DNA from: Plantibacter sp. VKM Ac-2880
GTDB taxonomy: Bacteria; Actinomycetota; Actinomycetes; Actinomycetales; Microbacteriaceae
Direction of reading: 5' to 3'
Length of the DNA stretch: 64,000 bases
NCBI RefSeq assembly: GCF_015351235.1
Contig: NZ_JADKSJ010000002.1
Coordinates: 1,054,001 to 1,118,000, forward strand
Position numbers and translations under genes: made by a program. The notes beneath the pieces are model-generated. The model saw nothing but the letters and a program-made list of their open reading frames with translations. It was not told the DNA's origin and did no database searches. Positions 1 to 64,000 of the stretch are shown in pieces (position 1 is the first letter of the stretch; every line of letters starts with the position of its first letter).

Positions 1-1576
1 CCTCGCCCCAGGTGGTGGAGTCGAGCAGTGCGTCGCCCTCGAAGAGGCGGACCGTGTCACCGCCGCCGAGACCGAAGCCGAGGGCCGCACGCTCGATGAC
101 GAGGTAGCCGCCGGCCGCGATCGTGGTGCCCGCGGGGATCGCGTAGGCGTGGGTGTCGTCGTCGTCCTTCACGACGATGCCGGAGACGTCGAGCGTGGTG
201 GCGGTCGGGTTGACGAGTTCGATCCAGTCGTCGGGCGATCCGCCGTCGGACTCGACCTCGTTGATGCGCACCGGGTTGCCGCACGCGTTGCGGAGCCCCT
301 TGGTGGAGATGGCGGCGTCGGCGAACTCACCGGTGCCGTCAGGGCAGCGGGCGAGGACACCCTCGGCGTGAGCGGCGTAGGCGTGCTGCGCGACGGTCGT
401 GCCGGCCGCGTTGCGCACCGTGACGGTGTCGCCGTTGCCGAGCCCGAAGACGAAGTCCACGTTCTGGTCGAAGACGAAGTAGGCGCCCGGCTCGAGGATC
501 GTGCCGGCGGGCAGCGGGGTCGTCTGGTCGGCGTGGCCCACCGGGTCGTCGTCCATGAGGGTCCAGCCGGAGAGGTCGACCGCGGTCGGCTCGAGGTTGA
601 CGACCTCGACCCAGTCGGTGGCGTCGCCGTTCGACTCGATCTCGTTGATGGCGAGGTTCGGGAGCACGCAGTCGTTCACCGCACCCTTGGTGATGTTGGC
701 GAGCACGAACGGGCCTTCGCCGTCGGGGCAGCGGGCGAGGGTCGCTGCGAGCGAATCGCCGCCGATCACCGGGTGGCCGCTCCAGGTGCCGGAGCGGTCG
801 ATGAGTGTGCCGGCGTCGTCGAAGAGGCGGATCTCGTCGGCGCTGCCGATGCCGATCGGGTCGCGGAAGGCCGCTTCCACGCCGCCGACGAGGCCGATGG
901 TCGACTCCTCGACGACGAGGAACTCGCCCGCGGCGATCGACGTGCCGGGCAGGAACTGCCAGCGGTGGTCGTCGGAATTGTCGCGGATCTCATAGCCGGA
1001 GATGTCCAGCGCCTCGGTGCCCGGGTTGAAGAACTCGACCCAGTCGGCCGGCTGTGAGTCGACCTCGTTGATGCGGATCTCGCCAGGCGTCTCGGGGACC
1101 TCGGGTGCCGTGAAGACGTTCGCGGCGCCCTTCGTCGACTCGGTGGTCTCGGCCCAGCCGGTGCGGTCGGCGGTGACGCCGTAGGTGTTCACGGCGTGGC
1201 CGGTCCACGAGTACTCGTCGGCGAGCGCCGCGGTGGGGTCGAACAGGCGGACCGAGTCCTCCTTGCCGAGGCCGAACCCGAGCTGCTCCTCCTCGACGAC
1301 GAGGAACGCGCCGGGCTCGACGACGGTGCCGGCCGGGAACGCGTAGTTGCTGTCGTCCTTGTTGTCCTTCACGACCCAGCCGTCGAGCGTGATCGCGGTG
1401 GCGGCGGTGTTGGTGAACTCGATCCAGTCGCCGGGGACGCCCCCGGAGGACTCGACCTCGTTGATCTGGAGCCCCGGCGCTGGGGCGGCGGTGGCGACGG
1501 CGGGCGTCGCGATGAGGGCGGTTGCACCGATGGCGCACGCGGCGGTCATCGTCAACACGCGGTTGAGGCGGGGCAT
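1..1576 (-). CDS. Secreted protein with repeated lamin-tail domains (C-terminus outside window)
   Basis: The frame is open from an ATG at 1576 to the left edge (about 525 codons), so the C-terminus is missing. The N-terminus is a classical signal peptide: basic MPRLNRV, a hydrophobic alanine-rich stretch and an ATAAPAP cleavage region. Four lamin-tail-domain (LTD) units follow, each opening with INEV or INEI, then a D-W-I/V-E motif, a DxSG or LDGW turn and a PAGT...GxxLVVE strand. They begin near residues 36, 170, 330 and 450. In actinobacteria such LTD arrays usually sit on extracellular proteins, often ahead of a phosphoesterase or nuclease domain. That domain would lie beyond the edge and is not seen. 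Secretion is well supported; the biochemical role is unknown. Confidence 0.85.
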   Translation of the reverse strand, partial: MPRLNRVLTMTAACAIGATALIATPAVATAAPAPGLQINEVESSGGVPGDWIEFTNTAATAITLDGWVVKDNKDDSNYAFPAGTVVEPGAFLVVEEEQLGFGLGKEDSVRLFDPTAALADEYSWTGHAVNTYGVTADRTGWAETTESTKGAANVFTAPEVPETPGEIRINEVDSQPADWVEFFNPGTEALDISGYEIRDNSDDHRWQFLPGTSIAAGEFLVVEESTIGLVGGVEAAFRDPIGIGSADEIRLFDDAGTLIDRSGTWSGHPVIGGDSLAATLARCPDGEGPFVLANITKGAVNDCVLPNLAINEIESNGDATDWVEVVNLEPTAVDLSGWTLMDDDPVGHADQTTPLPAGTILEPGAYFVFDQNVDFVFGLGNGDTVTVRNAAGTTVAQHAYAAHAEGVLARCPDGTGEFADAAISTKGLRNACGNPVRINEVESDGGSPDDWIELVNPTATTLDVSGIVVKDDDDTHAYAIPAGTTIAAGGYLVIERAALGFGLGGGDTVRLFEGDALLDSTTWGE

Positions 1577-1741
1577 GGGTCTCCAGGGCACGAAGGGACG
1601 GGGATCTGCACCCATCCCATCGGCGTGGGGTTGCCGGATGGAGGAGCGACGGTGACCGGAAGGTGAACGGCGGGTGGCTTCCCAGGCGACACGTGCCAGG
1701 ATCCGGCAGTTCGGGCGCGGCCCCGGGCTTACGCTCAGCCC

Positions 1742-2569
1742 ATGACCGACCTCGACCACGCTCCGACCGGCGAACTCACCGGCTGGGTGCGGACCCCGTT
1801 CACCGGCGGTGGCGTCACGCACGACCGCTTCGAGCAAGGCTCGGGGCCGGGTGTCGTCCTCATCCCCGAGCTTCCGGGGCTGACGCCCGAGGTCCTCGGG
1901 CTGGCGGAGCACCTCGTCCAGGAGGGGTTCACCGTCTCGATCCCGTCGCCGTTCGGGACACCGGGGCGCGAGGGCACCCTCGGGTACACGCTCGCCAGCG
2001 TGTCGAAGGTGTGCGTGTCCGCCGAGTTCAAGGCGTTCGCGACCGGCGCGCACCGGCCCGTCGCCGACCACGTTCGCGCCCTGTCCGCCGACCTCGCCGC
2101 CCGCACACCAGGACCCGGTGTCGGCGTCATCGGCATGTGCTTCTCGGGCGGCTTCGCGCTCGCGGCTGCGGTCGACGAGCACGTGCTCGCCTCGGTGATG
2201 AGCCAACCGTCGACGCCGTTCCCCGTCAGTCGTGCGCGTCGGATCGATCCCGGCATGTCCGCAGCCGAGTTCGATGCGGTCGCTGCCCGCGCAGCGCAGG
2301 GATCGGTCTGCGCGCTCGGGCTGCGGTTCAGCGAGGACAAAGCGGTGCCGCGGGAGCGATTCGCGACCATCGCGGCGAAGCTCGGCGACGCGTTCGAGGT
2401 CATCGAGCTCGACTCCTCACCGGGCAACCCGGGCGGCTTCGCGAAGACCGCACACTCGGTGCTCACCGGTGAGGTCCGCGAGCGCGACGGTCATCCCGCG
2501 TTCGAGGCCCGCAAGCGCGTGGTCGCCTTCCTCCGCGAGCGCCTGGCGACACCGGCTTCGACGGGCTGA
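1742..2569 (+). CDS. Dienelactone hydrolase family protein
   Basis: A 275-residue alpha/beta hydrolase of the dienelactone hydrolase type. The nucleophile elbow reads GMCFSGG near residue 136, with cysteine in the nucleophile position as in classical dienelactone hydrolases. A DGHPAF segment near residue 250 supplies the likely catalytic histidine. Members hydrolyse small cyclic esters or related carbonyl compounds in the cytoplasm, but the substrate cannot be read here. No signal peptide is present. It is transcribed in the same direction as the VOC gene 38 bp downstream, so the two may share a transcript. Confidence 0.85.
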   Translation: MTDLDHAPTGELTGWVRTPFTGGGVTHDRFEQGSGPGVVLIPELPGLTPEVLGLAEHLVQEGFTVSIPSPFGTPGREGTLGYTLASVSKVCVSAEFKAFATGAHRPVADHVRALSADLAARTPGPGVGVIGMCFSGGFALAAAVDEHVLASVMSQPSTPFPVSRARRIDPGMSAAEFDAVAARAAQGSVCALGLRFSEDKAVPRERFATIAAKLGDAFEVIELDSSPGNPGGFAKTAHSVLTGEVRERDGHPAFEARKRVVAFLRERLATPASTG

Positions 2570-2607
2570 CCTTCCCCGACGGCCGTCGCGCTGCGATCAT
2601 CGATGCC

Positions 2608-2985
2608 ATGACCGCGACCCAGCACGACCGCGCGACGCCGAACCTGCCGTCACGCAGCTTCGACGTCACCGAGGCCTTCTACTCGGCCTTCGGCTTCGAG
2701 CGGACCTTCCGCGATGAGGGGTGGCTGATCCTCGTCCGGGGCGGGTTGCAGCTCGAATTCTTCCCCACGCCGGGCCTCGACCCGGCGTCCAGCAGCTTCA
2801 TGTGCTGCCTGCGCGTCGCCGAGGTCGACGAGCTGGCCGATGCGATCCGACGCTCGGGCGTCCCCGAACGGACGACCGGAGCACCGCGACTCCACCCGGT
2901 GCGCATGCAGGACTGGGGCTTCCGAGCCGGCTTCCTGATCGACCCCGACGGAACGCAACTCACCCTCATCGAGCAGCGCGACTGA
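2608..2985 (+). CDS. VOC / bleomycin-resistance-like protein
   Basis: A 125-residue single-domain member of the vicinal-oxygen-chelate fold. The first beta-alpha-beta unit (SRSFDVTEAFYSAFGF) and the second unit ending in LIDPDGTQLTLIEQ are typical of bleomycin-binding proteins and glyoxalase-like enzymes. The FF(P) strand and the MCCLRV strand also match the bleomycin-resistance branch. The N-terminus is short, so the usual first metal-binding histidine is absent. A sequestering or binding role is therefore as likely as catalysis. No substrate is assigned. Confidence 0.75.
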   Translation: MTATQHDRATPNLPSRSFDVTEAFYSAFGFERTFRDEGWLILVRGGLQLEFFPTPGLDPASSSFMCCLRVAEVDELADAIRRSGVPERTTGAPRLHPVRMQDWGFRAGFLIDPDGTQLTLIEQRD

Positions 2986-3030
2986 GCTGCGAGCGAGCGG
3001 CCTCCACTGACCGCTCGCCCACGTGCTTCC

Positions 3031-4353
3031 CTAGAAGAAGGTGATCCCGTGCGGGGCGCGCGGCGTCTGCAGCATCGACCGCAGGAGCAGCGGCGCCTGC
3101 TCGCCGGCAGCGTGCAGCACCCCGCCGGCCGCGAGGGTCACCGGGGAGACCGCACCGAGCAGCAGGGCGCCGAGGTCGGCGACATCGAGGGCGATGTCCG
3201 CACCCGCGGTGTCGATCTCGTCGCTCAGCTTCGTCGCCGTGCCGCGACCACCTGTCACCTCGAGGCGGAACGTGCCCGCGGCGTAGCCGAGCGCGTCGGT
3301 CACCGCGATGGTGAGCGAGCCGTCGGCCGCATACGGACGAGAGGCGAGGACGGCCGGCAGGTCGAGGACTCGCAGCCAAACGTGGTCCTCTTCGTGCTCG
3401 ATGTCGTAGGCCCGGTTGTCGCCGAGAGCGGCGACGATCGGGTCGTCGAGGCGGGCGCGGTTGTACTTCACGATGTCGTTGAGGTCGATCGAGAGCAGGA
3501 ACTCCCACAGCGACAAGTAAGCCGCGTCCGTCGCGTAGACGAGGTCGATGATCTCGATGCCGGTCTGTCCACCGGGCTGCTCGACCATGCGCCACGTGAC
3601 GTACCCGTCGACGTCTTGGCCGTCGGCCGGGCGGTGCACCGCGGCGCGGGTGTCCTTCGCGGGCTCACCATCGCGACCCAGCGTGCCGAGGACCAGCGGC
3701 CACGAACCGGTGTTGCGGACCATCGAACCGATCGAGCGCTCGTCGAAGCGGTCGAACACCTGACGCGCGACACCGTCCGCGAGGTACTCGGGGGTGACGA
3801 CGGACACGATGCCGGTGGTCGATGCGAGGAACGGCAAGGCTTTCGCGCGCTTCACGACGACGTTGCGCTCGCGGATCGCGGAGCCGAACCCGAAGCGACG
3901 GTAGATGGTCCCCTCGCTGGCGGTGAGGGCCGCGATCGCATACCCGTCGGCGACGCCGCGCTCAAGTGCATGGGTCATCATGCGGCGGAGGATCCCGCGG
4001 CGGCGCTCCGTCGGGCGGACCGTGACATCGGACACCGCCTGCGTGTTGATCGACGTTCCGTCGCCCCAGCTGAGCGCCTTCGGGAACCAGGAGAACGTGC
4101 CGGCGGGCCAGGTCTCGTCGACCGAGCCGGGCTGCGGGTTGCGGACGTAGGCACCGAGGAGGACCGCTTCGTCGGCGATCAACTCGTTCACCTTGCGCTT
4201 GCGCGCCTCGGGCTTCGGGGTGGGCTCGTGGAAGCCGAACCCGATGGCGTCGAGCGCCGCCAGGCTCTCCGGGGTCGGTTCACCGTCGGTCCCGTTCGCG
4301 AACGGGAACTCACGGAGCTCGTAACGGGCGTCGAAATCTTTACTGTTGGCCAC
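3031..4353 (-). CDS. Eis-like GNAT acetyltransferase
   Basis: A 440-residue protein with the layout of the Eis (enhanced intracellular survival) acetyltransferase family. The N-terminal GNAT half carries TVRPTERRRGILRRMM, the acetyl-CoA R/Q-x-x-G-x-G/A signature, and the YRRFGFG motif. A second degenerate GNAT domain and an SCP2-like C-terminal domain follow. The extreme C-terminus PHGITFF ends in a carboxyl-terminal phenylalanine, as expected for Eis enzymes, whose terminal carboxylate takes part in catalysis. The start is a GTG at 4353. A paralogue lies at 48802-50076. Characterised family members acetylate amines, including aminoglycosides; the natural substrate here is unknown. Confidence 0.85.
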   Translation of the reverse strand: MANSKDFDARYELREFPFANGTDGEPTPESLAALDAIGFGFHEPTPKPEARKRKVNELIADEAVLLGAYVRNPQPGSVDETWPAGTFSWFPKALSWGDGTSINTQAVSDVTVRPTERRRGILRRMMTHALERGVADGYAIAALTASEGTIYRRFGFGSAIRERNVVVKRAKALPFLASTTGIVSVVTPEYLADGVARQVFDRFDERSIGSMVRNTGSWPLVLGTLGRDGEPAKDTRAAVHRPADGQDVDGYVTWRMVEQPGGQTGIEIIDLVYATDAAYLSLWEFLLSIDLNDIVKYNRARLDDPIVAALGDNRAYDIEHEEDHVWLRVLDLPAVLASRPYAADGSLTIAVTDALGYAAGTFRLEVTGGRGTATKLSDEIDTAGADIALDVADLGALLLGAVSPVTLAAGGVLHAAGEQAPLLLRSMLQTPRAPHGITFF

Positions 4354-4409
4354 GACTCCAGCCTAACGACCCGCTCTGACAGCTCGACAGGTGTCGCCTG
4401 ACCGCCGCA

Positions 4410-5219
4410 TCACGGCAGGGTGATCGACACCTCGACCGCGTACTCGTCGGCGCTCTGGCCGAGCACCCGCTGCCGGAGCTCCGTGGTCGGCATCGTGATC
4501 CCGCGTTCCGCGATCGCGTCGAACAGGGCGACGACCGCCGGGTGCGTCGAGCCCTCCGGGAGCTCGACGCCGGGCTCGGCCCGCCAGACCGCAGCGAGCT
4601 CGGTGCGTTCCGGCAGCAGGTCGACGGCGGTCTCCGCGCCGCCCCAGCTCGCTTCGAGCAGTTCGGTGGTGGGCCAGCAGCAGACGATCTCGACCGCGCC
4701 CTGCTCCCCGGGTCGCAGGGTCGTCCAGAAGGTTCCTGACGGGCCGGCGCCGGCCTCTTGCACGGCGGCGTAGAGCTGCGAGAACTGCTCGTTCGCATCG
4801 TCGTCCGTCACGGCGTCCTCATCGCCGCGCGGCACGGTGAGCACCCGGCCGACATAGGGCTGGGGTGGGAGGGTCCGCTCGACGATCTCGACCGGGGCGG
4901 CGAGCGACGCGACGACCGATCGGGCCTGCGCGAACGCCAGGTCCTCCTGCTCCCGCTGCTCCACGACGAGGCGGTGGTGGACGTCGATGGCGGTCGACGG
5001 ATCGGCACCCGCGACCGAGACGCCGACGGCGGCGAGCGGCACGCCGGCGTCGCGGAGCGCCTTGACGATCACGCCGGAGCGCACCTGTTCCTCGCCATAC
5101 CGGCGGTAGCCGGAGTCGGGATCGACCTCGGCCGGAACCAGCACACCCTTCTCGTCGTAGTGCCGGAGCGCTTTCACGCTCAAGCCGGTCATGCCTGCGA
5201 ACTCTCCGATGTGCAACAT
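4410..5219 (-). CDS. MerR-family regulator with GyrI-like effector domain
   Basis: A 269-residue regulator. Residues 1-70 form a MerR winged HTH (HIGEFAGMTGLSVKALRHYD, then DSGYRRY), followed by a dimerisation helix rich in VEQREQ. Residues from about 110 onward look like a GyrI-like/BmrR effector-binding domain, with two pseudo-symmetric halves and the P-x-P-Y-VGR strand. Such proteins bind drugs or other cationic ligands and activate promoters with long spacers. The upstream region holds a matching long-spacer promoter (5236-5256), so autoregulation is likely. Its target may be itself, the Eis-like gene downstream on the same strand, or the divergent small genes. Confidence 0.85.
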   Translation of the reverse strand: MLHIGEFAGMTGLSVKALRHYDEKGVLVPAEVDPDSGYRRYGEEQVRSGVIVKALRDAGVPLAAVGVSVAGADPSTAIDVHHRLVVEQREQEDLAFAQARSVVASLAAPVEIVERTLPPQPYVGRVLTVPRGDEDAVTDDDANEQFSQLYAAVQEAGAGPSGTFWTTLRPGEQGAVEIVCCWPTTELLEASWGGAETAVDLLPERTELAAVWRAEPGVELPEGSTHPAVVALFDAIAERGITMPTTELRQRVLGQSADEYAVEVSITLP

Positions 5220-5235
5220 GCTTCAAGCATCCCGT

Positions 5236-5256
5236 CTCCCCCTACGGGAGAGTCAA
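5236..5256 (-). promoter_or_regulatory. MerR-type operator with TTGACT -35 box
   Basis: On the minus strand TTGACT (5256-5251) is followed at once by the dyad CTCCC-GTAGG-GGGAG (5250-5236). This is the arrangement of MerR/TipA-type promoters, in which the dyad sits inside a 19-20 bp spacer. A weak GATGCT -10 would lie just before the merR start at 5219, implying a leaderless or very short leader transcript. Confidence 0.6.
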
Positions 5257-5329
5257 ATACGGGACTATTCTGGTGCCGACGACATCTCTGCGAGCGCCTT
5301 CCGCGGATGAAAATCTTCGTCGATGAGCA

Positions 5330-5452
5330 CCCTTACTGAAGGTTAGGGAGCCAAACTTCACTAAGCAGGTCCCTTACTGAAGGCTAGGGAGCCAAACTTC
5401 ACTAAGCAGGTCCCTTACTGAAGGCTAGGGAGCCATCCTTCAGTAACGAGGA
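5330..5452. repeat. Three tandem 41-bp units, each an imperfect hairpin
   Basis: Three consecutive 41-bp copies start at 5330, 5371 and 5412. Each begins CCCTTACTGAAGG. Copies 1 and 2 differ at one base. Each unit can fold because TTACTGAAG faces CTTCACTAA (one mismatch). In the third copy the arms TTACTGAAGG and CCTTCAGTAA are perfect, with a 12-base loop. A remnant (GTCAGTGAAGG) follows at 5455. The array fills most of the 359-bp divergent region between merR and the small membrane protein gene. Apart from the MerR operator nothing else was recognised there. Confidence 0.8.
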
Positions 5453-5578
5453 TCGTCAGTGAAGGTTGCGGTCGTCCTCACCGCCGCTCGGCACGACCGG
5501 CAGCCTGCGTGACTGCCCGGGCCCTCCAAGGAGCGACCCCCCGACTCTCCGGACGCACGACTTCGGTAGCCTTCACGG

Positions 5579-5761
5579 GTGAACCTCGATCCGACAGCTC
5601 TCATCGTCTTGACCGTCACCTCTTGGCTCCTCGGCTTCATCCTGTTCGTGCTGCTTTGGATCTTCATCATCCGGACCGCAGTCCTGTCCGCGCTTCGGAA
5701 GCATCACGCCGAAACGCAGGCAGAGCGCCGGGCCGCTGCCGGACGCGGCCTGCCGCAGTAG
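5579..5761 (+). CDS. Small single-pass membrane protein
   Basis: A 60-residue ORF with a GTG start. Residues 8-32 form one strongly hydrophobic segment (TALIVLTVTSWLLGFILFVL...), followed by a basic cytoplasmic tail RKHHAETQAERRAAAGR. It ends 14 bp before the next gene, which suggests co-transcription. No family was recognised. The hydrophobic-then-basic layout is the main support for it being a real gene. Confidence 0.55.
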   Translation: MNLDPTALIVLTVTSWLLGFILFVLLWIFIIRTAVLSALRKHHAETQAERRAAAGRGLPQ

Positions 5762-5775
5762 AGGCCGGTCAACCA

Positions 5776-6315
5776 ATGCCAGTTCCCCACGAGACGGAGC
5801 ACCTGCGGTTCCGGCGGATGACCCCGGCGGACCTCGACGAGATGGCCGCGCTCCTCGGTGACCCTTCCGTCATGGAGTTCTACCCGGCGCCGAAGACCCG
5901 CGAGCAAGCCGCAGCGTGGATCGCCTGGAACGAGGACAACTACGCAAAGGACGGCCTCGGCCTCTGGATCATCGAGACCCACGACGGCGACTTCGTCGGC
6001 GACTGCGGTCTGACCTGGCAGCGAGTGAACGACGAGCTGAAGCTCGAGGTCGGCTACCACGTGAGCCCCGCTTGGCAGGGTCGAGGGGTCGCGACCGAAG
6101 CCGCCGCTGCCAGCCGCGACTTCGCGCAGGAGCACACGGACTCGTCAGAGCTCATCGCGATCGTCCACCCCGACAACCGGGCGTCGGCGCGCGTCGCGGA
6201 GAAAATCGGCATGCGGCGCGTGAACGACGACCTCGGTGCAGACGGGTCGGTGCGTCACGTCTGGGGCATGCGCCTTCGACCGACGGCCGACCCCAGCGAC
6301 GATCCCGCTCGCTGA
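5776..6315 (+). CDS. GNAT-family N-acetyltransferase (RimJ/RimL type)
   Basis: A 179-residue protein starting at ATG 5776; an in-frame ORF extends upstream but the homologous part begins here. Visible features are the LRFRRMTPADLDEMAALL opening strand-helix and the acetyl-CoA loop QGRGVATEA. A late HPDNRASARVAEKIGMRRV segment is typical of RimJ/RimL-like enzymes that acetylate protein N-termini or small amines. It has no signal peptide and is cytoplasmic. The substrate cannot be inferred. Confidence 0.85.
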   Translation: MPVPHETEHLRFRRMTPADLDEMAALLGDPSVMEFYPAPKTREQAAAWIAWNEDNYAKDGLGLWIIETHDGDFVGDCGLTWQRVNDELKLEVGYHVSPAWQGRGVATEAAAASRDFAQEHTDSSELIAIVHPDNRASARVAEKIGMRRVNDDLGADGSVRHVWGMRLRPTADPSDDPAR

Positions 6316-6330
6316 CCAGCCGCGCGGCAC

Positions 6331-7500
6331 CTACCCCCGCGCCGCGACGAACGCGGCCACACAGTCCTCGATGTCCTGCTCGCTGTGCGCGGCACTGATC
6401 TGCACCCGGATGCGGGCCTCGCCGCGCGGCACCACGGGGAAGCTGAACGGGATCACATAGATGCCCTGCTCCAGCATCCGGCCAGCCACCTGGACGGCCT
6501 GCTGCTCGTCGTCGAACATCACGGGGATGATCGGGTGCGACCCCTCCAACAGCCGGAAGCCGGCCTCGGTCATGCGCGCACGGAACAGGTCCGCCTTCCG
6601 GAAGAGCCCCTCGCGGAGTTCGTCACCTGCGGCCGCGAGCTCCACGGCCCGACGTGCTCCGGCGACGAGCGACGGCGCCAGGCTGTTCGAGAACAGATAC
6701 GGCCGGCCCGACTGCCGCAGCACGTCGACGATCTCCTGCTTCGCACTCACATACCCACCCGACGCACCGCCGAGCGCCTTGCCGAGGGTGCCGGTGAGGA
6801 TGTCGACGCGGTCCTGCACGCCGAACAGCTCCGGCGTCCCGCGACCACCCGGGCCGACGAAACCGACCGCGTGCGAGTCGTCGACGAGCACGAGCGCGCC
6901 GTACCGGTCGGCAAGGTCGCAGATCTCGTCCAGGGGCGCATAGAAGCCGTCCATCGAGAACACGCCATCGGTGACGATCACCGTTCGACGCGCGTCGGCG
7001 GCGTTCATGAGCTGCTGCTCGAGGTCGGCCATGTTGCGGTTGCGGTAGCGCAGGCGGCGAGCCTTGCTCAGGCGGATGCCGTCGATGATCGAGGCGTGGT
7101 TGAGGGCGTCGGAGATGATCGCGTCGTCCTCGCCGAACAACGCACCGAAGACGGCTCCGTTCGCGTCGAAGCAGGAGGAGAACAGGATCGTGTCCTCCGT
7201 GCCGAGGAAAGCGCTCAACTCCTGTTCGAGGTCGCGGTGGATCTGCTGCGTGCCGCAGATGAAGCGGACGCTCGCGAGCCCGTAGCCCCACTCGTCGAGG
7301 GCCAGCTTGGCGGCGTCGACGATCGACGGCTCGTTCGCGAGACCCAGGTAGTTGTTCGCGCAGAAGTTCCGCACTTCACGACCGTCGATGGTGACGTGAC
7401 TGCCCTGACGCGAGGTGATCGCGAACTCGTGCTTCGTGAGGTCGTCCGCCTCGATGCGGTCGAGCTGGTCGCGCAACTGGGTCTTGATGGTGCCGTACAT
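6331..7500 (-). CDS. kbl: Glycine C-acetyltransferase (2-amino-3-ketobutyrate CoA ligase)
   Basis: A 389-residue PLP enzyme of the alpha-oxoamine synthase family. The start is at 7500 ([20 protein letters not shown]); the frame runs further upstream without homology. Family markers are [15 protein letters not shown] (PLP-binding Asp and His) and the lysine-containing [13 protein letters not shown] motif. It cleaves 2-amino-3-ketobutyrate with CoA to glycine and acetyl-CoA in the cytoplasm. It lies 65 bp downstream of tdh on the same strand, and the pair forms the threonine dehydrogenase route of threonine breakdown. The length is normal for Kbl. Confidence 0.95.
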
Positions 7501-7565
7501 GTCGTCTCCTCGGGGTCGAGTGGGCGGTTGGTCGGTTCTCGGTTGGGTGGGCGACGGGCGTCGGC

Positions 7566-8678
7566 TCAGGCTGCGGCGACCGCGCCGACCGTCTCCGGTA
7601 CGTGTTCGTCGATGACCCCGGTGATGACGGCGTCGCGGGTGTCGGTCCAGTCGATGAGCACTTTGCCCGCCGCTCCCCCGCGTGCGGTGTCGAAGGCGTC
7701 CTGCCAGGAGGCGAGCGGGAAGCGGGCGGTGACGAGCGATTCGAGGGCGTGCCGGAGCTCTGGGCTGTGGTCGACCATCGCGCTCGCGTGGTGCCAGGTG
7801 TCGAACATCTCGCGGCCGTAGATGCCCTTGATGGTGATCATGCGGGTGATGACCTTGGTCCAGTCGATCTCGATGTTCGTCGACGGCAGCCCCAGCAGCG
7901 CAACCTTGCCGCCGGTGTTGAGGTTGTCGATGAGTTCGCTCGCGGCGGCGGCCTGGCCGGACATCTCCAAGCCGACGTCGAAGCCCTCCAGCATGCCGAG
8001 CGCGGCCTGGGCGTCGGCGACCCGTTCCTTCGAGACGTCCACGACCCGGTCGGCACCGACGGCGAGCGCCTTCTCGAGTCGGTCGGCGACGACGTCGGTC
8101 GCGACGATGTTGCGCGCGCCGGCGACCCGGCAGACGGCGATGGCCATGAGACCGATGGGGCCGCAACCGGTGATGAGGACGTCCTCGCCGAGGATCGGGA
8201 AGCTGAGGGCGGTGTGGACGGCGTTGCCGAGGGGGTCGAAGAGGGCGCCGAGGTCGGGGGTGACCTGGTCGCCGTGGACCCAGACGTTGGTGGCGGGGAG
8301 GACGACGTACTCGGCGAAGGCGCCGTCGAGGTTGACGCCGAGTCCGCGGGTGTGGCGGCAGAGGTGGCGGCGGCCGGAGCGGCAGTTGCGGCAGGTCCCG
8401 CAGACGAGGTGTCCTTCCCCGGAAACCGCTGCACCGACCGGGATCCCCGCGACGCGACTGCCGACCTCGACGACCTCGCCAGAGAACTCATGGCCCGGGA
8501 CGAGCGGGGCGTCGACCGCGCCGGCCGCCCACGGGTCCCACGATTCGATGTGGAGATCGGTGCCGCAGATACCGGTGCGGTGGACGCGGATGAGGACGTC
8601 GTCGGAGCCCATGGCCGGCATCGCGCGCTCGACGAGTTCGAAACCGGCGGTGTCGGGTCGTTTCCAGAGGGCGAGCAA
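7566..8678 (-). CDS. tdh: L-threonine 3-dehydrogenase
   Basis: A 370-residue zinc-dependent medium-chain dehydrogenase. It shows the catalytic zinc region [13 protein letters not shown] and PGHEFSG, the structural zinc cysteines [15 protein letters not shown], and the NAD-binding loop [12 protein letters not shown]. The TTG start at 8678 is set by AGGAAGGA six bases upstream. It oxidises threonine to 2-amino-3-ketobutyrate with NAD+. The product is passed to Kbl, encoded downstream; if not consumed it decarboxylates to aminoacetone. The gene is divergent from the LysR-VOC fusion gene, the probable regulator. Confidence 0.93.
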
Positions 8679-8752
8679 CGGCGTTCCTTCCTGCGGGAGC
8701 GGCGACGGCCGGTGGTACTGGCTGTCGCGGACGGGCGTCTTTGCGCTGTCCT

Positions 8753-8813
8753 GGTGACCACGCTAGTCAGATCGACCCGTCATGAATATTGAGGGTTTCC
8801 ACGTGACCAGTTA
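8753..8813. promoter_or_regulatory. Direct-repeat candidate operator between tdh and lysR-VOC
   Basis: The 145-bp divergent region contains GTGACCACGCTAG (8753-8765) and GTGACCAGTTAG (8802-8813), a near-direct repeat about 49 bp apart. LysR-type regulators commonly bind two sites in such divergent regions. The motif assignment is inference; no clear T-N11-A palindrome was singled out. Confidence 0.3.
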
Positions 8814-8823
8814 GCTTGAGCTG

Positions 8824-10146
8824 ATGAATCTCTCCCAAATGCGGATCATGCGTGAGCTCGCCCAGCGCGGCACGATCGCCGCCGTCGCGCGACACCTGCA
8901 CGTGACCGCTCCCGCGATCTCGCAGCAACTGGCCGCGCTGCATCGCGAGCTGGGCGTGCCGCTCACGTATCGCGTCGGGCGTGAGATCCGCTTGACCGAG
9001 GCCGGCATGGCACTGGCCGAGATGGCCGGGACCGTGCACACGCTCATCGACCGCGCGGCTGAGACGGTTCGCGAATACGGCGACGACACCGGTGCGCGGG
9101 TGCGGGTGGCGGCGTTCCAGAGCGCGGGGCAGGCACTGCTACCGGGGCTGCTGGCCGAGGGGGACGCGGACTCCGCCCCGGCTTTGGTGTTCGGCGAGCA
9201 TGATGTCGCGCAGCCGGAGTTCGCCGAGCTCGTCGACCAGTACGACCTCGTCATCGCGCACCGCATGGATCACGATGAGCCGTGGCCGTCGGAGCAGTTG
9301 TCGGTGACGACGTTGTTGAGCGAGCCGTTCGACGTGGCGATGTCCGTGGACCATCCGCTCGCGGGGAGGTCGTCGGTGTCGGCTGCGGAACTCGCTGACG
9401 AGTCGTGGATCGCGGCGCATGCGGGCTTCGCGCCGGACGTCGCGCTCGGGGTGGTCGAGGCGACGGCGGGTGTCCGGTTCCAGCGAGCGCACCGGGTGAA
9501 CGACTACCACCTGGCGGCGTCGCTCATCGTGGGCGGCGGGTTGCTGGCGTTGTTCCCGCGGTACACGGCGCCGCGGGCCGACCCGCGGTTGGTGCTCGTC
9601 CCGTTGGAGGACGTGCGGATCGCGCGCAACATCGACGTGCTCGCGCGGCCGCATGCGCTCGTGCGGGTCGCGGTGGCGGGGACGTTGGAGCGGTTGCGGG
9701 ATGCGGTGGACGCCTTGCAGCGCACGCGGCCGTCGGCGCCGGTTGCGACTGGTGCCGGATTGCACCACGTCGAGGTGTGGTTGGCGGACGTGGCTGCGGA
9801 GCGGGCGAGCTGGGCGTGGTTGCTCGATCGCGTCGGCTTCACGATGGCGAGCGACTGGTCCGGTGGCGAGTCCTGGGAGGCCGGCGACACCTACCTGACC
9901 CTCACGGCGTCGCCGAACCTGAGCGCCGACTCGCACGACCGTCGCCGGCCGGGCGTGAATCACCTCGCGTTCCGAGCAGGGTCGCGCGAGGCGGTCGACA
10001 CGCTCATGGCTGCGGCCCCCGAGCACGGCTGGCAGCCGTTGTACCAGGAGCGATACCCGCACGCCGGTGGCGAACAGCACTTCGCGGGCTGGCTGGAGAA
10101 CGAGGCCGGGTTCAAGGTCGAGGTGGTGGCGGATCCCGATCAGTAG
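8824..10146 (+). CDS. LysR-type regulator fused to a C-terminal VOC (glyoxalase-fold) domain
   Basis: A 440-residue protein. Residues 3-62 are a LysR HTH (MRIMRELAQRGTIAAVARHL, then APAISQQLAALHRELG). Residues about 90-300 form the LysR substrate-binding fold (EPFDVAMSVDHPLAG, ADESWIAAHAGFAP). This much is already the usual length of a complete LysR protein. From about 312 a second domain follows, with a LHHVEVWLADV first strand, GVNHLAF in the middle and a GFKVEVV last strand. That is a VOC fold with candidate metal ligands His, His and Glu. The gene is divergent from tdh-kbl. Regulation of threonine catabolism is inferred from position; the role of the VOC domain, sensor or enzyme, is open. 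Confidence 0.88.
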   Translation: MNLSQMRIMRELAQRGTIAAVARHLHVTAPAISQQLAALHRELGVPLTYRVGREIRLTEAGMALAEMAGTVHTLIDRAAETVREYGDDTGARVRVAAFQSAGQALLPGLLAEGDADSAPALVFGEHDVAQPEFAELVDQYDLVIAHRMDHDEPWPSEQLSVTTLLSEPFDVAMSVDHPLAGRSSVSAAELADESWIAAHAGFAPDVALGVVEATAGVRFQRAHRVNDYHLAASLIVGGGLLALFPRYTAPRADPRLVLVPLEDVRIARNIDVLARPHALVRVAVAGTLERLRDAVDALQRTRPSAPVATGAGLHHVEVWLADVAAERASWAWLLDRVGFTMASDWSGGESWEAGDTYLTLTASPNLSADSHDRRRPGVNHLAFRAGSREAVDTLMAAAPEHGWQPLYQERYPHAGGEQHFAGWLENEAGFKVEVVADPDQ

Positions 10147-10291
10147 TCGGGCGCGTGACCCATTCTGGGACTGATGACCCCCGGCCCTCCCCCGCCAGAC
10201 TGAGCTCGGCCCATTTCTCGGGTCCGCCACCTGCCGTCGATCTCACGACGCCGCTGCGGGTCGCGCTGACCCGATGCAAGGACCGTTCCCC

Positions 10292-11095
10292 ATGAGCTCG
10301 ACCACTCCGCCCTCAGTAACGCCCGCTGGTTGGTACCCCGATTACTCGAACCCCACGCAACAGCGCTACTGGGACGGAGCTGCCTGGACCAGTCACACCG
10401 CTCCGGCGGCGGTTGCTCCTCCACAGCAGGTGGTGGCCGCGCAGCTCGCCGGTCAGCCGCTCCAGTTGCAGAAGTCCGCGCCGCCCGCGTTTGCCGCTGC
10501 ACCGGTTCCGTCGCCGTACGCAGCCCAGCCCGGTACTTCGACCGGCATGAGCGGCAAGGCGAAGGGCTGGATCATCGCTGGCGCCGTCGTCGGTTCACTG
10601 CTGCTCGTCGGTGGCGTCTCGAATGCGATCAACGGTGGGCGGACCGAGCCGGTCGCTGTCGCCCAGACCGCCACTCAGGTGCCGTCGGCTACTCCGACCG
10701 AGACGCCCGTTCCCTCATCGACCGTCGAGCCCATCGCCGAGCCGGCCGTACCCGCCGTCGTCGATGTCGCCGCCTTCCAGGCTGGAGCCAGCAAGCACAC
10801 CGCCGACATCGACAAGGACCTCGACGACATGGCGGTCACGCTCGCCGAGGGTGGCACCTGGCGTCTTCTGTCCAACTCCGTCGAGATCAGCTTCAACCTC
10901 GGTCAGCTGCAGTCGCTCGATGTACCGGTCTCCGTCGCGGCCGAGTGGGCTCCTGCTCTCGTCGGGCTCGAGACGAACCTCGACGCACTGACGACCGCAG
11001 TCGCGGGTGGCGATCCGGCAACGATCCAGGGCGCGATGGACGGCGTCCGCGCGTCGGCCGCTGTGCTGCGCGATATCGGCGCTCGGGCCGTGTGA
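10292..11095 (+). CDS. DUF2510-containing single-pass membrane protein
   Basis: A 267-residue protein. Residues about 8-34 carry the DUF2510 signature (PAGWYPD...QQRYWDGAAWT). A membrane segment follows near 92-113 (GWIIAGAVVGSLLLVGG), then a Thr/Pro/Ser-rich linker and an extracytoplasmic domain of about 100 residues without a recognised fold. The ATG at 10292 is preferred over the in-frame ATG at 10274 because AAGGA lies about nine bases ahead of it. DUF2510 proteins are abundant in actinobacteria and mostly uncharacterised. Confidence 0.75.
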   Translation: MSSTTPPSVTPAGWYPDYSNPTQQRYWDGAAWTSHTAPAAVAPPQQVVAAQLAGQPLQLQKSAPPAFAAAPVPSPYAAQPGTSTGMSGKAKGWIIAGAVVGSLLLVGGVSNAINGGRTEPVAVAQTATQVPSATPTETPVPSSTVEPIAEPAVPAVVDVAAFQAGASKHTADIDKDLDDMAVTLAEGGTWRLLSNSVEISFNLGQLQSLDVPVSVAAEWAPALVGLETNLDALTTAVAGGDPATIQGAMDGVRASAAVLRDIGARAV

Positions 11096-11230
11096 CCAGC
11101 ACTCCGCCGGACGAATGAGGCGCGGCTCTCGTTGGTTCGACCACGGAGATGAGCGCCATCACGCAACTCACCAGGCTCTCGTCACATCAGCCGGCCGCAC
11201 TCATCTGCAATCAATCAAATGGAGTCAACT

Positions 11231-13081
11231 ATGCCGAGCACACCGACCCTGTTGTTTCTCCACGGAGTAGGGAAAGGTGATCTGGACGGTGCCTGGAAAG
11301 TCCCGCTCAATGAAACTCTGTTAGGGCTCGGGTACCCAGGTTTGGACGCAGTCCGGGTCGTGGCGCCGCAATACTCTCACGCGCTGAAGGACTGGGATGA
11401 AAAGGAGCCGCTGCCCGGGGTGAAGGTCAAGCAGCCACCTCGCGAAGCAGCGAAACAGAATCGCCGAGACTTCGAACGACGCGTCGGAGCTGTTGAGTTC
11501 CGCCTTGGTCGCCATGATCGCGGCCACGTGACGCCCAGCATCGAAGGTCTTGTCGACGCGGCCGTCGGGGTAAGTCTCGTCCTGCCGCTACTCGAGCAAG
11601 CGCGCAAGTACATCTCCGACCTCCAGATTCGCGCACACATCCTGAACCGGATACTCGCGCAGCTTCCCGAATCCGGACCCATCGTCATCGTGGGCCACAG
11701 CCTCGGATCCGTGATCGCGGCCGACCTCCTCCGTCGCCTGCCCCAAGGCGTTGAAGTGACAGGCACGGTGACGATCGGAAGCCCTCTGGCACACGGTGGT
11801 TTCGACGTCGACAAGCTGCGCACCTCGATGGCGGAACCTCCAACGAACCTAGCGTGGTGGGTCAACTTCTGGAACTTCGGCGATCCCGTGGCCGCTCATC
11901 GGGGAGTGTCGTCCGTCTTCCCCTGGTTGATCGACCTCCGGATCAACACGAAGCAGCTCGGCATCCCCGCCCACGCTGCAGTCGCCTATCTCGCCGACCT
12001 GGTCGTCGCCGAAAGCATCGGGTTCGCGTTGTTCGGATCCCGGTCGACCGATGTCGAGGTGTTCGAAAACAGCCTCGACGTACCGTTGGACTACCCTGAG
12101 CTGCTCGCCCTAGTCGCCCTGCGCTACGCGAACCTCATGACGTCGAAGCTGGATGGCGACAAGAAGAATCGGTACACGGGCGCGCTTCGGCAAGTACAGG
12201 CGACGACGATCGACCTGATAGCGCAGCGGAACGCGAGCGAGAAGCGGCAAATACCAACGCCCATAGCGAGGCTCGCATTCGACGTGTCCGACCCGGACGC
12301 GAGTGTTCCAGAGCCGCTCCCTAGCTTCCACCTCCCGAAGGACGAAGCCGTCGTGCTGTTGACAGTACTTGCTTCGGAGAACGTCATCCGGCCGTTCGAG
12401 ATCGAACTGTCCAGGAATCTATGGCGATCCGCGATGCAGGATCTCGCTGCCGAAATGGGGCTCGGCAGTCAGTTCGGCACCGATGTGTTCGAGGCCGGGA
12501 AGCGCGCGCATGAGGCCCTGGGCGGCCCGCGCGCAGTGAACTGGGTCAAGTGGGGAGCGATCGGCGTCGGAGCAGCTGCGATCGTCGCAGCGACCGGCGG
12601 CTTGGCCCTTGCGGCCGCGCCCGGTCTCGCAGGTGCGGCCGTCATCACCAGTGCGCTCGCGAGCTTCGGACCGGGTGGCATGATTGGCGGACTGCTCACG
12701 GCCGGCACACTCGCCACCGCAGGCGGCGGGGGAATCGCCTTCGGACTGGCGAGTGCAGGAACGTCAGCCGAGACCTTCGAAGCGGTGATCGAACGCCGGC
12801 TGACCGCGGAGATACTCCGCGAACTGCAACATCTCGATTCGGACCCCACTGTCTGGAGGGTGCTGGTCGAAACGGAAATGGAGGTGCGCCGCGAACACGA
12901 GCGACTTGATGAATTTTCGGACGAGAATTCGGCAGGCCTCAAGGAATTGAAGCGGAAGATCGAAGCTGTCGAGCGTGCTCTGAGATACCTGCGGGATCAG
13001 GGGCTTGAGCCGGGGACCATGCCCAGCACGCCGGATCCGTTCCTCGGGCGGATCACGGCGTTTGTGCGGGACGGGCGTTAG
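11231..13081 (+). CDS. Alpha/beta hydrolase with C-terminal glycine/alanine-rich membrane region
   Basis: A 616-residue protein starting at ATG 11231, which has GGAG six bases upstream. Residues 1-270 are an alpha/beta hydrolase: LLFLHGVGKGD oxyanion region, IVIVGHSLGSVIAADLL nucleophile elbow, GDPV acid and PAHAAVAYL histidine. Near residues 435-510 lies a long Gly/Ala-rich hydrophobic stretch (IGVGAAAIVAATGGLALAAA and more) that could insert in a membrane. A charged coiled-coil-like tail (LKELKRKIEAVERALRYL) follows. A lipase-like enzyme acting at the membrane is inferred. The gene is the first of the accessory island and is visibly less GC-rich than its left neighbours. Confidence 0.75.
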   Translation: MPSTPTLLFLHGVGKGDLDGAWKVPLNETLLGLGYPGLDAVRVVAPQYSHALKDWDEKEPLPGVKVKQPPREAAKQNRRDFERRVGAVEFRLGRHDRGHVTPSIEGLVDAAVGVSLVLPLLEQARKYISDLQIRAHILNRILAQLPESGPIVIVGHSLGSVIAADLLRRLPQGVEVTGTVTIGSPLAHGGFDVDKLRTSMAEPPTNLAWWVNFWNFGDPVAAHRGVSSVFPWLIDLRINTKQLGIPAHAAVAYLADLVVAESIGFALFGSRSTDVEVFENSLDVPLDYPELLALVALRYANLMTSKLDGDKKNRYTGALRQVQATTIDLIAQRNASEKRQIPTPIARLAFDVSDPDASVPEPLPSFHLPKDEAVVLLTVLASENVIRPFEIELSRNLWRSAMQDLAAEMGLGSQFGTDVFEAGKRAHEALGGPRAVNWVKWGAIGVGAAAIVAATGGLALAAAPGLAGAAVITSALASFGPGGMIGGLLTAGTLATAGGGGIAFGLASAGTSAETFEAVIERRLTAEILRELQHLDSDPTVWRVLVETEMEVRREHERLDEFSDENSAGLKELKRKIEAVERALRYLRDQGLEPGTMPSTPDPFLGRITAFVRDGR

Positions 13082-13144
13082 GAAGCTTCAGCCACTGGGC
13101 AACATGCCTCGTCCCGGGCGGCGATCCGTTGGCTCAGTAGCCCG

Positions 13145-13711
13145 CTACTCAGAAGTCGCGCCTGAGTTCTCGCGCACGAGCTGCCGACGGATCGCGTCCG
13201 TGTCCATATAGCTCGCCATCTCCCTCCATGCATCCTCGTCTTGGATTGACCAATCGATTCCGTACTCATCGTGCAACATCACGATATTCCGGGCCATCTC
13301 GATCAGATTCCAGCTCATGATCCTTTCGGCATCACTGACTCTGCGGGAATCCGAGGCAAGTCGGGACGGCGCTGTGTCCAGGGTGGTCCACGTGAATTTG
13401 TACGCGTGGAATACATTTCGCGCTCGTTGAACCGCCCAGATCAACTTGAAGTAGGCGGCAATCGACTCGCTTCGGCTCGGCCCGTCTTCGGCTGGCGAGT
13501 AAAACAGCGACCCCAGCAGGTCGCGCGCTTCGGCAGTCTCGCCTGTCGTTATGGAGAGGTGCAGCTCAGCGAGAGCGAGTCGGCGTTCACGCCTACGAAG
13601 GTGAACCCAGACGAAGATGAGGACGATACTTGAGCCAAGCGTGATCAGTACGGAAGCCCAACCGGCAAGATCTCCAGGTTCCAGACCCCAGAACAGGGTT
13701 GTCTGCAGCAT
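13145..13711 (-). CDS. Hypothetical N-terminally anchored membrane protein
   Basis: A 188-residue protein. One N-terminal membrane segment spans residues about 17-38 (AGWASVLITLGSSIVLIFVW), then basic HLRRRERR, then a mostly helical cytoplasmic region with many W, Y and R residues. No enzyme motif is visible. It is convergent with the hydrolase gene and lies 159 bp downstream of the DUF262 gene on the same strand. A functional link to either gene is possible but rests only on position. Confidence 0.55.
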   Translation of the reverse strand: MLQTTLFWGLEPGDLAGWASVLITLGSSIVLIFVWVHLRRRERRLALAELHLSITTGETAEARDLLGSLFYSPAEDGPSRSESIAAYFKLIWAVQRARNVFHAYKFTWTTLDTAPSRLASDSRRVSDAERIMSWNLIEMARNIVMLHDEYGIDWSIQDEDAWREMASYMDTDAIRRQLVRENSGATSE

Positions 13712-13870
13712 CAGTGTCCTTCTCTCAGAATTCTTAGCCCAGAGAACGACCGACCTTCACGGCTCGTCCTCGCCGCAATGTCGCGACAGCTCCGCCCGAT
13801 CTCAATCGCAGAGGTCGTCATCTGCCCGAGCGAACGCGATCACACAGTTATCGTTTGCGTCTCTGGCAGC

Positions 13871-15661
13871 TCATAGACCCTCGTAGTAACGCCGTATGTA
13901 CGCGGCCATCAGGTGGCGTCGTGCCTCGAGGAACGCCGGGTATGACTCCGCGGTCGTCGAGCGAAGAACCTCAGGGATAGCGTTCGCTGCGAGGTTCTCC
14001 TGGAGCATTGCCGCGTCGGTGATCTCTCCGAGCCGCAATTGGCCGTCCTCGATCTGCGCGTCGACCCGTGCCAGGTAAGTTGTAGGAGCCTGGTCCTTGA
14101 TCGCGATGTTGATCGGGGTCTCGGCGAGCGCGTAGTTCGCGATCTGGTTGTAGTCCCCGCGATCGGGCACGCCGTGCGTCGCCAGGTAATTGCGAGGGAC
14201 GAGGTGATGAATGTCGCCCGCGCCCTCGATCATGTTGCTGACGGAAATGTGCTTTGACAGAAACCCCTTCGCGCCCAGGTGTGCCTGCGCCGCCTGGAAC
14301 GTCAGGAAGTATGGGCTGCGAGGGCTCGACGTTTCCATGCTCATTGGGAGCGCCACCTCCCAGAAAGAGTCAGAGAGCACGGACCGTTCGACGTTGTCCA
14401 GCACTGTTGCGATGCCGAGTTCATCAATTCTCTTTATGTCGGCGTCGAACGCGGTCTCTACAGAGTTCGTGTAGCGACCGGTGAGAATGGACATCACGAA
14501 CCACTTGCGAACGTAGTTCTTCACCTGGCTCTCGTTCAGCGTCTTCTCGCTTCTCAGATGCAAGTACAGCGCGTAGGCGAAGTTAAGGGCGTTGGTCGAC
14601 GAGATCAACCGGGGAGCGATGAAGCCAGCGGACCGGATGGTCATGGTGAACTGTTGAAAGCTGTACTGGTTGACGATTTCAATCAGCGCTCTCTCGAGCC
14701 GATCGAACGCCTCCACGGCGATGTCTTCGTCGAAGCTCCGCGTCTCGAAGTCACGGCCCGAGAGGACACTCACGAGAGCCGCAACCTGCCCTCGCTTGAA
14801 CTCCTTGATTCCTGCGATCCGGATAAGGTCGGTGTACGTGGGGTCGAAGAGGTCCGAGGAGTCGTCCTTGAGCCATGCGATTTTTTCCATGTAACCAGAG
14901 CGGGCGAACGCGGGGTCGTTTTGCGATATGTCGGCGAAGACGTGCGGCGCTACAGCAAGGTGACAGAAGTAGTCGATCAGTTTCCGGAGGTTTGACCCAA
15001 GTTCCCCGTGACTCGCGATCTTGCTCATTGCAAAGTCGGCGCTACTCAAGGGCACGCCCTTGGAATTGATTCGGATGAAGATCTCCGTCACCGTCTCGAT
15101 GTCCAGATCCTCATTCAAGGTGATGATGCCGACCTGTGCGTTCTTGATCGCGCTCAGACGGTTGAGAGCACGCTCGACCTGACCGTGGTCGACCGCCGGG
15201 TTCGCCTCCATGTACTGCTTGGTCGCCGAGTACGCTGACTCAGCGCCCACGTACTCGGAGACGTCAGAGATCCACTCCGGGTCCTTGCTGAGGAATGGGG
15301 TGAGGGTCGCGAAGGCCTCAGTCACTGGGTTGAACGCGATCTTGATGCGCTTCTTCTTGTACCGTTTGTCGACTACCTCCTGTCCGACCAGTGCCGCAGT
15401 CATCGCCGTGATGCGTTGCTGCCCGTCGATCAGGATCTGCTTGAAGCTCGACCTCGAACCGTCCTTCAGACCGACGTCTGTGCTCTGCCAGGTGATCAGG
15501 TATCCGACGGGGAAGCCCTGGTACAGGGAGTCGAGAAGGTCCCGAACCTTCGTCGAATCCCAGACGAACGGTCGTTGCATCTCTGGGATGGCGACCTGGC
15601 CGGTTTTGACCCACGTCAGGATCGTGTCGACGGGCTGCTGCTGGACGGTGTACTTCGCCAT
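13871..15661 (-). CDS. DUF262 / HNH-like protein (GmrSD-like type IV restriction)
   Basis: A 596-residue protein. The start at 15661 is chosen because AAGGA lies seven bases upstream; an in-frame ATG at 15676 overlaps that site. The N-terminal DUF262 domain has IPEMQRPFVWD (about 23-33) and ILIDGQQRITAM (about 75-86), the signature associated with NTP hydrolysis in GmrS-like proteins. Near residue 484 there is IHHLVPRNYL, followed by YNQIANYALAETPINIAIKD. This is the H-x-x-P...N...N...K pattern of DUF1524/HNH nucleases. A single-chain GmrSD-like enzyme that cuts modified DNA is the best inference. Confidence 0.8.
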   Translation of the reverse strand: MAKYTVQQQPVDTILTWVKTGQVAIPEMQRPFVWDSTKVRDLLDSLYQGFPVGYLITWQSTDVGLKDGSRSSFKQILIDGQQRITAMTAALVGQEVVDKRYKKKRIKIAFNPVTEAFATLTPFLSKDPEWISDVSEYVGAESAYSATKQYMEANPAVDHGQVERALNRLSAIKNAQVGIITLNEDLDIETVTEIFIRINSKGVPLSSADFAMSKIASHGELGSNLRKLIDYFCHLAVAPHVFADISQNDPAFARSGYMEKIAWLKDDSSDLFDPTYTDLIRIAGIKEFKRGQVAALVSVLSGRDFETRSFDEDIAVEAFDRLERALIEIVNQYSFQQFTMTIRSAGFIAPRLISSTNALNFAYALYLHLRSEKTLNESQVKNYVRKWFVMSILTGRYTNSVETAFDADIKRIDELGIATVLDNVERSVLSDSFWEVALPMSMETSSPRSPYFLTFQAAQAHLGAKGFLSKHISVSNMIEGAGDIHHLVPRNYLATHGVPDRGDYNQIANYALAETPINIAIKDQAPTTYLARVDAQIEDGQLRLGEITDAAMLQENLAANAIPEVLRSTTAESYPAFLEARRHLMAAYIRRYYEGL

Positions 15662-15936
15662 TGGTCGATCCTTCATATCTCGTGCGTAGAGGCCAGGTTC
15701 AATGGCGCCCTCGCGCCTTACTCGGTCGCCCGCATTGTTGGCGTATCCATACGTACCCTAGCGATGGCCTGGGCATCGGCGGAGTATTCGCTCTTCCCCG
15801 AGGCGATCCGCATCCAAGCAGCGTTTGACGATGATTGGCGGCACGCCGACTTCTTCGAATAGTCCTAGCTGCCGAATGGAGTCAGCCCGGGACCGACATC
15901 TCCATCCGGCACTCGCAGCGGTCCTGAACAGCCCGC

Positions 15937-18900
15937 TTACTTGGGGACGATCGTGTCGGGACCACTGCGGTCCAGCCGCCCGGAAGACAGCCCGAACTCG
16001 AGGGCCTCGTCGAGGCGGGCACCGACCGCGGAGGTGACTCGCTTGCCGCCGAAGATCGCGAGGGTCTCGCGACGGAGTTCGTCGGGCGAGAGGCCGGCGG
16101 ATTGCTCCGCGGCGATCGCCATCGCGTTCGCGATCTCCACCAAGGAGATGTGCTCGACCGCACGAGGCGCATCAGCCGAGGACCGACGCGCTCCTCGCCA
16201 GGTGAGCGGATCGATCTCCGTCGGCCAGGCGAAGGGCTCGTCGGAGCGACCGAGGAACTCGGCCGGAACCTTGTCGAGGATCGACTTGGCCCGCGAACCG
16301 GCCACCCGGTCGAGACCGAACGCACCCGCGACCAGCTTCGCCAGACGCGTCAGATGGATCGGCCCCTCGGCCTCCACCGCCGCACGGATCGCGCCCTGCA
16401 CCGCGACGACAGACGGCCGACCCGGCAGACGATCGAGCACCTCTATCGACCCCAGCGTGGGCGCACCCCAGGGCTGGTACTCCGAGAGCTCGGGGTGCCG
16501 CCCAGACGTGTCCGCCACCGGCACCACCTCCACGGGCTGCGCCGCACCGACCTTGCGCTCACGAAACTCCGAGAGCGTCTCCAGCGACGCCAGCCGTTCC
16601 GACCACTCCCGAACGCGCGCACTCCGCACGGGCGGGACGGCATCCGAACCCCCGGCGGACTCGCCAACGGCCGCGTCGATGTCTCCAGCAGCCACCTCGG
16701 CCTGCTCCGACTCACCAGCAGCCGACACGTCCACCGCACGCCCCGCAGCAGCCCGCTGCCCCGCAGCCTCCACGGCCGCGACCAACCGGTCCAGCACCTC
16801 CTCGCGGTGGTGCAGCCACTCCGGCAGCCACACGCGCTCGACGCCCGGCCACCGCATCAGGCCGCTCAGCACCTCGATCGGCAGTCCGTCGCGATCGGCG
16901 ACCGTCCGTCGCTCACGCCACGACGCCCCGTCGAGCAGCACGGCGACCAGCGGTCGGTCCGGCTCCGCCTCGGTCGCGATGCTGATGTCGACCCGGAAGT
17001 CCGACAACCCGACATCCGTCCGGACCGCGTGCCCGGCGTAGCGCAGCTCGTCGGCGATCTCGTCACGGTGGCGGTCGATGATCGCCTGACGACGACCGTC
17101 TTCCCCGGCCGCGTCGCTGCCCCGCTGAGCCAGCTCCAGATACGCCTTCAGGTGCTTGATGCCGATCGACGACGTCTGCTCCGCCCGCAGCTCCGACGGG
17201 TCGAAGCTCGCGAACAGCACCACCTGTCTCCGAGCTCGCGTCACCGCGACGTTCAACCGCCGCTCGCCACCAGCTCGCGTGAGCGGCCCGAAGTTCAGCG
17301 GGATCACGCCCTTCTCGTTCGCACTGAACGCGATCGAGAACAGGATCGTGTCGCGCTCGTCACCCTGCACGTTCTCCAGGTTCTTGACGAAGAGGCCGTC
17401 CTGCTCGTCGAGCGCCGTCGCGATCCGCGGGTCGGTGCTGTCGCGCAGCAGATCCTCGATGAGCGTCCGCTGCTGCGCGTTGAAGGTGATGACCCCGAGC
17501 GACGGCGTCTCATCCGGCGAAGCGGCGAAGCGGCGCGTGATCTCTTCGACGATCGCCTGCGCCTCCACCGGGTTCGTCCGCAGCGACTTGCCTCGGCCGC
17601 CACGCTCGAACTGCCCGTCGAGCCGCACGAACGCCAGCCCGTGACCCTCGACCCCGCCGTCGCCCGCACCCGCGAACGGCGCCGGGAACGACGACAACTG
17701 GCTGTCGTAGTAGTGGTGGTTCGAGAACGCGATGAGCGACTCGTCCTGGCTGCGGTAGTGCCACGACAGCCACTTGCTCGGCACCCGCGCCTGCACGCAC
17801 TCGGAGAGGATCGACTCCTCGTCCTGCAACACCTCGCTCGTGTAGTCGGCCTCATCGTCGATCGTCGCGCCGGCCTCCGCGAACGTCGTCGGCGGCATCT
17901 GCTTGCTGTCGCCTACGACGACGACCGAGCGCGAACGCCCCATCGCGCCGATCGCGTCGGCGACCCGGATCTGCGACGCCTCGTCGAAGACGACGATGTC
18001 GAACAGCTCCGCGGCGGCCGGGAAGAACCGCGCGACCGACTCCGGGCTCGCGAGCGTGCACGGCATGATCTGCGTGATGAGCTCGCCGAAGTTCTCGAGC
18101 AACGCGCGCACACTCATGCCGCCGCGCTGGCGATCGATCTGGCGACGGAGCCCGCCGACCTGACCGCTCTCCGACTGCGAGCTGAACGTCCGCAGCCCGA
18201 GCACGGACGCCGGGATCGCCCGCGGCAGCTCCTCACGCACGGCCTTCACGCTCGTGGTGAAGCGGGTGACGCTGCGGTTGTGGGCAGTCGCGTCGAAGGC
18301 GTCGAGCGTGGTGGTGCGCTCGCGCTCGTCGATCGACGCCTGCGCGAGGCCCTTCTCGAACGCGAGCGTCGCGTCCTCGGTCTCGATGCGACCGGCGAGG
18401 ATCGCGGCGCGGACGTCGTCGAGCCCGTGGGTGCGGAGCGGTTCGATGACCCGGACGAGGTCGAGCCAGCGTTCGAGGACGACGGGCTCGGCGGCGTCGA
18501 GGCGGCGGGCGTCGCGTGTCGACCACCAGGCCTGCAGGAAGCCCTCACCACCCGACCACGCCGACAGGCGCTCGGCAATGACGGACGCTGCCCGCAGGAA
18601 CTCGCTCCACGTGCCCGCGAGCGTCGTCAGCGCCTGGGCGGTCTCCTGCGACGGTTGGGTCGTGGCGTAGTGGTCGCGGACGGCGGTGATGAACTCGTCG
18701 TCGGGCGTGCCCGGCAGGCGGAAGCCCTCCGACAGCCAGCGGTACCAGCCGAGGAGTTCGCGGACGGGCTGGGTCGGCTCGACGAGCGGGTTCCAGCGGT
18801 CTCCGACGAGCGGCAGGGCTGTCGAGCGGAGCGCGCCGCGCAGCTGGACGAGGCTGTCCTGCGCGGCTTTCGCCTCGGTGAGTTGCGGGACGAGCTGCTT

Positions 18901-21900
18901 CACCTTGAACGAGGTCGCGTCGACGGCAAGCACGTCGCTCAGCTGGGCAAGCACCGCTCGCAGCCGTTTCTTCCGACCGAAGAAGCTCGACGCCGCAGCC
19001 TGCTCGGCGGCGTGGAGCGGTCCGGCGATGTCGCGATCGAGGATGGCTGGCATGAAGGTCGAGCGCCACTCGGCCTGGGCGTCGCGGAGCTGCTCGGCGG
19101 CAGCGAGGGCCTCGTCGAGGCGAGAGAAGTCCTCGGGCCTGGTTCCGGCCATGAGCGCGCCGATCGGCAGGCGTGGAGCGGCGACCGCGGTCGACCAGAG
19201 GCCGAGGAGGTCGGGTCGCGACGCGAGACGCAGGGCGTCCATCGGGAGGCCGGCGTCGAGCGTCGAGGCCAGGGCGGCGTTCATCGCACGGGCGGCCTGC
19301 TGCACGGTCGCGGCGTCGAGCCCGGGAGCCGAGGGGCCGTCGAGGAACGCCCACGGGTGGGTCGTGCTCGGGCGCGCGAGGTCGGAGCGCTCGGGCAGCT
19401 CGCGGAACACCTGCCGCAGCTCCTCGAAGGCCTGGGGCGTGCCGGCTGCGACGAGCTGCTCGGGGATCGCCATGGGGACGAGGTCGTGGTCCATCGCGAG
19501 CAGGCGACTCCGTGCGGAGTACAGGGAGAAGCCGGCGGCGTTGACCTCGTGGAGGCGGTCGGCATAGCGGGTGAGGGTGCGGAGACCCGACTCGGACAGC
19601 TCCCGGTTGGTGCTCAGCGCGTCGATGTCGGCCTTCGTGCGGAGGTCGAGGCCGGTCTTGATCTGCGCGCGGACGACGTTGGGCCTGGCGCCCTTGTCGT
19701 GGAGGTCGAGGGAGAACGCGCCGAGTCCGACGTCTTCGAGTCGCTGCTTCACGACGTTGAGCGCCGCACGCTTCTCGGCGACGAAGAGGACCTTCTTGCC
19801 CTCGGCGAGCGAGCGGGCGAGGAGGTTGGTGATGGTCTGCGACTTGCCGGTTCCGGGAGGGCCTTCGAGCACGAAGGTGCGGCCGGCGACCGCTTCGGCG
19901 ACGGCGTCGAGCTGGGAGGAGTCGGCGGCGACCGGGCAGTCGAGGCCGAGGCGGTCGAGGTCGGTGTCGGTCTGCGCGGGCGTGGGGTCGGCGTAGGCCT
20001 CGAGCGGCGAGTTGATGAGGTGGTCGACGAGGCTGTTGGAGGCGAGCGTCTCCCAGTTCTCGTCGAGGTCCTTCCACAGCCGGTACTTCGCGAACTGGAG
20101 GATCGACAGCGACGCCGTCTCCTCCACGCGGAACGGGAGGCCGGCGTCGACGATCGCCTGGCGCACGGCGGTGAACGCGGCCGGCAGGTCGATGCCGGAG
20201 CCGTCCTCGACGGGGTTGGCGAGTCCGGGGATCTCGAGGCCGAAGCTCAGCCGCAGCTTCTCGAGCAGGCAGTAGTTCGGGGTGGACGAGCCCGACTCGT
20301 CGAGGGTGAGACGGTAGGAGGAGCCGCGGCTCGTCGTCGTCAGCGTGACCGGCACGAGGACGAGCGGTGAGCGGAGATCGCGGTCGCCGAAACGCCAGCT
20401 CAGCATGCCGAACGCGAGGTAGAGGTTGTTGGCGCCGGTCTCCTCGACGATCGTCTTGGCCTTGTAGGCGAGGGCGCGGAGCTTCGTCGGGTAGGCGGCC
20501 TGGGTGACGTCGATGAAGGCGCTCTTCTTGTCGTCGAGGAAGGTGATGCGGTCGCTCTCGTCGAGGTCGCGGCCGAAGCGGATGCCGCGCTGCTGGTCGA
20601 TCGTGGCGACGCTGTCGGAGGCGACGAGGGTGAGCGGGGTGCCGTGGTTGATGCTGTCCTCGAGGCGGCCGAGCGCCGGGCCGGGGACGGCGAGTTCGAA
20701 GCCGGAGCGGTCGGTGTAGTTGATGAGCTTGTTGCGGAGGCTGAGGTCGAGGAGGGCGTTCTTCCAGGTGGAGACGCGCTTGGGGACGTCGGGCCCGTGG
20801 CCGGCGGCGGTCGACTCGGTGGCGGCCGGGGCGTCCTGCGTGAGGGCGCGGGCTTCGGGTGCCTGGTAGAGGGTGACGACGGGTTCGCCCTCGGCGTTGA
20901 TGCGGCGGCTGGGCAGCGGGTAGATCTTGCGGAGGCGGGCCTGGACGACGTCGGTGATGCCGATGAAGTCGTCGAGCGGGCCGGCGAGGTGTTCGGTGTG
21001 GGGCCGGCGGGAGGCGTCGGCGAAGGTGGCGGAGGTGCCGGTGAGCATGGTGGTCTCGACGACGCCGATGCGGCCGAGTTCGAGGGAGTTGACCGCTTCG
21101 GAGACGTCGGTGCTGGCGACGACGTCGAGGGTGGTCTGGACGCGCCAGTAGCCGAGGAAGATGTGGTCCTTGAGCAGCCAGAGGAGGGGGTGGATGCCGA
21201 TGGCTTCGAGGACGGACGCGAGCAGGATGGTGGTGTCGAGGCAGGTGCCGAGGTGGCTGGTGAGGACTTCCTCGGGGGTGCGGACCTTCTGGCCGCTCTG
21301 GCCCCAGCTGGCGGGCGGTTCGGCGTAGCGGATGTCGCGGGCGCGGGCGGCGTCCCAAACGGCGGCGACGATGGCGTCGATGCGGGCAGGGTCGTCGAGT
21401 TGGTAGGTGGCGAGGGAGCTGTTGCCGGTCTGCTTGTCGAGAAGGTCGGAGACCTCGAGCATGAGCTCGCTGACGACGAGGGCGTTGGGTTGCACGTGGG
21501 CGGCGAGGAGTTCGAGGCCGAGCTGCACGGGTGCGGCGATCCACTGGTTGGACGCGAGCACGGTGACGGGGCTCTCGACCGTGCCGAGCTGGGTGCCTGC
21601 GGCGTCGCGCACGGTGACGCGGATGACGCCCGGGCGCTGTTCTTCGACGAGGAGCATGCGGCGTGGGTCGAGGAGGACCTCGGGGCTGCGGAGGAGGGTG
21701 GTGCGGTCTTCGCCGAGGTCGGCGAGGAGCACCTTGGTGTCGGCGAGGGGGCCGTCGGCGGTGACGACGTCGATCTCGACGGACGCCGCCCGGCGTTCCC
21801 CGCCGTGGTTCTCGAGGACGATCTCGTCGATCACCGCGATGCTGCAGTGCGCCATCGCGTAGCTGAGCGTCGGCGTCGCGCTGACGCGGATGGAGACGGA

Positions 21901-22527
21901 GGCGGGAGCTGCGGCGGATGCGGTGCCTTCGGCGCTCTGCCCATCTTCCGCTTCGCTTTCGCTGGCTTCTCCTGTCAACGCGACCCCCTCGGTCCCTGAG
22001 CCTGTCGAAGGGCCCATCTCGCCGACGCTTCCCGCTTCGGCCGACGCAACTCCATCGGTCCCTGAGCTTGTCGAAGGGCCAACCAAAACCCGCCCTTTCA
22101 ACTCCCCCACAACCGCAGCCTGCTCCGCAGCTCCAATGCTCTCCAGCAACAACTGCATCGAATCCAACGCCCGATACGCCGACTGCTCTGTGAACCCGGT
22201 GTTGTGGGCCCAGGCGTTTCGAACCTCCCGAAGTTCACTGGCATACCCGCGAGCGCTCCGCGACAGCATGCGGTCGAACGGGTACCCCAGCTCCCCGATC
22301 CGCTCGGTCATCGCCCGGAGCATGAGTGACACGTCGGTCGCCGAGTACCGCCCGTGGCCGCTCCCGGCCGCGCGGTCCTTCTCCTCGATGATCCGAGTCC
22401 ACTCGACACCGGGCACCGCCTCGGCGAACGCACCTTCGACGACGGGGCGAAGCCCCAACCCAAGCTGCTCCAGCCCCTGGCCGACGGCGGAGTTGAGTTC
22501 AGAAGCGTCCACGTGCGGGCCTTTCAT
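15937..22527 (-). CDS. Giant HEPN / transglutaminase-like / DUF4011 / SF1 helicase / nuclease / DUF3320 protein
   Basis: A 2196-residue protein. Residues 1-140 are a Swt1-like HEPN domain with the RNAWAH (R-x4-H) motif near 104. A low-complexity linker at about 145-195 contains two translated copies of the chromosomal dispersed repeat. Then come a transglutaminase-like domain (GTCLDTT near 425, DHIFLGYW), DUF4011 (LLDLSLRNKLINY near 590) and an SF1 helicase. The helicase has Walker A EGPPGTGKS near 890, DEASQ near 1512 and GDERDTILFS and VAVTRARRQ motifs. A restriction-endonuclease-like fold follows (SDFRVDIS ... VAVLLDG near 1840), then DUF3320. Related architectures are known as single-gene anti-phage candidates. 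Start caveat: a GTG at 22512 also has a fitting AAAGG. Confidence 0.88.
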   Translation of the reverse strand: MKGPHVDASELNSAVGQGLEQLGLGLRPVVEGAFAEAVPGVEWTRIIEEKDRAAGSGHGRYSATDVSLMLRAMTERIGELGYPFDRMLSRSARGYASELREVRNAWAHNTGFTEQSAYRALDSMQLLLESIGAAEQAAVVGELKGRVLVGPSTSSGTDGVASAEAGSVGEMGPSTGSGTEGVALTGEASESEAEDGQSAEGTASAAAPASVSIRVSATPTLSYAMAHCSIAVIDEIVLENHGGERRAASVEIDVVTADGPLADTKVLLADLGEDRTTLLRSPEVLLDPRRMLLVEEQRPGVIRVTVRDAAGTQLGTVESPVTVLASNQWIAAPVQLGLELLAAHVQPNALVVSELMLEVSDLLDKQTGNSSLATYQLDDPARIDAIVAAVWDAARARDIRYAEPPASWGQSGQKVRTPEEVLTSHLGTCLDTTILLASVLEAIGIHPLLWLLKDHIFLGYWRVQTTLDVVASTDVSEAVNSLELGRIGVVETTMLTGTSATFADASRRPHTEHLAGPLDDFIGITDVVQARLRKIYPLPSRRINAEGEPVVTLYQAPEARALTQDAPAATESTAAGHGPDVPKRVSTWKNALLDLSLRNKLINYTDRSGFELAVPGPALGRLEDSINHGTPLTLVASDSVATIDQQRGIRFGRDLDESDRITFLDDKKSAFIDVTQAAYPTKLRALAYKAKTIVEETGANNLYLAFGMLSWRFGDRDLRSPLVLVPVTLTTTSRGSSYRLTLDESGSSTPNYCLLEKLRLSFGLEIPGLANPVEDGSGIDLPAAFTAVRQAIVDAGLPFRVEETASLSILQFAKYRLWKDLDENWETLASNSLVDHLINSPLEAYADPTPAQTDTDLDRLGLDCPVAADSSQLDAVAEAVAGRTFVLEGPPGTGKSQTITNLLARSLAEGKKVLFVAEKRAALNVVKQRLEDVGLGAFSLDLHDKGARPNVVRAQIKTGLDLRTKADIDALSTNRELSESGLRTLTRYADRLHEVNAAGFSLYSARSRLLAMDHDLVPMAIPEQLVAAGTPQAFEELRQVFRELPERSDLARPSTTHPWAFLDGPSAPGLDAATVQQAARAMNAALASTLDAGLPMDALRLASRPDLLGLWSTAVAAPRLPIGALMAGTRPEDFSRLDEALAAAEQLRDAQAEWRSTFMPAILDRDIAGPLHAAEQAAASSFFGRKKRLRAVLAQLSDVLAVDATSFKVKQLVPQLTEAKAAQDSLVQLRGALRSTALPLVGDRWNPLVEPTQPVRELLGWYRWLSEGFRLPGTPDDEFITAVRDHYATTQPSQETAQALTTLAGTWSEFLRAASVIAERLSAWSGGEGFLQAWWSTRDARRLDAAEPVVLERWLDLVRVIEPLRTHGLDDVRAAILAGRIETEDATLAFEKGLAQASIDERERTTTLDAFDATAHNRSVTRFTTSVKAVREELPRAIPASVLGLRTFSSQSESGQVGGLRRQIDRQRGGMSVRALLENFGELITQIMPCTLASPESVARFFPAAAELFDIVVFDEASQIRVADAIGAMGRSRSVVVVGDSKQMPPTTFAEAGATIDDEADYTSEVLQDEESILSECVQARVPSKWLSWHYRSQDESLIAFSNHHYYDSQLSSFPAPFAGAGDGGVEGHGLAFVRLDGQFERGGRGKSLRTNPVEAQAIVEEITRRFAASPDETPSLGVITFNAQQRTLIEDLLRDSTDPRIATALDEQDGLFVKNLENVQGDERDTILFSIAFSANEKGVIPLNFGPLTRAGGERRLNVAVTRARRQVVLFASFDPSELRAEQTSSIGIKHLKAYLELAQRGSDAAGEDGRRQAIIDRHRDEIADELRYAGHAVRTDVGLSDFRVDISIATEAEPDRPLVAVLLDGASWRERRTVADRDGLPIEVLSGLMRWPGVERVWLPEWLHHREEVLDRLVAAVEAAGQRAAAGRAVDVSAAGESEQAEVAAGDIDAAVGESAGGSDAVPPVRSARVREWSERLASLETLSEFRERKVGAAQPVEVVPVADTSGRHPELSEYQPWGAPTLGSIEVLDRLPGRPSVVAVQGAIRAAVEAEGPIHLTRLAKLVAGAFGLDRVAGSRAKSILDKVPAEFLGRSDEPFAWPTEIDPLTWRGARRSSADAPRAVEHISLVEIANAMAIAAEQSAGLSPDELRRETLAIFGGKRVTSAVGARLDEALEFGLSSGRLDRSGPDTIVPK
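21991..22079. repeat. Two in-frame copies of the dispersed GACAAGCTCAGGGACC-type repeat
   Basis: Copies at 21991-22013 and 22057-22079 match the intergenic repeat found elsewhere in the window (core CTGAGCYTGTCGAAGGGC). Both lie in the same orientation and in frame inside the HEPN-helicase gene. They are translated as GPSTGSGT and GPSTSSGT in its low-complexity linker. Confidence 0.9.
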
Positions 22528-22720
22528 CTGGTCGCGCGCGTTGCGATATCACGTTCGCCTGCGAGACGGAGTCGGCGGCCATTTCGGCATCCAACTTCCA
22601 ACCGGCCTGCGTCCCAAAAAAATCTGGCCTCCACAGGCGCCTAGGTTCAGGTCGACTACACCGACCCTAACGAAGGGATGCGACATCTAGCTGTCGCCGT
22701 CTGCTCACGTGCTGATCCTC

Positions 22721-22968
22721 GGCGAGCACGACTTCGACATGGCGTTGTCAGCGGACCACCCGCTCGCGGCAGGGTCGTCGGTGTCGGCGGCCGAGCTCGC
22801 GGACGAGTCGTGGATCGCAGCGCACGCGGGCTTCGCGCCGGATGTCGCGCTCGGGTGGCCGAGGAGACCACCGGGGGGGGGGGGCGCGGTTCCATCGCGC
22901 GCATTGGGTGAAGGACTACCGCCTGGTGGCATCGCTGATCGTGGCCGGGAGCCGCTTCCTGGCTCCCC
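22721..22968 (+). pseudogene. Frameshifted fragment of a LysR effector domain
   Basis: The translation FDMALSADHPLAAGSSVSAA, then DESWIAAHAGFAPDVALG, aligns closely with residues about 168-203 of the LysR-VOC protein encoded at 8824-10146. After a run of 12 G (22873-22884) the frame changes, and ARFHRAHWVKDYRLVASLIV continues the same alignment (VRFQRAHRVNDYHLAASLIV). No HTH or C-terminal part is present. It is a truncated, frameshifted copy of a LysR gene left in the 516-bp region between the giant helicase gene and the type III operon. The rest of that region shows nothing recognisable. Confidence 0.8.
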
Positions 22969-23043
22969 GCTCACAGATACTCCCACCCGGTAGTGTCTGA
23001 GACATCCGGAAAGTTAAGATTCAACTTGCATCGAGGAGTCCGC

Positions 23044-23229
23044 ATGGCTGAAACCTGGTTCTCGACTGTTAGCAATGCACATGCCTTCGGCACAACTAAG
23101 GACACAAACCACACATCGATAGCCGATAGGGCAATGTTCAATCGCGAAGCCCGTCAACCCTGGAGTCTTCCGACAAGCGGCTTGGATGGACGAGTCCGTA
23201 ACGTAGGCACGTTTGGCGAGGGAGCTTAG
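23044..23229 (+). CDS. Small excisionase/MerR-like HTH protein, diverged or eroded
   Basis: A 61-residue ORF starting at ATG 23044 with a strong GAGGAG five bases upstream; it ends two bases before the GTG of the helicase gene. MAETWF, GTTKDT, IADRAM and DGRVRN fall where excisionase-family HTH proteins have comparable blocks (typically MAETWx...LGxTKDTxYxWIxxxxMP...W.Fk...VDxWVRxGG). The residues between them differ, including loss of the usual Trp in the recognition helix. Such small HTH genes often head helicase/methylase operons. It may be a diverged active regulator or a decaying gene. The assignment is from pattern memory, not a search. Confidence 0.45.
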   Translation: MAETWFSTVSNAHAFGTTKDTNHTSIADRAMFNREARQPWSLPTSGLDGRVRNVGTFGEGA

Positions 23230-23231
23230 TC

Positions 23232-26200
23232 GTGCGGATCATCGATAACCTCAATGACTTACTCGGCGATGACCTTCGGGCATCGATCAAGCCCGGATCG
23301 AAGCTGCGCATCGCGGCGAGCACGTTCTCGATTTTCGCGTTCGAGGCGCTCAAGGAAGAACTACAGTCGGTCGGCGCGCTCGAGTTCATCTTCACGGCGC
23401 CGTCGTTCACGACCGCGAAGGCAACCAACAAGCCGGTACCCGAGAAGCGGCAGTTCTTCATACCGAGTGACACGAACCGTGACGCAACCCTCTACGGTTC
23501 GGACTTCGAGATCAGGCTTCGCAACAAGCTGACCCAGCGGGCAATCGCGCGGGAGTGTGCGGAGTGGGTGAGGCAGAAGGTGACGTTCCGCTCGAATCAC
23601 ACGGGCGCCCCAATGCAGTCTTTCGCTGTGGTCGATGACGCCGCGGCATACGCGCCGCTTCAAGGGTTTACGACTGCGGACCTCGGCTATGAGCGCAGTC
23701 CTGCTGTGTCGAACATGGTGCAGAAGATCGACGACGCCCCGTATACGCAGCAGTACATCCAACTCTTCGACCAGATCTGGCACAACCCCGCTCAGGTAGA
23801 CGATGTAACCGAGACGGTGCGCGAGCATATTGCAAGCGTTTACGCGGAAAACTCGCCACAGCGGGTGTATTTCCTCATCTTGTACAACCTATTCAGCGAG
23901 TTCCTCGACGACATCAGCGAAGACGTCCTGCCGAACGACCTGACTGGCTACCAAGACACCGAGGTGTGGAAGGCACTGTACAACTTCCAGAAGGATGCGG
24001 CCACCGGCATCATTAACAAGCTCGAGACCTATAACGGTTGCATTCTTGCCGACAGCGTGGGCCTCGGCAAGACCTTCACTGCGCTGGCGGTAATCAAATA
24101 CTACGAGTTGCGAAATAAAAAGGTGCTGGTGCTGGCACCGAAGAAGCTCGCCGACAACTGGACAAACTATAACTCCAACTACACGACAAATATCTTCGCC
24201 AAAGACCGCTTCAACTACGACGTCCTCGCGCACACCGACCTCTCCCGCGACGGCGGGGAGTCACTCGGCAAGCGTCTCGACCTCATCAACTGGGGCAACT
24301 ACGACCTCGTCGTGATCGACGAGTCGCACAACTTCCGCAACGCCGACTACGTCGCCGAACGCGAGACGCGCTACCAGCGACTTATGCGCATGGTTATCCG
24401 CGAAGGTGTGAAGACGAAGGTCCTTATGCTGTCGGCCACCCCCGTCAATAACCGGTTCAACGATCTGCGCAACCAGCTCGCGCTTGCCTACGAAGGCGAT
24501 TCGGAACAGCTGTCCGCGAAGCTGAACCTCTCGACGACCGTCGAGGAGGTGTTCCGGCAGGCACAGCGAGTGTTCAACGATTGGTCCGACCTCGATCCGG
24601 AGGAACGCACGGCGGATGCAATCCTCGCCCGGCTCGACTTCGACTTCTTCGAGCTGCTCGACGCCGTAACGATCGCGCGCTCCCGCAAGCACATCCAAGC
24701 GTTCTACGACACCGCCGACATCGGCGCGTTCCCGGAAAGACTCAAGCCGCGTTCGATCCGGCCGCCGCTGACCGACCTCAACGACGCTCCGACGTTCAAC
24801 GAGATCTTCGAGCAGATCCAGCTGCTCACCCTCGCCGTGTATACGCCGATCTCCTACGTGTTCCCGAGCCGGCGAGAGAAGTACGAGCAGCTCTACGGTG
24901 CGGGCGCAGGAACGAACTACATGGGCGGGCAGACTGCCAATCTTGGTGCAGCCAGTCGCGAACAAGGCATCCGCAAGCTCATGACGGTAAACCTCCTGAA
25001 ACGGTTGGAGAGCAGCGTCGAAGCGTTCCGGCTCACGCTCAGCCGTCTCGAGCACACCGTTGGCGAGGCGATCGAAGCCATCGATAACCACGCGGCGAAC
25101 ATCGCCGACATCTTGTCCTCATTCACCAACATCGATGCTGACGATGACGACTTCGACTTTCCGACCAGCGGCTCCGTCGGTAAGAAGGCGCAGATCAGCC
25201 TCGCCGACATAGATATCGATTCGTGGAACCGTGACCTGGTCAACGACGGCAAGGTCATCCAGCAGCTCCTCCACTGGATCAGCGGCATCACCCCCGACCA
25301 CGACTCAAAACTCCTTGCGCTTCGAGACCTGATTAGCGACAAGTTCGCCGAACCGCTGAACGCCGGCAACCGGAAGGTGCTGATCTTCTCGGCCTTCGCT
25401 GACACCGCTGAGTACCTGTACAAGAACCTCGCGCCGACATTGAAGCAGTTCGGTCACGACACCGCGCTCGTCACAGGCCAGGGCAACCCGTCAACGACGT
25501 TGGGTAAGGGCTACGGCTTCCAGCAGGTCCTAACCATGTTCTCGCCACGGTCGAAGCAGCGAAGTGTAGTGATGCCGGAGGAGACAGGCGAGATCGATGT
25601 GCTGGTCGGAACCGATTGCATCAGCGAGGGCCAGAACCTCCAGGACTGCGACTTCCTCGTGAATTACGACATCCACTGGAACCCGGTGCGGATCATTCAG
25701 CGTTTCGGACGCATCGATCGAATAGGGTCGACCAACGCCCGCATCCAGCTCGTCAACTTCTGGCCCGATATCTCCCTTGATGAGTACATCAATCTGAAGG
25801 ATCGTGTCGAGAACCGCATGGTCGCCGCCAACCTTGGCGGCACTGGCGATGACAATATTCTTGATCCGGACTCCGGCGACGCCGCCTTCCGCAAGGAGCA
25901 GCTCCGGAAGCTCCAGGACGAGGTGATCGAACTCGAAGACGTCCGCACCGGCGTATCAATCACCGACTTGGGCCTCAACGAGTTCCGGATGGATCTCCTT
26001 GGGTACGTCAAGGAGTACGGCGACCTCGTTGCCACACCCAAAGGCCTACATGCCGTCATACCCGCGCAGGCGGCGCTGGGGCTCAAGCCCGGTGCCCTCT
26101 TTGCGATGCGGAACATCAAGGCCGACGAACACCTCAACCGCGGGAACCGCCTGCACCCGTTCTACCTCGTCTACCTAGACGATGAGGGACAAGTGATCGC

Positions 26201-26504
26201 CGACCACACGGAGGTCAAGCGTTTGCTCGATCTCATTCGCGCCGGATGCCGCAACCGCGACGAGCCAGCGTGGGAGGTGTGTCGCGTCTTCAACGGTGCC
26301 ACCCGCGACGGCGCCGACATGGGCAGGTACTCGCATCTGCTCACCGAAGCGATCCGCTCGATGATCGACGTCACCGAAGAGCGTGACCTCGACAGCCTCT
26401 TCAGCCCTGGCCACACCACCGCGCTCATGCAGGCCATCGACGGGCTCGATGACTTCGAGCTGATCGCATTCCTCGCCATCGTTAGGGAACCAGCGGATGC
26501 CTGA
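23232..26504 (+). CDS. SNF2-like helicase with N-terminal PLD-like domain
   Basis: A 1090-residue protein. The GTG start has GAGGGAG seven bases upstream. Residues 1-150 resemble the phospholipase-D-like module of helicase-related proteins (SKLRIAASTFSIFAFEAL, then GFTTADLGYE), but no HxKxxxxD motif is present. The helicase core has Walker A ADSVGLGKT near 272, VIDESHNFRN near 360, LSATPVNN near 400, GTDCISEGQNLQ near 792 and RIIQRFGRIDRIGS near 821. This is an ATP-driven DNA translocase of the SNF2/RapA-like group. Its stop overlaps the DUF4391 start by 8 bp, so it is part of the restriction operon. Confidence 0.9.
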   Translation: MRIIDNLNDLLGDDLRASIKPGSKLRIAASTFSIFAFEALKEELQSVGALEFIFTAPSFTTAKATNKPVPEKRQFFIPSDTNRDATLYGSDFEIRLRNKLTQRAIARECAEWVRQKVTFRSNHTGAPMQSFAVVDDAAAYAPLQGFTTADLGYERSPAVSNMVQKIDDAPYTQQYIQLFDQIWHNPAQVDDVTETVREHIASVYAENSPQRVYFLILYNLFSEFLDDISEDVLPNDLTGYQDTEVWKALYNFQKDAATGIINKLETYNGCILADSVGLGKTFTALAVIKYYELRNKKVLVLAPKKLADNWTNYNSNYTTNIFAKDRFNYDVLAHTDLSRDGGESLGKRLDLINWGNYDLVVIDESHNFRNADYVAERETRYQRLMRMVIREGVKTKVLMLSATPVNNRFNDLRNQLALAYEGDSEQLSAKLNLSTTVEEVFRQAQRVFNDWSDLDPEERTADAILARLDFDFFELLDAVTIARSRKHIQAFYDTADIGAFPERLKPRSIRPPLTDLNDAPTFNEIFEQIQLLTLAVYTPISYVFPSRREKYEQLYGAGAGTNYMGGQTANLGAASREQGIRKLMTVNLLKRLESSVEAFRLTLSRLEHTVGEAIEAIDNHAANIADILSSFTNIDADDDDFDFPTSGSVGKKAQISLADIDIDSWNRDLVNDGKVIQQLLHWISGITPDHDSKLLALRDLISDKFAEPLNAGNRKVLIFSAFADTAEYLYKNLAPTLKQFGHDTALVTGQGNPSTTLGKGYGFQQVLTMFSPRSKQRSVVMPEETGEIDVLVGTDCISEGQNLQDCDFLVNYDIHWNPVRIIQRFGRIDRIGSTNARIQLVNFWPDISLDEYINLKDRVENRMVAANLGGTGDDNILDPDSGDAAFRKEQLRKLQDEVIELEDVRTGVSITDLGLNEFRMDLLGYVKEYGDLVATPKGLHAVIPAQAALGLKPGALFAMRNIKADEHLNRGNRLHPFYLVYLDDEGQVIADHTEVKRLLDLIRAGCRNRDEPAWEVCRVFNGATRDGADMGRYSHLLTEAIRSMIDVTEERDLDSLFSPGHTTALMQAIDGLDDFELIAFLAIVREPADA

Positions 26505-27177
26505 GCCCACGCTGTACCGGTGGCCAGCGAGTGCTGAAGTTGGCAAATCCGTACCGAAGACAAAGTTCTACGAACGTGGCGATGTCCCTGGGGCCCTGCG
26601 TGAGAAGTTCGTCGACGACGTCCATCGCATCACGTGGGCGTACAAGCTCGCCGATATCACCATCCACCTCGCGGGTAGCGGGGCGGTTCCCGAGATCCAG
26701 GTCTTCACCATCGAGACTAAGGGCAAGGATGTCGCAGACGACGTACTCGCCGCGATCGACAGGTCCATCCACTACCCAGTGATCTTTGAAATTGCCGGCC
26801 AAGAACGGGTACGCATGACTGCGGCGCAGAAGAGTCTCGGAGGCACGATGCCTCGGATCGGAACCTACCTCACGACCGGCTGGGCTCCCGTCGACTCGCC
26901 CCGCGACCCGCTGCCCACCGCGATCGACCTCGTCGGCCTCTACGAGGCGATCATCACCAAGCTGCTGCCCCTGCAGACCAGAGACGGTGAATCGGTGTCC
27001 GCCGCCACCGGCAGAATGAACGAGGCACACAAGCTCCGGCGCGAGATCACCGCTCTAGAGAAGAGGCTGCGCGCCGAGCCTCAACTGAACCGCAAAATCG
27101 ACCTACGCAGGCAGCTCAAGGACCGTGAGGCGAGACTCGCGGAACTGACCGCCCATGCACCGAACACCAGAGGATGA
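26497..27177 (+). CDS. DUF4391 domain protein
   Basis: A 226-residue protein matching the DUF4391 pattern: an opening LYRWPASAEVGKSVPKTKFY, a VDDVHRITWAYKLADITIHL block, an ETKGKDVADDVLAAIDRSI block and a C-terminal basic coiled coil (EITALEKRLRAEPQLNRKID). The ITIHL...IQVFTIETKGK portion has a nuclease-like strand arrangement, but no catalytic assignment is made. The gene overlaps the helicase by 8 bp and the methyltransferase by 4 bp (ATGA), so translation is coupled. DUF4391 genes are repeatedly found beside helicases and type III methylases; the function is unknown. Confidence 0.85.
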   Translation: MPEPTLYRWPASAEVGKSVPKTKFYERGDVPGALREKFVDDVHRITWAYKLADITIHLAGSGAVPEIQVFTIETKGKDVADDVLAAIDRSIHYPVIFEIAGQERVRMTAAQKSLGGTMPRIGTYLTTGWAPVDSPRDPLPTAIDLVGLYEAIITKLLPLQTRDGESVSAATGRMNEAHKLRREITALEKRLRAEPQLNRKIDLRRQLKDREARLAELTAHAPNTRG

Positions 27178-29051
27178 CCGTGGATAAGCTCAAGATGCAC
27201 TCCTCCGACCTGACCGAAAAAAACGTCGATCTGATCGCCGAACTCTTCCCGACAACCGTCACCGAGTCCATGGACGCTGAAGGAATACCGCAGCGTGCGA
27301 TCGACTTTGACGCGCTCCGGCAGGAGCTCTCCAGCGAGGTTGTCGTCGTCGAGGGCGCGCAGGAGCGCTACCAGCTCGACTGGCCAGGAAAGCGCGCCGC
27401 CGCATTCGCGGCCAACGCGCCGATCACGAAGACGCTCCGGCCGGTGCGGGAAGAATCTGTCGATTTCGACACGACGAAGAACCTCTTCATCGAGGGCGAC
27501 AATCTCGAGGCGCTCAAACTTCTCCAGGAGTCCTACCTCGGCAAGATCCAGGCGATCTTTATTGATCCCCCCTACAACACGGGAAACGACTTCATCTATA
27601 ACGACAGCTTTGGCGTGACGACGCGCGAGTACATGGAACGATCTGGCCAAATCGGAACTGATGGCGAGAGGTTTGTCACCAATACAGAATCATCAGGGAG
27701 GCTCCACTCCAATTGGCTAAGCATGATCTACTCGCGACTAAAGCTGTCGCGAAATCTCCTGCGCGCAACGGGCGTCCTGTTCGTCACCATCGGAGACGCC
27801 GAGTCCGCAAACCTTCGTCGCGTTCTCGACGAAATCTTCGGCGAGAAGAACTTCGTCGCGAACATCGTCTGGCAATCACGAACCTCTATCTCGGATGACC
27901 TAGAGGTGTCACCCAACCACAACCACGTCCTTGTCTACTCACGAGACCGAGACCATCTCGCCTTCTGGGGTGAGCCGCTGAGAGAGGATGAGTACACGAA
28001 CCCCGATGGCGACCCGAGAGGGCCTTGGAAGCTGGTTCCCCTCGATGCCAATAAGCCCGGTGGAGACACACACTACGCGGTGGAGAACCCTGAAACGGGT
28101 CAGAGCTTCTGGCCACCGCAGGGCCGTTCTTGGGCGATAAACCCTCGTTCGATGCGTGCGCTGATGGACGATGGGCGGATCAAATTCGGGCTACGCGGCG
28201 ACAGTGCTCCAAAACGCAAGCTCTTCCTCGCAGAACGGAACGAGCGCGGCGATACACGAACGCCTAGCTCGATCCTTATCGATGCCGGGACAACGAAAAG
28301 CGGCAGTGAAGAGGTCGCCAGACTCTTCGGTCAGAAGGGAGTGTTCGACTACCCCAAGCCCACAGCGCTCGTACGACGCCTCCTGAGTTATGCAACGTTA
28401 GGCACCAAAGACGCTATAGTGCTCGACTTCTTCGCCGGATCAGGTACTACCGCTCAGGCGGTTCTTGAGTTAAACCTGTTAGATCAGGGAACGCGTGCTT
28501 TTATCCTTGTCCAGATGCCGGAGACGACCGCGCCGGAGTCAGCGGCAGCAAAGCTAGGATATGCAACGATTCCTGCGGTCGCGCGGCAAAGAATTCGCCT
28601 TGCTAGCGATGTTCTAGCGTCGACTGTCGATAGCGCGGACGTCGACACAGGATTCCGCTCGCTCAGAATTGACACAACCAACATGGTCGACCTCCAGGTG
28701 GGCCCCGATGACCTGGTACAGGCATCACTCGCTGGTGCAGTCGGGAGCGTAAAGTCCGATCGAACAGATGAAGACCTGCTTTTCCAGGTTTTGCTCGATT
28801 GGGGCCTAGACCTCAGCGAGCCAATCACCGTCGAGGGAGCGGGTGATCACCGTGTGCTCGCTGTCGCCGACGATGCGCTCATCGCGTGCTTTACTGACGA
28901 GGTCTCGCCCGAAGTGGTCCGCGCGATCGCGGAACGGCACCCGCTTCGAGCCGTCTTTAAGGACGCAGGTTTCGCTTCCGATGCTGCGCGGATCAATGCC
29001 GAGCAGATCTTTCGGGAACTATCTCCCGAGACAGATCTGCGCACGATATAG
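27174..29051 (+). CDS. mod: Type III restriction-modification methyltransferase (Mod)
   Basis: A 625-residue DNA methyltransferase. Motif IV DPPYNTGND lies near residue 130 and motif I DFFAGSGTTAQAV near 419. This order (IV before I) defines the beta class of N6-adenine methyltransferases to which type III Mod proteins belong. The block between about 190 and 390 is the expected target-recognition region and is visibly less GC-rich than the ends. Its start overlaps the DUF4391 stop (ATGA). Mod recognises the site and methylates one strand; with Res it would form the restriction complex. Confidence 0.93.
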   Translation: MTVDKLKMHSSDLTEKNVDLIAELFPTTVTESMDAEGIPQRAIDFDALRQELSSEVVVVEGAQERYQLDWPGKRAAAFAANAPITKTLRPVREESVDFDTTKNLFIEGDNLEALKLLQESYLGKIQAIFIDPPYNTGNDFIYNDSFGVTTREYMERSGQIGTDGERFVTNTESSGRLHSNWLSMIYSRLKLSRNLLRATGVLFVTIGDAESANLRRVLDEIFGEKNFVANIVWQSRTSISDDLEVSPNHNHVLVYSRDRDHLAFWGEPLREDEYTNPDGDPRGPWKLVPLDANKPGGDTHYAVENPETGQSFWPPQGRSWAINPRSMRALMDDGRIKFGLRGDSAPKRKLFLAERNERGDTRTPSSILIDAGTTKSGSEEVARLFGQKGVFDYPKPTALVRRLLSYATLGTKDAIVLDFFAGSGTTAQAVLELNLLDQGTRAFILVQMPETTAPESAAAKLGYATIPAVARQRIRLASDVLASTVDSADVDTGFRSLRIDTTNMVDLQVGPDDLVQASLAGAVGSVKSDRTDEDLLFQVLLDWGLDLSEPITVEGAGDHRVLAVADDALIACFTDEVSPEVVRAIAERHPLRAVFKDAGFASDAARINAEQIFRELSPETDLRTI

Positions 29052-29062
29052 ATAGCCGGCCG

Positions 29063-29497
29063 ATGACACCCACTGAATCTTCTGCAATTCTGGATTACCT
29101 CGTCACTGATTGGACGAACGAGGTCGTCGAGTTCAGAACGGCCAGCGCCAGGCACTCAACGGATAAACACGGCGAACCCTCCTCGTCGACGCAGAGCCGG
29201 CTGGCGCTGAAACAAGACGTGAAGCGGTCCATCGACCAGGGACTCACGCGCCGTGGAGTCCATGAGGGCGAGCACACGGCCTTGAGGGTTGTGCCCGCGG
29301 ACATTCCAGCTGCACCAGCCAGGCGAGGTTTCATCGGTCGGCACACCGCCCGGATAGAGATAACTGAAGATCGGCGAACATGGATAATAATAGGGCATAT
29401 CGCGCCACTCGCTGACAACGCGCATCATCCGAAACAACAGATGGGTAAGTACTGCTCAGCACCGTGGAGAAGTTTGGCGAGCCCTTGCTCCCGATGA
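29063..29497 (+). pseudogene. Eroded AlbA_2 (Schlafen-type) DNA-binding gene
   Basis: A 144-residue ORF. The opening ILDYLVTDWTNEVVEFRTAS resembles the start of AlbA_2 domains (typically ...E.VEFK.A...F..DK.GKYFSALSNEA). The later SRLALKQDVKRSIDQGLTRR and LRVVPADIPAAPARRGFIGR resemble the LK.DV...T.GLTF..V and RV..F.IPAAP.G.P segments that follow in such proteins. The central YFSALSNEA-type block expected between them is missing, and the C-terminus is unlike the family. It lies 11 bp after mod, where an ATP-binding/AlbA_2 gene could be expected. An internally deleted, decayed gene is the best reading, but the match is from memory only. Confidence 0.45.
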
Positions 29498-29576
29498 GCT
29501 TAAGCTCCGTTCGTTTGGGTTATGTTCCATCCGAAACGTCTAGAATTACCCGAATCAAACCGAAGTGGCTAACTCG

Positions 29577-32500
29577 ATGAAACTCCAATTCAAGCTCCAG
29601 CAGTATCAGACCGAAGCGGTCAACGCCGTCGTCGACGTCTTCGCCGGGCAGCCGTTCGCCGATGGCGTGAGGTACCGCGTCGACCCGGGTAGGGATATCG
29701 CACCGACCCTACTCGACGACGCAGGGCTGCGAAACACGGCGATCTCGATTCCTGCTCCGCAGTTGCTGAAGAACGTGCATGCAGTCCAAAAGGAGCGCGG
29801 GCTGCCCCTAGCAAAGACCCTTGTGGCCTCGCCGGCTGCGCCGATCAACCTAGACGTCGAGATGGAAACCGGCACCGGCAAGACGTACGTCTATATCAAG
29901 ACGATCATGGAGCTGCACAAGCGGTACGGCTGGTCGAAGTACATCGTTGTCGTGCCGACCATCGCGATCCGGGAAGGCGTGAAGAAATCCTTCGACGTCA
30001 CCGCCGACCACTTCCAGCAGCTTTACGGCACGAAGCCGCGAACGTTCGTCTACAATTCGTCTCGGCTGCACGAGCTGGAGCGATTCTCATCGAATGCCGG
30101 GGTGCAGGTGATGATCATCAACACTCAGGCGTTCAATGCGACCGGCAAAGACGCTCGCCGCATCTCCGCGGTGCTCGACGACTTCCAGTCCCGAAAGCCG
30201 ATCGATGTCATCGCTGCGAACCGGCCGATCCTGATCGTCGATGAGCCTCAGAAGATCGAAGGCGACGGCAAGAAGGCATCGAAGTCCCTGACCGCGCTGG
30301 GCATGTTCAACGCACTCTTCGCAGTCCGGTACTCGGCCACGCACAAGATCGACCGCACGAAAGTGCACCGGCTGGACGCGCTCGATGCCTACAACCAGAA
30401 GCTCGTGAAGAAGATTGCTGTGCGCGGCATCACGGTGAAGGGACTCGCGGGTAGTACCGCCTACCTGTACGTCGACGGGCTCGAAATAGGCAACGGGGCT
30501 GACTTCCCGAAGGCGCGCGTAGAGCTCGAGGTGCAGACCGCGACGGGGATCCGGCGCCAGGTCAAGCGACTTTCGCAGGGCATGAACCTACACGACCTGT
30601 CGAACGGGATCGAGGCATACAAGGGCATTTTCGTCCGCGTCGTTGATGCTAACCAGGACATAATCGAGCTGAGCAACGGCGACGTTATAACGGCCGGTCA
30701 GATTACGCACGATGTCACGGACGATGCCAAGCGGCGCATCCAGATTCGAGAAGTGATCCGCGCGCACCTCGCCAAGGAGCGGGAGCTCTACGCGCAGGGT
30801 GTAAAGGTGCTTTCGTTGTTCTTCATCGACGAAGTGGCCAAATACCGCGACTACACGCGCGAAGACACGCTCGGGGAGTACGCACGCGTCTTCGAGGATG
30901 AGTATAGGGCACTGGTCGCCGACCAGCTCGAGCAGCTCGATCTTGAAGAGGGATCCGAGCGGTATCGCGCGCACCTCGAGTCGATCTCGGTCAGGGAGAC
31001 TCACCAGGGTTACTTCTCCATCGACAAGAGGTCCGGGCATTCCATCGATGGTTCGGTGAAGAAGACCGGGGAGACCGCAGGGCAGTCGGACGATGTGGCC
31101 GCTTACGACCTCATTCTTAAAGACAAGGAACGGCTGCTGTCATTCGACGAGCCGGTGCGGTTCATCTGGTCGCACTCTGCCCTGCGCGAGGGCTGGGACA
31201 GCCCTAACGTCTTCGTTATGGGAATGCTCAAGAAGAGCGACAACACCACGACGAGGCGGCAGGAGATCGGTCGAGGGCTGCGTCTGTCGGTAGACCAGCA
31301 CGGCGAGCGTATGGACAACCACGTGACTGTGCACGACATCAATGAGCTCACGGTTGTAACCGACGAGTCGTACACCGAGTTTGTTACCGCGCTGCAGAAG
31401 GAGATCGCTGCGTCGCTCAGCGCCCGGCCACGGAAAGCGACTCCTGAGTTCTTCGCGGGCAAGATTGTCGAGGATCCAACGACCGCGGAGAAGGTTCCGA
31501 TCACCGAAGACCAAGCCAAGCAACTCCAGTTCTGGCTTACCACAAACGGCTTCATCGACTACGAACAGCACCTCACCGACAAGTGGGTCAACCGAGCCGA
31601 CATCGAGATGCCCTCTATGCCCGCAGGGCTCGACGAGTACCATTATCAGGTCGCCGAGCTAATCGATTCGTTGCACCTCGATATTCCTGCACCGGTCGAT
31701 GGACGGAAGCCGAAAAAGGTCCCGCTCAACGAAGCGAACTTTCACAAGCATGAGTTTCAGGAACTGTGGCGCCGCATCAACCACAAGGCCGTCTACCAGG
31801 TCGAGTTCGACTCGACAGAACTCATCGGCAAGTGCATTCACGCGCTTGATAAGGCGCTGAACGTCACCGTCATGCAATACGTGGTCCGAAAGGGCGTACA
31901 GCTCGCCGCCCTCGACGCTGGCCAGCTCGAGGCCGGCGACGGGTTCAAGGTCTCCACCACCAAGGTCGAGGAGTCTGCTCTATCAGCCGGCTCAACCGTG
32001 AAATATGACTTGCTCGGCGAGATCGCAGACAAGACCCACCTGACCCGACGCACGTGTGCAGCAATACTCACCGGGGCATCCCCAGAGACGTTCGCAAAGT
32101 TCAAGCAAAACCCTGAGCAGTTCATCACCGAGGCAGCCCGGATCATCAATGAGCAGAAGGCAACGGTGATAGTCGAACACCTCGCATACGATCCTCTCGA
32201 CGACCGCTATGACGACTCGATATTCACCGAGAGTCAAACAGCGCAAGACCTGTCGAAGGCAGGCGACAAGCTGAACAAGAGCGTCTACGAGTACGTGGTT
32301 ACGGACTCCAAAGTGGAACGGTCGTTCGTCACTGAACTCGACACGAGCGACGAAGTCGTCGTGTACTCAAAACTGCCGCGCGGGTTCTTCATCCCCACCC
32401 CGGTCGGTGACTACAACCCAGACTGGGCAATCGCCTTCCGCGAGGGAAGCGTCAAACACGTGTACTTCATCGCGGAGACGAAAGGCTCTATGTCGACGCT

Positions 32501-32642
32501 CCAGCTCAAGGGAATCGAGCAGGCCAAGGTCGAGTGTGCGAGGAGGTTCTTTGCCTCGATCAACTCCAGGCCCGACAATGCTGGCGTGAAGTACGACGTC
32601 GTTGACTCATACGATTCTCTCCTTCAGCTCGTCGGGGCCTGA
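29577..32642 (+). CDS. res: Type III restriction endonuclease subunit (Res)
   Basis: A protein of 1021 residues from ATG 29577 (MKLQFKLQQYQTEAV, the usual Res opening); an in-frame GTG at 29565 would add four residues. The SF2 helicase part has Walker A METGTGKTYVY near 96, IVDEPQKIEG near 218, YSATHK near 245 and QEIGRGLRLSVD near 565. The C-terminal nuclease has DYNPDWAIAF and FIAETKGS near 943 and 962, a PD...ExK arrangement. It would translocate and cut DNA together with Mod. An 80-bp gap separates it from the eroded AlbA_2-like gene, so it may have a local promoter. Confidence 0.92.
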   Translation: MKLQFKLQQYQTEAVNAVVDVFAGQPFADGVRYRVDPGRDIAPTLLDDAGLRNTAISIPAPQLLKNVHAVQKERGLPLAKTLVASPAAPINLDVEMETGTGKTYVYIKTIMELHKRYGWSKYIVVVPTIAIREGVKKSFDVTADHFQQLYGTKPRTFVYNSSRLHELERFSSNAGVQVMIINTQAFNATGKDARRISAVLDDFQSRKPIDVIAANRPILIVDEPQKIEGDGKKASKSLTALGMFNALFAVRYSATHKIDRTKVHRLDALDAYNQKLVKKIAVRGITVKGLAGSTAYLYVDGLEIGNGADFPKARVELEVQTATGIRRQVKRLSQGMNLHDLSNGIEAYKGIFVRVVDANQDIIELSNGDVITAGQITHDVTDDAKRRIQIREVIRAHLAKERELYAQGVKVLSLFFIDEVAKYRDYTREDTLGEYARVFEDEYRALVADQLEQLDLEEGSERYRAHLESISVRETHQGYFSIDKRSGHSIDGSVKKTGETAGQSDDVAAYDLILKDKERLLSFDEPVRFIWSHSALREGWDSPNVFVMGMLKKSDNTTTRRQEIGRGLRLSVDQHGERMDNHVTVHDINELTVVTDESYTEFVTALQKEIAASLSARPRKATPEFFAGKIVEDPTTAEKVPITEDQAKQLQFWLTTNGFIDYEQHLTDKWVNRADIEMPSMPAGLDEYHYQVAELIDSLHLDIPAPVDGRKPKKVPLNEANFHKHEFQELWRRINHKAVYQVEFDSTELIGKCIHALDKALNVTVMQYVVRKGVQLAALDAGQLEAGDGFKVSTTKVEESALSAGSTVKYDLLGEIADKTHLTRRTCAAILTGASPETFAKFKQNPEQFITEAARIINEQKATVIVEHLAYDPLDDRYDDSIFTESQTAQDLSKAGDKLNKSVYEYVVTDSKVERSFVTELDTSDEVVVYSKLPRGFFIPTPVGDYNPDWAIAFREGSVKHVYFIAETKGSMSTLQLKGIEQAKVECARRFFASINSRPDNAGVKYDVVDSYDSLLQLVGA

Positions 32643-32873
32643 AAGGGCGTCGTTTACAAGACCATTGTCCCAGGCAGCGCAGCCCGGACGCGCAAACCGC
32701 TCGTTTCGCAGCATGTAGGGGAGAACCTACCAGTCAGGCAGCGACCCATCCGACTCGTGGTCCGAATGCGACCCAGCATGCCGACCACATGGTGCCCGCG
32801 GCACCGAAACCCGACTATCGCCAGCGAGAATCGAGGACCCCAGCCTCATGCCTAGGTCGATTCCCTGAATCGC

Positions 32874-33425
32874 TCACCTCCGCTCCACATCCAACAACGC
32901 ATCCACCGACCCGACCTCCGCAACGAGCGCATCCCACCCACGCTCCCCCGCGACCGCGGCCTCGCCGTCGGTGAGCAACCGCAGTGTCCGCACGTGCCCG
33001 ACCACCTGGCCGGCCTCGTTCCGGATATCGTCGAACGACGCTCCCCAGCGCGACGGCGTCACCAGAAGCGCTGAGATCGCCGTCCCGTTGAGGAACGGTG
33101 TCCCGTTACGCCACGGCGCGAGCACCGGTGGCACCCGACGGTTGGTCGCGATCTCGTTGATCACGATGCGCAGCGCGACCATCGCGGCACCCTGCTGACC
33201 GTCGACGATCTCCACCGCGAGCTCGATCCGCTCACCGGAGTCGGTCTCCAGCCGAGACACGCCGGATGTGAGGATCGTCACAGGCCCGTCCTCAGGTCGC
33301 TTCTCGATCACCATCACCGACCCACCGATGCGGTCCTTGAACACCACCGGATCCAAGCCCAGGGCATCGAAAATGTGGAGCGGGAAGGCGTTTTCGCCCG
33401 GGACGAGAGGGACATCGTTGCTCAT
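32874..33425 (-). CDS. Hypothetical protein, possibly SUFU-like
   Basis: A 183-residue soluble protein without signal peptide or membrane segment. Conserved-looking blocks are TSGVSRLETDSGERIELAVE, NRRVPPVLAPWRN and TPSRWGASFDDIR. The layout, with a Trp/Pro-rich middle and a strand-rich N-half, recalls bacterial suppressor-of-fused (SUFU) domain proteins, but I cannot confirm this. It is the first chromosomal gene right of the type III operon, with a 231-bp gap in which nothing was recognised. Confidence 0.6.
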   Translation of the reverse strand: MSNDVPLVPGENAFPLHIFDALGLDPVVFKDRIGGSVMVIEKRPEDGPVTILTSGVSRLETDSGERIELAVEIVDGQQGAAMVALRIVINEIATNRRVPPVLAPWRNGTPFLNGTAISALLVTPSRWGASFDDIRNEAGQVVGHVRTLRLLTDGEAAVAGERGWDALVAEVGSVDALLDVERR

Positions 33426-33589
33426 GCGGCGAGCCTAACGAAGCCAACGATTGTTGGGCAGGCCCCGTTTGCAGGCACGACACACAGCGTTGTGGGTGGG
33501 CACCATCGCATCGGGCGCCCGTCCACCCCTGCCCCTAGGCGCGCGCCGTCGGTACGGTGGAACCAACGCCGCAGAGAGGTCCCACGCGC

Positions 33590-34297
33590 ATGTCGTCTTC
33601 GAACCAGCCGCCCGCCCAGAACCAGCCCTACCCGCTGCCCGTGCCAGGCCCGGCTCCCGTCAAGACCGGCAAGCGCGGCAACGGACTCGGCATCGCCGCC
33701 CTCATCGTCGGAGGGTTCGCGCTCATCGGGGCGTTCATCCCGATCCTCAACTACGTGGCAGGGTTCGTCGGGCTCGTCGGCCTCGTGCTCGGCATCGTCG
33801 CCCTGTGCCTGAAGAACCGGCAGAAGGGCTTCGCCGTCGCCGGCACGATCGTCTCGGCCATCGCGATCGTGCTGAGCATCATTCTCGCGATCACCTATAC
33901 GGCCGGGTTCGCCGGGCTCGTCAGCGACGCTGTGAAGACCGCGAAAGCAGAGTCCTCCGAGGCCGCCAACAAGGAGGTGTCGGTCGTCTACGAGGTCAAC
34001 GGCACCGCCACCGACGCCTCCATCGTCTACTCCACCTACACAGCGGGCACCAACGGGACCGAGCAGGCGACGGGCCAGGCGCTCCCCTTCATCAAGGAAC
34101 TCACCGTCACAGCGGGGAGCGACACCGACTTCACGGCGTTCTCCCTCATCGCGACCAACGGCGCCGAGGACACCGGCTCCGTCAGCTGCAAGATCACCGT
34201 CGACGGCGATGTGGTCGCCGAGCAGACCTCGACGGGCGCGGACGCATCGGTGTCATGCTCCGCGTCCGGTGTGGATGGGCTGACGGAGAACAAGTAG
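33590..34297 (+). CDS. DUF4190/MmpS-like membrane protein, copy 1
   Basis: A 235-residue protein from ATG 33590 with AGAGAGG upstream. A Pro/Gln-rich N-terminal cytoplasmic tail is followed by two or three membrane segments (NGLGIAALIVGGFALIGAFI, IVSAIAIVLSIILAITY). An extracytoplasmic domain of about 100 residues comes next, with the MmpS-like VVYEVNGTATDASIVYST opening and a paired-cysteine CKITVDGDVVAEQTSTG ending. A close paralogue lies at 36461-37219, on the far side of the Fic gene. The role is unknown; MmpS proteins are accessory factors of membrane transporters. Confidence 0.75.
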   Translation: MSSSNQPPAQNQPYPLPVPGPAPVKTGKRGNGLGIAALIVGGFALIGAFIPILNYVAGFVGLVGLVLGIVALCLKNRQKGFAVAGTIVSAIAIVLSIILAITYTAGFAGLVSDAVKTAKAESSEAANKEVSVVYEVNGTATDASIVYSTYTAGTNGTEQATGQALPFIKELTVTAGSDTDFTAFSLIATNGAEDTGSVSCKITVDGDVVAEQTSTGADASVSCSASGVDGLTENK

Positions 34298-34306
34298 CGC
34301 GGATGG

Positions 34307-35584
34307 CTACCCGCGCAGCACACCGGCCTGCTCGACAGCCGGCGCCGGCGGCCCGAGTCGAGGGCTCCCGCTGCCGGTGTCGCCTCCCCCGACCCGGTTG
34401 CTCCGTTCGGTGAGGCTGACCAGAGCGAGGTGCTGATCCGCCGTCCAACAGACCAACCTTCCCTTGTGGTCCTTGGTGCGGCCGAGGATGCCGGCCTCGG
34501 CGAGCTGCACCAGCGCTCGATGCGCCGCACCCGGAGACACCTCGTGCTGGACAGCCACCGTCTCGATGGTCAACACCGGGTCCGTCGCGAGCGCATCGAG
34601 GATCTTCAAGATCACGGCGTCGCTCCGCGGGACAGCCGGCTTGATTCCGCTGTCTTCACGGAAGCGGATCAGGTCCGCACGCACGCGGATGTCGAGCCGT
34701 TCGATGTCTTCCGAGAGACGCACGGCGTTGCCAGCGGCCAGCTCCGCAGCTTCCGCGAAGCCGACGATCCAGTCATCGAGGCGCGACGGGATGTCTCGAT
34801 ACGCCGTCAGCCCCGCGATGTAGCGATCAGTGTCGCCTGCGAACACCGTGCTGATCGGAATGAGGGTGTTCCGCAACGCATCGGCCCGACGAAGGACGGT
34901 GTGGATGAGCGCTCGACCGGTTCTTCCGTTGCCATCGATGAAGGGGTGGATCGTCTCGAACTGCGCGTGAGCGATCGCGGCGCGAACGACCGGGTTCCCC
35001 GAGGTCGCCGTGACGAATCGAGCGAGGTCATCGACCAGCCGACCGACCTCTTCCGGTGGCGGTGGCACGAACTCGGCACGCAGCGGACTCCAGCCTGGCC
35101 CACCCACCCAGTTCTGCTCGGCTCTCAAGCCAGGTCGTAGGCGCGGTTCGATGATGTGCTGCAGGCGCTCGATGCCTGAGGTGGTCACCGCGCGGCCCCG
35201 GTCGCCCAGCTCCGCGATCGCCTGCTCGGTGGCTCGCACGTTCGCGACGACGTCGAGCGCGACCCGGGTGCCCCGCTCGAGGAGCTCGGCGATGGCGAGC
35301 TTCTTCGGGGTCACACTGTTCCCCTCGATCCACGACGAGGAAATGCTCTCAGAACGGATCAACAGGTGGTTGAGGAATCGACCTCGTGGCCCGATTCGTT
35401 CGTCGGCGCGAGCCAACACCGCCAGAGCATCCTCGGCCGCCTGACGCGCCGCTGGGCCGATGTCGGGCAGCCCCTCGCCGAGCAGGCCGGGAACGAATGC
35501 CCGGTAGCGGCCCGGCGCGCGGTCCTTGCGCCCGAGATGGGAGCTGTCCTCCGGGTTCCAGAGCAGGTCGACGTAGTGCGCCAT
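34307..35584 (-). CDS. Fic family protein (class II layout) with C-terminal winged helix
   Basis: A 425-residue protein; AGGAGG lies six bases before the ATG. The Fic core motif HPFIDGNGRTGR is complete near residues 210-221, so AMP transfer is feasible. Upstream, SSSWIEGN near 80 is the inhibitory S/T-x3-E-G-N helix of class II Fic proteins, which controls ATP binding in cis. The C-terminal part (AVILKILDALATDP, then HEVSPGAAHRALVQLAEAGI) is a winged-helix DNA-binding domain. This suggests autoregulation or a nucleic-acid-linked target. The gene sits between the two MmpS-like paralogues. Confidence 0.9.
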   Translation of the reverse strand: MAHYVDLLWNPEDSSHLGRKDRAPGRYRAFVPGLLGEGLPDIGPAARQAAEDALAVLARADERIGPRGRFLNHLLIRSESISSSWIEGNSVTPKKLAIAELLERGTRVALDVVANVRATEQAIAELGDRGRAVTTSGIERLQHIIEPRLRPGLRAEQNWVGGPGWSPLRAEFVPPPPEEVGRLVDDLARFVTATSGNPVVRAAIAHAQFETIHPFIDGNGRTGRALIHTVLRRADALRNTLIPISTVFAGDTDRYIAGLTAYRDIPSRLDDWIVGFAEAAELAAGNAVRLSEDIERLDIRVRADLIRFREDSGIKPAVPRSDAVILKILDALATDPVLTIETVAVQHEVSPGAAHRALVQLAEAGILGRTKDHKGRLVCWTADQHLALVSLTERSNRVGGGDTGSGSPRLGPPAPAVEQAGVLRG

Positions 35585-35837
35585 GCAGTGCCTCCTGACG
35601 TCGATGAACTCAAAACACGATCTCTCTTAGAGACCATAAAGTAAATATACCACCGTCCTCATCACCGCTAGGGGATACCCCCTCCTGAAACTTGGTGGCG
35701 TGCCCTACATTGGGACTGTTGTCCCCCACAGTGCGGACATCAGACTGAACACACAGGGGGCCTCACGGCGTGAACCTGACTTCGCCGCCTGCCCGCTGAA
35801 CGTCCCGCCGGTGCAAGCCCTCTCCGAAAGCACCTCG

Positions 35838-36338
35838 ATGACGCTTGTCCCCCAGCAGCCCGGGCACATCCCCGCCGGTTGGTACCCGAATCCGCAGCGC
35901 CCCGGCCAGCAGCAGTACTGGGACGGCGCCGCCTGGACGACGGCCGTCGCACCACTCGCTCCGACCGGGCCGATGCCCATGGTTCCCGCAACGCAGCAGT
36001 ACGGAGCGCCCGCAGCCCCGAACGCCTACGCACCCATGCCGTACAACAACCAGCCGTACCCGGCACCGGTCCCGTACGCCCGTCCGCTCAAGGAGAGCGG
36101 AACCGGCTACCTGCTGGCGATCCTCCTCGGCGGCTTCGGCGCGCACCAGTTCTATCTGGGCAACGTCGGCGCCGGCATCGGGTTCATCGCCCTTTGGTGG
36201 GGCGGCTGGGCGTTGAGCGCGATCGGCATCGGCTTCATCGCGATCCTCGCCGCCTTCGTCTGGTGGATCGTCGACCTCTGCACCATGCAGTCCCAGGTCG
36301 ACTCCGCCAACCGACGCCTCATCGCGTACCCGTACTGA
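35838..36338 (+). CDS. DUF2510 and TM2 domain membrane protein
   Basis: A 166-residue protein starting at ATG 35838, with GAAAG seven bases upstream; a longer in-frame ORF has no homology in its first 46 codons. DUF2510 (PAGWYPNPQRPGQQQYWDGA) is at 12-35 and a Pro/Tyr-rich linker follows. The C-terminus holds a TM2 domain with two membrane hairpin helices: GYLLAILLGGFGAHQFYLGN, then IALWWGGWALSAIGIGF and a W-W-x-x-D motif. TM2 proteins are widespread and poorly understood. The 253-bp region upstream, between it and fic, shows no other gene. Confidence 0.8.
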   Translation: MTLVPQQPGHIPAGWYPNPQRPGQQQYWDGAAWTTAVAPLAPTGPMPMVPATQQYGAPAAPNAYAPMPYNNQPYPAPVPYARPLKESGTGYLLAILLGGFGAHQFYLGNVGAGIGFIALWWGGWALSAIGIGFIAILAAFVWWIVDLCTMQSQVDSANRRLIAYPY

Positions 36339-36460
36339 CCCGCGTCGGCGCCCGACTCGCGCCCAGCGCGCAGACGCGACGCCTCTCCGACTCCCTCCCC
36401 CAGCGCCACCGACCGACGCCAGCACGTCGGCCGTCCACACCGCAGAAAGGCACCACCACC

Positions 36461-37219
36461 ATGTCCTACCCCGAGCAGCCTCCGTCGCCGCAGGAGCCCT
36501 ACGGTCAGCAGCCGTACGGCCAGGCACCCCAGGGCCAGCAGCCCTACGGCCAGGCACCTTATGGCCAGCCCGGTTTCGGTCAGCAGACCCCGCCGCCCGC
36601 GAAGACCGGCAACGGCCTCGGCCTCGCCGCCCTCATCATCGGCGTCGTCGCGCTCGTCGGTGCGTTCATCCCCTTCGTCAACTTCGTCTCCGGTTTCATC
36701 GCCTTCGTAGGCCTCGTGCTCGGTGTCATCGCGCTCTTCCTGAAGAACAAGTCGAAGGGCCTCGCCATCGCGGGCACGGTCCTGTCCCTCGTCGCGATGA
36801 TCCTCAGCATCGTCCTCGCCATCACCTACACCGCCGGGTTCGCCGGCGCCGTGAGCGAGGGCATCAAGACCGCGCAGGCCGAGTCGTCCGCCGAAGCCGA
36901 CCGCGACGTCACCGTGGTCTACGAGGTGACCGGCACCTCGACCGCCGCCTCGATCACCTACATGACGTTCACCGATGAGAACAGCGGCACCGAGCAGGCC
37001 AACGACCAGGCGCTTCCCTTCACCAAGGAGTTCACCATCAAGGCCGGTGGCACCTTCGACTACAGCTCGTTCTACGTCCTCGCCATGAACGGCGCCGACG
37101 ACGCGGGTGAGATCTCCTGCAAGATCACCGTCGACGGGAAGGTGCTCGCCGAGAACACCTCCACCGGTGCGTACGCGTCGGCCTCCTGCTCCGCCTCGAG
37201 CATGGACCTCAACGAGTAG
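36461..37219 (+). CDS. DUF4190/MmpS-like membrane protein, copy 2
   Basis: A 252-residue protein from ATG 36461 with GAAAGG ten bases upstream. The N-terminus is a repetitive Gly-Gln-Pro-Tyr tail (units like PYGQAP). Membrane segments follow (LGLAALIIGVVALVGAFIPF, LSLVAMILSIVLAITYTAGF), then an MmpS-like ectodomain (VVYEVTGTSTAASITYMTF, CKITVDGKVLAENTSTG). It aligns along its length with the protein at 33590-34297. It probably shares a transcript with the DUF2510/TM2 gene upstream and ends at a strong hairpin. Confidence 0.78.
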   Translation: MSYPEQPPSPQEPYGQQPYGQAPQGQQPYGQAPYGQPGFGQQTPPPAKTGNGLGLAALIIGVVALVGAFIPFVNFVSGFIAFVGLVLGVIALFLKNKSKGLAIAGTVLSLVAMILSIVLAITYTAGFAGAVSEGIKTAQAESSAEADRDVTVVYEVTGTSTAASITYMTFTDENSGTEQANDQALPFTKEFTIKAGGTFDYSSFYVLAMNGADDAGEISCKITVDGKVLAENTSTGAYASASCSASSMDLNE

Positions 37220-37240
37220 CAGGCCCGATCACCGTTCTCC

Positions 37241-37280
37241 GAGACCCCATCGATCCGCTTCGGCCGATCGGTGGGGTCTC
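37241..37280. terminator. Bidirectional hairpin terminator
   Basis: GAGACCCCATCGATC pairs with CGATCGGTGGGGTCTC (one G-U) around a short CGCTTCGGC loop. It lies 21 bp after the MmpS-like gene and before the convergent OsmC gene end. Confidence 0.75.
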
Positions 37281-37315
37281 GTCGTCGAGCTGGTGCGCAC
37301 GAGCGCGCGGAGGCC

Positions 37316-37873
37316 TCAGGCTTTGAAGACGCTGACCTCGACCGGCGTCGGGTTCTGGAGCAGGTCGAGGACGGGGCAGTGCGCGTCGACCGCGGCACGC
37401 AGCTCCTGGTAGCGGTCCTCGGTCTCAGGGCCGGTGATGGTGATGTTCAACCGGATCGTCGAGAACCCTGCCCGCACCTCGTCGGTGATCCCGAAGAGGT
37501 TGCGCACGTCGAGGTCACCCTCGGCATCGACGCTGATGTCGTCGACCTGGATGCCCAGCGCACTCGCGTAGAGGCGGTAGACCACGATCTGGCAGGAAAT
37601 CAGCGCCCCGAGCGCGAACTCCACCGGGCTCGCCGCCACGTCGTCTCCCGCCAGCGCGGCCGGCTCGTCGACGAAGAAGCGGTGCTTGCCTGCGGTGATC
37701 GCACTCGCGACCGAACCCTCCCCTGTGCCCGAGACGCGGTAGGTGAGCGCTGCGCTCGACGGCGCGGAAGCGATCCGCTCGGACCAGGATGAGCCGGCAG
37801 CGGCCAGACGCTCGGCGCGCTCGCTTGCGGAGACGGTCGGGACGGCGGCGAGGTCGTTCGTGAGGAGAGTCAT
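37316..37873 (-). CDS. OsmC-family protein
   Basis: A 185-residue protein read from the ATG at 37873; an in-frame GTG at 37906 would add 11 residues, and neither start has a clear ribosome site. OsmC-fold features are the HRFFVDEPAALAGDDVAASP block, the active-site region LGALISCQIVVYRLYAS with the first cysteine, and AAVDAHCPVLDLLQNPTPVE with the second. The family are thiol-dependent peroxidases that reduce organic hydroperoxides. The gene is single, ends at the bidirectional terminator, and no regulator is adjacent. Confidence 0.83.
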   Translation of the reverse strand: MTLLTNDLAAVPTVSASERAERLAAAGSSWSERIASAPSSAALTYRVSGTGEGSVASAITAGKHRFFVDEPAALAGDDVAASPVEFALGALISCQIVVYRLYASALGIQVDDISVDAEGDLDVRNLFGITDEVRAGFSTIRLNITITGPETEDRYQELRAAVDAHCPVLDLLQNPTPVEVSVFKA

Positions 37874-38004
37874 GCGGACAGTGTCGGCGGACTCGAGGCC
37901 GGCCACCAGCCCACATCGTCACAACTCGTCACGGAGGGCGCGGAGACCGTCCGCGACCGAGCGGACACGCTCACGCAGCGGCTCTCAGCCGAAGCAAGAA
38001 CCGA

Positions 38005-38214
38005 TCACAGCGCACCGAAGATCGCGTACCGGATCATGGCTGGGATCAGCAGAACGATCCCACCTGCGACCGCGCGCGCGAGACAGATACGGAAGACGAC
38101 GTCGACGACACCGACACCGGCCAGCAGGAAGATCGTGCGGGTTCGGAACGGAGCCGGATACTCCGGCGCGTAGACCCGAGAGGTCGACAGTGGCGACGAG
38201 GCAGCGTGCGGCAT
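38005..38214 (-). CDS. Small hypothetical membrane protein
   Basis: A 69-residue ORF from ATG 38214 with CGGAG four bases upstream. Two hydrophobic segments (TIFLLAGVGVVDVVFRI, then AVAGGIVLLIPAMIRYAIF) suggest a small integral membrane protein. No family was recognised. Confidence 0.5.
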   Translation of the reverse strand: MPHAASSPLSTSRVYAPEYPAPFRTRTIFLLAGVGVVDVVFRICLARAVAGGIVLLIPAMIRYAIFGAL

Positions 38215-38332
38215 GGAACTCCGATCCGTGAAGGCGATCGGGCCAGTGTGCCGCAGGACTGCAGATCTTCCTATCCTTCTCTCACCCAACCAAAATGACC
38301 CTGTCGGGCCTGTGAGCGGGTCGGAGTTTCAT

Positions 38333-38674
38333 TCAGTACCGAGTCTCCAAAGCAGGGTTGAGCGAGAGGTGGAATCCGACCACCACGACGACGATCCCCG
38401 CAATCACGACCGCTACGAGCAGCATTCCTCTCACGCCCGATCGCGGGCGTGTTGCGCAGACACCTGCGGCGACCGCTACGGCCGCAAGGAGGAGCACCGT
38501 GAGGAGTAGGCCCGGCAGATCGAGCTCGAGAATCCGACAGTTCATCGGATAGGACTCTTGGCAACCGCCCTCGAAGGTCGACTCGAGCAGCAGGATGAGG
38601 GCGATGTAGAGGGCGGTCAGGCCGAGGACCGCCAAGACGGCGGGTTGTCGGACGGTGCGAGTCAGCGTGTGCAT
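38333..38674 (-). CDS. Hypothetical membrane protein
   Basis: A 113-residue protein with three predicted membrane segments: VLAVLGLTALYIALILLL, LPGLLLTVLLLAAVAVAAGV and MLLVAVVIAGIVVVVVG. A short external loop between the first two contains two cysteines (GGCQESYPMNC) that could form a disulphide. It lies in the same direction as the small membrane gene downstream. No function can be assigned. Confidence 0.6.
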   Translation of the reverse strand: MHTLTRTVRQPAVLAVLGLTALYIALILLLESTFEGGCQESYPMNCRILELDLPGLLLTVLLLAAVAVAAGVCATRPRSGVRGMLLVAVVIAGIVVVVVGFHLSLNPALETRY

Positions 38675-38678
38675 GCCT

Positions 38679-38747
38679 GCCCTTCGACAAGCTCAGGGAC
38701 CGGGGACGGACCAGTCACGGGACTGCCCTTCGACCCACTCAGGGACC
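38679..38747. repeat. Dispersed repeat, one full and one degenerate copy
   Basis: A full copy at 38679-38701 (core GACAAGCTCAGGGACC) and a degenerate copy at 38725-38747 (GACCCACTCAGGGACC) lie in the same orientation, just before the 3-prime end of the next minus-strand gene. Confidence 0.85.
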
Positions 38748-38757
38748 GGCAGCCGTC

Positions 38758-39294
38758 TCACATCGAGAGGCGGCGGACCAGTTCCTCGACGGTGGAGAAC
38801 TCGATCGTCTCGCCACCCTCTTCGTCGTCGTCATCGTCGTCGTCCGCCTCGACCTCGACGGCCTCGAATGCGAGGTCGGCGTCGAGCTGCACGAGCACCG
38901 AGCTATCGGGGAACTGCTTCGGCGCGTCGAACGACAGCAGCACGGCGTCGATGAAGACGATCACGGAGCGCAGCACGAGGTCCTCGCGGAGCTCGGCGGT
39001 CTCGACGACCTCGTCCAGCTCGTCGGACTCCTCGATCTCCGACACCACGCGGTCGAGCAGCACCTTCCACTCCGCAGCCGGAATGGACAACACCCGCTGG
39101 GCCAGGTCGGCGAGCGCCGCCGGCTCCGGCTCGACTTCCTGCTCCTCGGGCTCGGGGTCGACGTTGAGCATGACCTCGGCGTCGATCGCGTCGAAGCGGG
39201 CGAGCCCGTAGACGAACGTGTCCTCCACCTCGGGCGAGGCGACGAGGCCCCGACGCGTGAGTTCTTCGGCCAGGGCAGTCAGCGATGCAGTCAT
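38758..39294 (-). CDS. Hypothetical acidic protein
   Basis: A 178-residue, strongly acidic soluble protein. It has two very acidic stretches (DPEPEEQEVEPEPA near 45 and EADDDDDDDEEGG near 148) and helical blocks between them. No signal peptide, membrane segment or enzyme motif was found. It is divergent from the AlkC-like gene with a 71-bp gap, so the promoters must be close together. No family recognised. Confidence 0.65.
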   Translation of the reverse strand: MTASLTALAEELTRRGLVASPEVEDTFVYGLARFDAIDAEVMLNVDPEPEEQEVEPEPAALADLAQRVLSIPAAEWKVLLDRVVSEIEESDELDEVVETAELREDLVLRSVIVFIDAVLLSFDAPKQFPDSSVLVQLDADLAFEAVEVEADDDDDDDEEGGETIEFSTVEELVRRLSM

Positions 39295-39365
39295 GCGCGC
39301 CAGGCTATCGCGCCCGGGTGAACGGAGGTGGAACGGGTGTCACCGGCCCCTGCGATGATCGCGGT

Positions 39366-40475
39366 ATGCCCTTCGCAGACGAGCTCCTCGGCGCCGCGGT
39401 CGCGCGCAACCTGACGCGCTCGTTGCGGGAGGCCGCTCCGGACCGTCCGTTCGACACTGTCGCCGACGCGGCCGAGCGCCTCGACGGCCTCGCCCTCCGC
39501 GAGCGCGCCGACCTGCTGCGCGACGCACTGCTCGCGGACGTCCCCGGCGACTACGCGACACTCGCCGGCGTCGTCCGCTCCGCCCAGGCTTCGAACCCCG
39601 TGTTCACCGGCTGGCTCATCTGGCCGGTGACGAGCGCGGTCGCGGTTCGCGGGGCCGAAGAGGGAACGTCCGAGGCCTTCGACGACGCCATGCGACTCCT
39701 CGCCGAACTCACCGAGCGCCTCAGCTCCGAGTTCGCCATCCGCACCCTGCTCCGCCACGACCTCGACCGTGCGCTCGCCATCGTCCTCGACTGGACCGCC
39801 TCCGACAACGACCACGTCCGCCGCCTCGCCAGCGAAGGCACCCGCCCCTACCTGCCGTGGGCCGTGCGCGTGCGAGAGATCGTCGCGAACCCGGGCATCA
39901 CCGTGCCGATCCTCGGCGCCCTCTACCGCGACCCGAGCGAGTACGTGCGCCGGTCCGTCGCCAACCACCTCAACGACCTCAGCCGCGACGAGCCCGAGCT
40001 CGTCGTCGCGACCGCGAACCGCTGGCTCGCCGACCCTGACACCAACACTCCGGCGCTCGTCCGGCACGCGCTGCGCACCCTCGTGAAGCGCGGCGACCCG
40101 GGCGCACTGGGAGCCCTCGGCTTCGGTGCAGCAACGACCGAGGTGGAGGGGTTCGGGCTCGAGAGCGCACATGTTCCGTTCGGTGGAACCGTCAGCTTCG
40201 TCGCCACCGTTCGCAACACCGGCGCCGAGGCCGCCCGCCTCGCGATCGACTACGTCGTCCACCACCAGAAGGCGAACGGCTCGCAGACGACGAAGACGTT
40301 CAAACTCACGACGACCGAGTTGGCCCCCGGCGAGCACATCCTGCTCTCCCGCGAGCACTCGTTCCGCGCGATCACCACCCGCCGCTACCACCCGGGCGCC
40401 CACGGCATCGCGCTCCAGGTGAACGGGATCGCGACCGAGCCGCTGGCGTTCGAGCTGCTGCCTCCGGTGGAGTGA
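39366..40475 (+). CDS. DNA alkylation repair protein (AlkC-like, HEAT repeats plus Ig-like tail)
   Basis: A 369-residue protein from ATG 39366; the frame extends upstream without homology. Residues 1-240 are helical HEAT-like repeats typical of AlkC/AlkD glycosylases, with LASEGTRPYLPWAVRV and YVRRSVANHLNDLSRDEPEL. AlkC proteins carry an Ig-like C-terminal domain, and here residues about 265-365 are strand-rich (FGGTVSFVATVRNTGAEAAR, then SFRAITTRRYHPG). They remove alkylated bases such as 3-methyladenine from DNA. Cytoplasmic. The family call is good; the AlkC versus AlkD choice rests on the tail. Confidence 0.82.
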   Translation: MPFADELLGAAVARNLTRSLREAAPDRPFDTVADAAERLDGLALRERADLLRDALLADVPGDYATLAGVVRSAQASNPVFTGWLIWPVTSAVAVRGAEEGTSEAFDDAMRLLAELTERLSSEFAIRTLLRHDLDRALAIVLDWTASDNDHVRRLASEGTRPYLPWAVRVREIVANPGITVPILGALYRDPSEYVRRSVANHLNDLSRDEPELVVATANRWLADPDTNTPALVRHALRTLVKRGDPGALGALGFGAATTEVEGFGLESAHVPFGGTVSFVATVRNTGAEAARLAIDYVVHHQKANGSQTTKTFKLTTTELAPGEHILLSREHSFRAITTRRYHPGAHGIALQVNGIATEPLAFELLPPVE

Positions 40476-40506
40476 GGCGGCGGTCAAGGCAGCCGAGTCC
40501 ATCGAA

Positions 40507-40537
40507 CGACCGGACGACCGGACGACCGGACGACCGG
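40507..40537. repeat. Short tandem repeat, CGACCGGA x 3.9
   Basis: Almost four exact copies of an 8-bp unit lie in the 143-bp gap between the AlkC-like gene and the reductase gene. Confidence 0.9.
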
Positions 40538-40618
40538 CGCCGATCATCGCGGTTGAATGCCCGCTGGGAATCGCCGAGCGCAGGAATGCCCCACCCCGCC
40601 GGAACCGTTCCCCTGAAC

Positions 40619-41266
40619 ATGACAACCATCGGAATCATCGGTTCAGGAAACATCGGCTCTCAGCTCGCACGCCTCACGGTGGCGCAGGGTCACGACGTCA
40701 TCGTGTCCAACTCGCGCGGACCGGAGACGCTCGCAAGCCTCGTCTCGGAGCTCGGCGAACACGCCACCGCAGGCACCGCCCTCGACGCGGCCGAGCGTGG
40801 CGACATCGTCATCGTCACCATCCCGCTGCACGCGATCGACACCGTCCCCGTCGCACCGCTCGTCGGCAAGGTCGTCATCGACACGAACAACTACTACCCC
40901 GAGCGCGACGGCCACATCGCCGAGCTCGACGAGGAGACGACCACCACGGCCGAGATGCTGCAGGCGCACCTTCCCGAGTCGAAGGTCGTGAAGGCGTTCA
41001 ACCACATCTACGCCGCCGACCTCACCACCAAGGGCAAGCCGTCCGGCACCCCCAACCGCCGTGCCCTCGTCATCGCCGGTGACGACGCCGACGCGAAGGC
41101 CACCGTCGCCGCACTCATCGACTCCTTCGGCTTCGAGCCGCTCGACATCGGCGCTCTCTCCGAGGGATGGCGCATCCAGCGCGACACCCCCGGCTACGGC
41201 CCGGACGTCGACGCCGACAAGCTGCGCGAACTCGTCGCCGAGGCCAAGCGCTACCGCGACATGTAA
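40619..41266 (+). CDS. NADPH-dependent F420 reductase-like / Rossmann oxidoreductase
   Basis: A 215-residue protein from ATG 40619. It opens with a perfect dinucleotide-binding loop (TTIGIIGSGNIGSQLARLTV), with an NSRGPE segment suited to NADP. VVIDTNNYYPERDGHI and KVVKAFNHIYAADLTTKG match the family that includes coenzyme F420:NADP oxidoreductase and NAD(P)-binding YcsE/pyrroline-reductase-like proteins. The electron partner cannot be settled from sequence. The gene ends at a strong bidirectional terminator. Confidence 0.8.
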   Translation: MTTIGIIGSGNIGSQLARLTVAQGHDVIVSNSRGPETLASLVSELGEHATAGTALDAAERGDIVIVTIPLHAIDTVPVAPLVGKVVIDTNNYYPERDGHIAELDEETTTTAEMLQAHLPESKVVKAFNHIYAADLTTKGKPSGTPNRRALVIAGDDADAKATVAALIDSFGFEPLDIGALSEGWRIQRDTPGYGPDVDADKLRELVAEAKRYRDM

Positions 41267-41280
41267 GTCACGCCACATCG

Positions 41281-41336
41281 CGAATCGCCCTGACCCGCCC
41301 CGAGCTGCTGCTCGGATCGCGGATCAGGGCGATTCG
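41281..41336. terminator. Bidirectional hairpin terminator
   Basis: Perfect 13-bp arms CGAATCGCCCTGA and TCAGGGCGATTCG surround a loop that can itself pair. It sits between two convergent gene ends (41266 and 41341). Confidence 0.8.
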
Positions 41337-41340
41337 TCGT

Positions 41341-41718
41341 TCAAGCCCAGTCCTGCGAGAGCAGGGCGTCGCCGACCGCCCACCCAGCCCCGAAGAGCAC
41401 AGCAGTCCAGCCGGAGAGTGAGAGCGCGTCGCGCGAGCCATCGCTGAGCTTGTCCGCATCGCTACTCGCGTGGATGATCTGCAGCAGAGCGCCGACCAGC
41501 AGCAGCATCGGCGCGACTGCGGGCAGGACCTTCCATCCGTACACCACCGCGAGGCTCCCGATCACGAGGATGATCAACGTCGGCGCGCTCGTGAGCGCAA
41601 GGACGAGGAAGGCCCGACCCCGCCAGCTCGGCCGACGTGCGTAGTTCATGCTTCCGACGAGCACGACCACCACAGCGAGTGCGAGCAGGACGAACCAGAT
41701 GAGTTCTTGAAGAGCCAC
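41341..41718 (-). CDS. Hypothetical membrane protein
   Basis: A 125-residue protein with about four hydrophobic segments: LIWFVLLALAVVVVLVG, AFLVLALTSAPTLIILVIG, LPAVAPMLLLVGALLQII and LSLSGWTAVLFGAGWAVGD. A charged loop SSDADKLSDGSRD lies before the last one. No family recognised. It is 18 bp downstream of the GNAT gene and may share its transcript. Confidence 0.6.
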   Translation of the reverse strand: MALQELIWFVLLALAVVVVLVGSMNYARRPSWRGRAFLVLALTSAPTLIILVIGSLAVVYGWKVLPAVAPMLLLVGALLQIIHASSDADKLSDGSRDALSLSGWTAVLFGAGWAVGDALLSQDWA

Positions 41719-41736
41719 CGTTGGAGGCTAGCGGGA

Positions 41737-42207
41737 TCAGTCCGAGTCGGCCCGCCACTCGAGGAGGAGCGGCGCCTCCTCGAAGCCAGCACGGCGGTAG
41801 AGCGACGCGCCGGCCGCGTTCGAGCTGACGGAGACTCTGCCGATGTCGCGAGCGCGCGCCGCGTCGAGCAGGCCGTCGACCAGCCGGCTGGCGATGCCTC
41901 GGCCGCGGAACTCGGGGCGGACGAAGACGCTCTGGACATCGCCCGTGAGGCGGCGGAGCGCGCCGATGTTCGGGGCGCGGGAGAACACGACCAGCCACGC
42001 CATCCCGACGACCTGATCATCGATCACGGCCACCAGGCACACACGGGAGTCGGGGTCGACGGCGATCCACGAGACGAGATCATGGGCGAACAGGGCCCGC
42101 TCCCAGTCGGCGAGCGGGGCGTCGGGAGGCGACATCGCCAGCTTGAGCTCGGCCAGCCCGGCGGCATCGGCCGGCGTCGCGACGCGGATCTCGACCTCGG
42201 GTTCCAT
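41737..42207 (-). CDS. GNAT-family N-acetyltransferase
   Basis: A 156-residue protein from ATG 42207; the frame upstream is repeat DNA. The GNAT signature is clear: IRVATPADAAGLAELK opening, VGMAWLVVF strand, VQSVFVRPEFRGRGIASRLV acetyl-CoA loop, and ASLYRRAGFEEAPLLLEW closing motif. It is a cytoplasmic acetyl transferase of unknown substrate. The dispersed repeat at 42264-42351 lies immediately upstream. Confidence 0.85.
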   Translation of the reverse strand: MEPEVEIRVATPADAAGLAELKLAMSPPDAPLADWERALFAHDLVSWIAVDPDSRVCLVAVIDDQVVGMAWLVVFSRAPNIGALRRLTGDVQSVFVRPEFRGRGIASRLVDGLLDAARARDIGRVSVSSNAAGASLYRRAGFEEAPLLLEWRADSD

Positions 42208-42263
42208 GCGACGAGTGTGGCATGGGCCGGTGTCATCGAAGGGGCGGCGGGTGGGCCGGGGGC

Positions 42264-42351
42264 GCCCTTCGACAGGCTCAGGGACCGAGGTGGTTGGGTT
42301 TCCGGCGCGGGTGGGCCGAGAGCGCGGACCCCCTTCGACAAGCTCAGGGGG
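42264..42351. repeat. Dispersed repeat, two copies; one contains a stop codon
   Basis: Copies lie at 42264-42286 and about 42329-42351. The second overlaps the end of the hydrolase gene. Its CTCA supplies the TGA stop (42344-42346) of that minus-strand gene, and the last codon also lies in the repeat. Confidence 0.85.
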
Positions 42352-43300
42352 CGAGGAGGGCGAACCGGTCCAGGGCCGCACGCAGCACGGCGCTCTCCTC
42401 CGCTCCACCGTGGCCCTCGGCCTCGACGATCGTCAGCTCGCTCGCCGGCCACCGCTGGTGGAGGCGCCAGGCCGTCACGGCAGGTCCGCTGATGTCGCGG
42501 CGGCCGTGAACCAGCGCTCCGGGAATGTCGACGATCCGCTCCATCCGAGCGAGCACCGCTTGGTCGCTGGTGAGGAAGCCGTCGCGACTCCAGAAGTGGG
42601 TGACAAGCGTCGCGAACGCCTCCCGCGTGCGGGCATCGGCGAAGAGCTGGCCGACACGTTCCGGGCTGTCGAGCGACACGTGCGCGCTCTCCCACCGGTC
42701 CCATGCGCTTGCGGCAGCGGCTCGCTCGGCCACATCACCCTCGCGCAACCGCCGCGCGTAGGCCTCGATGACGCGCTCGCCATCCCGACGCCCGCTGTCG
42801 CGCTCGAACCGCGCCCACTCCTCCGGGAACACGCGGCCGACACCCTCGGTGATCCAGTCGACCTCCTCACGGCTCGTCGTCGTCACCGCGACGAGCCCCA
42901 GCGCGATCACGCGGTCAGGATGCTCCTGCGCATACGCCAGCGCAAGGGTCGTGCCCCACGAGACACCCGCCACCACCCAGCGCTCCACCCCCATCGCCTC
43001 ACGAACCTGCTCGATGTCGGCGATCAACCGCTGGGTCGTGTGCTCGTCGAGCCGATCGCGCGCATCGAGGATGTTCGGCAGGCTCTTGCCACTCCCCCGC
43101 TGGTCGATCCCGATCAGCCGGTAGCGCGACAGGTCGAAGTGCGAGCGATACCACCCGGAGCCGAGCGAACCGCCAGGGCCTCCGTGCAGCCAGAGGGCAG
43201 GAACGCCGTCGGGGACACCGGACTCCTCCCAGAAGATCGACGCGCCGCCCTCGACCTCGACGAATCCGGTGGCGTGCGGGCCGGGCTGCTCATCAGTCAT
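42344..43300 (-). CDS. Proline-iminopeptidase-like alpha/beta hydrolase
   Basis: A 318-residue protein from ATG 43300. It shows the prolyl aminopeptidase pattern: LHGGPGG oxyanion motif, IGIDQRGSGKSLPN, nucleophile elbow GVSWGTTLALAYAQ with serine, an acid in HGRRDISGP and histidine in EAEGHGG. Such enzymes release N-terminal proline from peptides or act on related amides and esters. No signal peptide is visible, so it acts in the cytoplasm. The 3-prime end lies inside a dispersed repeat copy. Confidence 0.85.
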   Translation of the reverse strand: MTDEQPGPHATGFVEVEGGASIFWEESGVPDGVPALWLHGGPGGSLGSGWYRSHFDLSRYRLIGIDQRGSGKSLPNILDARDRLDEHTTQRLIADIEQVREAMGVERWVVAGVSWGTTLALAYAQEHPDRVIALGLVAVTTTSREEVDWITEGVGRVFPEEWARFERDSGRRDGERVIEAYARRLREGDVAERAAAASAWDRWESAHVSLDSPERVGQLFADARTREAFATLVTHFWSRDGFLTSDQAVLARMERIVDIPGALVHGRRDISGPAVTAWRLHQRWPASELTIVEAEGHGGAEESAVLRAALDRFALLAP

Positions 43301-43407
43301 CCGAGCCACGCTACACAGCTCGCGTGGCGAATACCGGGAAGCCCGTCGATCAGCGCAGCGACCGGAGCTCCGCGTGCGGAGAGAGCCCGTCCGTAGACTG
43401 GGCGCCC

Positions 43408-44040
43408 ATGGGGGAGACGAACGAGATGACGCCAGGGTCCAAGCAGGTGTGGATCGTCGCCGGAGCACTGATGATCGGGTCGGTCCTGCTCGGCCCGCTC
43501 CTGCAGGTGGGGTCGTACCTCGGGCCGACCGGAAGCCTCCTCTCGACCCTGCTCATCGTCGTGTCGATGATCATGTTCGCGATCGGCTCGGAGCGTTCCA
43601 CCAGCGTGACCGCGAGGCGACCGTTCGGCACCGCGGCGCTGATCGGCCTCGCCGTGTGGACGGCGGTCAGCACACCCGTGCTCGACGCCCTGGCCGCCCC
43701 GCCCGGCCGCGGCTCCATGATCGGGTTCGGATACGTCGACCTGGTCATCACGTTCGTGCTGGCCGCGATCGCCACCACGCAGATCGCCCGCGCCGGGATC
43801 GTGCCCCGCCCGTGGCACCTCGCACCCCTCTGGGTGCTCGTCGCTGCGGCTGCAGCGCGGGTCGTGCAGCTGGTCGTCGTCGTCGCGGCAGGGCCCGACG
43901 CGTCGCGGTTCGCACCGTTCCTCTCGATCCTCGACGGACTCGGCGGGGTCGTCGCCCCGGTCTTCCTCGGGATCATCGCGATCATGCTCGCGAGCCGGGA
44001 CGTGGGCGTCGCAGCGGCCCGCAGGGAGCGGGAGTCGTAG
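43408..44040 (+). CDS. Hypothetical multi-pass membrane protein
   Basis: A 210-residue protein with six predicted membrane segments (among them VWIVAGALMIGSVLLGPLL, LLSTLLIVVSMIMFAIG, LAPLWVLVAAAAARVVQLVV, VVAPVFLGIIAIML). The ATG at 43408 is used. An ATG at 43426 is equally possible, since GGGGGAG precedes it at a suitable distance. No family recognised. It is 31 bp upstream of a lipoprotein gene in the same direction. Confidence 0.65.
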   Translation: MGETNEMTPGSKQVWIVAGALMIGSVLLGPLLQVGSYLGPTGSLLSTLLIVVSMIMFAIGSERSTSVTARRPFGTAALIGLAVWTAVSTPVLDALAAPPGRGSMIGFGYVDLVITFVLAAIATTQIARAGIVPRPWHLAPLWVLVAAAAARVVQLVVVVAAGPDASRFAPFLSILDGLGGVVAPVFLGIIAIMLASRDVGVAAARRERES

Positions 44041-44071
44041 GCTGTCGGGAATCGACCTCGGGGGACGTCAC

Positions 44072-44530
44072 ATGCATCGACGCATTGCCGCTGGAATCGC
44101 AGCGGTGACCTTGGCCGTCGGGCTCAGCGCGTGCGCGGCCTCGGGTCAGAGCTACGCGGACCTGGAACGCGACCAGACCGATCAGGACCGACTCCCGGCG
44201 AGCACGCCCGGCGGCGGAAGCGACGATCCACTCGTGATCGACGTCGATTCGACGCGGCTCGTCGCGGTGCAGGGCGACACGGAGATCTTCCTGGCGTCGG
44301 CGACCGAGCAGGGGCAACCCCGCATCTGCATCATCGTGTTCGCCGCGACCGAGCCGTTCCGCGCCTGCGGCGACGGCGACCAAGTGACCATGAGCGACAG
44401 CGTCAACAGTTACACGGTGCTCTCCGATGCCGTCGTCGACACGCAGCTCGACCCCGATGAAGGGTGGACGAAGATCAGCGAGAACGTCTTCACCCACCCG
44501 GTCGAACCGACGACGAGCGACACGCAGTAG
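44072..44530 (+). CDS. Hypothetical lipoprotein
   Basis: A 152-residue protein with a lipoprotein signal: MHRR, a hydrophobic core AAGIAAVTLAVG and the lipobox LSAC with cysteine at about 21. The mature part is Asp/Thr-rich with two cysteines (CIIVF...CGDGD). GGGGGA precedes the ATG. It would be anchored to the outer face of the cytoplasmic membrane. The function is unknown. A repeat array follows. Confidence 0.75.
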   Translation: MHRRIAAGIAAVTLAVGLSACAASGQSYADLERDQTDQDRLPASTPGGGSDDPLVIDVDSTRLVAVQGDTEIFLASATEQGQPRICIIVFAATEPFRACGDGDQVTMSDSVNSYTVLSDAVVDTQLDPDEGWTKISENVFTHPVEPTTSDTQ

Positions 44531-44558
44531 CGGGGGCGGCGGGCGGTAATCGCGGGGC

Positions 44559-44773
44559 GCCCTTCGACAAGCTCAGGGACCGACGGGGCGAGTTGGTCGG
44601 GCACGCTTCGTTCACACGGGGCGCCCTTCGACAAGCTCAGGGACCGAGGGGGCGGCGTGGTCGGATGGAGCCGGGCCCAGAGGTGGGCCCTTCGACAAGC
44701 TCAGGGACCGAGGGGGCGGGGTGGTCGGATGCAGCCGGGCCCAGAGGTGGGCCCTTCGACAAGCTCAGGGACC
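44559..44773. repeat. Array of four dispersed-repeat copies with a 64-bp higher-order unit
   Basis: Copies at 44559-44581, 44623-44645, 44687-44709 and 44751-44773 are spaced exactly 64 bp apart and share one orientation. Copies 3 and 4 lie in a near-perfect 64-bp tandem duplication (units starting 44657 and 44721). The segment after copies 1 and 4 (GACGGGGCGAGTTGGTCGGG) is also shared. A decayed copy follows at about 44815. The array fills the 307-bp gap between two convergent gene ends. Confidence 0.9.
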
Positions 44774-44837
44774 GACGGGGCGAGTTGGTCGGGCACCGTC
44801 GCGTTCGAGCAGAGCGACCCTCGACAAGCGGGCGACG

Positions 44838-45119
44838 CTAGGAGACGAGACGCTCGCGCAGACGGTCGCCGGCGGGGGTTGGACTGATCGTCGCCCAGAC
44901 CTCGTCGAGGGAGAGGTCGAGCACCTCGGCGATCGCGGCGATCGTCGAGAAGGCCGGCGTCGCGACGCGACCGGACTCGATCTTCCGCAGCGTCTCCGGC
45001 GAGAGCCCGGCGTCGAGCGCGATGTCGAGCATCGACCGCTCGCCACGGGCCTCACGCAGAAGCGCACCGAGGCGCTGACCGCGTTCGACGTCGGTGGGGG
45101 TGAGCGGGAGGCGGACCAT
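44838..45119 (-). CDS. XRE-family HTH regulator
   Basis: A 93-residue DNA-binding protein. The HTH reads RLGALLREARGERSMLDIAL, DAGLSPETLRKIESGRVATP and AFSTIAAIAEVLDLSLDEVW, a canonical XRE/Cro fold. There is no separate effector domain. It is divergent from the methionine aminopeptidase gene, and direct repeats in the shared region could be its operator. Control of map and of itself is inferred from position only. Confidence 0.85.
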   Translation of the reverse strand: MVRLPLTPTDVERGQRLGALLREARGERSMLDIALDAGLSPETLRKIESGRVATPAFSTIAAIAEVLDLSLDEVWATISPTPAGDRLRERLVS

Positions 45120-45138
45120 GCGCCCAGTGTAGTACGGG

Positions 45139-45158
45139 ATAGTTTGACCGGTATAGTT
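45139..45158. promoter_or_regulatory. Direct repeat ATAGTT x 2, candidate XRE operator
   Basis: GGATAGTT and GTATAGTT (hexamers at 45139-45144 and 45153-45158) are 14 bp apart in the AT-richer part of the divergent xre-map region. This is suggestive of an operator; no footprint logic beyond position. Confidence 0.3.
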
Positions 45159-45230
45159 ATTGGTCGGGTGCCGTGAGTGGCACGAACACCGCCGCACCGC
45201 ACACGCAGCACACCGATGGAAGGGCCCCGC

Positions 45231-46007
45231 ATGATCGAGATCTTCACCCCCACCGAGGTCGCGAAGGCCCGTCGCACCGGCGAACTCGTCGCGAACATCC
45301 TCCACACGCTGAAGCACCGCGTCACGATCGGTACGAACCTCCTTGAGATCGACCGCTGGGCGAAGGCGATGATCCTCGAGGCCGGCGCTGTCTCCTGCTA
45401 CGTCGACTACGCACCATCCTTCGGGCGCGGACCCTTCGGCCACTACATCTGCACCGCCGTGAACGACGCCGTCCTGCACGGCCTCCCCCGCGACTACGCG
45501 CTCGCCGACGGTGACCTCCTCACCCTCGACCTCGCCGTCCTCCTCGACGGCATCGCCGCGGACTCCGCGATCAGCTTCGTCGTCGGCACCGCGAAGCCGG
45601 AGGACCTCTCGCTCATCGAGACCACCGAGCGCGCCCTCGCCGCCGGCATCGCCGCCGCCAAGCCGGGTGCGAAGATCGGCGACATCTCCTTCGCGATCGG
45701 CACCGTGCTGAGCGGCGCCGGTTACCCGATCAACATGGACTTCGGCGGACACGGCATCGGCACGACCATGCACCAGGACCCGCACGTCTCGAACGACGGT
45801 CGCGCCGGCCGCGGCTACAAGCTGCGCCCCGGTCTGCTCCTCGCGATCGAGCCGTGGGTGATGGTCGACACCGACAAGCTCGTCACCGACGCCGACGGCT
45901 GGACGCTCCGCAGCGTCACCGGCAGCCGCACCGCCCACAGCGAGCACACCATCGCGATCACCGAGGACGGCGCCGAGATCATGACGCTGCCGACCGTCAC
46001 GTTCTGA
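45231..46007 (+). CDS. map: Type I methionine aminopeptidase
   Basis: A 258-residue metallopeptidase from ATG 45231, with GGAAGG seven bases upstream. All five metal ligands of the pita-bread fold are present: Asp in LTLDLAVLLDG, Asp in GIAADSA, His in GGHGIGT, Glu in AIEPWV and Glu in SEHTIAI. The substrate-site histidine is in VLHGLP. It removes N-terminal methionine from new proteins in the cytoplasm. It stands alone next to a divergent XRE regulator, away from ribosomal or secY genes, so it may be an additional copy in the genome. Confidence 0.93.
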   Translation: MIEIFTPTEVAKARRTGELVANILHTLKHRVTIGTNLLEIDRWAKAMILEAGAVSCYVDYAPSFGRGPFGHYICTAVNDAVLHGLPRDYALADGDLLTLDLAVLLDGIAADSAISFVVGTAKPEDLSLIETTERALAAGIAAAKPGAKIGDISFAIGTVLSGAGYPINMDFGGHGIGTTMHQDPHVSNDGRAGRGYKLRPGLLLAIEPWVMVDTDKLVTDADGWTLRSVTGSRTAHSEHTIAITEDGAEIMTLPTVTF

Positions 46008-46016
46008 GCACCTCAA

Positions 46017-46051
46017 GGTCTGCCGAGCGCGCTCGACCGGCCCGGCGGACC
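46017..46051 (+). terminator. Candidate terminator after map
   Basis: GGTCTGCCG pairs with CGGCGGACC (one G-U) across a 17-base loop, followed by GTGTTTA. It lies 10 bp after the map stop. Confidence 0.45.
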
Positions 46052-46068
46052 GTGTTTAGGCTGGTGGA

Positions 46069-46569
46069 ATGACCGACGATCGCCGCACAGTCCTCCGGGG
46101 CCGGTACCTGAGCCTCGGCTTCGGGGAGCTGTTCGCTGCCGTCGTGTTCATCGGCGTCGCATTCGTCTCGGTACTGCCGTTGCTCGAACGCCCGAGCGAT
46201 GCGCTCGCGTTCTGGTCGGCGCTCGTCCCCCTGTTGGTGATCCTCGTGCAGGCCGGCGTCTACTGGCTGCTCGCCCGGCGGTGGGTCAAGCAGGGCACGA
46301 TGCCTCGCGGGTTGGCCTCCGTCTATCGCGGGTTCCGCGTGCTCGACGCCGTCCTCCTGCTGGCAGGGCTCGTCGGCATCGTCGTCTGGTTCCCCGCCCA
46401 CCCCTTCGCGGCGATCGGCATCCCGTTCGTCTGGCTGCTGGGCGTCATCGAGTACCTGAACTACTTCGTCGTCCGCCTCGCCTACCCGCCGTCCGTTTGG
46501 TTCCAGCGGATCGGCGAGTGGCGCACGCCCCGACTCATGCAGGATGTGCGGGCCGCACACGCGAGCTGA
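46069..46569 (+). CDS. Hypothetical four-helix membrane protein
   Basis: A 166-residue protein with four membrane segments: LFAAVVFIGVAFVSVLPLL, WSALVPLLVILVQAGVYWLL, VLDAVLLLAGLVGIVVWF and AIGIPFVWLLGVIEYLNYFV. The ends are basic and cytoplasmic. It is common-looking for Microbacteriaceae but no family name can be given. It ends 3 bp before the convergent oxidoreductase gene. Confidence 0.65.
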   Translation: MTDDRRTVLRGRYLSLGFGELFAAVVFIGVAFVSVLPLLERPSDALAFWSALVPLLVILVQAGVYWLLARRWVKQGTMPRGLASVYRGFRVLDAVLLLAGLVGIVVWFPAHPFAAIGIPFVWLLGVIEYLNYFVVRLAYPPSVWFQRIGEWRTPRLMQDVRAAHAS

Positions 46570-46572
46570 CGA

Positions 46573-47325
46573 TCACCGAGCCTGGCGAAGCCCGTCGACC
46601 CACTGGGCGAAGGTCTGCACGCCGCGCTGGGCGTCGGGTCCGGCGAGGGTCGTGCCGTCGCGCATCGCCTTGCCGAAGCCGCCCGGCAACGGGATCTCGA
46701 CGACCGGGCCGCGCACGCCCTGTGCTGCCGTGTACGCCTTGACCATCGCGGACATGCGGAGCTCTTCCGGGCCGGCGAGGTCGGCCGGACGACCCTGAGG
46801 CTCCCCCTCCGCCAGCTCCACCAGGCGACCGGCGACTTCGCGCGCGGCGACCGGCTGCGACGTCATCGTCGGCACCATCGTGACCGGCCCGAACCGGAAC
46901 CGCTCGACCATCTGTTGCGCGAACTCGTGGAACTGCGTCGCCCGGAGGATCGTCCACGGGATCCGCCCCGTGCTCACCAGCTCCTCCTGCACGGCCTTGC
47001 CGGCGTAGTAACCGAACGGAGCGCGATCGCTCCCGACGATCGACAGCGCCACGTGATGCGGCACACCGACCGCACCCTCGGCGTCGAGCAGAGTGCGGGT
47101 GACCCCACCGAAGAACTCGCGGGACTTCGCTGCGGACTGGGTGGCCGTCGACGTCACGTCGATGACGACGTCAGCCGCTTCCAGCTGCTGGGCGAGCCCT
47201 GCCCCGGACACGAGATCGACGCCCGTCGCACGAGACAGGCTGACCACCCGATGTCCGCGCTCCTCGGCCACGGCTACGACGTGCCGCCCGACCATCCCGT
47301 TGCCCCCGGCGACGACGATCTTCAT
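46573..47325 (-). CDS. NmrA/SDR-like NAD(P)-binding protein
   Basis: A 250-residue protein. The N-terminus has the atypical-SDR dinucleotide loop VVAGGNGMVGRHVV. VVIDVTSTATQS and HHVALSIVGSDRAPFGYYAG give the S/Y...K arrangement (YYAGKAVQEE), and ILRATQFHEF is typical of NmrA-like proteins that act as NAD(P) sensors or quinone reductases. Cytoplasmic. Whether it is an enzyme or a redox sensor cannot be read. Confidence 0.8.
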   Translation of the reverse strand: MKIVVAGGNGMVGRHVVAVAEERGHRVVSLSRATGVDLVSGAGLAQQLEAADVVIDVTSTATQSAAKSREFFGGVTRTLLDAEGAVGVPHHVALSIVGSDRAPFGYYAGKAVQEELVSTGRIPWTILRATQFHEFAQQMVERFRFGPVTMVPTMTSQPVAAREVAGRLVELAEGEPQGRPADLAGPEELRMSAMVKAYTAAQGVRGPVVEIPLPGGFGKAMRDGTTLAGPDAQRGVQTFAQWVDGLRQAR

Positions 47326-47352
47326 CCGACTCTCCCCTGTATTCGACGGATG

Positions 47353-48030
47353 TCACTCTATCGGCGGGAGGAAACAGCCGTTCTCGACCGTGATCCGCAG
47401 TCGGTCCCCGCCCTCCCCCGCCTCGCGCTCGACGATGATGGCGTCGTCCTGCACCTGTGTCGACAACCGCATCTGCCCCGACGGCGGTTCGCGCAGCTCC
47501 GCCCTGAACTCGTCGGAGCTGTCCGAGAGGGCGAGCGGCGGGGCATAGGTGTGGACGATGTCCTGGAACACGGCACGACTCGTGCCGGCCGGCAGCTCGA
47601 GTACGGCACTCATGCGCGCGAGCTTCGTCGGACGTCCGGAGGGCGACAGGCTCGTGCAGGGCGCCTCCGACGCCTCGGGCGAGAACGCAAGCGGCAGACC
47701 ACCGGTCGCGAGCTGGGCGACACGCCCCAGGGCCATGCCGGCTGCCTGAAACACCGCGTCCCTTGTGGGGAGCTGGTCATCGAATCGGGGCTCCCGCGGA
47801 TCGACCTGCAGGCCCGGTGTGCCTGAGGTGGGCGGGGCTGCGGTCGGCAACTGCCGGACCGTTCCCACCCATCCGGCACAGGAGACGAAGAGGAACACCA
47901 TCACTCCGAGCTGCACCACCACGGCCACGACGATCGCGATGACCGGACGGCGCCCGAGCCGGGCCCGTCCGCCCGCTATCGGCGGTCCGCCCGGGATGTC
48001 GCTCGTCGTCTCGTCGGGGGTCATGTCCAC
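47353..48030 (-). CDS. Hypothetical membrane-anchored protein
   Basis: A 225-residue protein. The start is taken as GTG 48030 because AGGAG lies five bases upstream; the ATG two codons later is an alternative. A proline/glycine-rich N-tail is followed by one membrane segment (VIAIVVAVVVQLGVMVFLFV) and an extracytoplasmic domain of about 165 residues with two conserved-looking cysteines. No family recognised. It lies 27 bp upstream of the NmrA-like gene end region on the same strand. Confidence 0.6.
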   Translation of the reverse strand: MDMTPDETTSDIPGGPPIAGGRARLGRRPVIAIVVAVVVQLGVMVFLFVSCAGWVGTVRQLPTAAPPTSGTPGLQVDPREPRFDDQLPTRDAVFQAAGMALGRVAQLATGGLPLAFSPEASEAPCTSLSPSGRPTKLARMSAVLELPAGTSRAVFQDIVHTYAPPLALSDSSDEFRAELREPPSGQMRLSTQVQDDAIIVEREAGEGGDRLRITVENGCFLPPIE

Positions 48031-48203
48031 GCGTGCTCCTGTCGCCGGCTCCGCACCTCGACGAAGCCCGTCGTGATGCTGCAGGCGACGGTAGTGACGG
48101 TGGTCGATCCGGGCTGCCGACACCCGTCGGTCACCCGATCGCACCGAACCTCGGGCGGCCTGTGGAGCAGGCTCGAGGTCGACGGACCAGAGCACCGCCG
48201 GCG

Positions 48204-48749
48204 CTATCCCGCGATCAACCCGGCCGCCACGTTCGCGACGGCGTGGACGATGGCACCCGGGACGAAGCTGCCGGTCTTGTGGCGGAGCCAGCCCAGCAAC
48301 CAGCCGGCAGCGAACTGCACGGGGATGACCGGCCAGGTGCGGAGGTCGACCGCCAGCAGCAGGAGGTGCGGCAGGATGAACAGCGTCGCCTGGAGCAGGT
48401 TGCCCCACCAGAACCCGAGCCGTCTCATGAAGACACCGCCCAGCAGGCCGCGGAACAGCACCTCCTCGCCCACCGCGCGGAGGACCACACCCACGCCCAC
48501 CGCGACCGAGGTGAGCCGGGCGACGGACACCCCTGGCGTGTCGAGCACCTCCGCCGGGATCGCCACGATCGCCAACCAGCCCGCGACCAGCAGCGGCACC
48601 AGCAGGACCGCAGCCCACGCGTACCCGGAGGGAGCGCCCCACACGACACCGAGCCGCTGTCGCGCCATGGCGAAGGAGCTTCCCGCTCGGCGCGACTGCA
48701 CGATCAGGTAGATGACGGCCGGGATGCAGAAGACCACGAACTCGACCAT
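48204..48749 (-). CDS. CPBP family intramembrane protease
   Basis: A 181-residue membrane protein with the CPBP/Abi (Rce1-like) motifs. GEEVLFRGLLGG provides the EExxxR glutamates, FILPHLLLL the second motif histidine and HAVANVAAG the third. About five membrane segments are seen, including WAAVLLVPLLVAGWLAIVAI. The family contains prenyl-protein peptidases and bacteriocin self-immunity proteins. No bacteriocin gene is adjacent, so the substrate is open. Confidence 0.85.
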   Translation of the reverse strand: MVEFVVFCIPAVIYLIVQSRRAGSSFAMARQRLGVVWGAPSGYAWAAVLLVPLLVAGWLAIVAIPAEVLDTPGVSVARLTSVAVGVGVVLRAVGEEVLFRGLLGGVFMRRLGFWWGNLLQATLFILPHLLLLAVDLRTWPVIPVQFAAGWLLGWLRHKTGSFVPGAIVHAVANVAAGLIAG

Positions 48750-48801
48750 GGTTCGACCCTAACGAACGATCACCAGGAACACAGGTGATCGCCCGGATCT
48801 C

Positions 48802-50076
48802 CTAGAAGTGCGTCCGCAGGAAGGGCGCCTGCTCGGTCGCGAACGCGAGATCCAGTGCGCGCACGGCCTCCGGCGAGCCGGTGATGAGTCCAGCTTCGGC
48901 GAGCGCCGACACCCGCGGGCCACCGAGGAGGACGGCCGAGAGTTCGTTGATCGTGAGTCGTACCGAGTCGGTGTCAGTGTCGCCGCCCGATTCCGGGACG
49001 TCGCCGAGGCGCTCGACGACCGCAGCCCCGCGCTCGTCGATGCGGAGGACGAAGCGCCCGCCCGTGAGGTCGAGCGGGTCGACGACGTCGAGCACGTGCT
49101 CGCGCGGCGTCGACGGTCCGGGCACGGTGAAGCGACGAGCGCCGAGGACGGTTGGCACGTCCACGATGCGGAGCCACAGGGAATCGGCTCGCGCCGTGGT
49201 CTTGACGGCCCGACGGTCGACCAGTCGCCACGGCATTGCCTCGTCGGCCGGCGACTGCTGGAAGGTGACCTTCGTCGTGAGACTGATCCCCGTGAGGTGC
49301 CGCCACAGCGCGTAGCGGGCTTCAGGCGTGGTGGCGACGAGGTCGTCGACGACGATCGTCCCCCACTCCTCGCCCACGCGGTACAGCGCATAGCCCTGCG
49401 GTTCGCCGTCGGCATCGTCATAGCGGAGCGCGAGCGTGTCGCCCTCGCCATGGCTGAAGTGCCGGATGGTCACCTCGCGCAGGGCCTGCTTCCACCAGGC
49501 GACGCCGCGGTCGATGTCGCCGGCGCCACGCGAGCGTTCGAAGAGCTCGGGGGCGACGATCGCGAGCGAGCGCGGGTCAAGGGTGTGGACGCGGCCGGTG
49601 GGCGGTGCGCTCCGCCACGCGACGCGCTTCGGGTCGACCTCGTGCGTGAACTCCCACGTCGCCGGCGCGAAACCGTAGCGACCGTAGATGGTGGCCTCGC
49701 TCGCCGTGAGTGCGACGACCGCGGCACCCGTCGCCTGCGCGTGGTGGAGGCGGTTCTCCATGAGCGACCGGGCGATACCGCGGCGCTCGTGGGACGTGGA
49801 GACGGTGACCTCCGTGATCGCCAGCGCACGGACGGTGCCGTCGGGGATGGAGAGCGCGGTCGGGAAGGACCCGAGCGTGGCGACGGGGACCAGCGGTTCG
49901 GCCGCGGTGTCGTCGTAGACGCCGATGATGGAGCTGCCGACGAGGAGCCCACGACGCTCGGCGCGCACCGCGACGTCGGTTTCGGGCTTCGAGAGGAAGC
50001 CACGGGAGGCCGCGCCCCACCACAGGTCGAGGGCAGCGTGGTCCGTGTGGTCGAGCTCGACGGTGCGCAGGTTCAT
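48802..50076 (-). CDS. Eis-like GNAT acetyltransferase, second copy
   Basis: A 424-residue paralogue of the protein encoded at 3031-4353. The GNAT part has TVSTSHERRGIARSLMENRL and ASEATIYGRYGFAPA. The middle repeats the fold (YALYRVGEEWGTIVVDDLVA) and the SCP2-like end closes with APFLRTHF, a C-terminal aromatic residue supplying the terminal carboxylate as in Eis. Acetyl transfer to amines is expected. It is a lone gene with dispersed repeats upstream. Confidence 0.85.
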   Translation of the reverse strand: MNLRTVELDHTDHAALDLWWGAASRGFLSKPETDVAVRAERRGLLVGSSIIGVYDDTAAEPLVPVATLGSFPTALSIPDGTVRALAITEVTVSTSHERRGIARSLMENRLHHAQATGAAVVALTASEATIYGRYGFAPATWEFTHEVDPKRVAWRSAPPTGRVHTLDPRSLAIVAPELFERSRGAGDIDRGVAWWKQALREVTIRHFSHGEGDTLALRYDDADGEPQGYALYRVGEEWGTIVVDDLVATTPEARYALWRHLTGISLTTKVTFQQSPADEAMPWRLVDRRAVKTTARADSLWLRIVDVPTVLGARRFTVPGPSTPREHVLDVVDPLDLTGGRFVLRIDERGAAVVERLGDVPESGGDTDTDSVRLTINELSAVLLGGPRVSALAEAGLITGSPEAVRALDLAFATEQAPFLRTHF

Positions 50077-50101
50077 GCGACCAGCCTATGGGGAGGGGTC
50101 C

Positions 50102-50262
50102 GCCCTTCGACAGGCTCAGGGACCGGGGTGGCGGGGCTCAGGGACCGGGATGGCGGGGCTCAGAGATCGGCATGAGGAATCGGGTGGGGCCCTTCGACAA
50201 GCTCAGGGACCGGGGTGGAGGGGCTCAGGGACCGGGGTGGCGGGGCTCAGGGACCGGGCGGG
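50102..50262. repeat. Dispersed-repeat array, two full and several half copies
   Basis: Full copies lie at 50102-50124 and 50189-50211. Half copies (GGCTCAGGGACCGG-type) lie near 50135, 50221 and 50244. A residual GGCTCAGG at 50266-50273 contains the TGA stop of the cupin gene. The array fills the 192-bp gap. Confidence 0.85.
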
Positions 50263-50268
50263 GTCGGC

Positions 50269-50619
50269 TCAGGCGACGTAGACCTTGCGGAGGGTCTCGC
50301 GGACCGTCCAGGTGGTGCGGGTGCCAGCGGCGAGGCGGACGATGGAACCGGCGCGGAGCTCCAGCGACGGGGTCCCGTCCGCGAAGTCGACGGTCGCCTC
50401 ACCGGAGAGCACCACGAACACCTCGTCGACCTCCGTGTCCTGCACCACGCCGACGCCGAGCTCCCAGACGCCCACCTCGGCGCCACCGACGGCCGCGAGC
50501 GACGCGATCCCGCTCCGCGGCGAGCCCGAGACGACGTCCTCCGGCGCGAGCGGATTGTCGGCGAGCGCCACCTCGGCGCCCTGGAGCACGGTGTTCGGGG
50601 CGAGCAGGTGGTCGGTCAT
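50269..50619 (-). CDS. Cupin-domain protein
   Basis: A 116-residue single-domain cupin. Motif 1 is degenerate (VWELGVGVVQDTEVDEVFVV, without the usual histidines) and motif 2 is SIVRLAAGTRTTWTV. This resembles the DUF861/EutQ-like branch, often found beside amine oxidation genes. The TGA stop falls in a half copy of the dispersed repeat. It is the first gene of the amine catabolic block and lies 53 bp downstream of the Lrp gene. Confidence 0.8.
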   Translation of the reverse strand: MTDHLLAPNTVLQGAEVALADNPLAPEDVVSGSPRSGIASLAAVGGAEVGVWELGVGVVQDTEVDEVFVVLSGEATVDFADGTPSLELRAGSIVRLAAGTRTTWTVRETLRKVYVA

Positions 50620-50672
50620 GAGGGCCTTTCAGAGCTGGACGGAGACAGAGGGACGGGGAGCAGCCCGACTCC

Positions 50673-51125
50673 CTACCCGACGCCCCAACCGTAGGCGAGC
50701 TTGTGCGCCTCGAGCACGAAGAACGTCTCCGTGGAGCGGACGCCCGGCGTCGGCTGCAGGGTGTCGAGAAGGAACGTCTTGTAGTGGTCCATGTCGCGGC
50801 ACACGGCTTCGACCATCACGTCGAAGCCGCCGCTCGTGAGCACCACGTAACTCGTCTCCACGTGCTTCGACAGTTCCTGGCACACGCCACGCGCCATGCC
50901 GGGTTCGCAGCGGATGCCGATGAGCGCGAGGTGGTCGAAGCCGATCGACAGCGGGTTCGCGATACCGACGATCTGCAGGATGCCCGTGTCCTCGAGCCGC
51001 TGGATCCGGTAGCGGACAGACGATGCCGGCAACCCGGTCTCGGTGGCGATCTCGGAGAACGCCTTCCGTCCGTCCTGCTGCAGGATCGCGATCAGCCGAC
51101 GATCGATGTCGTCAAGGTCGTTCAT
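50673..51125 (-). CDS. Lrp/AsnC-family regulator
   Basis: A 150-residue regulator. Residues 1-60 are the AsnC HTH (DDIDRRLIAILQQDGRKAF, then ETGLPASSVRYRIQRLED). Residues 70-145 are the RAM ligand domain (HLALIGIRCEPG, TSGGFDVMVEAVCRDMDHYK). GGAG lies four bases before the ATG. It sits between the cupin and aldehyde dehydrogenase genes and is the likely amino-acid or amine-responsive regulator of this block. A 15-bp palindrome in the nearby divergent region (52930-52944) is a candidate site. Confidence 0.9.
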   Translation of the reverse strand: MNDLDDIDRRLIAILQQDGRKAFSEIATETGLPASSVRYRIQRLEDTGILQIVGIANPLSIGFDHLALIGIRCEPGMARGVCQELSKHVETSYVVLTSGGFDVMVEAVCRDMDHYKTFLLDTLQPTPGVRSTETFFVLEAHKLAYGWGVG

Positions 51126-51314
51126 GGGGCTCCTCCGGCAGCTGGCGGACGGTCATCGGTCAAGCGTAGCGAGGGGAACCTGACGGCCCGGGTGCGGTGT
51201 CCGCCCCACCCGAGCCGCGAACCCCGGTCGACCGACCGACCCGAACGCGGGCGGTCGACCGGGGTGACGCCGATCGACGCAGCCGAGGGAGGCCGCGTCG
51301 ACCGGCGGGCCCGG

Positions 51315-52772
51315 TCAGCGGATGTGGATCGCGCCGGTGCGGAGGTCGGTCATGTCGTGCAGCGTGTACATGCCGCCGATGCGACCCCAACCGGTGCCCT
51401 TGCCGCCCGCACCACCGAACGGCATGTTGATGTCCCACCAGCCGTTGGAGTCGTTCACGATCACCTGGCCGGTCTCGAGCTCCTCCATGAACCGGTACGC
51501 CTTCGAGAGGCTGTCGGTGAACACCGCGGACTGCAGGCCGAGCGCGTCGGCGTTGGCGATGCGCAGGATGTCGTCGTCGTCCTTGGCCGTGAGGATCGGG
51601 AGCACCGGGCCGAACGACTCCTCACGCGAGAGCAGGCTGTCCTCGGAGACGCCGTCGACGATCGTGAAGTCGTAGTAGAGGTCCGTCGGGTGGCCGGCGG
51701 CACGACCGCCGCCGAGCAGGATGTCGAAGCCGAGCGAGCGCGCCTCGTCGAGGTGGCGGTCCATCTTCGCGGCGACACCCTCGTTGTTGAGCGGGCCGAG
51801 GTTGATCCCCTCGTCGAAGGGGTTGCCGAGTCGGACGTTCGCGGTGGCGTAGGCGAGGGCCGCCTCGACGAAGACGTCGTGGACGTTCTGGTGCACGATG
51901 AGCCGCTCGGTCGCGCAGCACACCTGGCCGCCGCTGTAGAAGGCGGAGTCGACGGCGGCCTTCGCGGCGCGCTCGATGTTCGCGTCCTCGAGGACGACGA
52001 TCGGACCGTTGCCCGAACACTCCATGAGCGAACGCTTGAGGCCGGCGGTGCGGACGATCTTCGCGCCGGTCGCCGACGAGCCGATGAAGCCGATCGCGTC
52101 GATGCCGTCGTGGGAGACGAGCTCGGAACCGAACGCGCCGTCACCGGGGAGGACGCTCACGAGCCCGGCGGGCACACCGGCCTCCACGAGGCAGTCCATC
52201 GCGGCGAGCACGGCGAGCGGCGTGTTGCTCGGCGGCTTGACGATGCAGGCGTTGCCGGTGGCGAGGCCCGGGGCGACGAACTCGCTGAACATGAGGAGCG
52301 GGAAGTTCCAGGGCGTGATGATGCCCCAGACACCGACCGGTGCGCGCCAGGTGAACATGCGCTTGTCGATGTCGCTCGACGGCAGCGTCTCGCCGTAGAG
52401 CCGGAGGGCGTCCTCGGCGTGGAGGTGGAACAGCTGGGCGGCCTCGGCGATGTCGGCGATGGACTCGGCGAGCGGCTTGCCCTGCTCCAGCGTCTGCAGG
52501 CGGGCGAGCTCCTCGACGCGGGCGTTGATCGCGTCGCCGACCCGGTGGCAGATCTCGGCACGCTTGAACACGCCGAGCTTCCGCCACTCCCGCTGCGCCT
52601 CGTGCGCCCGGCGCACCGCCTCGTCCAGTTCGGCGGTGCCGGCGACGGGGATCGACGCGACGACGTCACCGGTGACGGGGCTGATCACCTCCGTGCGCTC
52701 CGAGCTGGTTCCGTCGGTGAACTCGCCGGCGATGAAGAGCTGGGTGCGAGTGGGTGTCGGCAACGTGGTCAT
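51315..52772 (-). CDS. NAD(P)-dependent aldehyde dehydrogenase
   Basis: A 485-residue aldehyde dehydrogenase; AGGAGG lies six bases before the ATG. Catalytic cysteine is in FYSGGQVCCATERL. The general-base glutamate is in LMECSGNGPIVVLED, where SGN replaces the usual GGx. The NAD site GFIGSSATGAKIV and the PWNFPLLMF motif are complete. The best guess is an enzyme for semialdehydes from amine breakdown. It is divergent from the permease gene and lies upstream of the Lrp gene on the same strand. Confidence 0.88.
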   Translation of the reverse strand: MTTLPTPTRTQLFIAGEFTDGTSSERTEVISPVTGDVVASIPVAGTAELDEAVRRAHEAQREWRKLGVFKRAEICHRVGDAINARVEELARLQTLEQGKPLAESIADIAEAAQLFHLHAEDALRLYGETLPSSDIDKRMFTWRAPVGVWGIITPWNFPLLMFSEFVAPGLATGNACIVKPPSNTPLAVLAAMDCLVEAGVPAGLVSVLPGDGAFGSELVSHDGIDAIGFIGSSATGAKIVRTAGLKRSLMECSGNGPIVVLEDANIERAAKAAVDSAFYSGGQVCCATERLIVHQNVHDVFVEAALAYATANVRLGNPFDEGINLGPLNNEGVAAKMDRHLDEARSLGFDILLGGGRAAGHPTDLYYDFTIVDGVSEDSLLSREESFGPVLPILTAKDDDDILRIANADALGLQSAVFTDSLSKAYRFMEELETGQVIVNDSNGWWDINMPFGGAGGKGTGWGRIGGMYTLHDMTDLRTGAIHIR

Positions 52773-52860
52773 TCCGGACCTCCTGGTGTCGTGGCTGGCC
52801 GACGACGCCGAACAGCGTCGTGCGGATGTCGTCGGGAGAATGTGGGATCAGCCTAGGACC

Positions 52861-52888
52861 TTGCGATTCCTCGAACAAGCAGTATTGT
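52861..52888 (+). promoter_or_regulatory. Candidate promoter for the permease operon
   Basis: TTGCGA (52861-52866), a 16-bp spacer and TATTGT (52883-52888) stand in the AT-richer divergent region ahead of the permease gene. Confidence 0.35.
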
Positions 52889-52929
52889 TTCGTCAAAGTT
52901 ACGATTACAACAACTGAAACGACCCGATC

Positions 52930-52944
52930 TTGTCGTAGCGACAA
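52930..52944. promoter_or_regulatory. Perfect 15-bp palindrome TTGTCG-TAG-CGACAA
   Basis: A 6-3-6 perfect dyad lies in the 242-bp region between the divergent aldehyde dehydrogenase and permease genes, about 70 bp before the permease start. The size fits an Lrp/AsnC half-operator, although the sequence is not the classical Lrp consensus. Confidence 0.5.
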
Positions 52945-53014
52945 TCTTTCGGCACATTGAGTGCATCAGTAGCGAGACAGCGACGTCTCGTCCCCCACGA
53001 ATCGAGAAGAGCCC

Positions 53015-54484
53015 ATGTCCACCGAACACGTCACCAGCACCGACGAGACCACGCACCTGCCGAAACGGATGCGCTGGTTCGACGGTTTCGCCATGGCGAT
53101 GACCATGCCCGCCGCCCTCATCGCGACCCTCGGCGCCTCCATCACCGGCCTCGGCGGCTGGGGGGCCGCCGTGCTCTGGGCGATCTCCATGATCCTCGCC
53201 ATGGGCGTCAACTGGATCTACACCGAGCTCGCGACCATGTTCCCCAACTCCTCCGGCGGCATCGCGCACTACGCGGCCGAAGCCTGGAAGTCGCGCGCAC
53301 CCTGGGTCGCACCGATCACCGGCGTCGGCTACTGGCTCCCCTGGGGCACGAACCTCGCCACCTACGGCGCGGTGACCGGTGCGCTCATCCAGGCGCAGTG
53401 GTTCCCGAACGAGGACTGGGTGATCCAGCTCGGCCCGATCTCCATCACCTTCCCCATCCTCATCGGCCTGGGCGTCATCGGCGTCATGTACCTCATCAAC
53501 GTCATCGGCGTCCGCGTCACCATGGCGTTCGTCTACATCACGGCCGGCATCCTGCTCATCCCACTGTTCGTGTTCATCGTGTTCCCGCTGTTCAGCGCCG
53601 ACTGGGCGCCGCTCGACCTCACCTGGAAGCTCGAGGGCATCGAGGGTCTCCACACCGCGATCGTCTGGCTGTACATCATGGCCTGGACCACCTTCGGCAT
53701 CGAGGTCTGCGCGACCTTCGCCCCGGAGTACCGCGACTCGGTGAAGGACACGACGAAGGCGATCAAGGCGTCCGTCCTCTTCTGCCTCGGTGTCTTCTTC
53801 GTCATCCCGCTGACGCTCGGTGGCTACGCGGGTGAAGCGGCGATCGCCGAGAACCCGGCCACCTTCTTCGTCGCCAGCTTCGCCTCCCTCGTCGGTGGCG
53901 CCGCGGACGTCATGGTGCTCTGCCTCATCGCCTCGCTGCTGCTCATCATGACCACCTCGGTGGCCGATGCCTCCCGCGTGCTGTTCAACATGGGCAAGGA
54001 GCGGGTCACCGTCCCGTCGCTCGGTGTGCTGAACCGTCGCGGCGTGCCGTTCCGCTCGCTCAACGTGATGCTCGTGATGAACGTCGTCATCCTGGTGGTG
54101 CTGCAGAACCCGCTGGCGATCATCGTGACCGGCAACCTCGGCTACATCCTCACGCACTTCTTCGCCGTCTCCGGCTTCTTCCTGCTGCGGAAGGACCGTC
54201 CCGACGCCGTCCGCCCCATCCGCCTGCCGCGCTTCTTCGTGCCGCTGTCGGTCGTGCTCTCGGTGCTCCTCGCGATCATCCTCATCGTCGGCGCCACCGG
54301 CTTCTCCACCACCGGCTACGGCGGCTTCCTCGAACTCGGCATCGCGCTCGGCCTCCTCGCCCTCGGCGTCGTCATCTGGCTGTTCGTCCAGCGGAGCACC
54401 AAGCGCGACGCGGCAGCCGCGGCGAGCGGAACCGGCGATCCGAAGGTCTCGTCTGAACGGACCGACCAGGCACGCACCGAGTAG
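53015..54484 (+). CDS. APC-family amino acid/polyamine permease
   Basis: A 489-residue transporter with about 12 membrane segments. The APC signature is visible at the start (FDGFAMAMTMPAALIATLGA), in NWIYTELATMFPNSSGGIAH and in AWTTFGIEVCATFAPEYRDS. It would import amino acids or amines across the cytoplasmic membrane. It is followed at 54 bp by the FAD oxidase gene. Together with the aldehyde dehydrogenase after that, this makes an uptake-and-oxidation operon. Confidence 0.9.
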   Translation: MSTEHVTSTDETTHLPKRMRWFDGFAMAMTMPAALIATLGASITGLGGWGAAVLWAISMILAMGVNWIYTELATMFPNSSGGIAHYAAEAWKSRAPWVAPITGVGYWLPWGTNLATYGAVTGALIQAQWFPNEDWVIQLGPISITFPILIGLGVIGVMYLINVIGVRVTMAFVYITAGILLIPLFVFIVFPLFSADWAPLDLTWKLEGIEGLHTAIVWLYIMAWTTFGIEVCATFAPEYRDSVKDTTKAIKASVLFCLGVFFVIPLTLGGYAGEAAIAENPATFFVASFASLVGGAADVMVLCLIASLLLIMTTSVADASRVLFNMGKERVTVPSLGVLNRRGVPFRSLNVMLVMNVVILVVLQNPLAIIVTGNLGYILTHFFAVSGFFLLRKDRPDAVRPIRLPRFFVPLSVVLSVLLAIILIVGATGFSTTGYGGFLELGIALGLLALGVVIWLFVQRSTKRDAAAAASGTGDPKVSSERTDQARTE

Positions 54485-54538
54485 CGCACCACCTGCCCCG
54501 CAGCACCACGCACCGAGCACCACAAGGGACACCACACC

Positions 54539-55972
54539 ATGAGAACCACCTACGAACTGGCCGAAGAGCTCGCCGACACCGCACGCCTGCGGGAACAGCT
54601 GGCAGCGGCCGACCCGGAGCCGTACTGGCTCGACGACCCGACCCGGCCGGCCCCGCTCCCCCGATTGGAAGCCGACATCGAGACGGACCTGGCGATCGTC
54701 GGTGGCGGGTACTCGGGGCTGTGGACGGCGCTCCTCGCGAAGGAGCGCGACCCGGACCGCAGGGTCGTGCTCCTCGAGGGGCGGCGGATCGCGTGGGCGG
54801 CGTCGGGGCGCAACGGCGGGTTCTGCGAGCCGAGCCTCACCCACGGGTCCTCGAACGGCAAGAGCCGCCTGCCGCACGAGTTCGACCGCCTGGAGGAGCT
54901 GGGGCGCGAGAACCTGCGCGAGATCGGCGAGACGATCGCCCGGTATGGCATGGACTGCGACTGGGAGGAGACGGGGCTGCTGCAGGCGGCGACCGCACCG
55001 CACCACGTCGAGTGGCTGCGGGAGAGCGCCGAGGAGCACGGCGCCCGCTTCCTCGACCGCGAGGCGATGCAGGCGGAGGTCCACTCGCCGATCTTCCAGG
55101 CAGGCCTGTTCGAGCCGACGGGCGCCGCGCTCGTCAACCCGGCGAAGCTGGCCTGGGAGCTGCGCCGGGTCTGTCTCGAGCTCGGGGTGGAGATCCACGA
55201 GTACACGCATGTCCGCTCCATCGCCTCCGATGCGACGTCCGTCGCCCTCACGACCACGCACGGCTCGGTCGTCGCGAAGCGCGTCGCCCTCGGCACCAAC
55301 GTGTTCAAGGCGCTCATCCCGAGTGCCCGCAAGTACACGGTGCCGGTCTACGACTACGCGCTCATGACGAACCCGCTCTCCCCCGAGCAGCTCGACGCCC
55401 TGGGCTGGTCGGGCCGGCAGGGCATCTCGGACCTCGACAACCGCTTCCACTACTCGCGCCTCACGACCGACGCGAACGGGTCGACCCGGATCCTCTACGG
55501 CGGCTACGACGCGGTCTACAACTACGGCGGACGGGTCGAGCCGCGGTTCGACCAGCGCGAGGAGTCCTTCCTCAAGCTCGCCGCGCACTTCGCGCACACC
55601 TACCCGCAGCTCGCCGACCTCGGGTTCTCCCACAAGTGGGGCGGCGCGATCGACACCTGCGGTCGGTTCTTCTCCTTCTTCGAGACCGCGCACGGCGGCA
55701 AGGTGGCGCACGCCGCCGGCTTCACCGGCCTCGGCGTCGGCGCGACCCGGTACGGCGCCAACGTCATGCTCGACCTCCTCAGCGGCACCCCCACGGAGCG
55801 CACGACCATGGACTTCGTCACCAAGAAGCCGACGCCGTTCCCTCCCGACCCGCTCGCCTTCATCGGTGCTCGCATCTCGCTCTCGGAGATGGCCCGCGCC
55901 GACCGGAACGGCGGCAAGCGTGGCCTGTGGCTGCGCACGATGGACGCTGTGGGTCTGGGCTTCGACTCCTGA
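54539..55972 (+). CDS. FAD-dependent amine oxidase-like protein (PuuB/OrdL type)
   Basis: A 477-residue DAO-fold flavoprotein. The FAD loop is LAIVGGGYSGLWTALLAKER. IAWAASGRNGGFCEPSLTHG is the characteristic A-x-G-x-N-G-G-F motif of the gamma-glutamylputrescine oxidase group, and AGFTGLGVGATRYGA closes the FAD site near 400. These enzymes oxidise amines or N-substituted amines to aldehydes with release of hydrogen peroxide. No PuuA-like synthetase lies in the window, so the exact substrate is uncertain. Confidence 0.87.
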   Translation: MRTTYELAEELADTARLREQLAAADPEPYWLDDPTRPAPLPRLEADIETDLAIVGGGYSGLWTALLAKERDPDRRVVLLEGRRIAWAASGRNGGFCEPSLTHGSSNGKSRLPHEFDRLEELGRENLREIGETIARYGMDCDWEETGLLQAATAPHHVEWLRESAEEHGARFLDREAMQAEVHSPIFQAGLFEPTGAALVNPAKLAWELRRVCLELGVEIHEYTHVRSIASDATSVALTTTHGSVVAKRVALGTNVFKALIPSARKYTVPVYDYALMTNPLSPEQLDALGWSGRQGISDLDNRFHYSRLTTDANGSTRILYGGYDAVYNYGGRVEPRFDQREESFLKLAAHFAHTYPQLADLGFSHKWGGAIDTCGRFFSFFETAHGGKVAHAAGFTGLGVGATRYGANVMLDLLSGTPTERTTMDFVTKKPTPFPPDPLAFIGARISLSEMARADRNGGKRGLWLRTMDAVGLGFDS

Positions 55973-56117
55973 AGCGGCTTCAACTCCTGACAGGCAGGGC
56001 CTGGTTCGATACGGTGCAGGTGGTGCTCCGCATTCGAGTCCGACCCGCCCCGACGGCGTCGACCCGAGCCGGGCACCGTGCCAGCACCAGCAGCACCTCA
56101 GACAAAGGAGCACACCA

Positions 56118-57497
56118 GTGAGCGACTACGCCGTCGTCAACCCCGCGACCGGAGAAACCCTCCGCGACTACCCGACGATCACGGACGAGGAGCTGCAGCA
56201 GGCGATCACCGCCGCATCCGCCGCTCACGAGGAGTGGTCACGCAAGGCTCCCGTCGCCGAACGTGCTGCGCTCATCGCCCGCGTCGCCGCCCTCCACACC
56301 GAACGCCGCGAGCAGCTGGCCGAGATCGCCGTCCGCGAGATGGGGAAGACCTACGAGCAGGCGCTCGGCGAGGTCGACTTCGCCGCCGCGATCTACCAGT
56401 ACTACGCCGACAACGGTGAAGCCTTCTCCGCCGACGAACCCATCGAACTCTCCGACGGCACCGGTTCCGCGTTCATCCGCCGCGCCCCGCTGGGCGTGCT
56501 GCTGGGCATCATGCCGTGGAACTTCCCCTACTACCAGGTCGCCCGCTTCGTCGGCCCGAACGTCGTCAACGGCAACACCATCCTCCTCAAGCACGCCCCG
56601 CAGTGCCCCGAGTCCGCGCTCGCGATCGCGCAGATCTTCGACGACGCCGAAGCCGAACTCGGCGCCCACGACTCCGTGTACGTGAACATCTTCGCCACGA
56701 ACGAGCAGATCGCGACCGTCATCGCCGACCCGCGCGTCCAGGGCGTCTCCGTCACCGGCTCAGAGCGTGCCGGTTCCGCCGTCGCCGAGCTGGCCGGCAA
56801 GCACCTGAAGAAGGTCGTGCTGGAACTCGGCGGCTCCGACCCGTTCATCCTGCTGTCGACCGACGACCTCGACGCCGCCGTCCAGGACGCCGTGAACGCG
56901 CGCATCGACAACAACGGACAGTCCTGCAACGCCGCCAAGCGGTTCATCATCATCGACGACCTGTTCGACGACTTCGCCGCGAAGTTCACCACCGTGTTCA
57001 CCGGCAACGCACCGGCCGACCCGATGGCGGAGAACACGCAGCTCGGCCCGCTCTCGTCGTCCGCCGCGACCGAACGCCTCAGCGAGCAGCTGGGGCGCGC
57101 GAAGTCGCAGGGCGCGACGATCCTGGCCTCGGGCGAGCCGGACGGGAACTTCTTCCCGCCCGCGGTCCTCACCGACGTGACGCCTGAGATGGACGCGTTC
57201 CACGAGGAGTTCTTCGGCCCCGTCGCCGCGCTCTACCGCGTCGCGTCGGAGGAGGAGGCCGTACGCCTCGCGAACGACACCCCGTTCGGTCTCGGCTCGT
57301 ACGTCTACACGACCGACCAGGAGCAGGCACTGCGCGTCGCGGACGGGATCGACGCCGGCATGGTGTGGATCAACCTCGTCCTCGGTGACGCCGCAGAGCT
57401 CCCCTTCGGTGGTGTGAAGCGCTCCGGCACCGGCCGCGAGATGGGCAAGCCCGCGATGGACGAGTTCGTCAACAAGAAGCTCATCCGCATCGCGTAG
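56118..57497 (+). CDS. Succinate-semialdehyde-type aldehyde dehydrogenase
   Basis: A 459-residue enzyme; the GTG start at 56118 has AAAGGAG seven bases upstream. The catalytic cysteine is in [12 protein letters not shown], the glutamate in [12 protein letters not shown] and the NAD site in [20 protein letters not shown] matches the short GabD/YneI-like group. It would oxidise the aldehyde made by the FAD enzyme encoded 145 bp upstream, for example succinate semialdehyde. The gene ends in a 306-bp repeat region. Confidence 0.88.
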
Positions 57498-57557
57498 TCG
57501 GTCACTGAGCGCCCCGGTCACTGAGACCCCCAACCCGGTCACTGAGACCCCCAACCC

Positions 57558-57799
57558 GGTCACTGAGCCTGTCGAAGTGCGGCCCCCCCTTCGACAAGCT
57601 CAGGGACCGAGGGGTAGCGCCCCAGGGACCGGCGGCCGGTCCCGACACCCGACCACCTCCGGTCACTGAGCCTGTCGAAGTGCGGCCCGTCCTCGGCACT
57701 GCCCTTCGACAAGCTCAGGGACCGATTGGGCAGCGCACCAGGGTCCCGCGGCCGGTCTCAAGACCCAGCCACCTCCGGTCACTGAGCCTGTCGAAGGGC
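57558..57799. repeat. Dispersed-repeat cluster with two inverted pairs
   Basis: Copies alternate in orientation: minus-type at 57558-57580, 57661-57683 and 57777-57799; plus-type at about 57586-57608 and 57701-57723. The first two facing pairs can form long hairpins of 20 or more base pairs. Short direct repeats (CGGTCACTGAGACCCCCAAC, twice) precede them from about 57516. Nothing else is seen in this gap between two convergent genes. Confidence 0.88.
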
Positions 57800-57803
57800 A
57801 GCG

Positions 57804-59366
57804 TCAGCGCTCGGTGAGTAGGAGCGCGCTCCACAGCTCGGCGCGGTCGGCGAAGCGCGAGAGGTCGAGGTCGAGCAGCCGCTCGAGCGTCGCGATGCGC
57901 GCACGCAGCGTCTGCCGGTGGACACCCAGGCGGCCGGCGGCCTGGTCGGTCACACAGTTCGCCTCCAACCACACGCGGGCCGTCTCGAGGTGCGTCGCGC
58001 GCGCGTCCTCGCCCAGCTGCCCGAGCGGTTCGAGCAACCGGTTCGCGAGCACCGACCCGCCCGAGACGCTCAGCAGCCCGAGCAGCCCCTGGTCCGCGAG
58101 CGCCTCGTACCGCACGAGCCGCGGCGTCTCGCCGGCAGAGGCCCGAGCGCGCGTCGCCTCGGCGAGTCCGTCGCTCACCGCCGCCCACGTGGTCACCGCC
58201 GAGACTCCACCGGTCAGCCCGTGTCTGCCGACGACCCCGCTCCACAGGCCGGTGTCCGCATCACTCGACACGATGACGATGCGTGCGTCCTGCTCGGCGA
58301 AGAACAGCTTGCCCCCGTGGGCGGCGGCCTGGACGTCGAGTTCGGAGAGGAACCCGAGCTCCCCCGGCGGGATGTCGACCACGGCGACACGGATCGGATC
58401 GGGCGGGAGCGGTCCCCAGAGCCGCGCGGCCGTGCGCTCGGCGACGGCATGGTCGCCGGAGAGCAGCAGCTCGAGCAGGCCGGAGCGCAGCTGACGGCGG
58501 GCGAGGTCGAGGGCACTGTGCTGTTCCAGGGCGATGCTCGCCAGGCCGATGACGCTCGACACGAGGTCGTGCTCGGCGTTGTCGAGCGGTACGCGCGAGC
58601 CGACGGCGAGGATGCCCCGCAGCTCGCCGCGTCGGCCCAGCGTGAGCAGGGTCGCGCCGTCCGCCCCCTCACCGAGGTGCAGGCCCGCGCGCGACCCGCG
58701 TCGGAGCACGTCCGCCACCGCGGCCTCGACGCCCTCGGGCACTGGCTCGCGCGTCTTCGTCACCACCCGGTTGCCGAGCGCATCGTAGAGGGCGACCCAG
58801 CAGTCGAGCTGCTGCCCGAGTTCCTCCAGGATCGCGGTGAGTCCGTCGGGCCGGAGCGCCGCCCGCGCGACCGCACGCTGGGCGGCGAGCGACCACTCCA
58901 ACGATGCGACCCGAGCGGCCGCGACCGCATCGGCGACGAAGCGGATGATCCCGATGAACGGCGTCCGCTCGCCCACCTCGAGCAGCGTGAACCGGTGCCG
59001 GATGCAGGCGTCGATGAGGCGCTGCGGCACGTCGGCGTGGATGATCCCCGTCGCGAATCCGAGCGCGACGACCCCTCGCGCCACCAGGCGTCGGACGTAC
59101 TCGTCGGTGCGGCGGTCGGCCAGCTCCTCGCTCATCGACCCGGCGAACTGGGCGCCGTCGGTGAGCAGGAGTTGCTCGGCCTCGAGCCACGGCGTCGGGT
59201 CGCCGAGGTCGGAGTTGTGGACCCAGGCGATCTCACGGTCGAGGTCGGCCGCGTCGCCCTCGACGAGCAGCGTGAGCTTGAACACGGGCTGAGCCATGAG
59301 GGTGCGCAGCGTGACGCCGGTGTGGACGCGACCGGCCTCGCCGCCGATCACGGGTTGCGTGGACAT
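57804..59366 (-). CDS. PucR-family transcriptional regulator
   Basis: A 520-residue regulator. The N-terminal PucR-type domain opens with VTLRTLMAQPVFKLTLLVEG and includes EIAWVHNSDLGDPTPWLE. A central GGDEF-like/GAF-like part follows, and the C-terminal PucR HTH reads VWLEANCVTDQAAGRLGVHR, then QTLRARIATLERLL. Family members activate purine, GABA and amino-acid catabolic genes. It is divergent from the aminotransferase gene with only 26 bp between ATGs, so one start is probably further inside its gene. Confidence 0.9.
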   Translation of the reverse strand: MSTQPVIGGEAGRVHTGVTLRTLMAQPVFKLTLLVEGDAADLDREIAWVHNSDLGDPTPWLEAEQLLLTDGAQFAGSMSEELADRRTDEYVRRLVARGVVALGFATGIIHADVPQRLIDACIRHRFTLLEVGERTPFIGIIRFVADAVAAARVASLEWSLAAQRAVARAALRPDGLTAILEELGQQLDCWVALYDALGNRVVTKTREPVPEGVEAAVADVLRRGSRAGLHLGEGADGATLLTLGRRGELRGILAVGSRVPLDNAEHDLVSSVIGLASIALEQHSALDLARRQLRSGLLELLLSGDHAVAERTAARLWGPLPPDPIRVAVVDIPPGELGFLSELDVQAAAHGGKLFFAEQDARIVIVSSDADTGLWSGVVGRHGLTGGVSAVTTWAAVSDGLAEATRARASAGETPRLVRYEALADQGLLGLLSVSGGSVLANRLLEPLGQLGEDARATHLETARVWLEANCVTDQAAGRLGVHRQTLRARIATLERLLDLDLSRFADRAELWSALLLTER

Positions 59367-59392
59367 GAGCCGAACCTATCACCGGATCCGAC

Positions 59393-60751
59393 ATGTACAC
59401 GGGCGTCGACGGTTGCCAGGCTGCAGGGGTGATCAACGACTTCCTCGCAGGCCTCGACAACGCCACCGTGCGCGACGCCGACACCCAGCGCGTCCTCCAC
59501 TCCTGGTCCGCCCAGAGCACGCTCAACCCGCTCCCCATCGCGGGCGGACTCGGCAGCACCGTCTGGGACCACGACGGCCGACGGTACCTCGACTTCTCCA
59601 GCCAGCTCGTCAACGTGAACCTCGGCTACCAGCACCCGAAGGTGGTCGCGGCCATCCAGGAGCAGGCCGCCCAGCTCACGACGATCGCCCCCGCGGCCGC
59701 CAACGCGACCCGTGCCGAGGCCGCTCGGCTCATCCTCGACCGGGCGCCCGACGGCTTCGAGAAGGTCTTCTTCACCAACGGCGGTGCCGACGCCAACGAG
59801 AACGCGATCCGCATGGCCCGCATCGCGACCGGCCGAGACAAGGTCATCTCGACCTACCGCTCGTATCACGGCAACACCGGTGCGGCCATCGTCGCGACGG
59901 GCGACTGGCGCCGCATCCCCAACGAGTACGCACGCGGTCACGTGCACGTGTTCGGCCCCTACCTCTACCGCACCGAGTTCTGGGCGACGACGCCTGAGGA
60001 GGAGTCGGAGCGGGCCCTGCGCCACCTCGAACGGACCGTGCAGGCCGAGGGGCCCGGCTCGATCGCCGCGATCCTCCTTGAGACGATCCCCGGCACGGCC
60101 GGTGTCCTCACCCCGCCGCCCGGCTACCTCGCGGGCGTCCGCGCGATCGCCGATCGCTACGGCATCATGCTCATCCTCGACGAGGTCATGGCCGGCTTCG
60201 CCCGCACCGGCGAGTGGTTCGCGTTCGACGCCTTCGACGTGCGACCGGACCTCATCACCTTCGCGAAGGGCGTCAACTCCGGCTACGTCCCGCTCGGTGG
60301 CGTGATCGTGTCGGCGGAGATCGCGCACCGCTTCGACGAGCAGGTGTTCCCCGGTGGCCTCACCTACTCCGGTCACCCGCTCGCGTCGGCGAGTGTCGTC
60401 GCGACCCTCACTGCGATGGCCGAGGAGGGCGTCGTCGAGCACGCGAAGACGATCGGCACCGACCACCTCGGGCCGGCCCTGCACGCCCTCGCCGAGCGAC
60501 ACGACGTCATCGGCGAGGTCCGCGGCAGCGGGGTGTTCTGGGCGGTGGAGCTCGTCGAGGACCCCGAGACGCGTGCGCCGCTCGCCGCCGCCGACATGGG
60601 CCGGTTCAAGTCCTCGCTCATGGACGCGGGCCTCCTGCCGTTCATCAGCGAGAACCGGATCCACGTCGTGCCGCCCGCGGTCGTGACCGCGGACGAGGTC
60701 GTCACCGGCGTCGCGATCATCGACACCGCACTCGCGGAGCTGCGCGCATGA
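59393..60751 (+). CDS. Class III omega-aminotransferase
   Basis: A 452-residue PLP enzyme. It shows the class III pattern: FFTNGGADANENAIRMARIA, TYRSYHGNTGAA, LILDEVMAGFARTGEWFAF with the PLP Asp, and the lysine in LITFAKGVNSGYVPLGG. The ATG at 59393 is used. A GTG at 59429 (VINDFL) may be the real start, given the very short gap to pucR. With the downstream MmsA-type enzyme it would convert beta-alanine or a related omega-amino acid to a semialdehyde and then to an acyl-CoA. Confidence 0.88.
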   Translation: MYTGVDGCQAAGVINDFLAGLDNATVRDADTQRVLHSWSAQSTLNPLPIAGGLGSTVWDHDGRRYLDFSSQLVNVNLGYQHPKVVAAIQEQAAQLTTIAPAAANATRAEAARLILDRAPDGFEKVFFTNGGADANENAIRMARIATGRDKVISTYRSYHGNTGAAIVATGDWRRIPNEYARGHVHVFGPYLYRTEFWATTPEEESERALRHLERTVQAEGPGSIAAILLETIPGTAGVLTPPPGYLAGVRAIADRYGIMLILDEVMAGFARTGEWFAFDAFDVRPDLITFAKGVNSGYVPLGGVIVSAEIAHRFDEQVFPGGLTYSGHPLASASVVATLTAMAEEGVVEHAKTIGTDHLGPALHALAERHDVIGEVRGSGVFWAVELVEDPETRAPLAAADMGRFKSSLMDAGLLPFISENRIHVVPPAVVTADEVVTGVAIIDTALAELRA

Positions 60752-60864
60752 CCGGCGAGCCGGAACCGTTCTGGGACTCGGTGTCGGGACTCCCCGCGCC
60801 GACCCCCGTCCCCCACGACGCCCCCACCGCTGCACCCCACGATCCTCAGGAGCACTCCGCATGA
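60748..60864 (+). CDS. 38-residue ORF, start-stop coupled at both ends
   Basis: The ORF MTGEPEPFWDSVSGLPAPTP... fits exactly between two genes. Its ATG overlaps the aminotransferase TGA (ATGA at 60748-60751), and its TGA overlaps the mmsA ATG (ATGA at 60861-60864). CAGGAG lies inside its end, eight bases before the mmsA start. The peptide is Pro/His/Asp-rich with no fold visible. It may be a real small protein or mainly a device that couples translation of the two enzymes. Confidence 0.5.
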   Translation: MTGEPEPFWDSVSGLPAPTPVPHDAPTAAPHDPQEHSA

Positions 60865-62396
60865 CCACCACCGCCACCACCGAGGCAATGCCCACCGAGT
60901 CCGGCTCGCTGCCGGTCGTCCCGCACTGGATCGACGGCGCCGAGGCCCCGTCCGACTCAGGCCGGACCGCCCCCGTCTACGACCCCGCACTCGGTGTCGC
61001 GACGAAGTACGTCGCGCTCGCGAACCAGGCGGAGATCGACCGTGCCGTCGCGTCCGCGGCCGCAGCCTTCCCGGCCTGGCGCGACCTGCCGCTCGCCAAG
61101 CGTCAGCAGATCGTCTTCAAGTTCCGGGAGCTGCTCGAGGCGAAGAAGGGTGAGCTGGCGGAGATCATCACCGCCGAGCACGGCAAGGTCGTCTCGGACG
61201 CGCTGGGCGAGATCACCCGCGGGCAGGAGGTCGTGGAGTTCGCGACCGGGCTCGCCCACCACCTCAAGGGCGAGTTCTCCGAGCAGGTCTCGACCGGCGT
61301 CGACGTGTACTCCACGAAGCAGCCGCTCGGGGTCGTCGGCATCATCTCGCCGTTCAACTTCCCCGCGATGGTGCCGATGTGGTTCTTCCCCATCGCGATC
61401 GCCGCCGGGAACACGGTCGTGCTGAAGCCGAGCGAGAAGGACCCGTCCGCGGCGATCTGGCTCGCGAAGCTCTGGAAGGAAGCCGGGCTCCCCGACGGCG
61501 TGTTCACCGTGCTGAACGGTGACAAGGAGGCCGTCGACGGACTCCTCACCCACCCGGACGTCCGGGCGATCTCCTTCGTCGGCTCGACGCCCATCGCGAA
61601 GTACGTGTACGAGACCGGCACCGCGCACGGTAAGCGGGTCCAGGCGCTCGGCGGGGCGAAGAACCACATGCTCGTCCTGCCCGACGCGGACCTCGACCTC
61701 GTCGCGGACTCCGCCATCAACGCTGGTTTCGGCTCCGCGGGCGAACGGTGCATGGCGATCTCGGTGGTCGTGGCCGTGGAGCCGGTCGCTGACGAGCTGA
61801 TCGCGAAGATCGCCGAGCGTGCAGCGACGCTGCGCATCGGTGACGGCCGCCGGAACTGCGACATGGGACCGCTCGTGACGAAGGTGCACCGCGACAAGGT
61901 CGCCTCCTACCTCGACATCGCCGAAGCCGACGGTGCGACGATCGTCGTCGACGGCCGCAACACGCCCATCGACGGTGACCCGAACGGGTTCTGGCTCGGC
62001 CCCACCCTCATCGACAACGTCCCCACGACGTCGAAGGTCTACACGGAGGAGATCTTCGGACCCGTCCTCGCCGTCGTGCGCGTGCAGTCCTACGAGGAGG
62101 GCGTCGCGCTCATCAACGGCGGCGCGTTCGGCAACGGGACCGCGATCTTCACCAACGACGGCGGCGCTGCACGTCGGTTCCAGAACGAGATCCAGGTCGG
62201 CATGATCGGCATCAACGTGCCCATCCCCGTCCCGGTCGCCACGTTCTCCTTCGGCGGCTGGAAGGACTCCCTGTTCGGCGACACCAAGGCTCACGGCGCC
62301 GAGGGTGTGCGGTTCTTCACGCAGCAGAAGGCCATCACCGCCCGCTGGCTCGACCCCTCCCACGGCGGCATCAACCTCGGCTTCCCCCAGAACTGA
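60861..62396 (+). CDS. mmsA: CoA-acylating methylmalonate/malonate-semialdehyde dehydrogenase
   Basis: A 511-residue enzyme of the MmsA type. Diagnostic features are FGSAGERCMAISVVV with the catalytic cysteine, and QALGGAKNHMLVLPDAD, where asparagine replaces the usual general-base glutamate, the mark of CoA-acylating members. ISPFNFPAMVPMWFFP is also typical. It converts malonate or methylmalonate semialdehyde to acetyl- or propionyl-CoA. It is the last gene of the PucR-linked operon and is followed by a strong terminator. Confidence 0.93.
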   Translation: MTTTATTEAMPTESGSLPVVPHWIDGAEAPSDSGRTAPVYDPALGVATKYVALANQAEIDRAVASAAAAFPAWRDLPLAKRQQIVFKFRELLEAKKGELAEIITAEHGKVVSDALGEITRGQEVVEFATGLAHHLKGEFSEQVSTGVDVYSTKQPLGVVGIISPFNFPAMVPMWFFPIAIAAGNTVVLKPSEKDPSAAIWLAKLWKEAGLPDGVFTVLNGDKEAVDGLLTHPDVRAISFVGSTPIAKYVYETGTAHGKRVQALGGAKNHMLVLPDADLDLVADSAINAGFGSAGERCMAISVVVAVEPVADELIAKIAERAATLRIGDGRRNCDMGPLVTKVHRDKVASYLDIAEADGATIVVDGRNTPIDGDPNGFWLGPTLIDNVPTTSKVYTEEIFGPVLAVVRVQSYEEGVALINGGAFGNGTAIFTNDGGAARRFQNEIQVGMIGINVPIPVPVATFSFGGWKDSLFGDTKAHGAEGVRFFTQQKAITARWLDPSHGGINLGFPQN

Positions 62397-62405
62397 GGCA
62401 CCCGG

Positions 62406-62445
62406 CCCCTCGGCAGCGCTCACCACGAGCCTGCCGAGGGGTCGA
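62406..62445 (+). terminator. Rho-independent-like terminator after mmsA
   Basis: CCCCTCGGCAG pairs perfectly with CTGCCGAGGGG, followed a few bases later by GTTTT. It lies 9 bp after the mmsA stop. Confidence 0.75.
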
Positions 62446-62545
62446 GCGTTTTCCGGAGGCACGTCGACAAGCGGTTCCCGTGCTTGCCTGGAGTGCGCGA
62501 GAGCCGCGACAATGGCCGGGTCACCAGGAGCGGGGAGCACCACCG

Positions 62546-62836
62546 ATGGCCATCGAACCGACCGAGCTCGACCACACCTTCACCGCGCCGATCGGCGTCC
62601 ACGTGAAGGGTGACGTCTGGTCGTGCGTCGAGATGCCGGGCTCGGCCGAGTTCTTCGGCACCGGCAAGACCGTGCGTGTGGACGCGACCGTCGATGGCAT
62701 CGAGGTCCCGAACGTCGGCCTCATGCCCACCGGCACCGGCGGGCACATGCTCTCCGTCAGCGCCAAGCTGCGCAAGCGGCTCGGCAAGGAGATCGGCGAC
62801 ACGGTCGAGGTACGCCTCACCCGCCGCCTGAGCTGA
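62546..62836 (+). CDS. DUF1905 domain protein
   Basis: A 96-residue protein from ATG 62546, with GGGGAG eight bases upstream. The single strand-rich domain matches DUF1905: FTAPIGVHVKGDVWSCVEMP, then GKTVRVDATVDGIEVPNVGL and LSVSAKLRKRLGKEIGDTVE. DUF1905 proteins form small beta-barrels of unknown role, sometimes joined to a YdeI-like domain that is absent here. Confidence 0.82.
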   Translation: MAIEPTELDHTFTAPIGVHVKGDVWSCVEMPGSAEFFGTGKTVRVDATVDGIEVPNVGLMPTGTGGHMLSVSAKLRKRLGKEIGDTVEVRLTRRLS

Positions 62837-62838
62837 CC

Positions 62839-62905
62839 GCAGGAGATCCGCGGGACAGCAGGAGATTCCGAGGGAGAACCTCCTGCTGCCGCGCGGATCT
62901 CCTGC
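62839..62905. terminator. Long bidirectional hairpin terminator
   Basis: GCAGGAGATCCGCGGGACAG faces CTGCCGCGCGGATCTCCTGC, extended by CAGGAG/CTCCTG around the loop, giving about 24 base pairs with one bulge. It separates two convergent gene ends. Confidence 0.8.
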
Positions 62906-62907
62906 GA

Positions 62908-63324
62908 TCAGTTGCCGGTCACCCGCCCGATGAGGTCCTGGATGAAGGGCCCGATGTCGGACGCCTGATCCACGCCGGCGATGGCGACCGCGAGCAGCGG
63001 CCAGAGCGACACGACCAGCGCCGAGATCACCGCGGCCACGGCCAGCACCCACGACAGGGCGCCGTTGCGGCTGCGGACACAGCCGAGGAGCAGCAGCAGC
63101 GCCAGGATGTAGCCGACGAGGAGTGCGGCGATGATGCTCCCGACGGGGACGTTGAGCGCGCCGACCGTCGCACCGTCGGCGGCGCCGATGAGGCCGAGGA
63201 TCGGGAGGAGCACCCCGACGACCACGAGCACCACGAGGACGACACCCGTGATGGCGGCGGCCCAGACGGCGCGCGGACGCGGGCGGCTGACGCCGTCAGA
63301 GCGGGTGCGACTGAAGAGGGGCAT
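62908..63324 (-). CDS. Hypothetical membrane protein next to Asp23-like gene
   Basis: A 138-residue protein. A basic N-tail (RTRSDGVSRPRPR) is followed by four membrane segments, including VWAAAITGVVLVVLVVVGVL, IIAALLVGYILALLLLLG and WVLAVAAVISALVVSLWPLL. It is 18 bp downstream of the Asp23/Gls24-like gene on the same strand and probably co-transcribed. It may help place that protein at the membrane, but it does not show the AmaP motif pattern. Confidence 0.65.
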   Translation of the reverse strand: MPLFSRTRSDGVSRPRPRAVWAAAITGVVLVVLVVVGVLLPILGLIGAADGATVGALNVPVGSIIAALLVGYILALLLLLGCVRSRNGALSWVLAVAAVISALVVSLWPLLAVAIAGVDQASDIGPFIQDLIGRVTGN

Positions 63325-63342
63325 GACGGTTCTCCGTTCCGG

Positions 63343-64000
63343 TCAGTGCTGGGCGGAGCCGGAGGAGTGCTCCGGGTCGGTCGTCGATTCAATGTCGTGG
63401 GCGGCGGTGACGGTGCCGTCGGCGTCGGCGTCGGCAGCCGGGTCGAACGGGCCGTGCACGTCGGTGACGGTGATGTCGATGTCGACCGGCCCTGCGTGAC
63501 GCGCTTCCAGCACCGAGGCGATGTCGGCACGGACCGTGTCCGCGACCTCCTCGACACTCGCCGGGTACTCGGCGACCAGTGAGACCTCGACGTTCAGCAC
63601 GTCATCGTCGGCCAGCACGCTGACGCCCGGGACGGAGGTGCGGCCGAGCAGCCGGGTCCTGGCGCTGTCGACGGCACGAGCCGTCGGGGACCCGAGCGCG
63701 TGGACGCCGGGGACCGTCTCCGCGGTGGCGGCGATGACCTGCGCGAGCTCATCCTGCTCCTGCTCGCGCCGGCGACCGGAGTCGATCTCGACGACCGGTG
63801 CAGCCGACTCGACCGGCTCCGAAGACTCGACCGGCTCCACGGGCGGTGCCGTCTCGACGGGCTCGGTCACCTCGACCTCGGGCACCGCCACAGGCACGAC
63901 CGCCGGCTCGGACACCGACGTGGAAGCTGCAGCGCGCTTCGCCGCCACCGCCACGGGAGGCTCACCGTCGTGCGACTCGATGCGGCGCACCTCGTCGTCA
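63343..64000 (-). CDS. Asp23/Gls24 family protein, probably continuing past the right edge
   Basis: At least 215 residues. The frame is open to the window edge (DDEVRRIESHDG...), and a GTG at 63990 is the only possible internal start this early. A long Pro/Val/Glu-rich region (TEPVETAPPVEPVESSEPVE) precedes an Asp23-like domain: AAATETVPGVHAL-type opening, SVLADDDVLNVEVSLVAEYP, EVADTVRADIASVLEARHAG and VDIDITVTDVHGPF. Asp23 proteins are envelope-stress-associated factors in Gram-positive bacteria. The acidic linker suggests an adaptor role. Confidence 0.78.
   Translation of the reverse strand, partial: DDEVRRIESHDGEPPVAVAAKRAAASTSVSEPAVVPVAVPEVEVTEPVETAPPVEPVESSEPVESAAPVVEIDSGRRREQEQDELAQVIAATAETVPGVHALGSPTARAVDSARTRLLGRTSVPGVSVLADDDVLNVEVSLVAEYPASVEEVADTVRADIASVLEARHAGPVDIDITVTDVHGPFDPAADADADGTVTAAHDIESTTDPEHSSGSAQH

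Follow-up and report, generated by a model that had tools for sequence, protein, structure and literature searches.

A helicase and a DUF4391 protein as very probable working parts of a type III restriction-modification system in Plantibacter and distantly related bacteria

The stretch of 64,000 nucleotides from Plantibacter sp. VKM Ac-2880 analyzed here (the window) carries a head-to-tail series of genes on the forward strand, and the open reading frames lie where an earlier note on this DNA placed them. The series consists of a helicase of 1090 aa (23232–26504), an SF2 protein of the SNF2/RapA type with intact motor motifs and without an HKD nuclease motif; a DUF4391 protein (PF14335) of 226 aa (26497–27177); Mod, a type III beta-class DNA methyltransferase of 625 aa with intact motifs (27174–29051); a truncated SLFN_AlbA_2 gene remnant (29063–29497, the homologous part being approximately 29063–29317); and Res, a protein of 1025 aa in which an SF2 motor and a PD...ExK endonuclease domain both have intact motifs (29565–32642). 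The overlaps noted previously were measured as exactly 8 bp between the helicase and DUF4391 frames and exactly 4 bp between DUF4391 and Mod. It should be noted that the helicase starts at 23232 and not at 23044, where the span described earlier begins; 23044–23229, on the same strand and 5' of the helicase, is a separate open reading frame. Other defense-type genes are found near in the window (PDC-S37/Hhe-like, GmrSD_N, and SoFic-like).

Type III restriction is usually taught as the work of a two-gene enzyme. Enzymes of this type methylate one strand of an asymmetric site and, using ATP, cut DNA at inverted sites that lack the modification. In the window, Mod matches the PADLOC model MTase_III (E = 1e-200), the structure PDB 6k0w (E = 8e-70), and the Mod of EcoP15I (4zcf; E = 4e-53), and it carries IDPPYNTGND from residue 130 and then DFFAGSGTT from residue 418. 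This order of motifs is the beta-class rule for methyltransferases and, with the MTase_III match, bears out the class assigned earlier. The identity of Res is likewise secured by the PADLOC model REase_III (E = 0), with further matches to Pfam RE_endonuc PF19778 (E = 5e-32) and EcoP15I Res (4zcf chain C; E = 7e-64), and the motifs METGTGKTY, DEPQ, YNPDW, and AETKG are intact. A type III beta-class Mod and, adjoining mod, a Res with an SF2 motor and a PD-(D/E)xK domain identify the locus as a type III restriction-modification (RM) system.

The helicase matches Pfam SNF2-rel_dom and Helicase_C and, over residues 175–1081, the PADLOC family PDLC01075 ("HKD+Snf2," family C3a139; E = 2e-128, 428 bits); its core motif residues are identical in 65 of 65 sequences. 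The name of this family, and the HKD–helicase fusions given as effectors of Dnd/Pbe- and BREX-related systems in PMC10853773 and PMC12839542, would speak for a PLD (HKD) nuclease-helicase, and the N-terminus had been described as PLD-like. However, the HxKx4(D/E) motif is missing from all 77 aligned helicase N-termini, residues 1–174 lie outside the PADLOC match, and the window helicase has neither a Pfam PLD match nor a nuclease family match above the Pfam cut-off. These comparisons give no support to an active PLD-like domain at the N-terminus, and we regard the nuclease-helicase reading as very unlikely.

The DUF4391 protein of the window matches PF14335 over residues 9–214 (E = 1.7e-42; 146.4 bits), far above the gathering cut-off of 29.9, which settles the family proposed for it. 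Its AlphaFold2 model (pLDDT 94.5, pTM 0.87) predicts an alpha/beta domain at residues 1 to approximately 157, with C-terminal helices at 167–193 and 197–218. A fold search with the alpha/beta domain returned no match, so that the role of coupling subunit proposed below is suggested only by the C-terminal helices and the constant pairing. DUF4391 is named in a table of PMC7784981, with no role given in the available part of that source, and a DUF4391 form of the type III system had no print record in the limited literature searched.

For the open reading frame at 29063–29497, Pfam gave no match up to E = 0.1. By tblastn, 29063–29317 aligns with approximately the N-terminal 120 residues encoded by intact genes in the mod–res gap of relatives, the best match being to residues 3–122 of one such gene (L063; 62 bits, 35% identity, E = 3e-17 for a 600-base target), and by this alignment the AlbA_2-like remnant recognized earlier is real; SLFN_AlbA_2 matches were found in 16 of the 53 gap proteins scanned. 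The open reading frame at 23044–23229 has the same place and length as helix-turn-helix (HTH) genes of relatives. It aligns without gaps over 53–56 aa, at 32–37% identity, with five of ten HTH seeds (E down to 3e-9, within this tiny ten-seed set), and scores a nonsignificant 8.5 bits (E = 0.39) against the HTH profile, compared with 113 bits for the intact HTH gene upstream of the helicase in L024; it is probably a decayed HTH gene of the excisionase type. Such HTH genes were found in the upstream 2.5 kb of 22 of 80 genome loci (the best 80 of 554) and of 23 of 76 viral loci, where they mostly adjoin the helicase.

Co-occurrence of the four genes had been named beforehand as the test of their association, and they are nearly always found together. 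Genome loci were found by the helicase alone and are the best 80 of 554, so that distant helicases are undersampled. Among these best 80, helicase–DUF4391–Mod–Res stand in this order on one strand in 62 of the 63 loci with at least 9 kb downstream, and all 63 have a Mod match, that of L071 being a piece only. Wherever all four genes were detected, order and strand are kept, in 74 of 74 genome loci (again of the best 80 of 554) and 45 of 45 viral-contig loci, and loci with all four span nine groups at phylum rank. The four-gene form also occurs on plasmids of Escherichia, Acinetobacter, and others, with the same order in each of the eight annotated loci inspected from 38 plasmid records. Gaps of more than 500 bp separate helicase and DUF4391 in 3 of the 74 complete loci, DUF4391 and Mod in 12, and Mod and Res in 34, so that helicase–DUF4391 is the least often interrupted junction (best 80 of 554). 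Broken copies are the helicase of L035 and the Res of L075 and L091.

Starting from DUF4391 alone gave 14 loci (12 from 396 sampled genomes of the phylum and two from closer relatives). Mod is present in 13 of them, the helicase in 12, and Res in 11, and 10 are complete with all four genes; the exceptions include L025, with DUF4391 alone, L030, with no helicase in view, and L029, where Res is not linked. Within the 396 genomes, helicase scores fall into strong matches above 350 bits and a next best of 262, and each of the 11 strong helicases, that of the window among them, has DUF4391 as its neighbor. With a single Res model, 23 of these genomes have a Res match above 290 bits; 12 carry DUF4391, linked to Res in 11 of them (the window's genome included), and DUF4391 is absent from the other 11. 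Among the 48 viral loci with room, six have no Mod, four of these having distant helicases of 37–40% identity; the helicase is the sole gene in four of the 48, L188 has helicase and DUF4391 without Mod, and L178 has helicase and Res only. The four-gene order is conserved far beyond chance.

Evolutionary distances, compared between the four genes themselves and using only the first of tandem Mods, correlate at 0.90 for helicase and DUF4391, 0.88 for helicase and Res, and 0.84 for DUF4391 and Res, against 0.52–0.59 for correlations with Mod; the largest permuted correlation was 0.17 (999 permutations for each pair). Correlated distances partly reflect shared ancestry. The partial correlation of helicase and Res given DUF4391 is 0.54, that of DUF4391 and Res given the helicase only 0.21, and the mean distance of DUF4391 is the largest of the four (0.58; Mod, 0.51). 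In one of 12 locus pairs hand-picked from the tree, from Arthrobacter and Leucobacter, identity is 98% for the helicase, 90% for DUF4391, and 97% for Res, but 57% for Mod, which is 88–96% identical in its first 150 columns and 12–34% in its middle; four of the 12 hand-picked pairs are more similar in Mod than in DUF4391. Judged from these distances and alignments, the middle of Mod is often exchanged. The kept order, the loci found by DUF4391 first, the plasmid loci, and the distance correlations together support, at the level of sequence, the earlier proposal that helicase and DUF4391 are parts of a larger system. As the four-gene order recurs in many distantly related bacteria, both are very probably working parts of the type III RM system.

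That unrelated neighbors were merely gathered in a defense island might be suggested by the other defense-type genes near in the window, but such ordinary linkage is already contradicted by the kept order, the DUF4391-first loci, the phylum survey, and the distance correlations, and we give it next to no credence: a single order is seen in all 74 loci with all four genes (best 80 of 554) across nine phylum-rank groups, reading frames overlap, and near-identical helicase, DUF4391, and Res occur across different families. Helicase and DUF4391 could also be a self-standing two-gene anti-phage module, co-packaged with Mod and Res but not acting on them. They are the least often separated pair (best 80 of 554), the operons bear other add-on effectors, and in L188 neither Mod nor Res was found behind the pair although there was room for them. 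In type III systems of a sister kind, as far as covered by the available part of Murray (2021; PMC8259958), the third helicase is not needed for methylation and partly purified Eco86II contained no third-helicase peptides yet cut partially, so that this helicase may act apart from Mod and Res. A separate module should, however, stand alone more often than is seen: a Mod match is present in 63 of 63 genome loci with room (best 80 of 554), Mod is missing from one of the 14 DUF4391-found loci (L025) and from six of the 48 viral loci with room, four of them with distant helicases, and helicase distances track those of Res after DUF4391 is accounted for. We consider this module rather unlikely.

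A safety or control device, by which helicase and DUF4391 restrain or reset Res on the replicating DNA of the host or regulate establishment instead of boosting restriction, would also be consistent with distances that correlate with Res, and the 22 of 80 genome loci (best 80 of 554) that carry an upstream HTH gene indicate that regulation is part of some operons. Set against this, an ATP-driven motor of 1090 aa is a costly control part, and the 11 of 23 Res-bearing genomes without DUF4391 indicate that Res can be kept without it; we hold such a device to be improbable.

The explanation we favor, with somewhat more than even confidence, is a four-gene variant of type III RM in which the SNF2-type motor and DUF4391 would serve restriction independently of site choice. 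Two Mod subunits with Res (Mod2–Res) would recognize, methylate, and cleave DNA in the manner of EcoP15I, the helicase would be a double-stranded-DNA translocase without nuclease, and DUF4391 would be its coupling subunit. The pair would belong to the restriction side and have no sequence specificity. It would take no part in site choice, because helicase, DUF4391, and Res tend to travel as one chassis and it is the middle of Mod that is exchanged; it may clear bound proteins off invading DNA or help Res complexes to engage. The Mod–Res gap, and less often the DUF4391–Mod gap, would be a docking place for effectors (AlbA_2/Schlafen, RhuM, and others), and in the window one gap gene is decayed, as is probably the upstream HTH gene, whereas the core genes have all four remained intact. 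More tentatively, and at slightly less than even confidence, this may be a distinct and widespread type III subtype with a site-blind second motor and DUF4391 as an obligatory adaptor between the motors, coupled to Res, where swaps of the Mod middle set specificity and gaps dock effectors.

The four-gene version, found in nine phylum-rank groups and on plasmids, stands beside the two-gene enzyme of the textbooks. The question raised in 2021 about the job of the third helicase in type III systems becomes testable with DUF4391 as a constant partner gene of the helicase described here, and a chassis with exchanged Mod middles offers a natural specificity series over near-identical helicase, DUF4391, and Res.

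DISARM contains an SNF2-type helicase with a DNA methyltransferase (DrmD, DrmMI, and others), a pairing also present in the window. However, the window helicase scores 146.7 and 92.6 bits against DrmD models with cut-offs of 610 and 950, none of the six window open reading frames scanned has DrmA, DrmB, or DrmC as its best family, and Mod–Res is of type III instead. The upstream HTH proteins of L024 and L016 resemble MAD1 of MADS (72.3 and 73.1 bits, below the cut-off of 80), and no MADS family was matched among the six window frames scanned against NCBIfam. To PADLOC C3a139, the window helicase is alike from residue 175 on, whereas the HKD part of the name is absent as a catalytic motif; no link of this family to type III RM was seen in the outputs examined. 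Type III systems with a third gene, for a helicase, are already in print for BspHIV and Eco86II, in an association conserved in more than 500 genomes (Murray 2021, PMC8259958). As described there, this gene likewise precedes mod and res and encodes an SF2 helicase that has no nuclease motif, but it lies directly 5' of mod, with a gap of approximately 140 bp in BspHIV that leaves no room for the DUF4391 gene which intervenes in the window. DUF4391 was not matched in L194, L195, and L202, where a DrmD_b-like SNF2 helicase lies 5' of a type III Mod and Res, nor is it in the annotation of the Salmonella and E. coli loci with related helicases (L204, L206–L208), and we infer that these DUF4391-free loci are Murray's group. 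With EcoP15I and EcoPI, finally, the locus shares the order of mod 5' of res and subunits that are clear relatives of those in 4zcf, to which the window adds a helicase and DUF4391 upstream in one unit, and four-gene loci may hold extra effector genes in their gaps.

The head-to-tail order on the forward strand from 23044 to 32642 described in the earlier note is borne out by the open reading frames (ORFs) read from the window: an ORF of 61 aa (23044–23229), the helicase (1090 aa, 23232–26504), the DUF4391 protein (226 aa, 26497–27177), Mod (625 aa, 27174–29051), an ORF of 144 aa (29063–29497), and Res (1025 aa, 29565–32642), with overlaps of 8 bp between helicase and DUF4391 and of 4 bp between DUF4391 and Mod, both as claimed. 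Pfam and PADLOC profiles and motif inspection identify Mod and Res as type III subunits whose motifs are intact; their relatives in the structure database are EcoP15I for both and also the Mod of 6k0w. The helicase is an SNF2-type SF2 motor, again with intact motifs, matched at residues 175–1081 by the PADLOC family C3a139 "HKD+Snf2" (428 bits); a PLD-like N-terminus, as proposed previously, is not supported, the HKD motif being missing from all 77 of the 77 aligned helicase N-termini. The DUF4391 protein scores 146 bits on its Pfam family (cut-off 29.9), and a confident AlphaFold2 model (pLDDT 94.5, pTM 0.87; 95-sequence alignment) predicts an alpha/beta domain with two long C-terminal helices. 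By sequence, no solved structure matched DUF4391 at E up to 1, and the matches shown in a fold search cover the C-terminal part only.

To interrogate the conservation of this order, a pattern scan seeded by the helicase alignment A2 was run over one genome per species (84,980 species), and the best 80 of at least 554 relatives were kept. Among these best 80, the order helicase–DUF4391–Mod–Res on one strand, for which the earlier note had asked for a genome-wide search, was found in 62 of the 63 loci with at least 9 kb downstream; the sole exception (L071) has DUF4391 and a piece of Mod, with Res not detected. The other 17 loci, with less than 9 kb downstream, comprise 12 with all four genes, 3 with the helicase only, 1 with helicase and DUF4391, and 1 without Res; the order is kept in 74/74 loci with all four, "all four" meaning detected, as a few genes are broken or cut. 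Of 76 loci on viral contigs, some of them near-duplicates, 48 had enough room; all four genes were found in 36 of these by our own profiles and in 39 when three with DUF4391 by Pfam are added. Res is missing from the viral loci L140, L142, and L154, both Mod and Res from L188, and both DUF4391 and Mod from L178; in L172, L174, L180, and L187 the helicase stands alone.

Entering through DUF4391 gave a similar picture. It occurs in 13 of 396 genomes drawn evenly from the phylum. Apart from the window, 14 such loci were fetched, 12 of this sample and two of closer relatives; they encode Mod in 13 cases, the helicase in 12, Res in 11, and all four in 10. L025 (genome G039) is unique among them in having DUF4391 without Mod, helicase, or Res in the 20 kb fetched; L027 is a contig of 4.2 kb, L029 has no linked Res (that of the same genome lies >120 kb off), and L030 lacks the helicase. 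DUF4391 was found in 38 plasmid records, and the eight opened all show the four-gene order, several with extra genes. The C3a139 family exceeds 350 bits in 11 of the 396 genomes (next best 262), and DUF4391 adjoins it in all 11, the window's included. Res gave 14 matches above 840 bits in the 396 genomes, 12 of them in genomes with DUF4391 and 11 of these linked, and nine further genomes lacking DUF4391 have a Res at 290–780 bits; the type III loci found by this one Res model are thus to a large extent, though not exclusively, of the four-gene form. Helicase–DUF4391–Mod–Res is almost certainly a real unit that functions as such.

Over 65 loci, distance matrices correlate at 0.90 for helicase and DUF4391, 0.88 for helicase and Res, and 0.84 for DUF4391 and Res, and at 0.52–0.59 for Mod with the other three (highest value in 999 permutations, 0.17); these correlations are inflated by shared ancestry and stand without an unrelated control gene, and tandem-Mod loci entered with their first Mod only. 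Of the four genes, DUF4391 has the highest mean distance (0.58, 65 loci). Among 12 pairs picked from the tree, helicase, DUF4391, Res, and Mod are 98, 90, 97, and 57% identical between Arthrobacter and Leucobacter, 88, 92, 95, and 61% between Stenotrophomonas and Plasticicumulans, and 87, 87, 87, and 55% between Paracoccus and a sphingomonad. Mod is more similar than DUF4391 in 4 of these 12 chosen pairs; between Virgisporangium and Tessaracoccus, the values are helicase 67, DUF4391 47, Mod 57, and Res 91%. Per 50 columns, the Arthrobacter and Leucobacter Mods are 88, 96, 94, 66, 42, 12, 28, 18, 34, 58, 50, 98, 6, and 12% identical, the final ~75 columns diverging too, and a mid-region dip, to 2–36%, is common to the six other pairs examined. 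By analogy with EcoP15I, we take the middle of Mod to be the recognition domain. Judged by the pair identities and the loss of similarity in this middle, the unit is in many cases a chassis whose specificity has been exchanged, and helicase and DUF4391 are not tied to specificity. In L063/L106, L046/L047, L059/L078, L053/L108, and L043/L044, the Mod middles are far apart and helicase, DUF4391, and Res near-alike; these five pairs, mostly across families, would be natural specificity swaps.

The gaps between the genes appear to be docking places for extra genes. In the 74 loci with all four genes (from the best 80 of at least 554), gaps >500 bp occur 3 times between helicase and DUF4391, 12 times between DUF4391 and Mod, and 34 times between Mod and Res. 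Of 90 mechanical gap ORFs of at least 130 aa (53 from genome loci, 37 from viral contigs), the 53 of genome loci were scanned for families, giving SLFN_AlbA_2 (16), RhuM (6), Bro-N (3), GmrSD_N, Fic, and PIN (2 each), and single matches to DUF2130, DUF4276, YhcG, HEPN, Abi_2, SIR2, and others. Nine operons (L024, L028, L041, L045, L063, L106, L116, L122, and L182) carry a tandem Mod pair with one Res. The window's 144-aa ORF (29063–29497) opens with a stretch homologous to the start of a Schlafen/AlbA_2 gene: a tblastn search using the relatives' gap genes (600-base target) gave a best match of 62 bits (E = 3e-17) to residues 3–122 of a 581-aa protein, and the AlbA_2-like remnant noted earlier between mod and res therefore stands. 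The 61-aa ORF is probably a decayed helix-turn-helix (HTH) gene, with the place and length of the relatives' HTH gene and a gapless alignment at 32–37% identity to 5 of 10 seeds; on the relatives' HTH profile it scores 8.5 bits (E = 0.39), the L024 copy 113 bits. Window and L024 share 87% identity in the helicase, 67% in DUF4391, and 82% in Res; the window Mod is 54 and 48% identical to the two of L024.

G+C is 58–62% at 22–32 kb (2-kb steps) versus 66–72% over most of the window, and DUF4391 was found in none of the six congeneric genomes searched; the unit therefore looks acquired. A second low-G+C zone lies at 12–16 kb (59–62%). A GmrSD_N protein, HEC-05-like (13871–15676, reverse strand), and a SoFic-like Fic protein (34307–35584, reverse) flank the unit, which thus seems placed within a defence island. 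Adjoining the unit, a 2196-aa protein (15937–22527, reverse; HEPN_Swt1, DUF4011, AAA_11/AAA_12, REase MTES_1575, and DUF3320 domains) has PDC-S37 as its top PADLOC match (E = 2e-278), Hhe matching too, and is a second defence candidate. Directly downstream of Res, a SUFU-domain protein is encoded on the opposite strand (32874–33425). In the Res tree (65 sequences: 64 loci and the window), the window's Res clusters with Microbacteriaceae sequences. Members come from nine groups at phylum rank, according to record titles, one being a candidate division; a branch supported at 100% separates the Actinomycetota from the rest, and the Pseudomonadota require at least four changes. The E. coli plasmid version was matched in 10 of 5426 E. 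coli genomes (nine over at least 80% of its length), 10 of the 11 places being plasmid.

Gene unit, intact motifs, correlated inheritance, and exchange of the Mod middle are what the sequences show; in the proposed mechanism, Mod2–Res would recognize, methylate, and cleave, and helicase and DUF4391 would serve restriction as a site-blind translocase with its adaptor, a role on the restriction side that we favor by a narrow margin. According to Murray 2021 (PMC8259958), partly purified Eco86II, of the sister kind, yielded no third-helicase peptides, which counts against a stable complex.

The same 2021 paper describes type III loci with a third helicase-like gene, which lies directly 5' of mod, with ~140 bp between them in BspHIV, a spacing in which no DUF4391 fits (PMC8259958). 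In our L194, L195, and L202, type III Mod and Res are preceded by a DrmD_b-like SNF2 helicase, and DUF4391 gave no profile match; L204–L208 have related helicases upstream of a methyltransferase gene, followed in L204 and L206–L208 by an annotated DEAD/DEAH gene, with no DUF4391 annotated in these four. This sister layout (L194, L195, L202, L204, L206, L207, and L208) has an SNF2 helicase, then a methyltransferase and a Res-like gene, contiguous or with effector genes in between, and lacks DUF4391 by profile or annotation; its helicase is DrmD_b-like in all those scanned (L194, L195, L202, and L207). Among 5426 E. coli genomes, 244 had partial DNA matches (60–80% identity) to one sister helicase and 2 had near-identical ones. 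In L207, an HTH gene (6554–6754) is named MAD1 by NCBI (81.3 bits, cut-off 80); its neighbors are SNF2, Abi, AIPR, methyltransferase, and DEAD/DEAH genes, and three other L207 proteins scanned matched no MADS family, so the name may mislead. In the literature searched, DUF4391 appears in a single paper, as a table entry (PMC7784981). Set against the third helicase-like gene already known from PMC8259958, the helicase and DUF4391 form is a distinct variant of type III systems and, within the literature searched, a new one.
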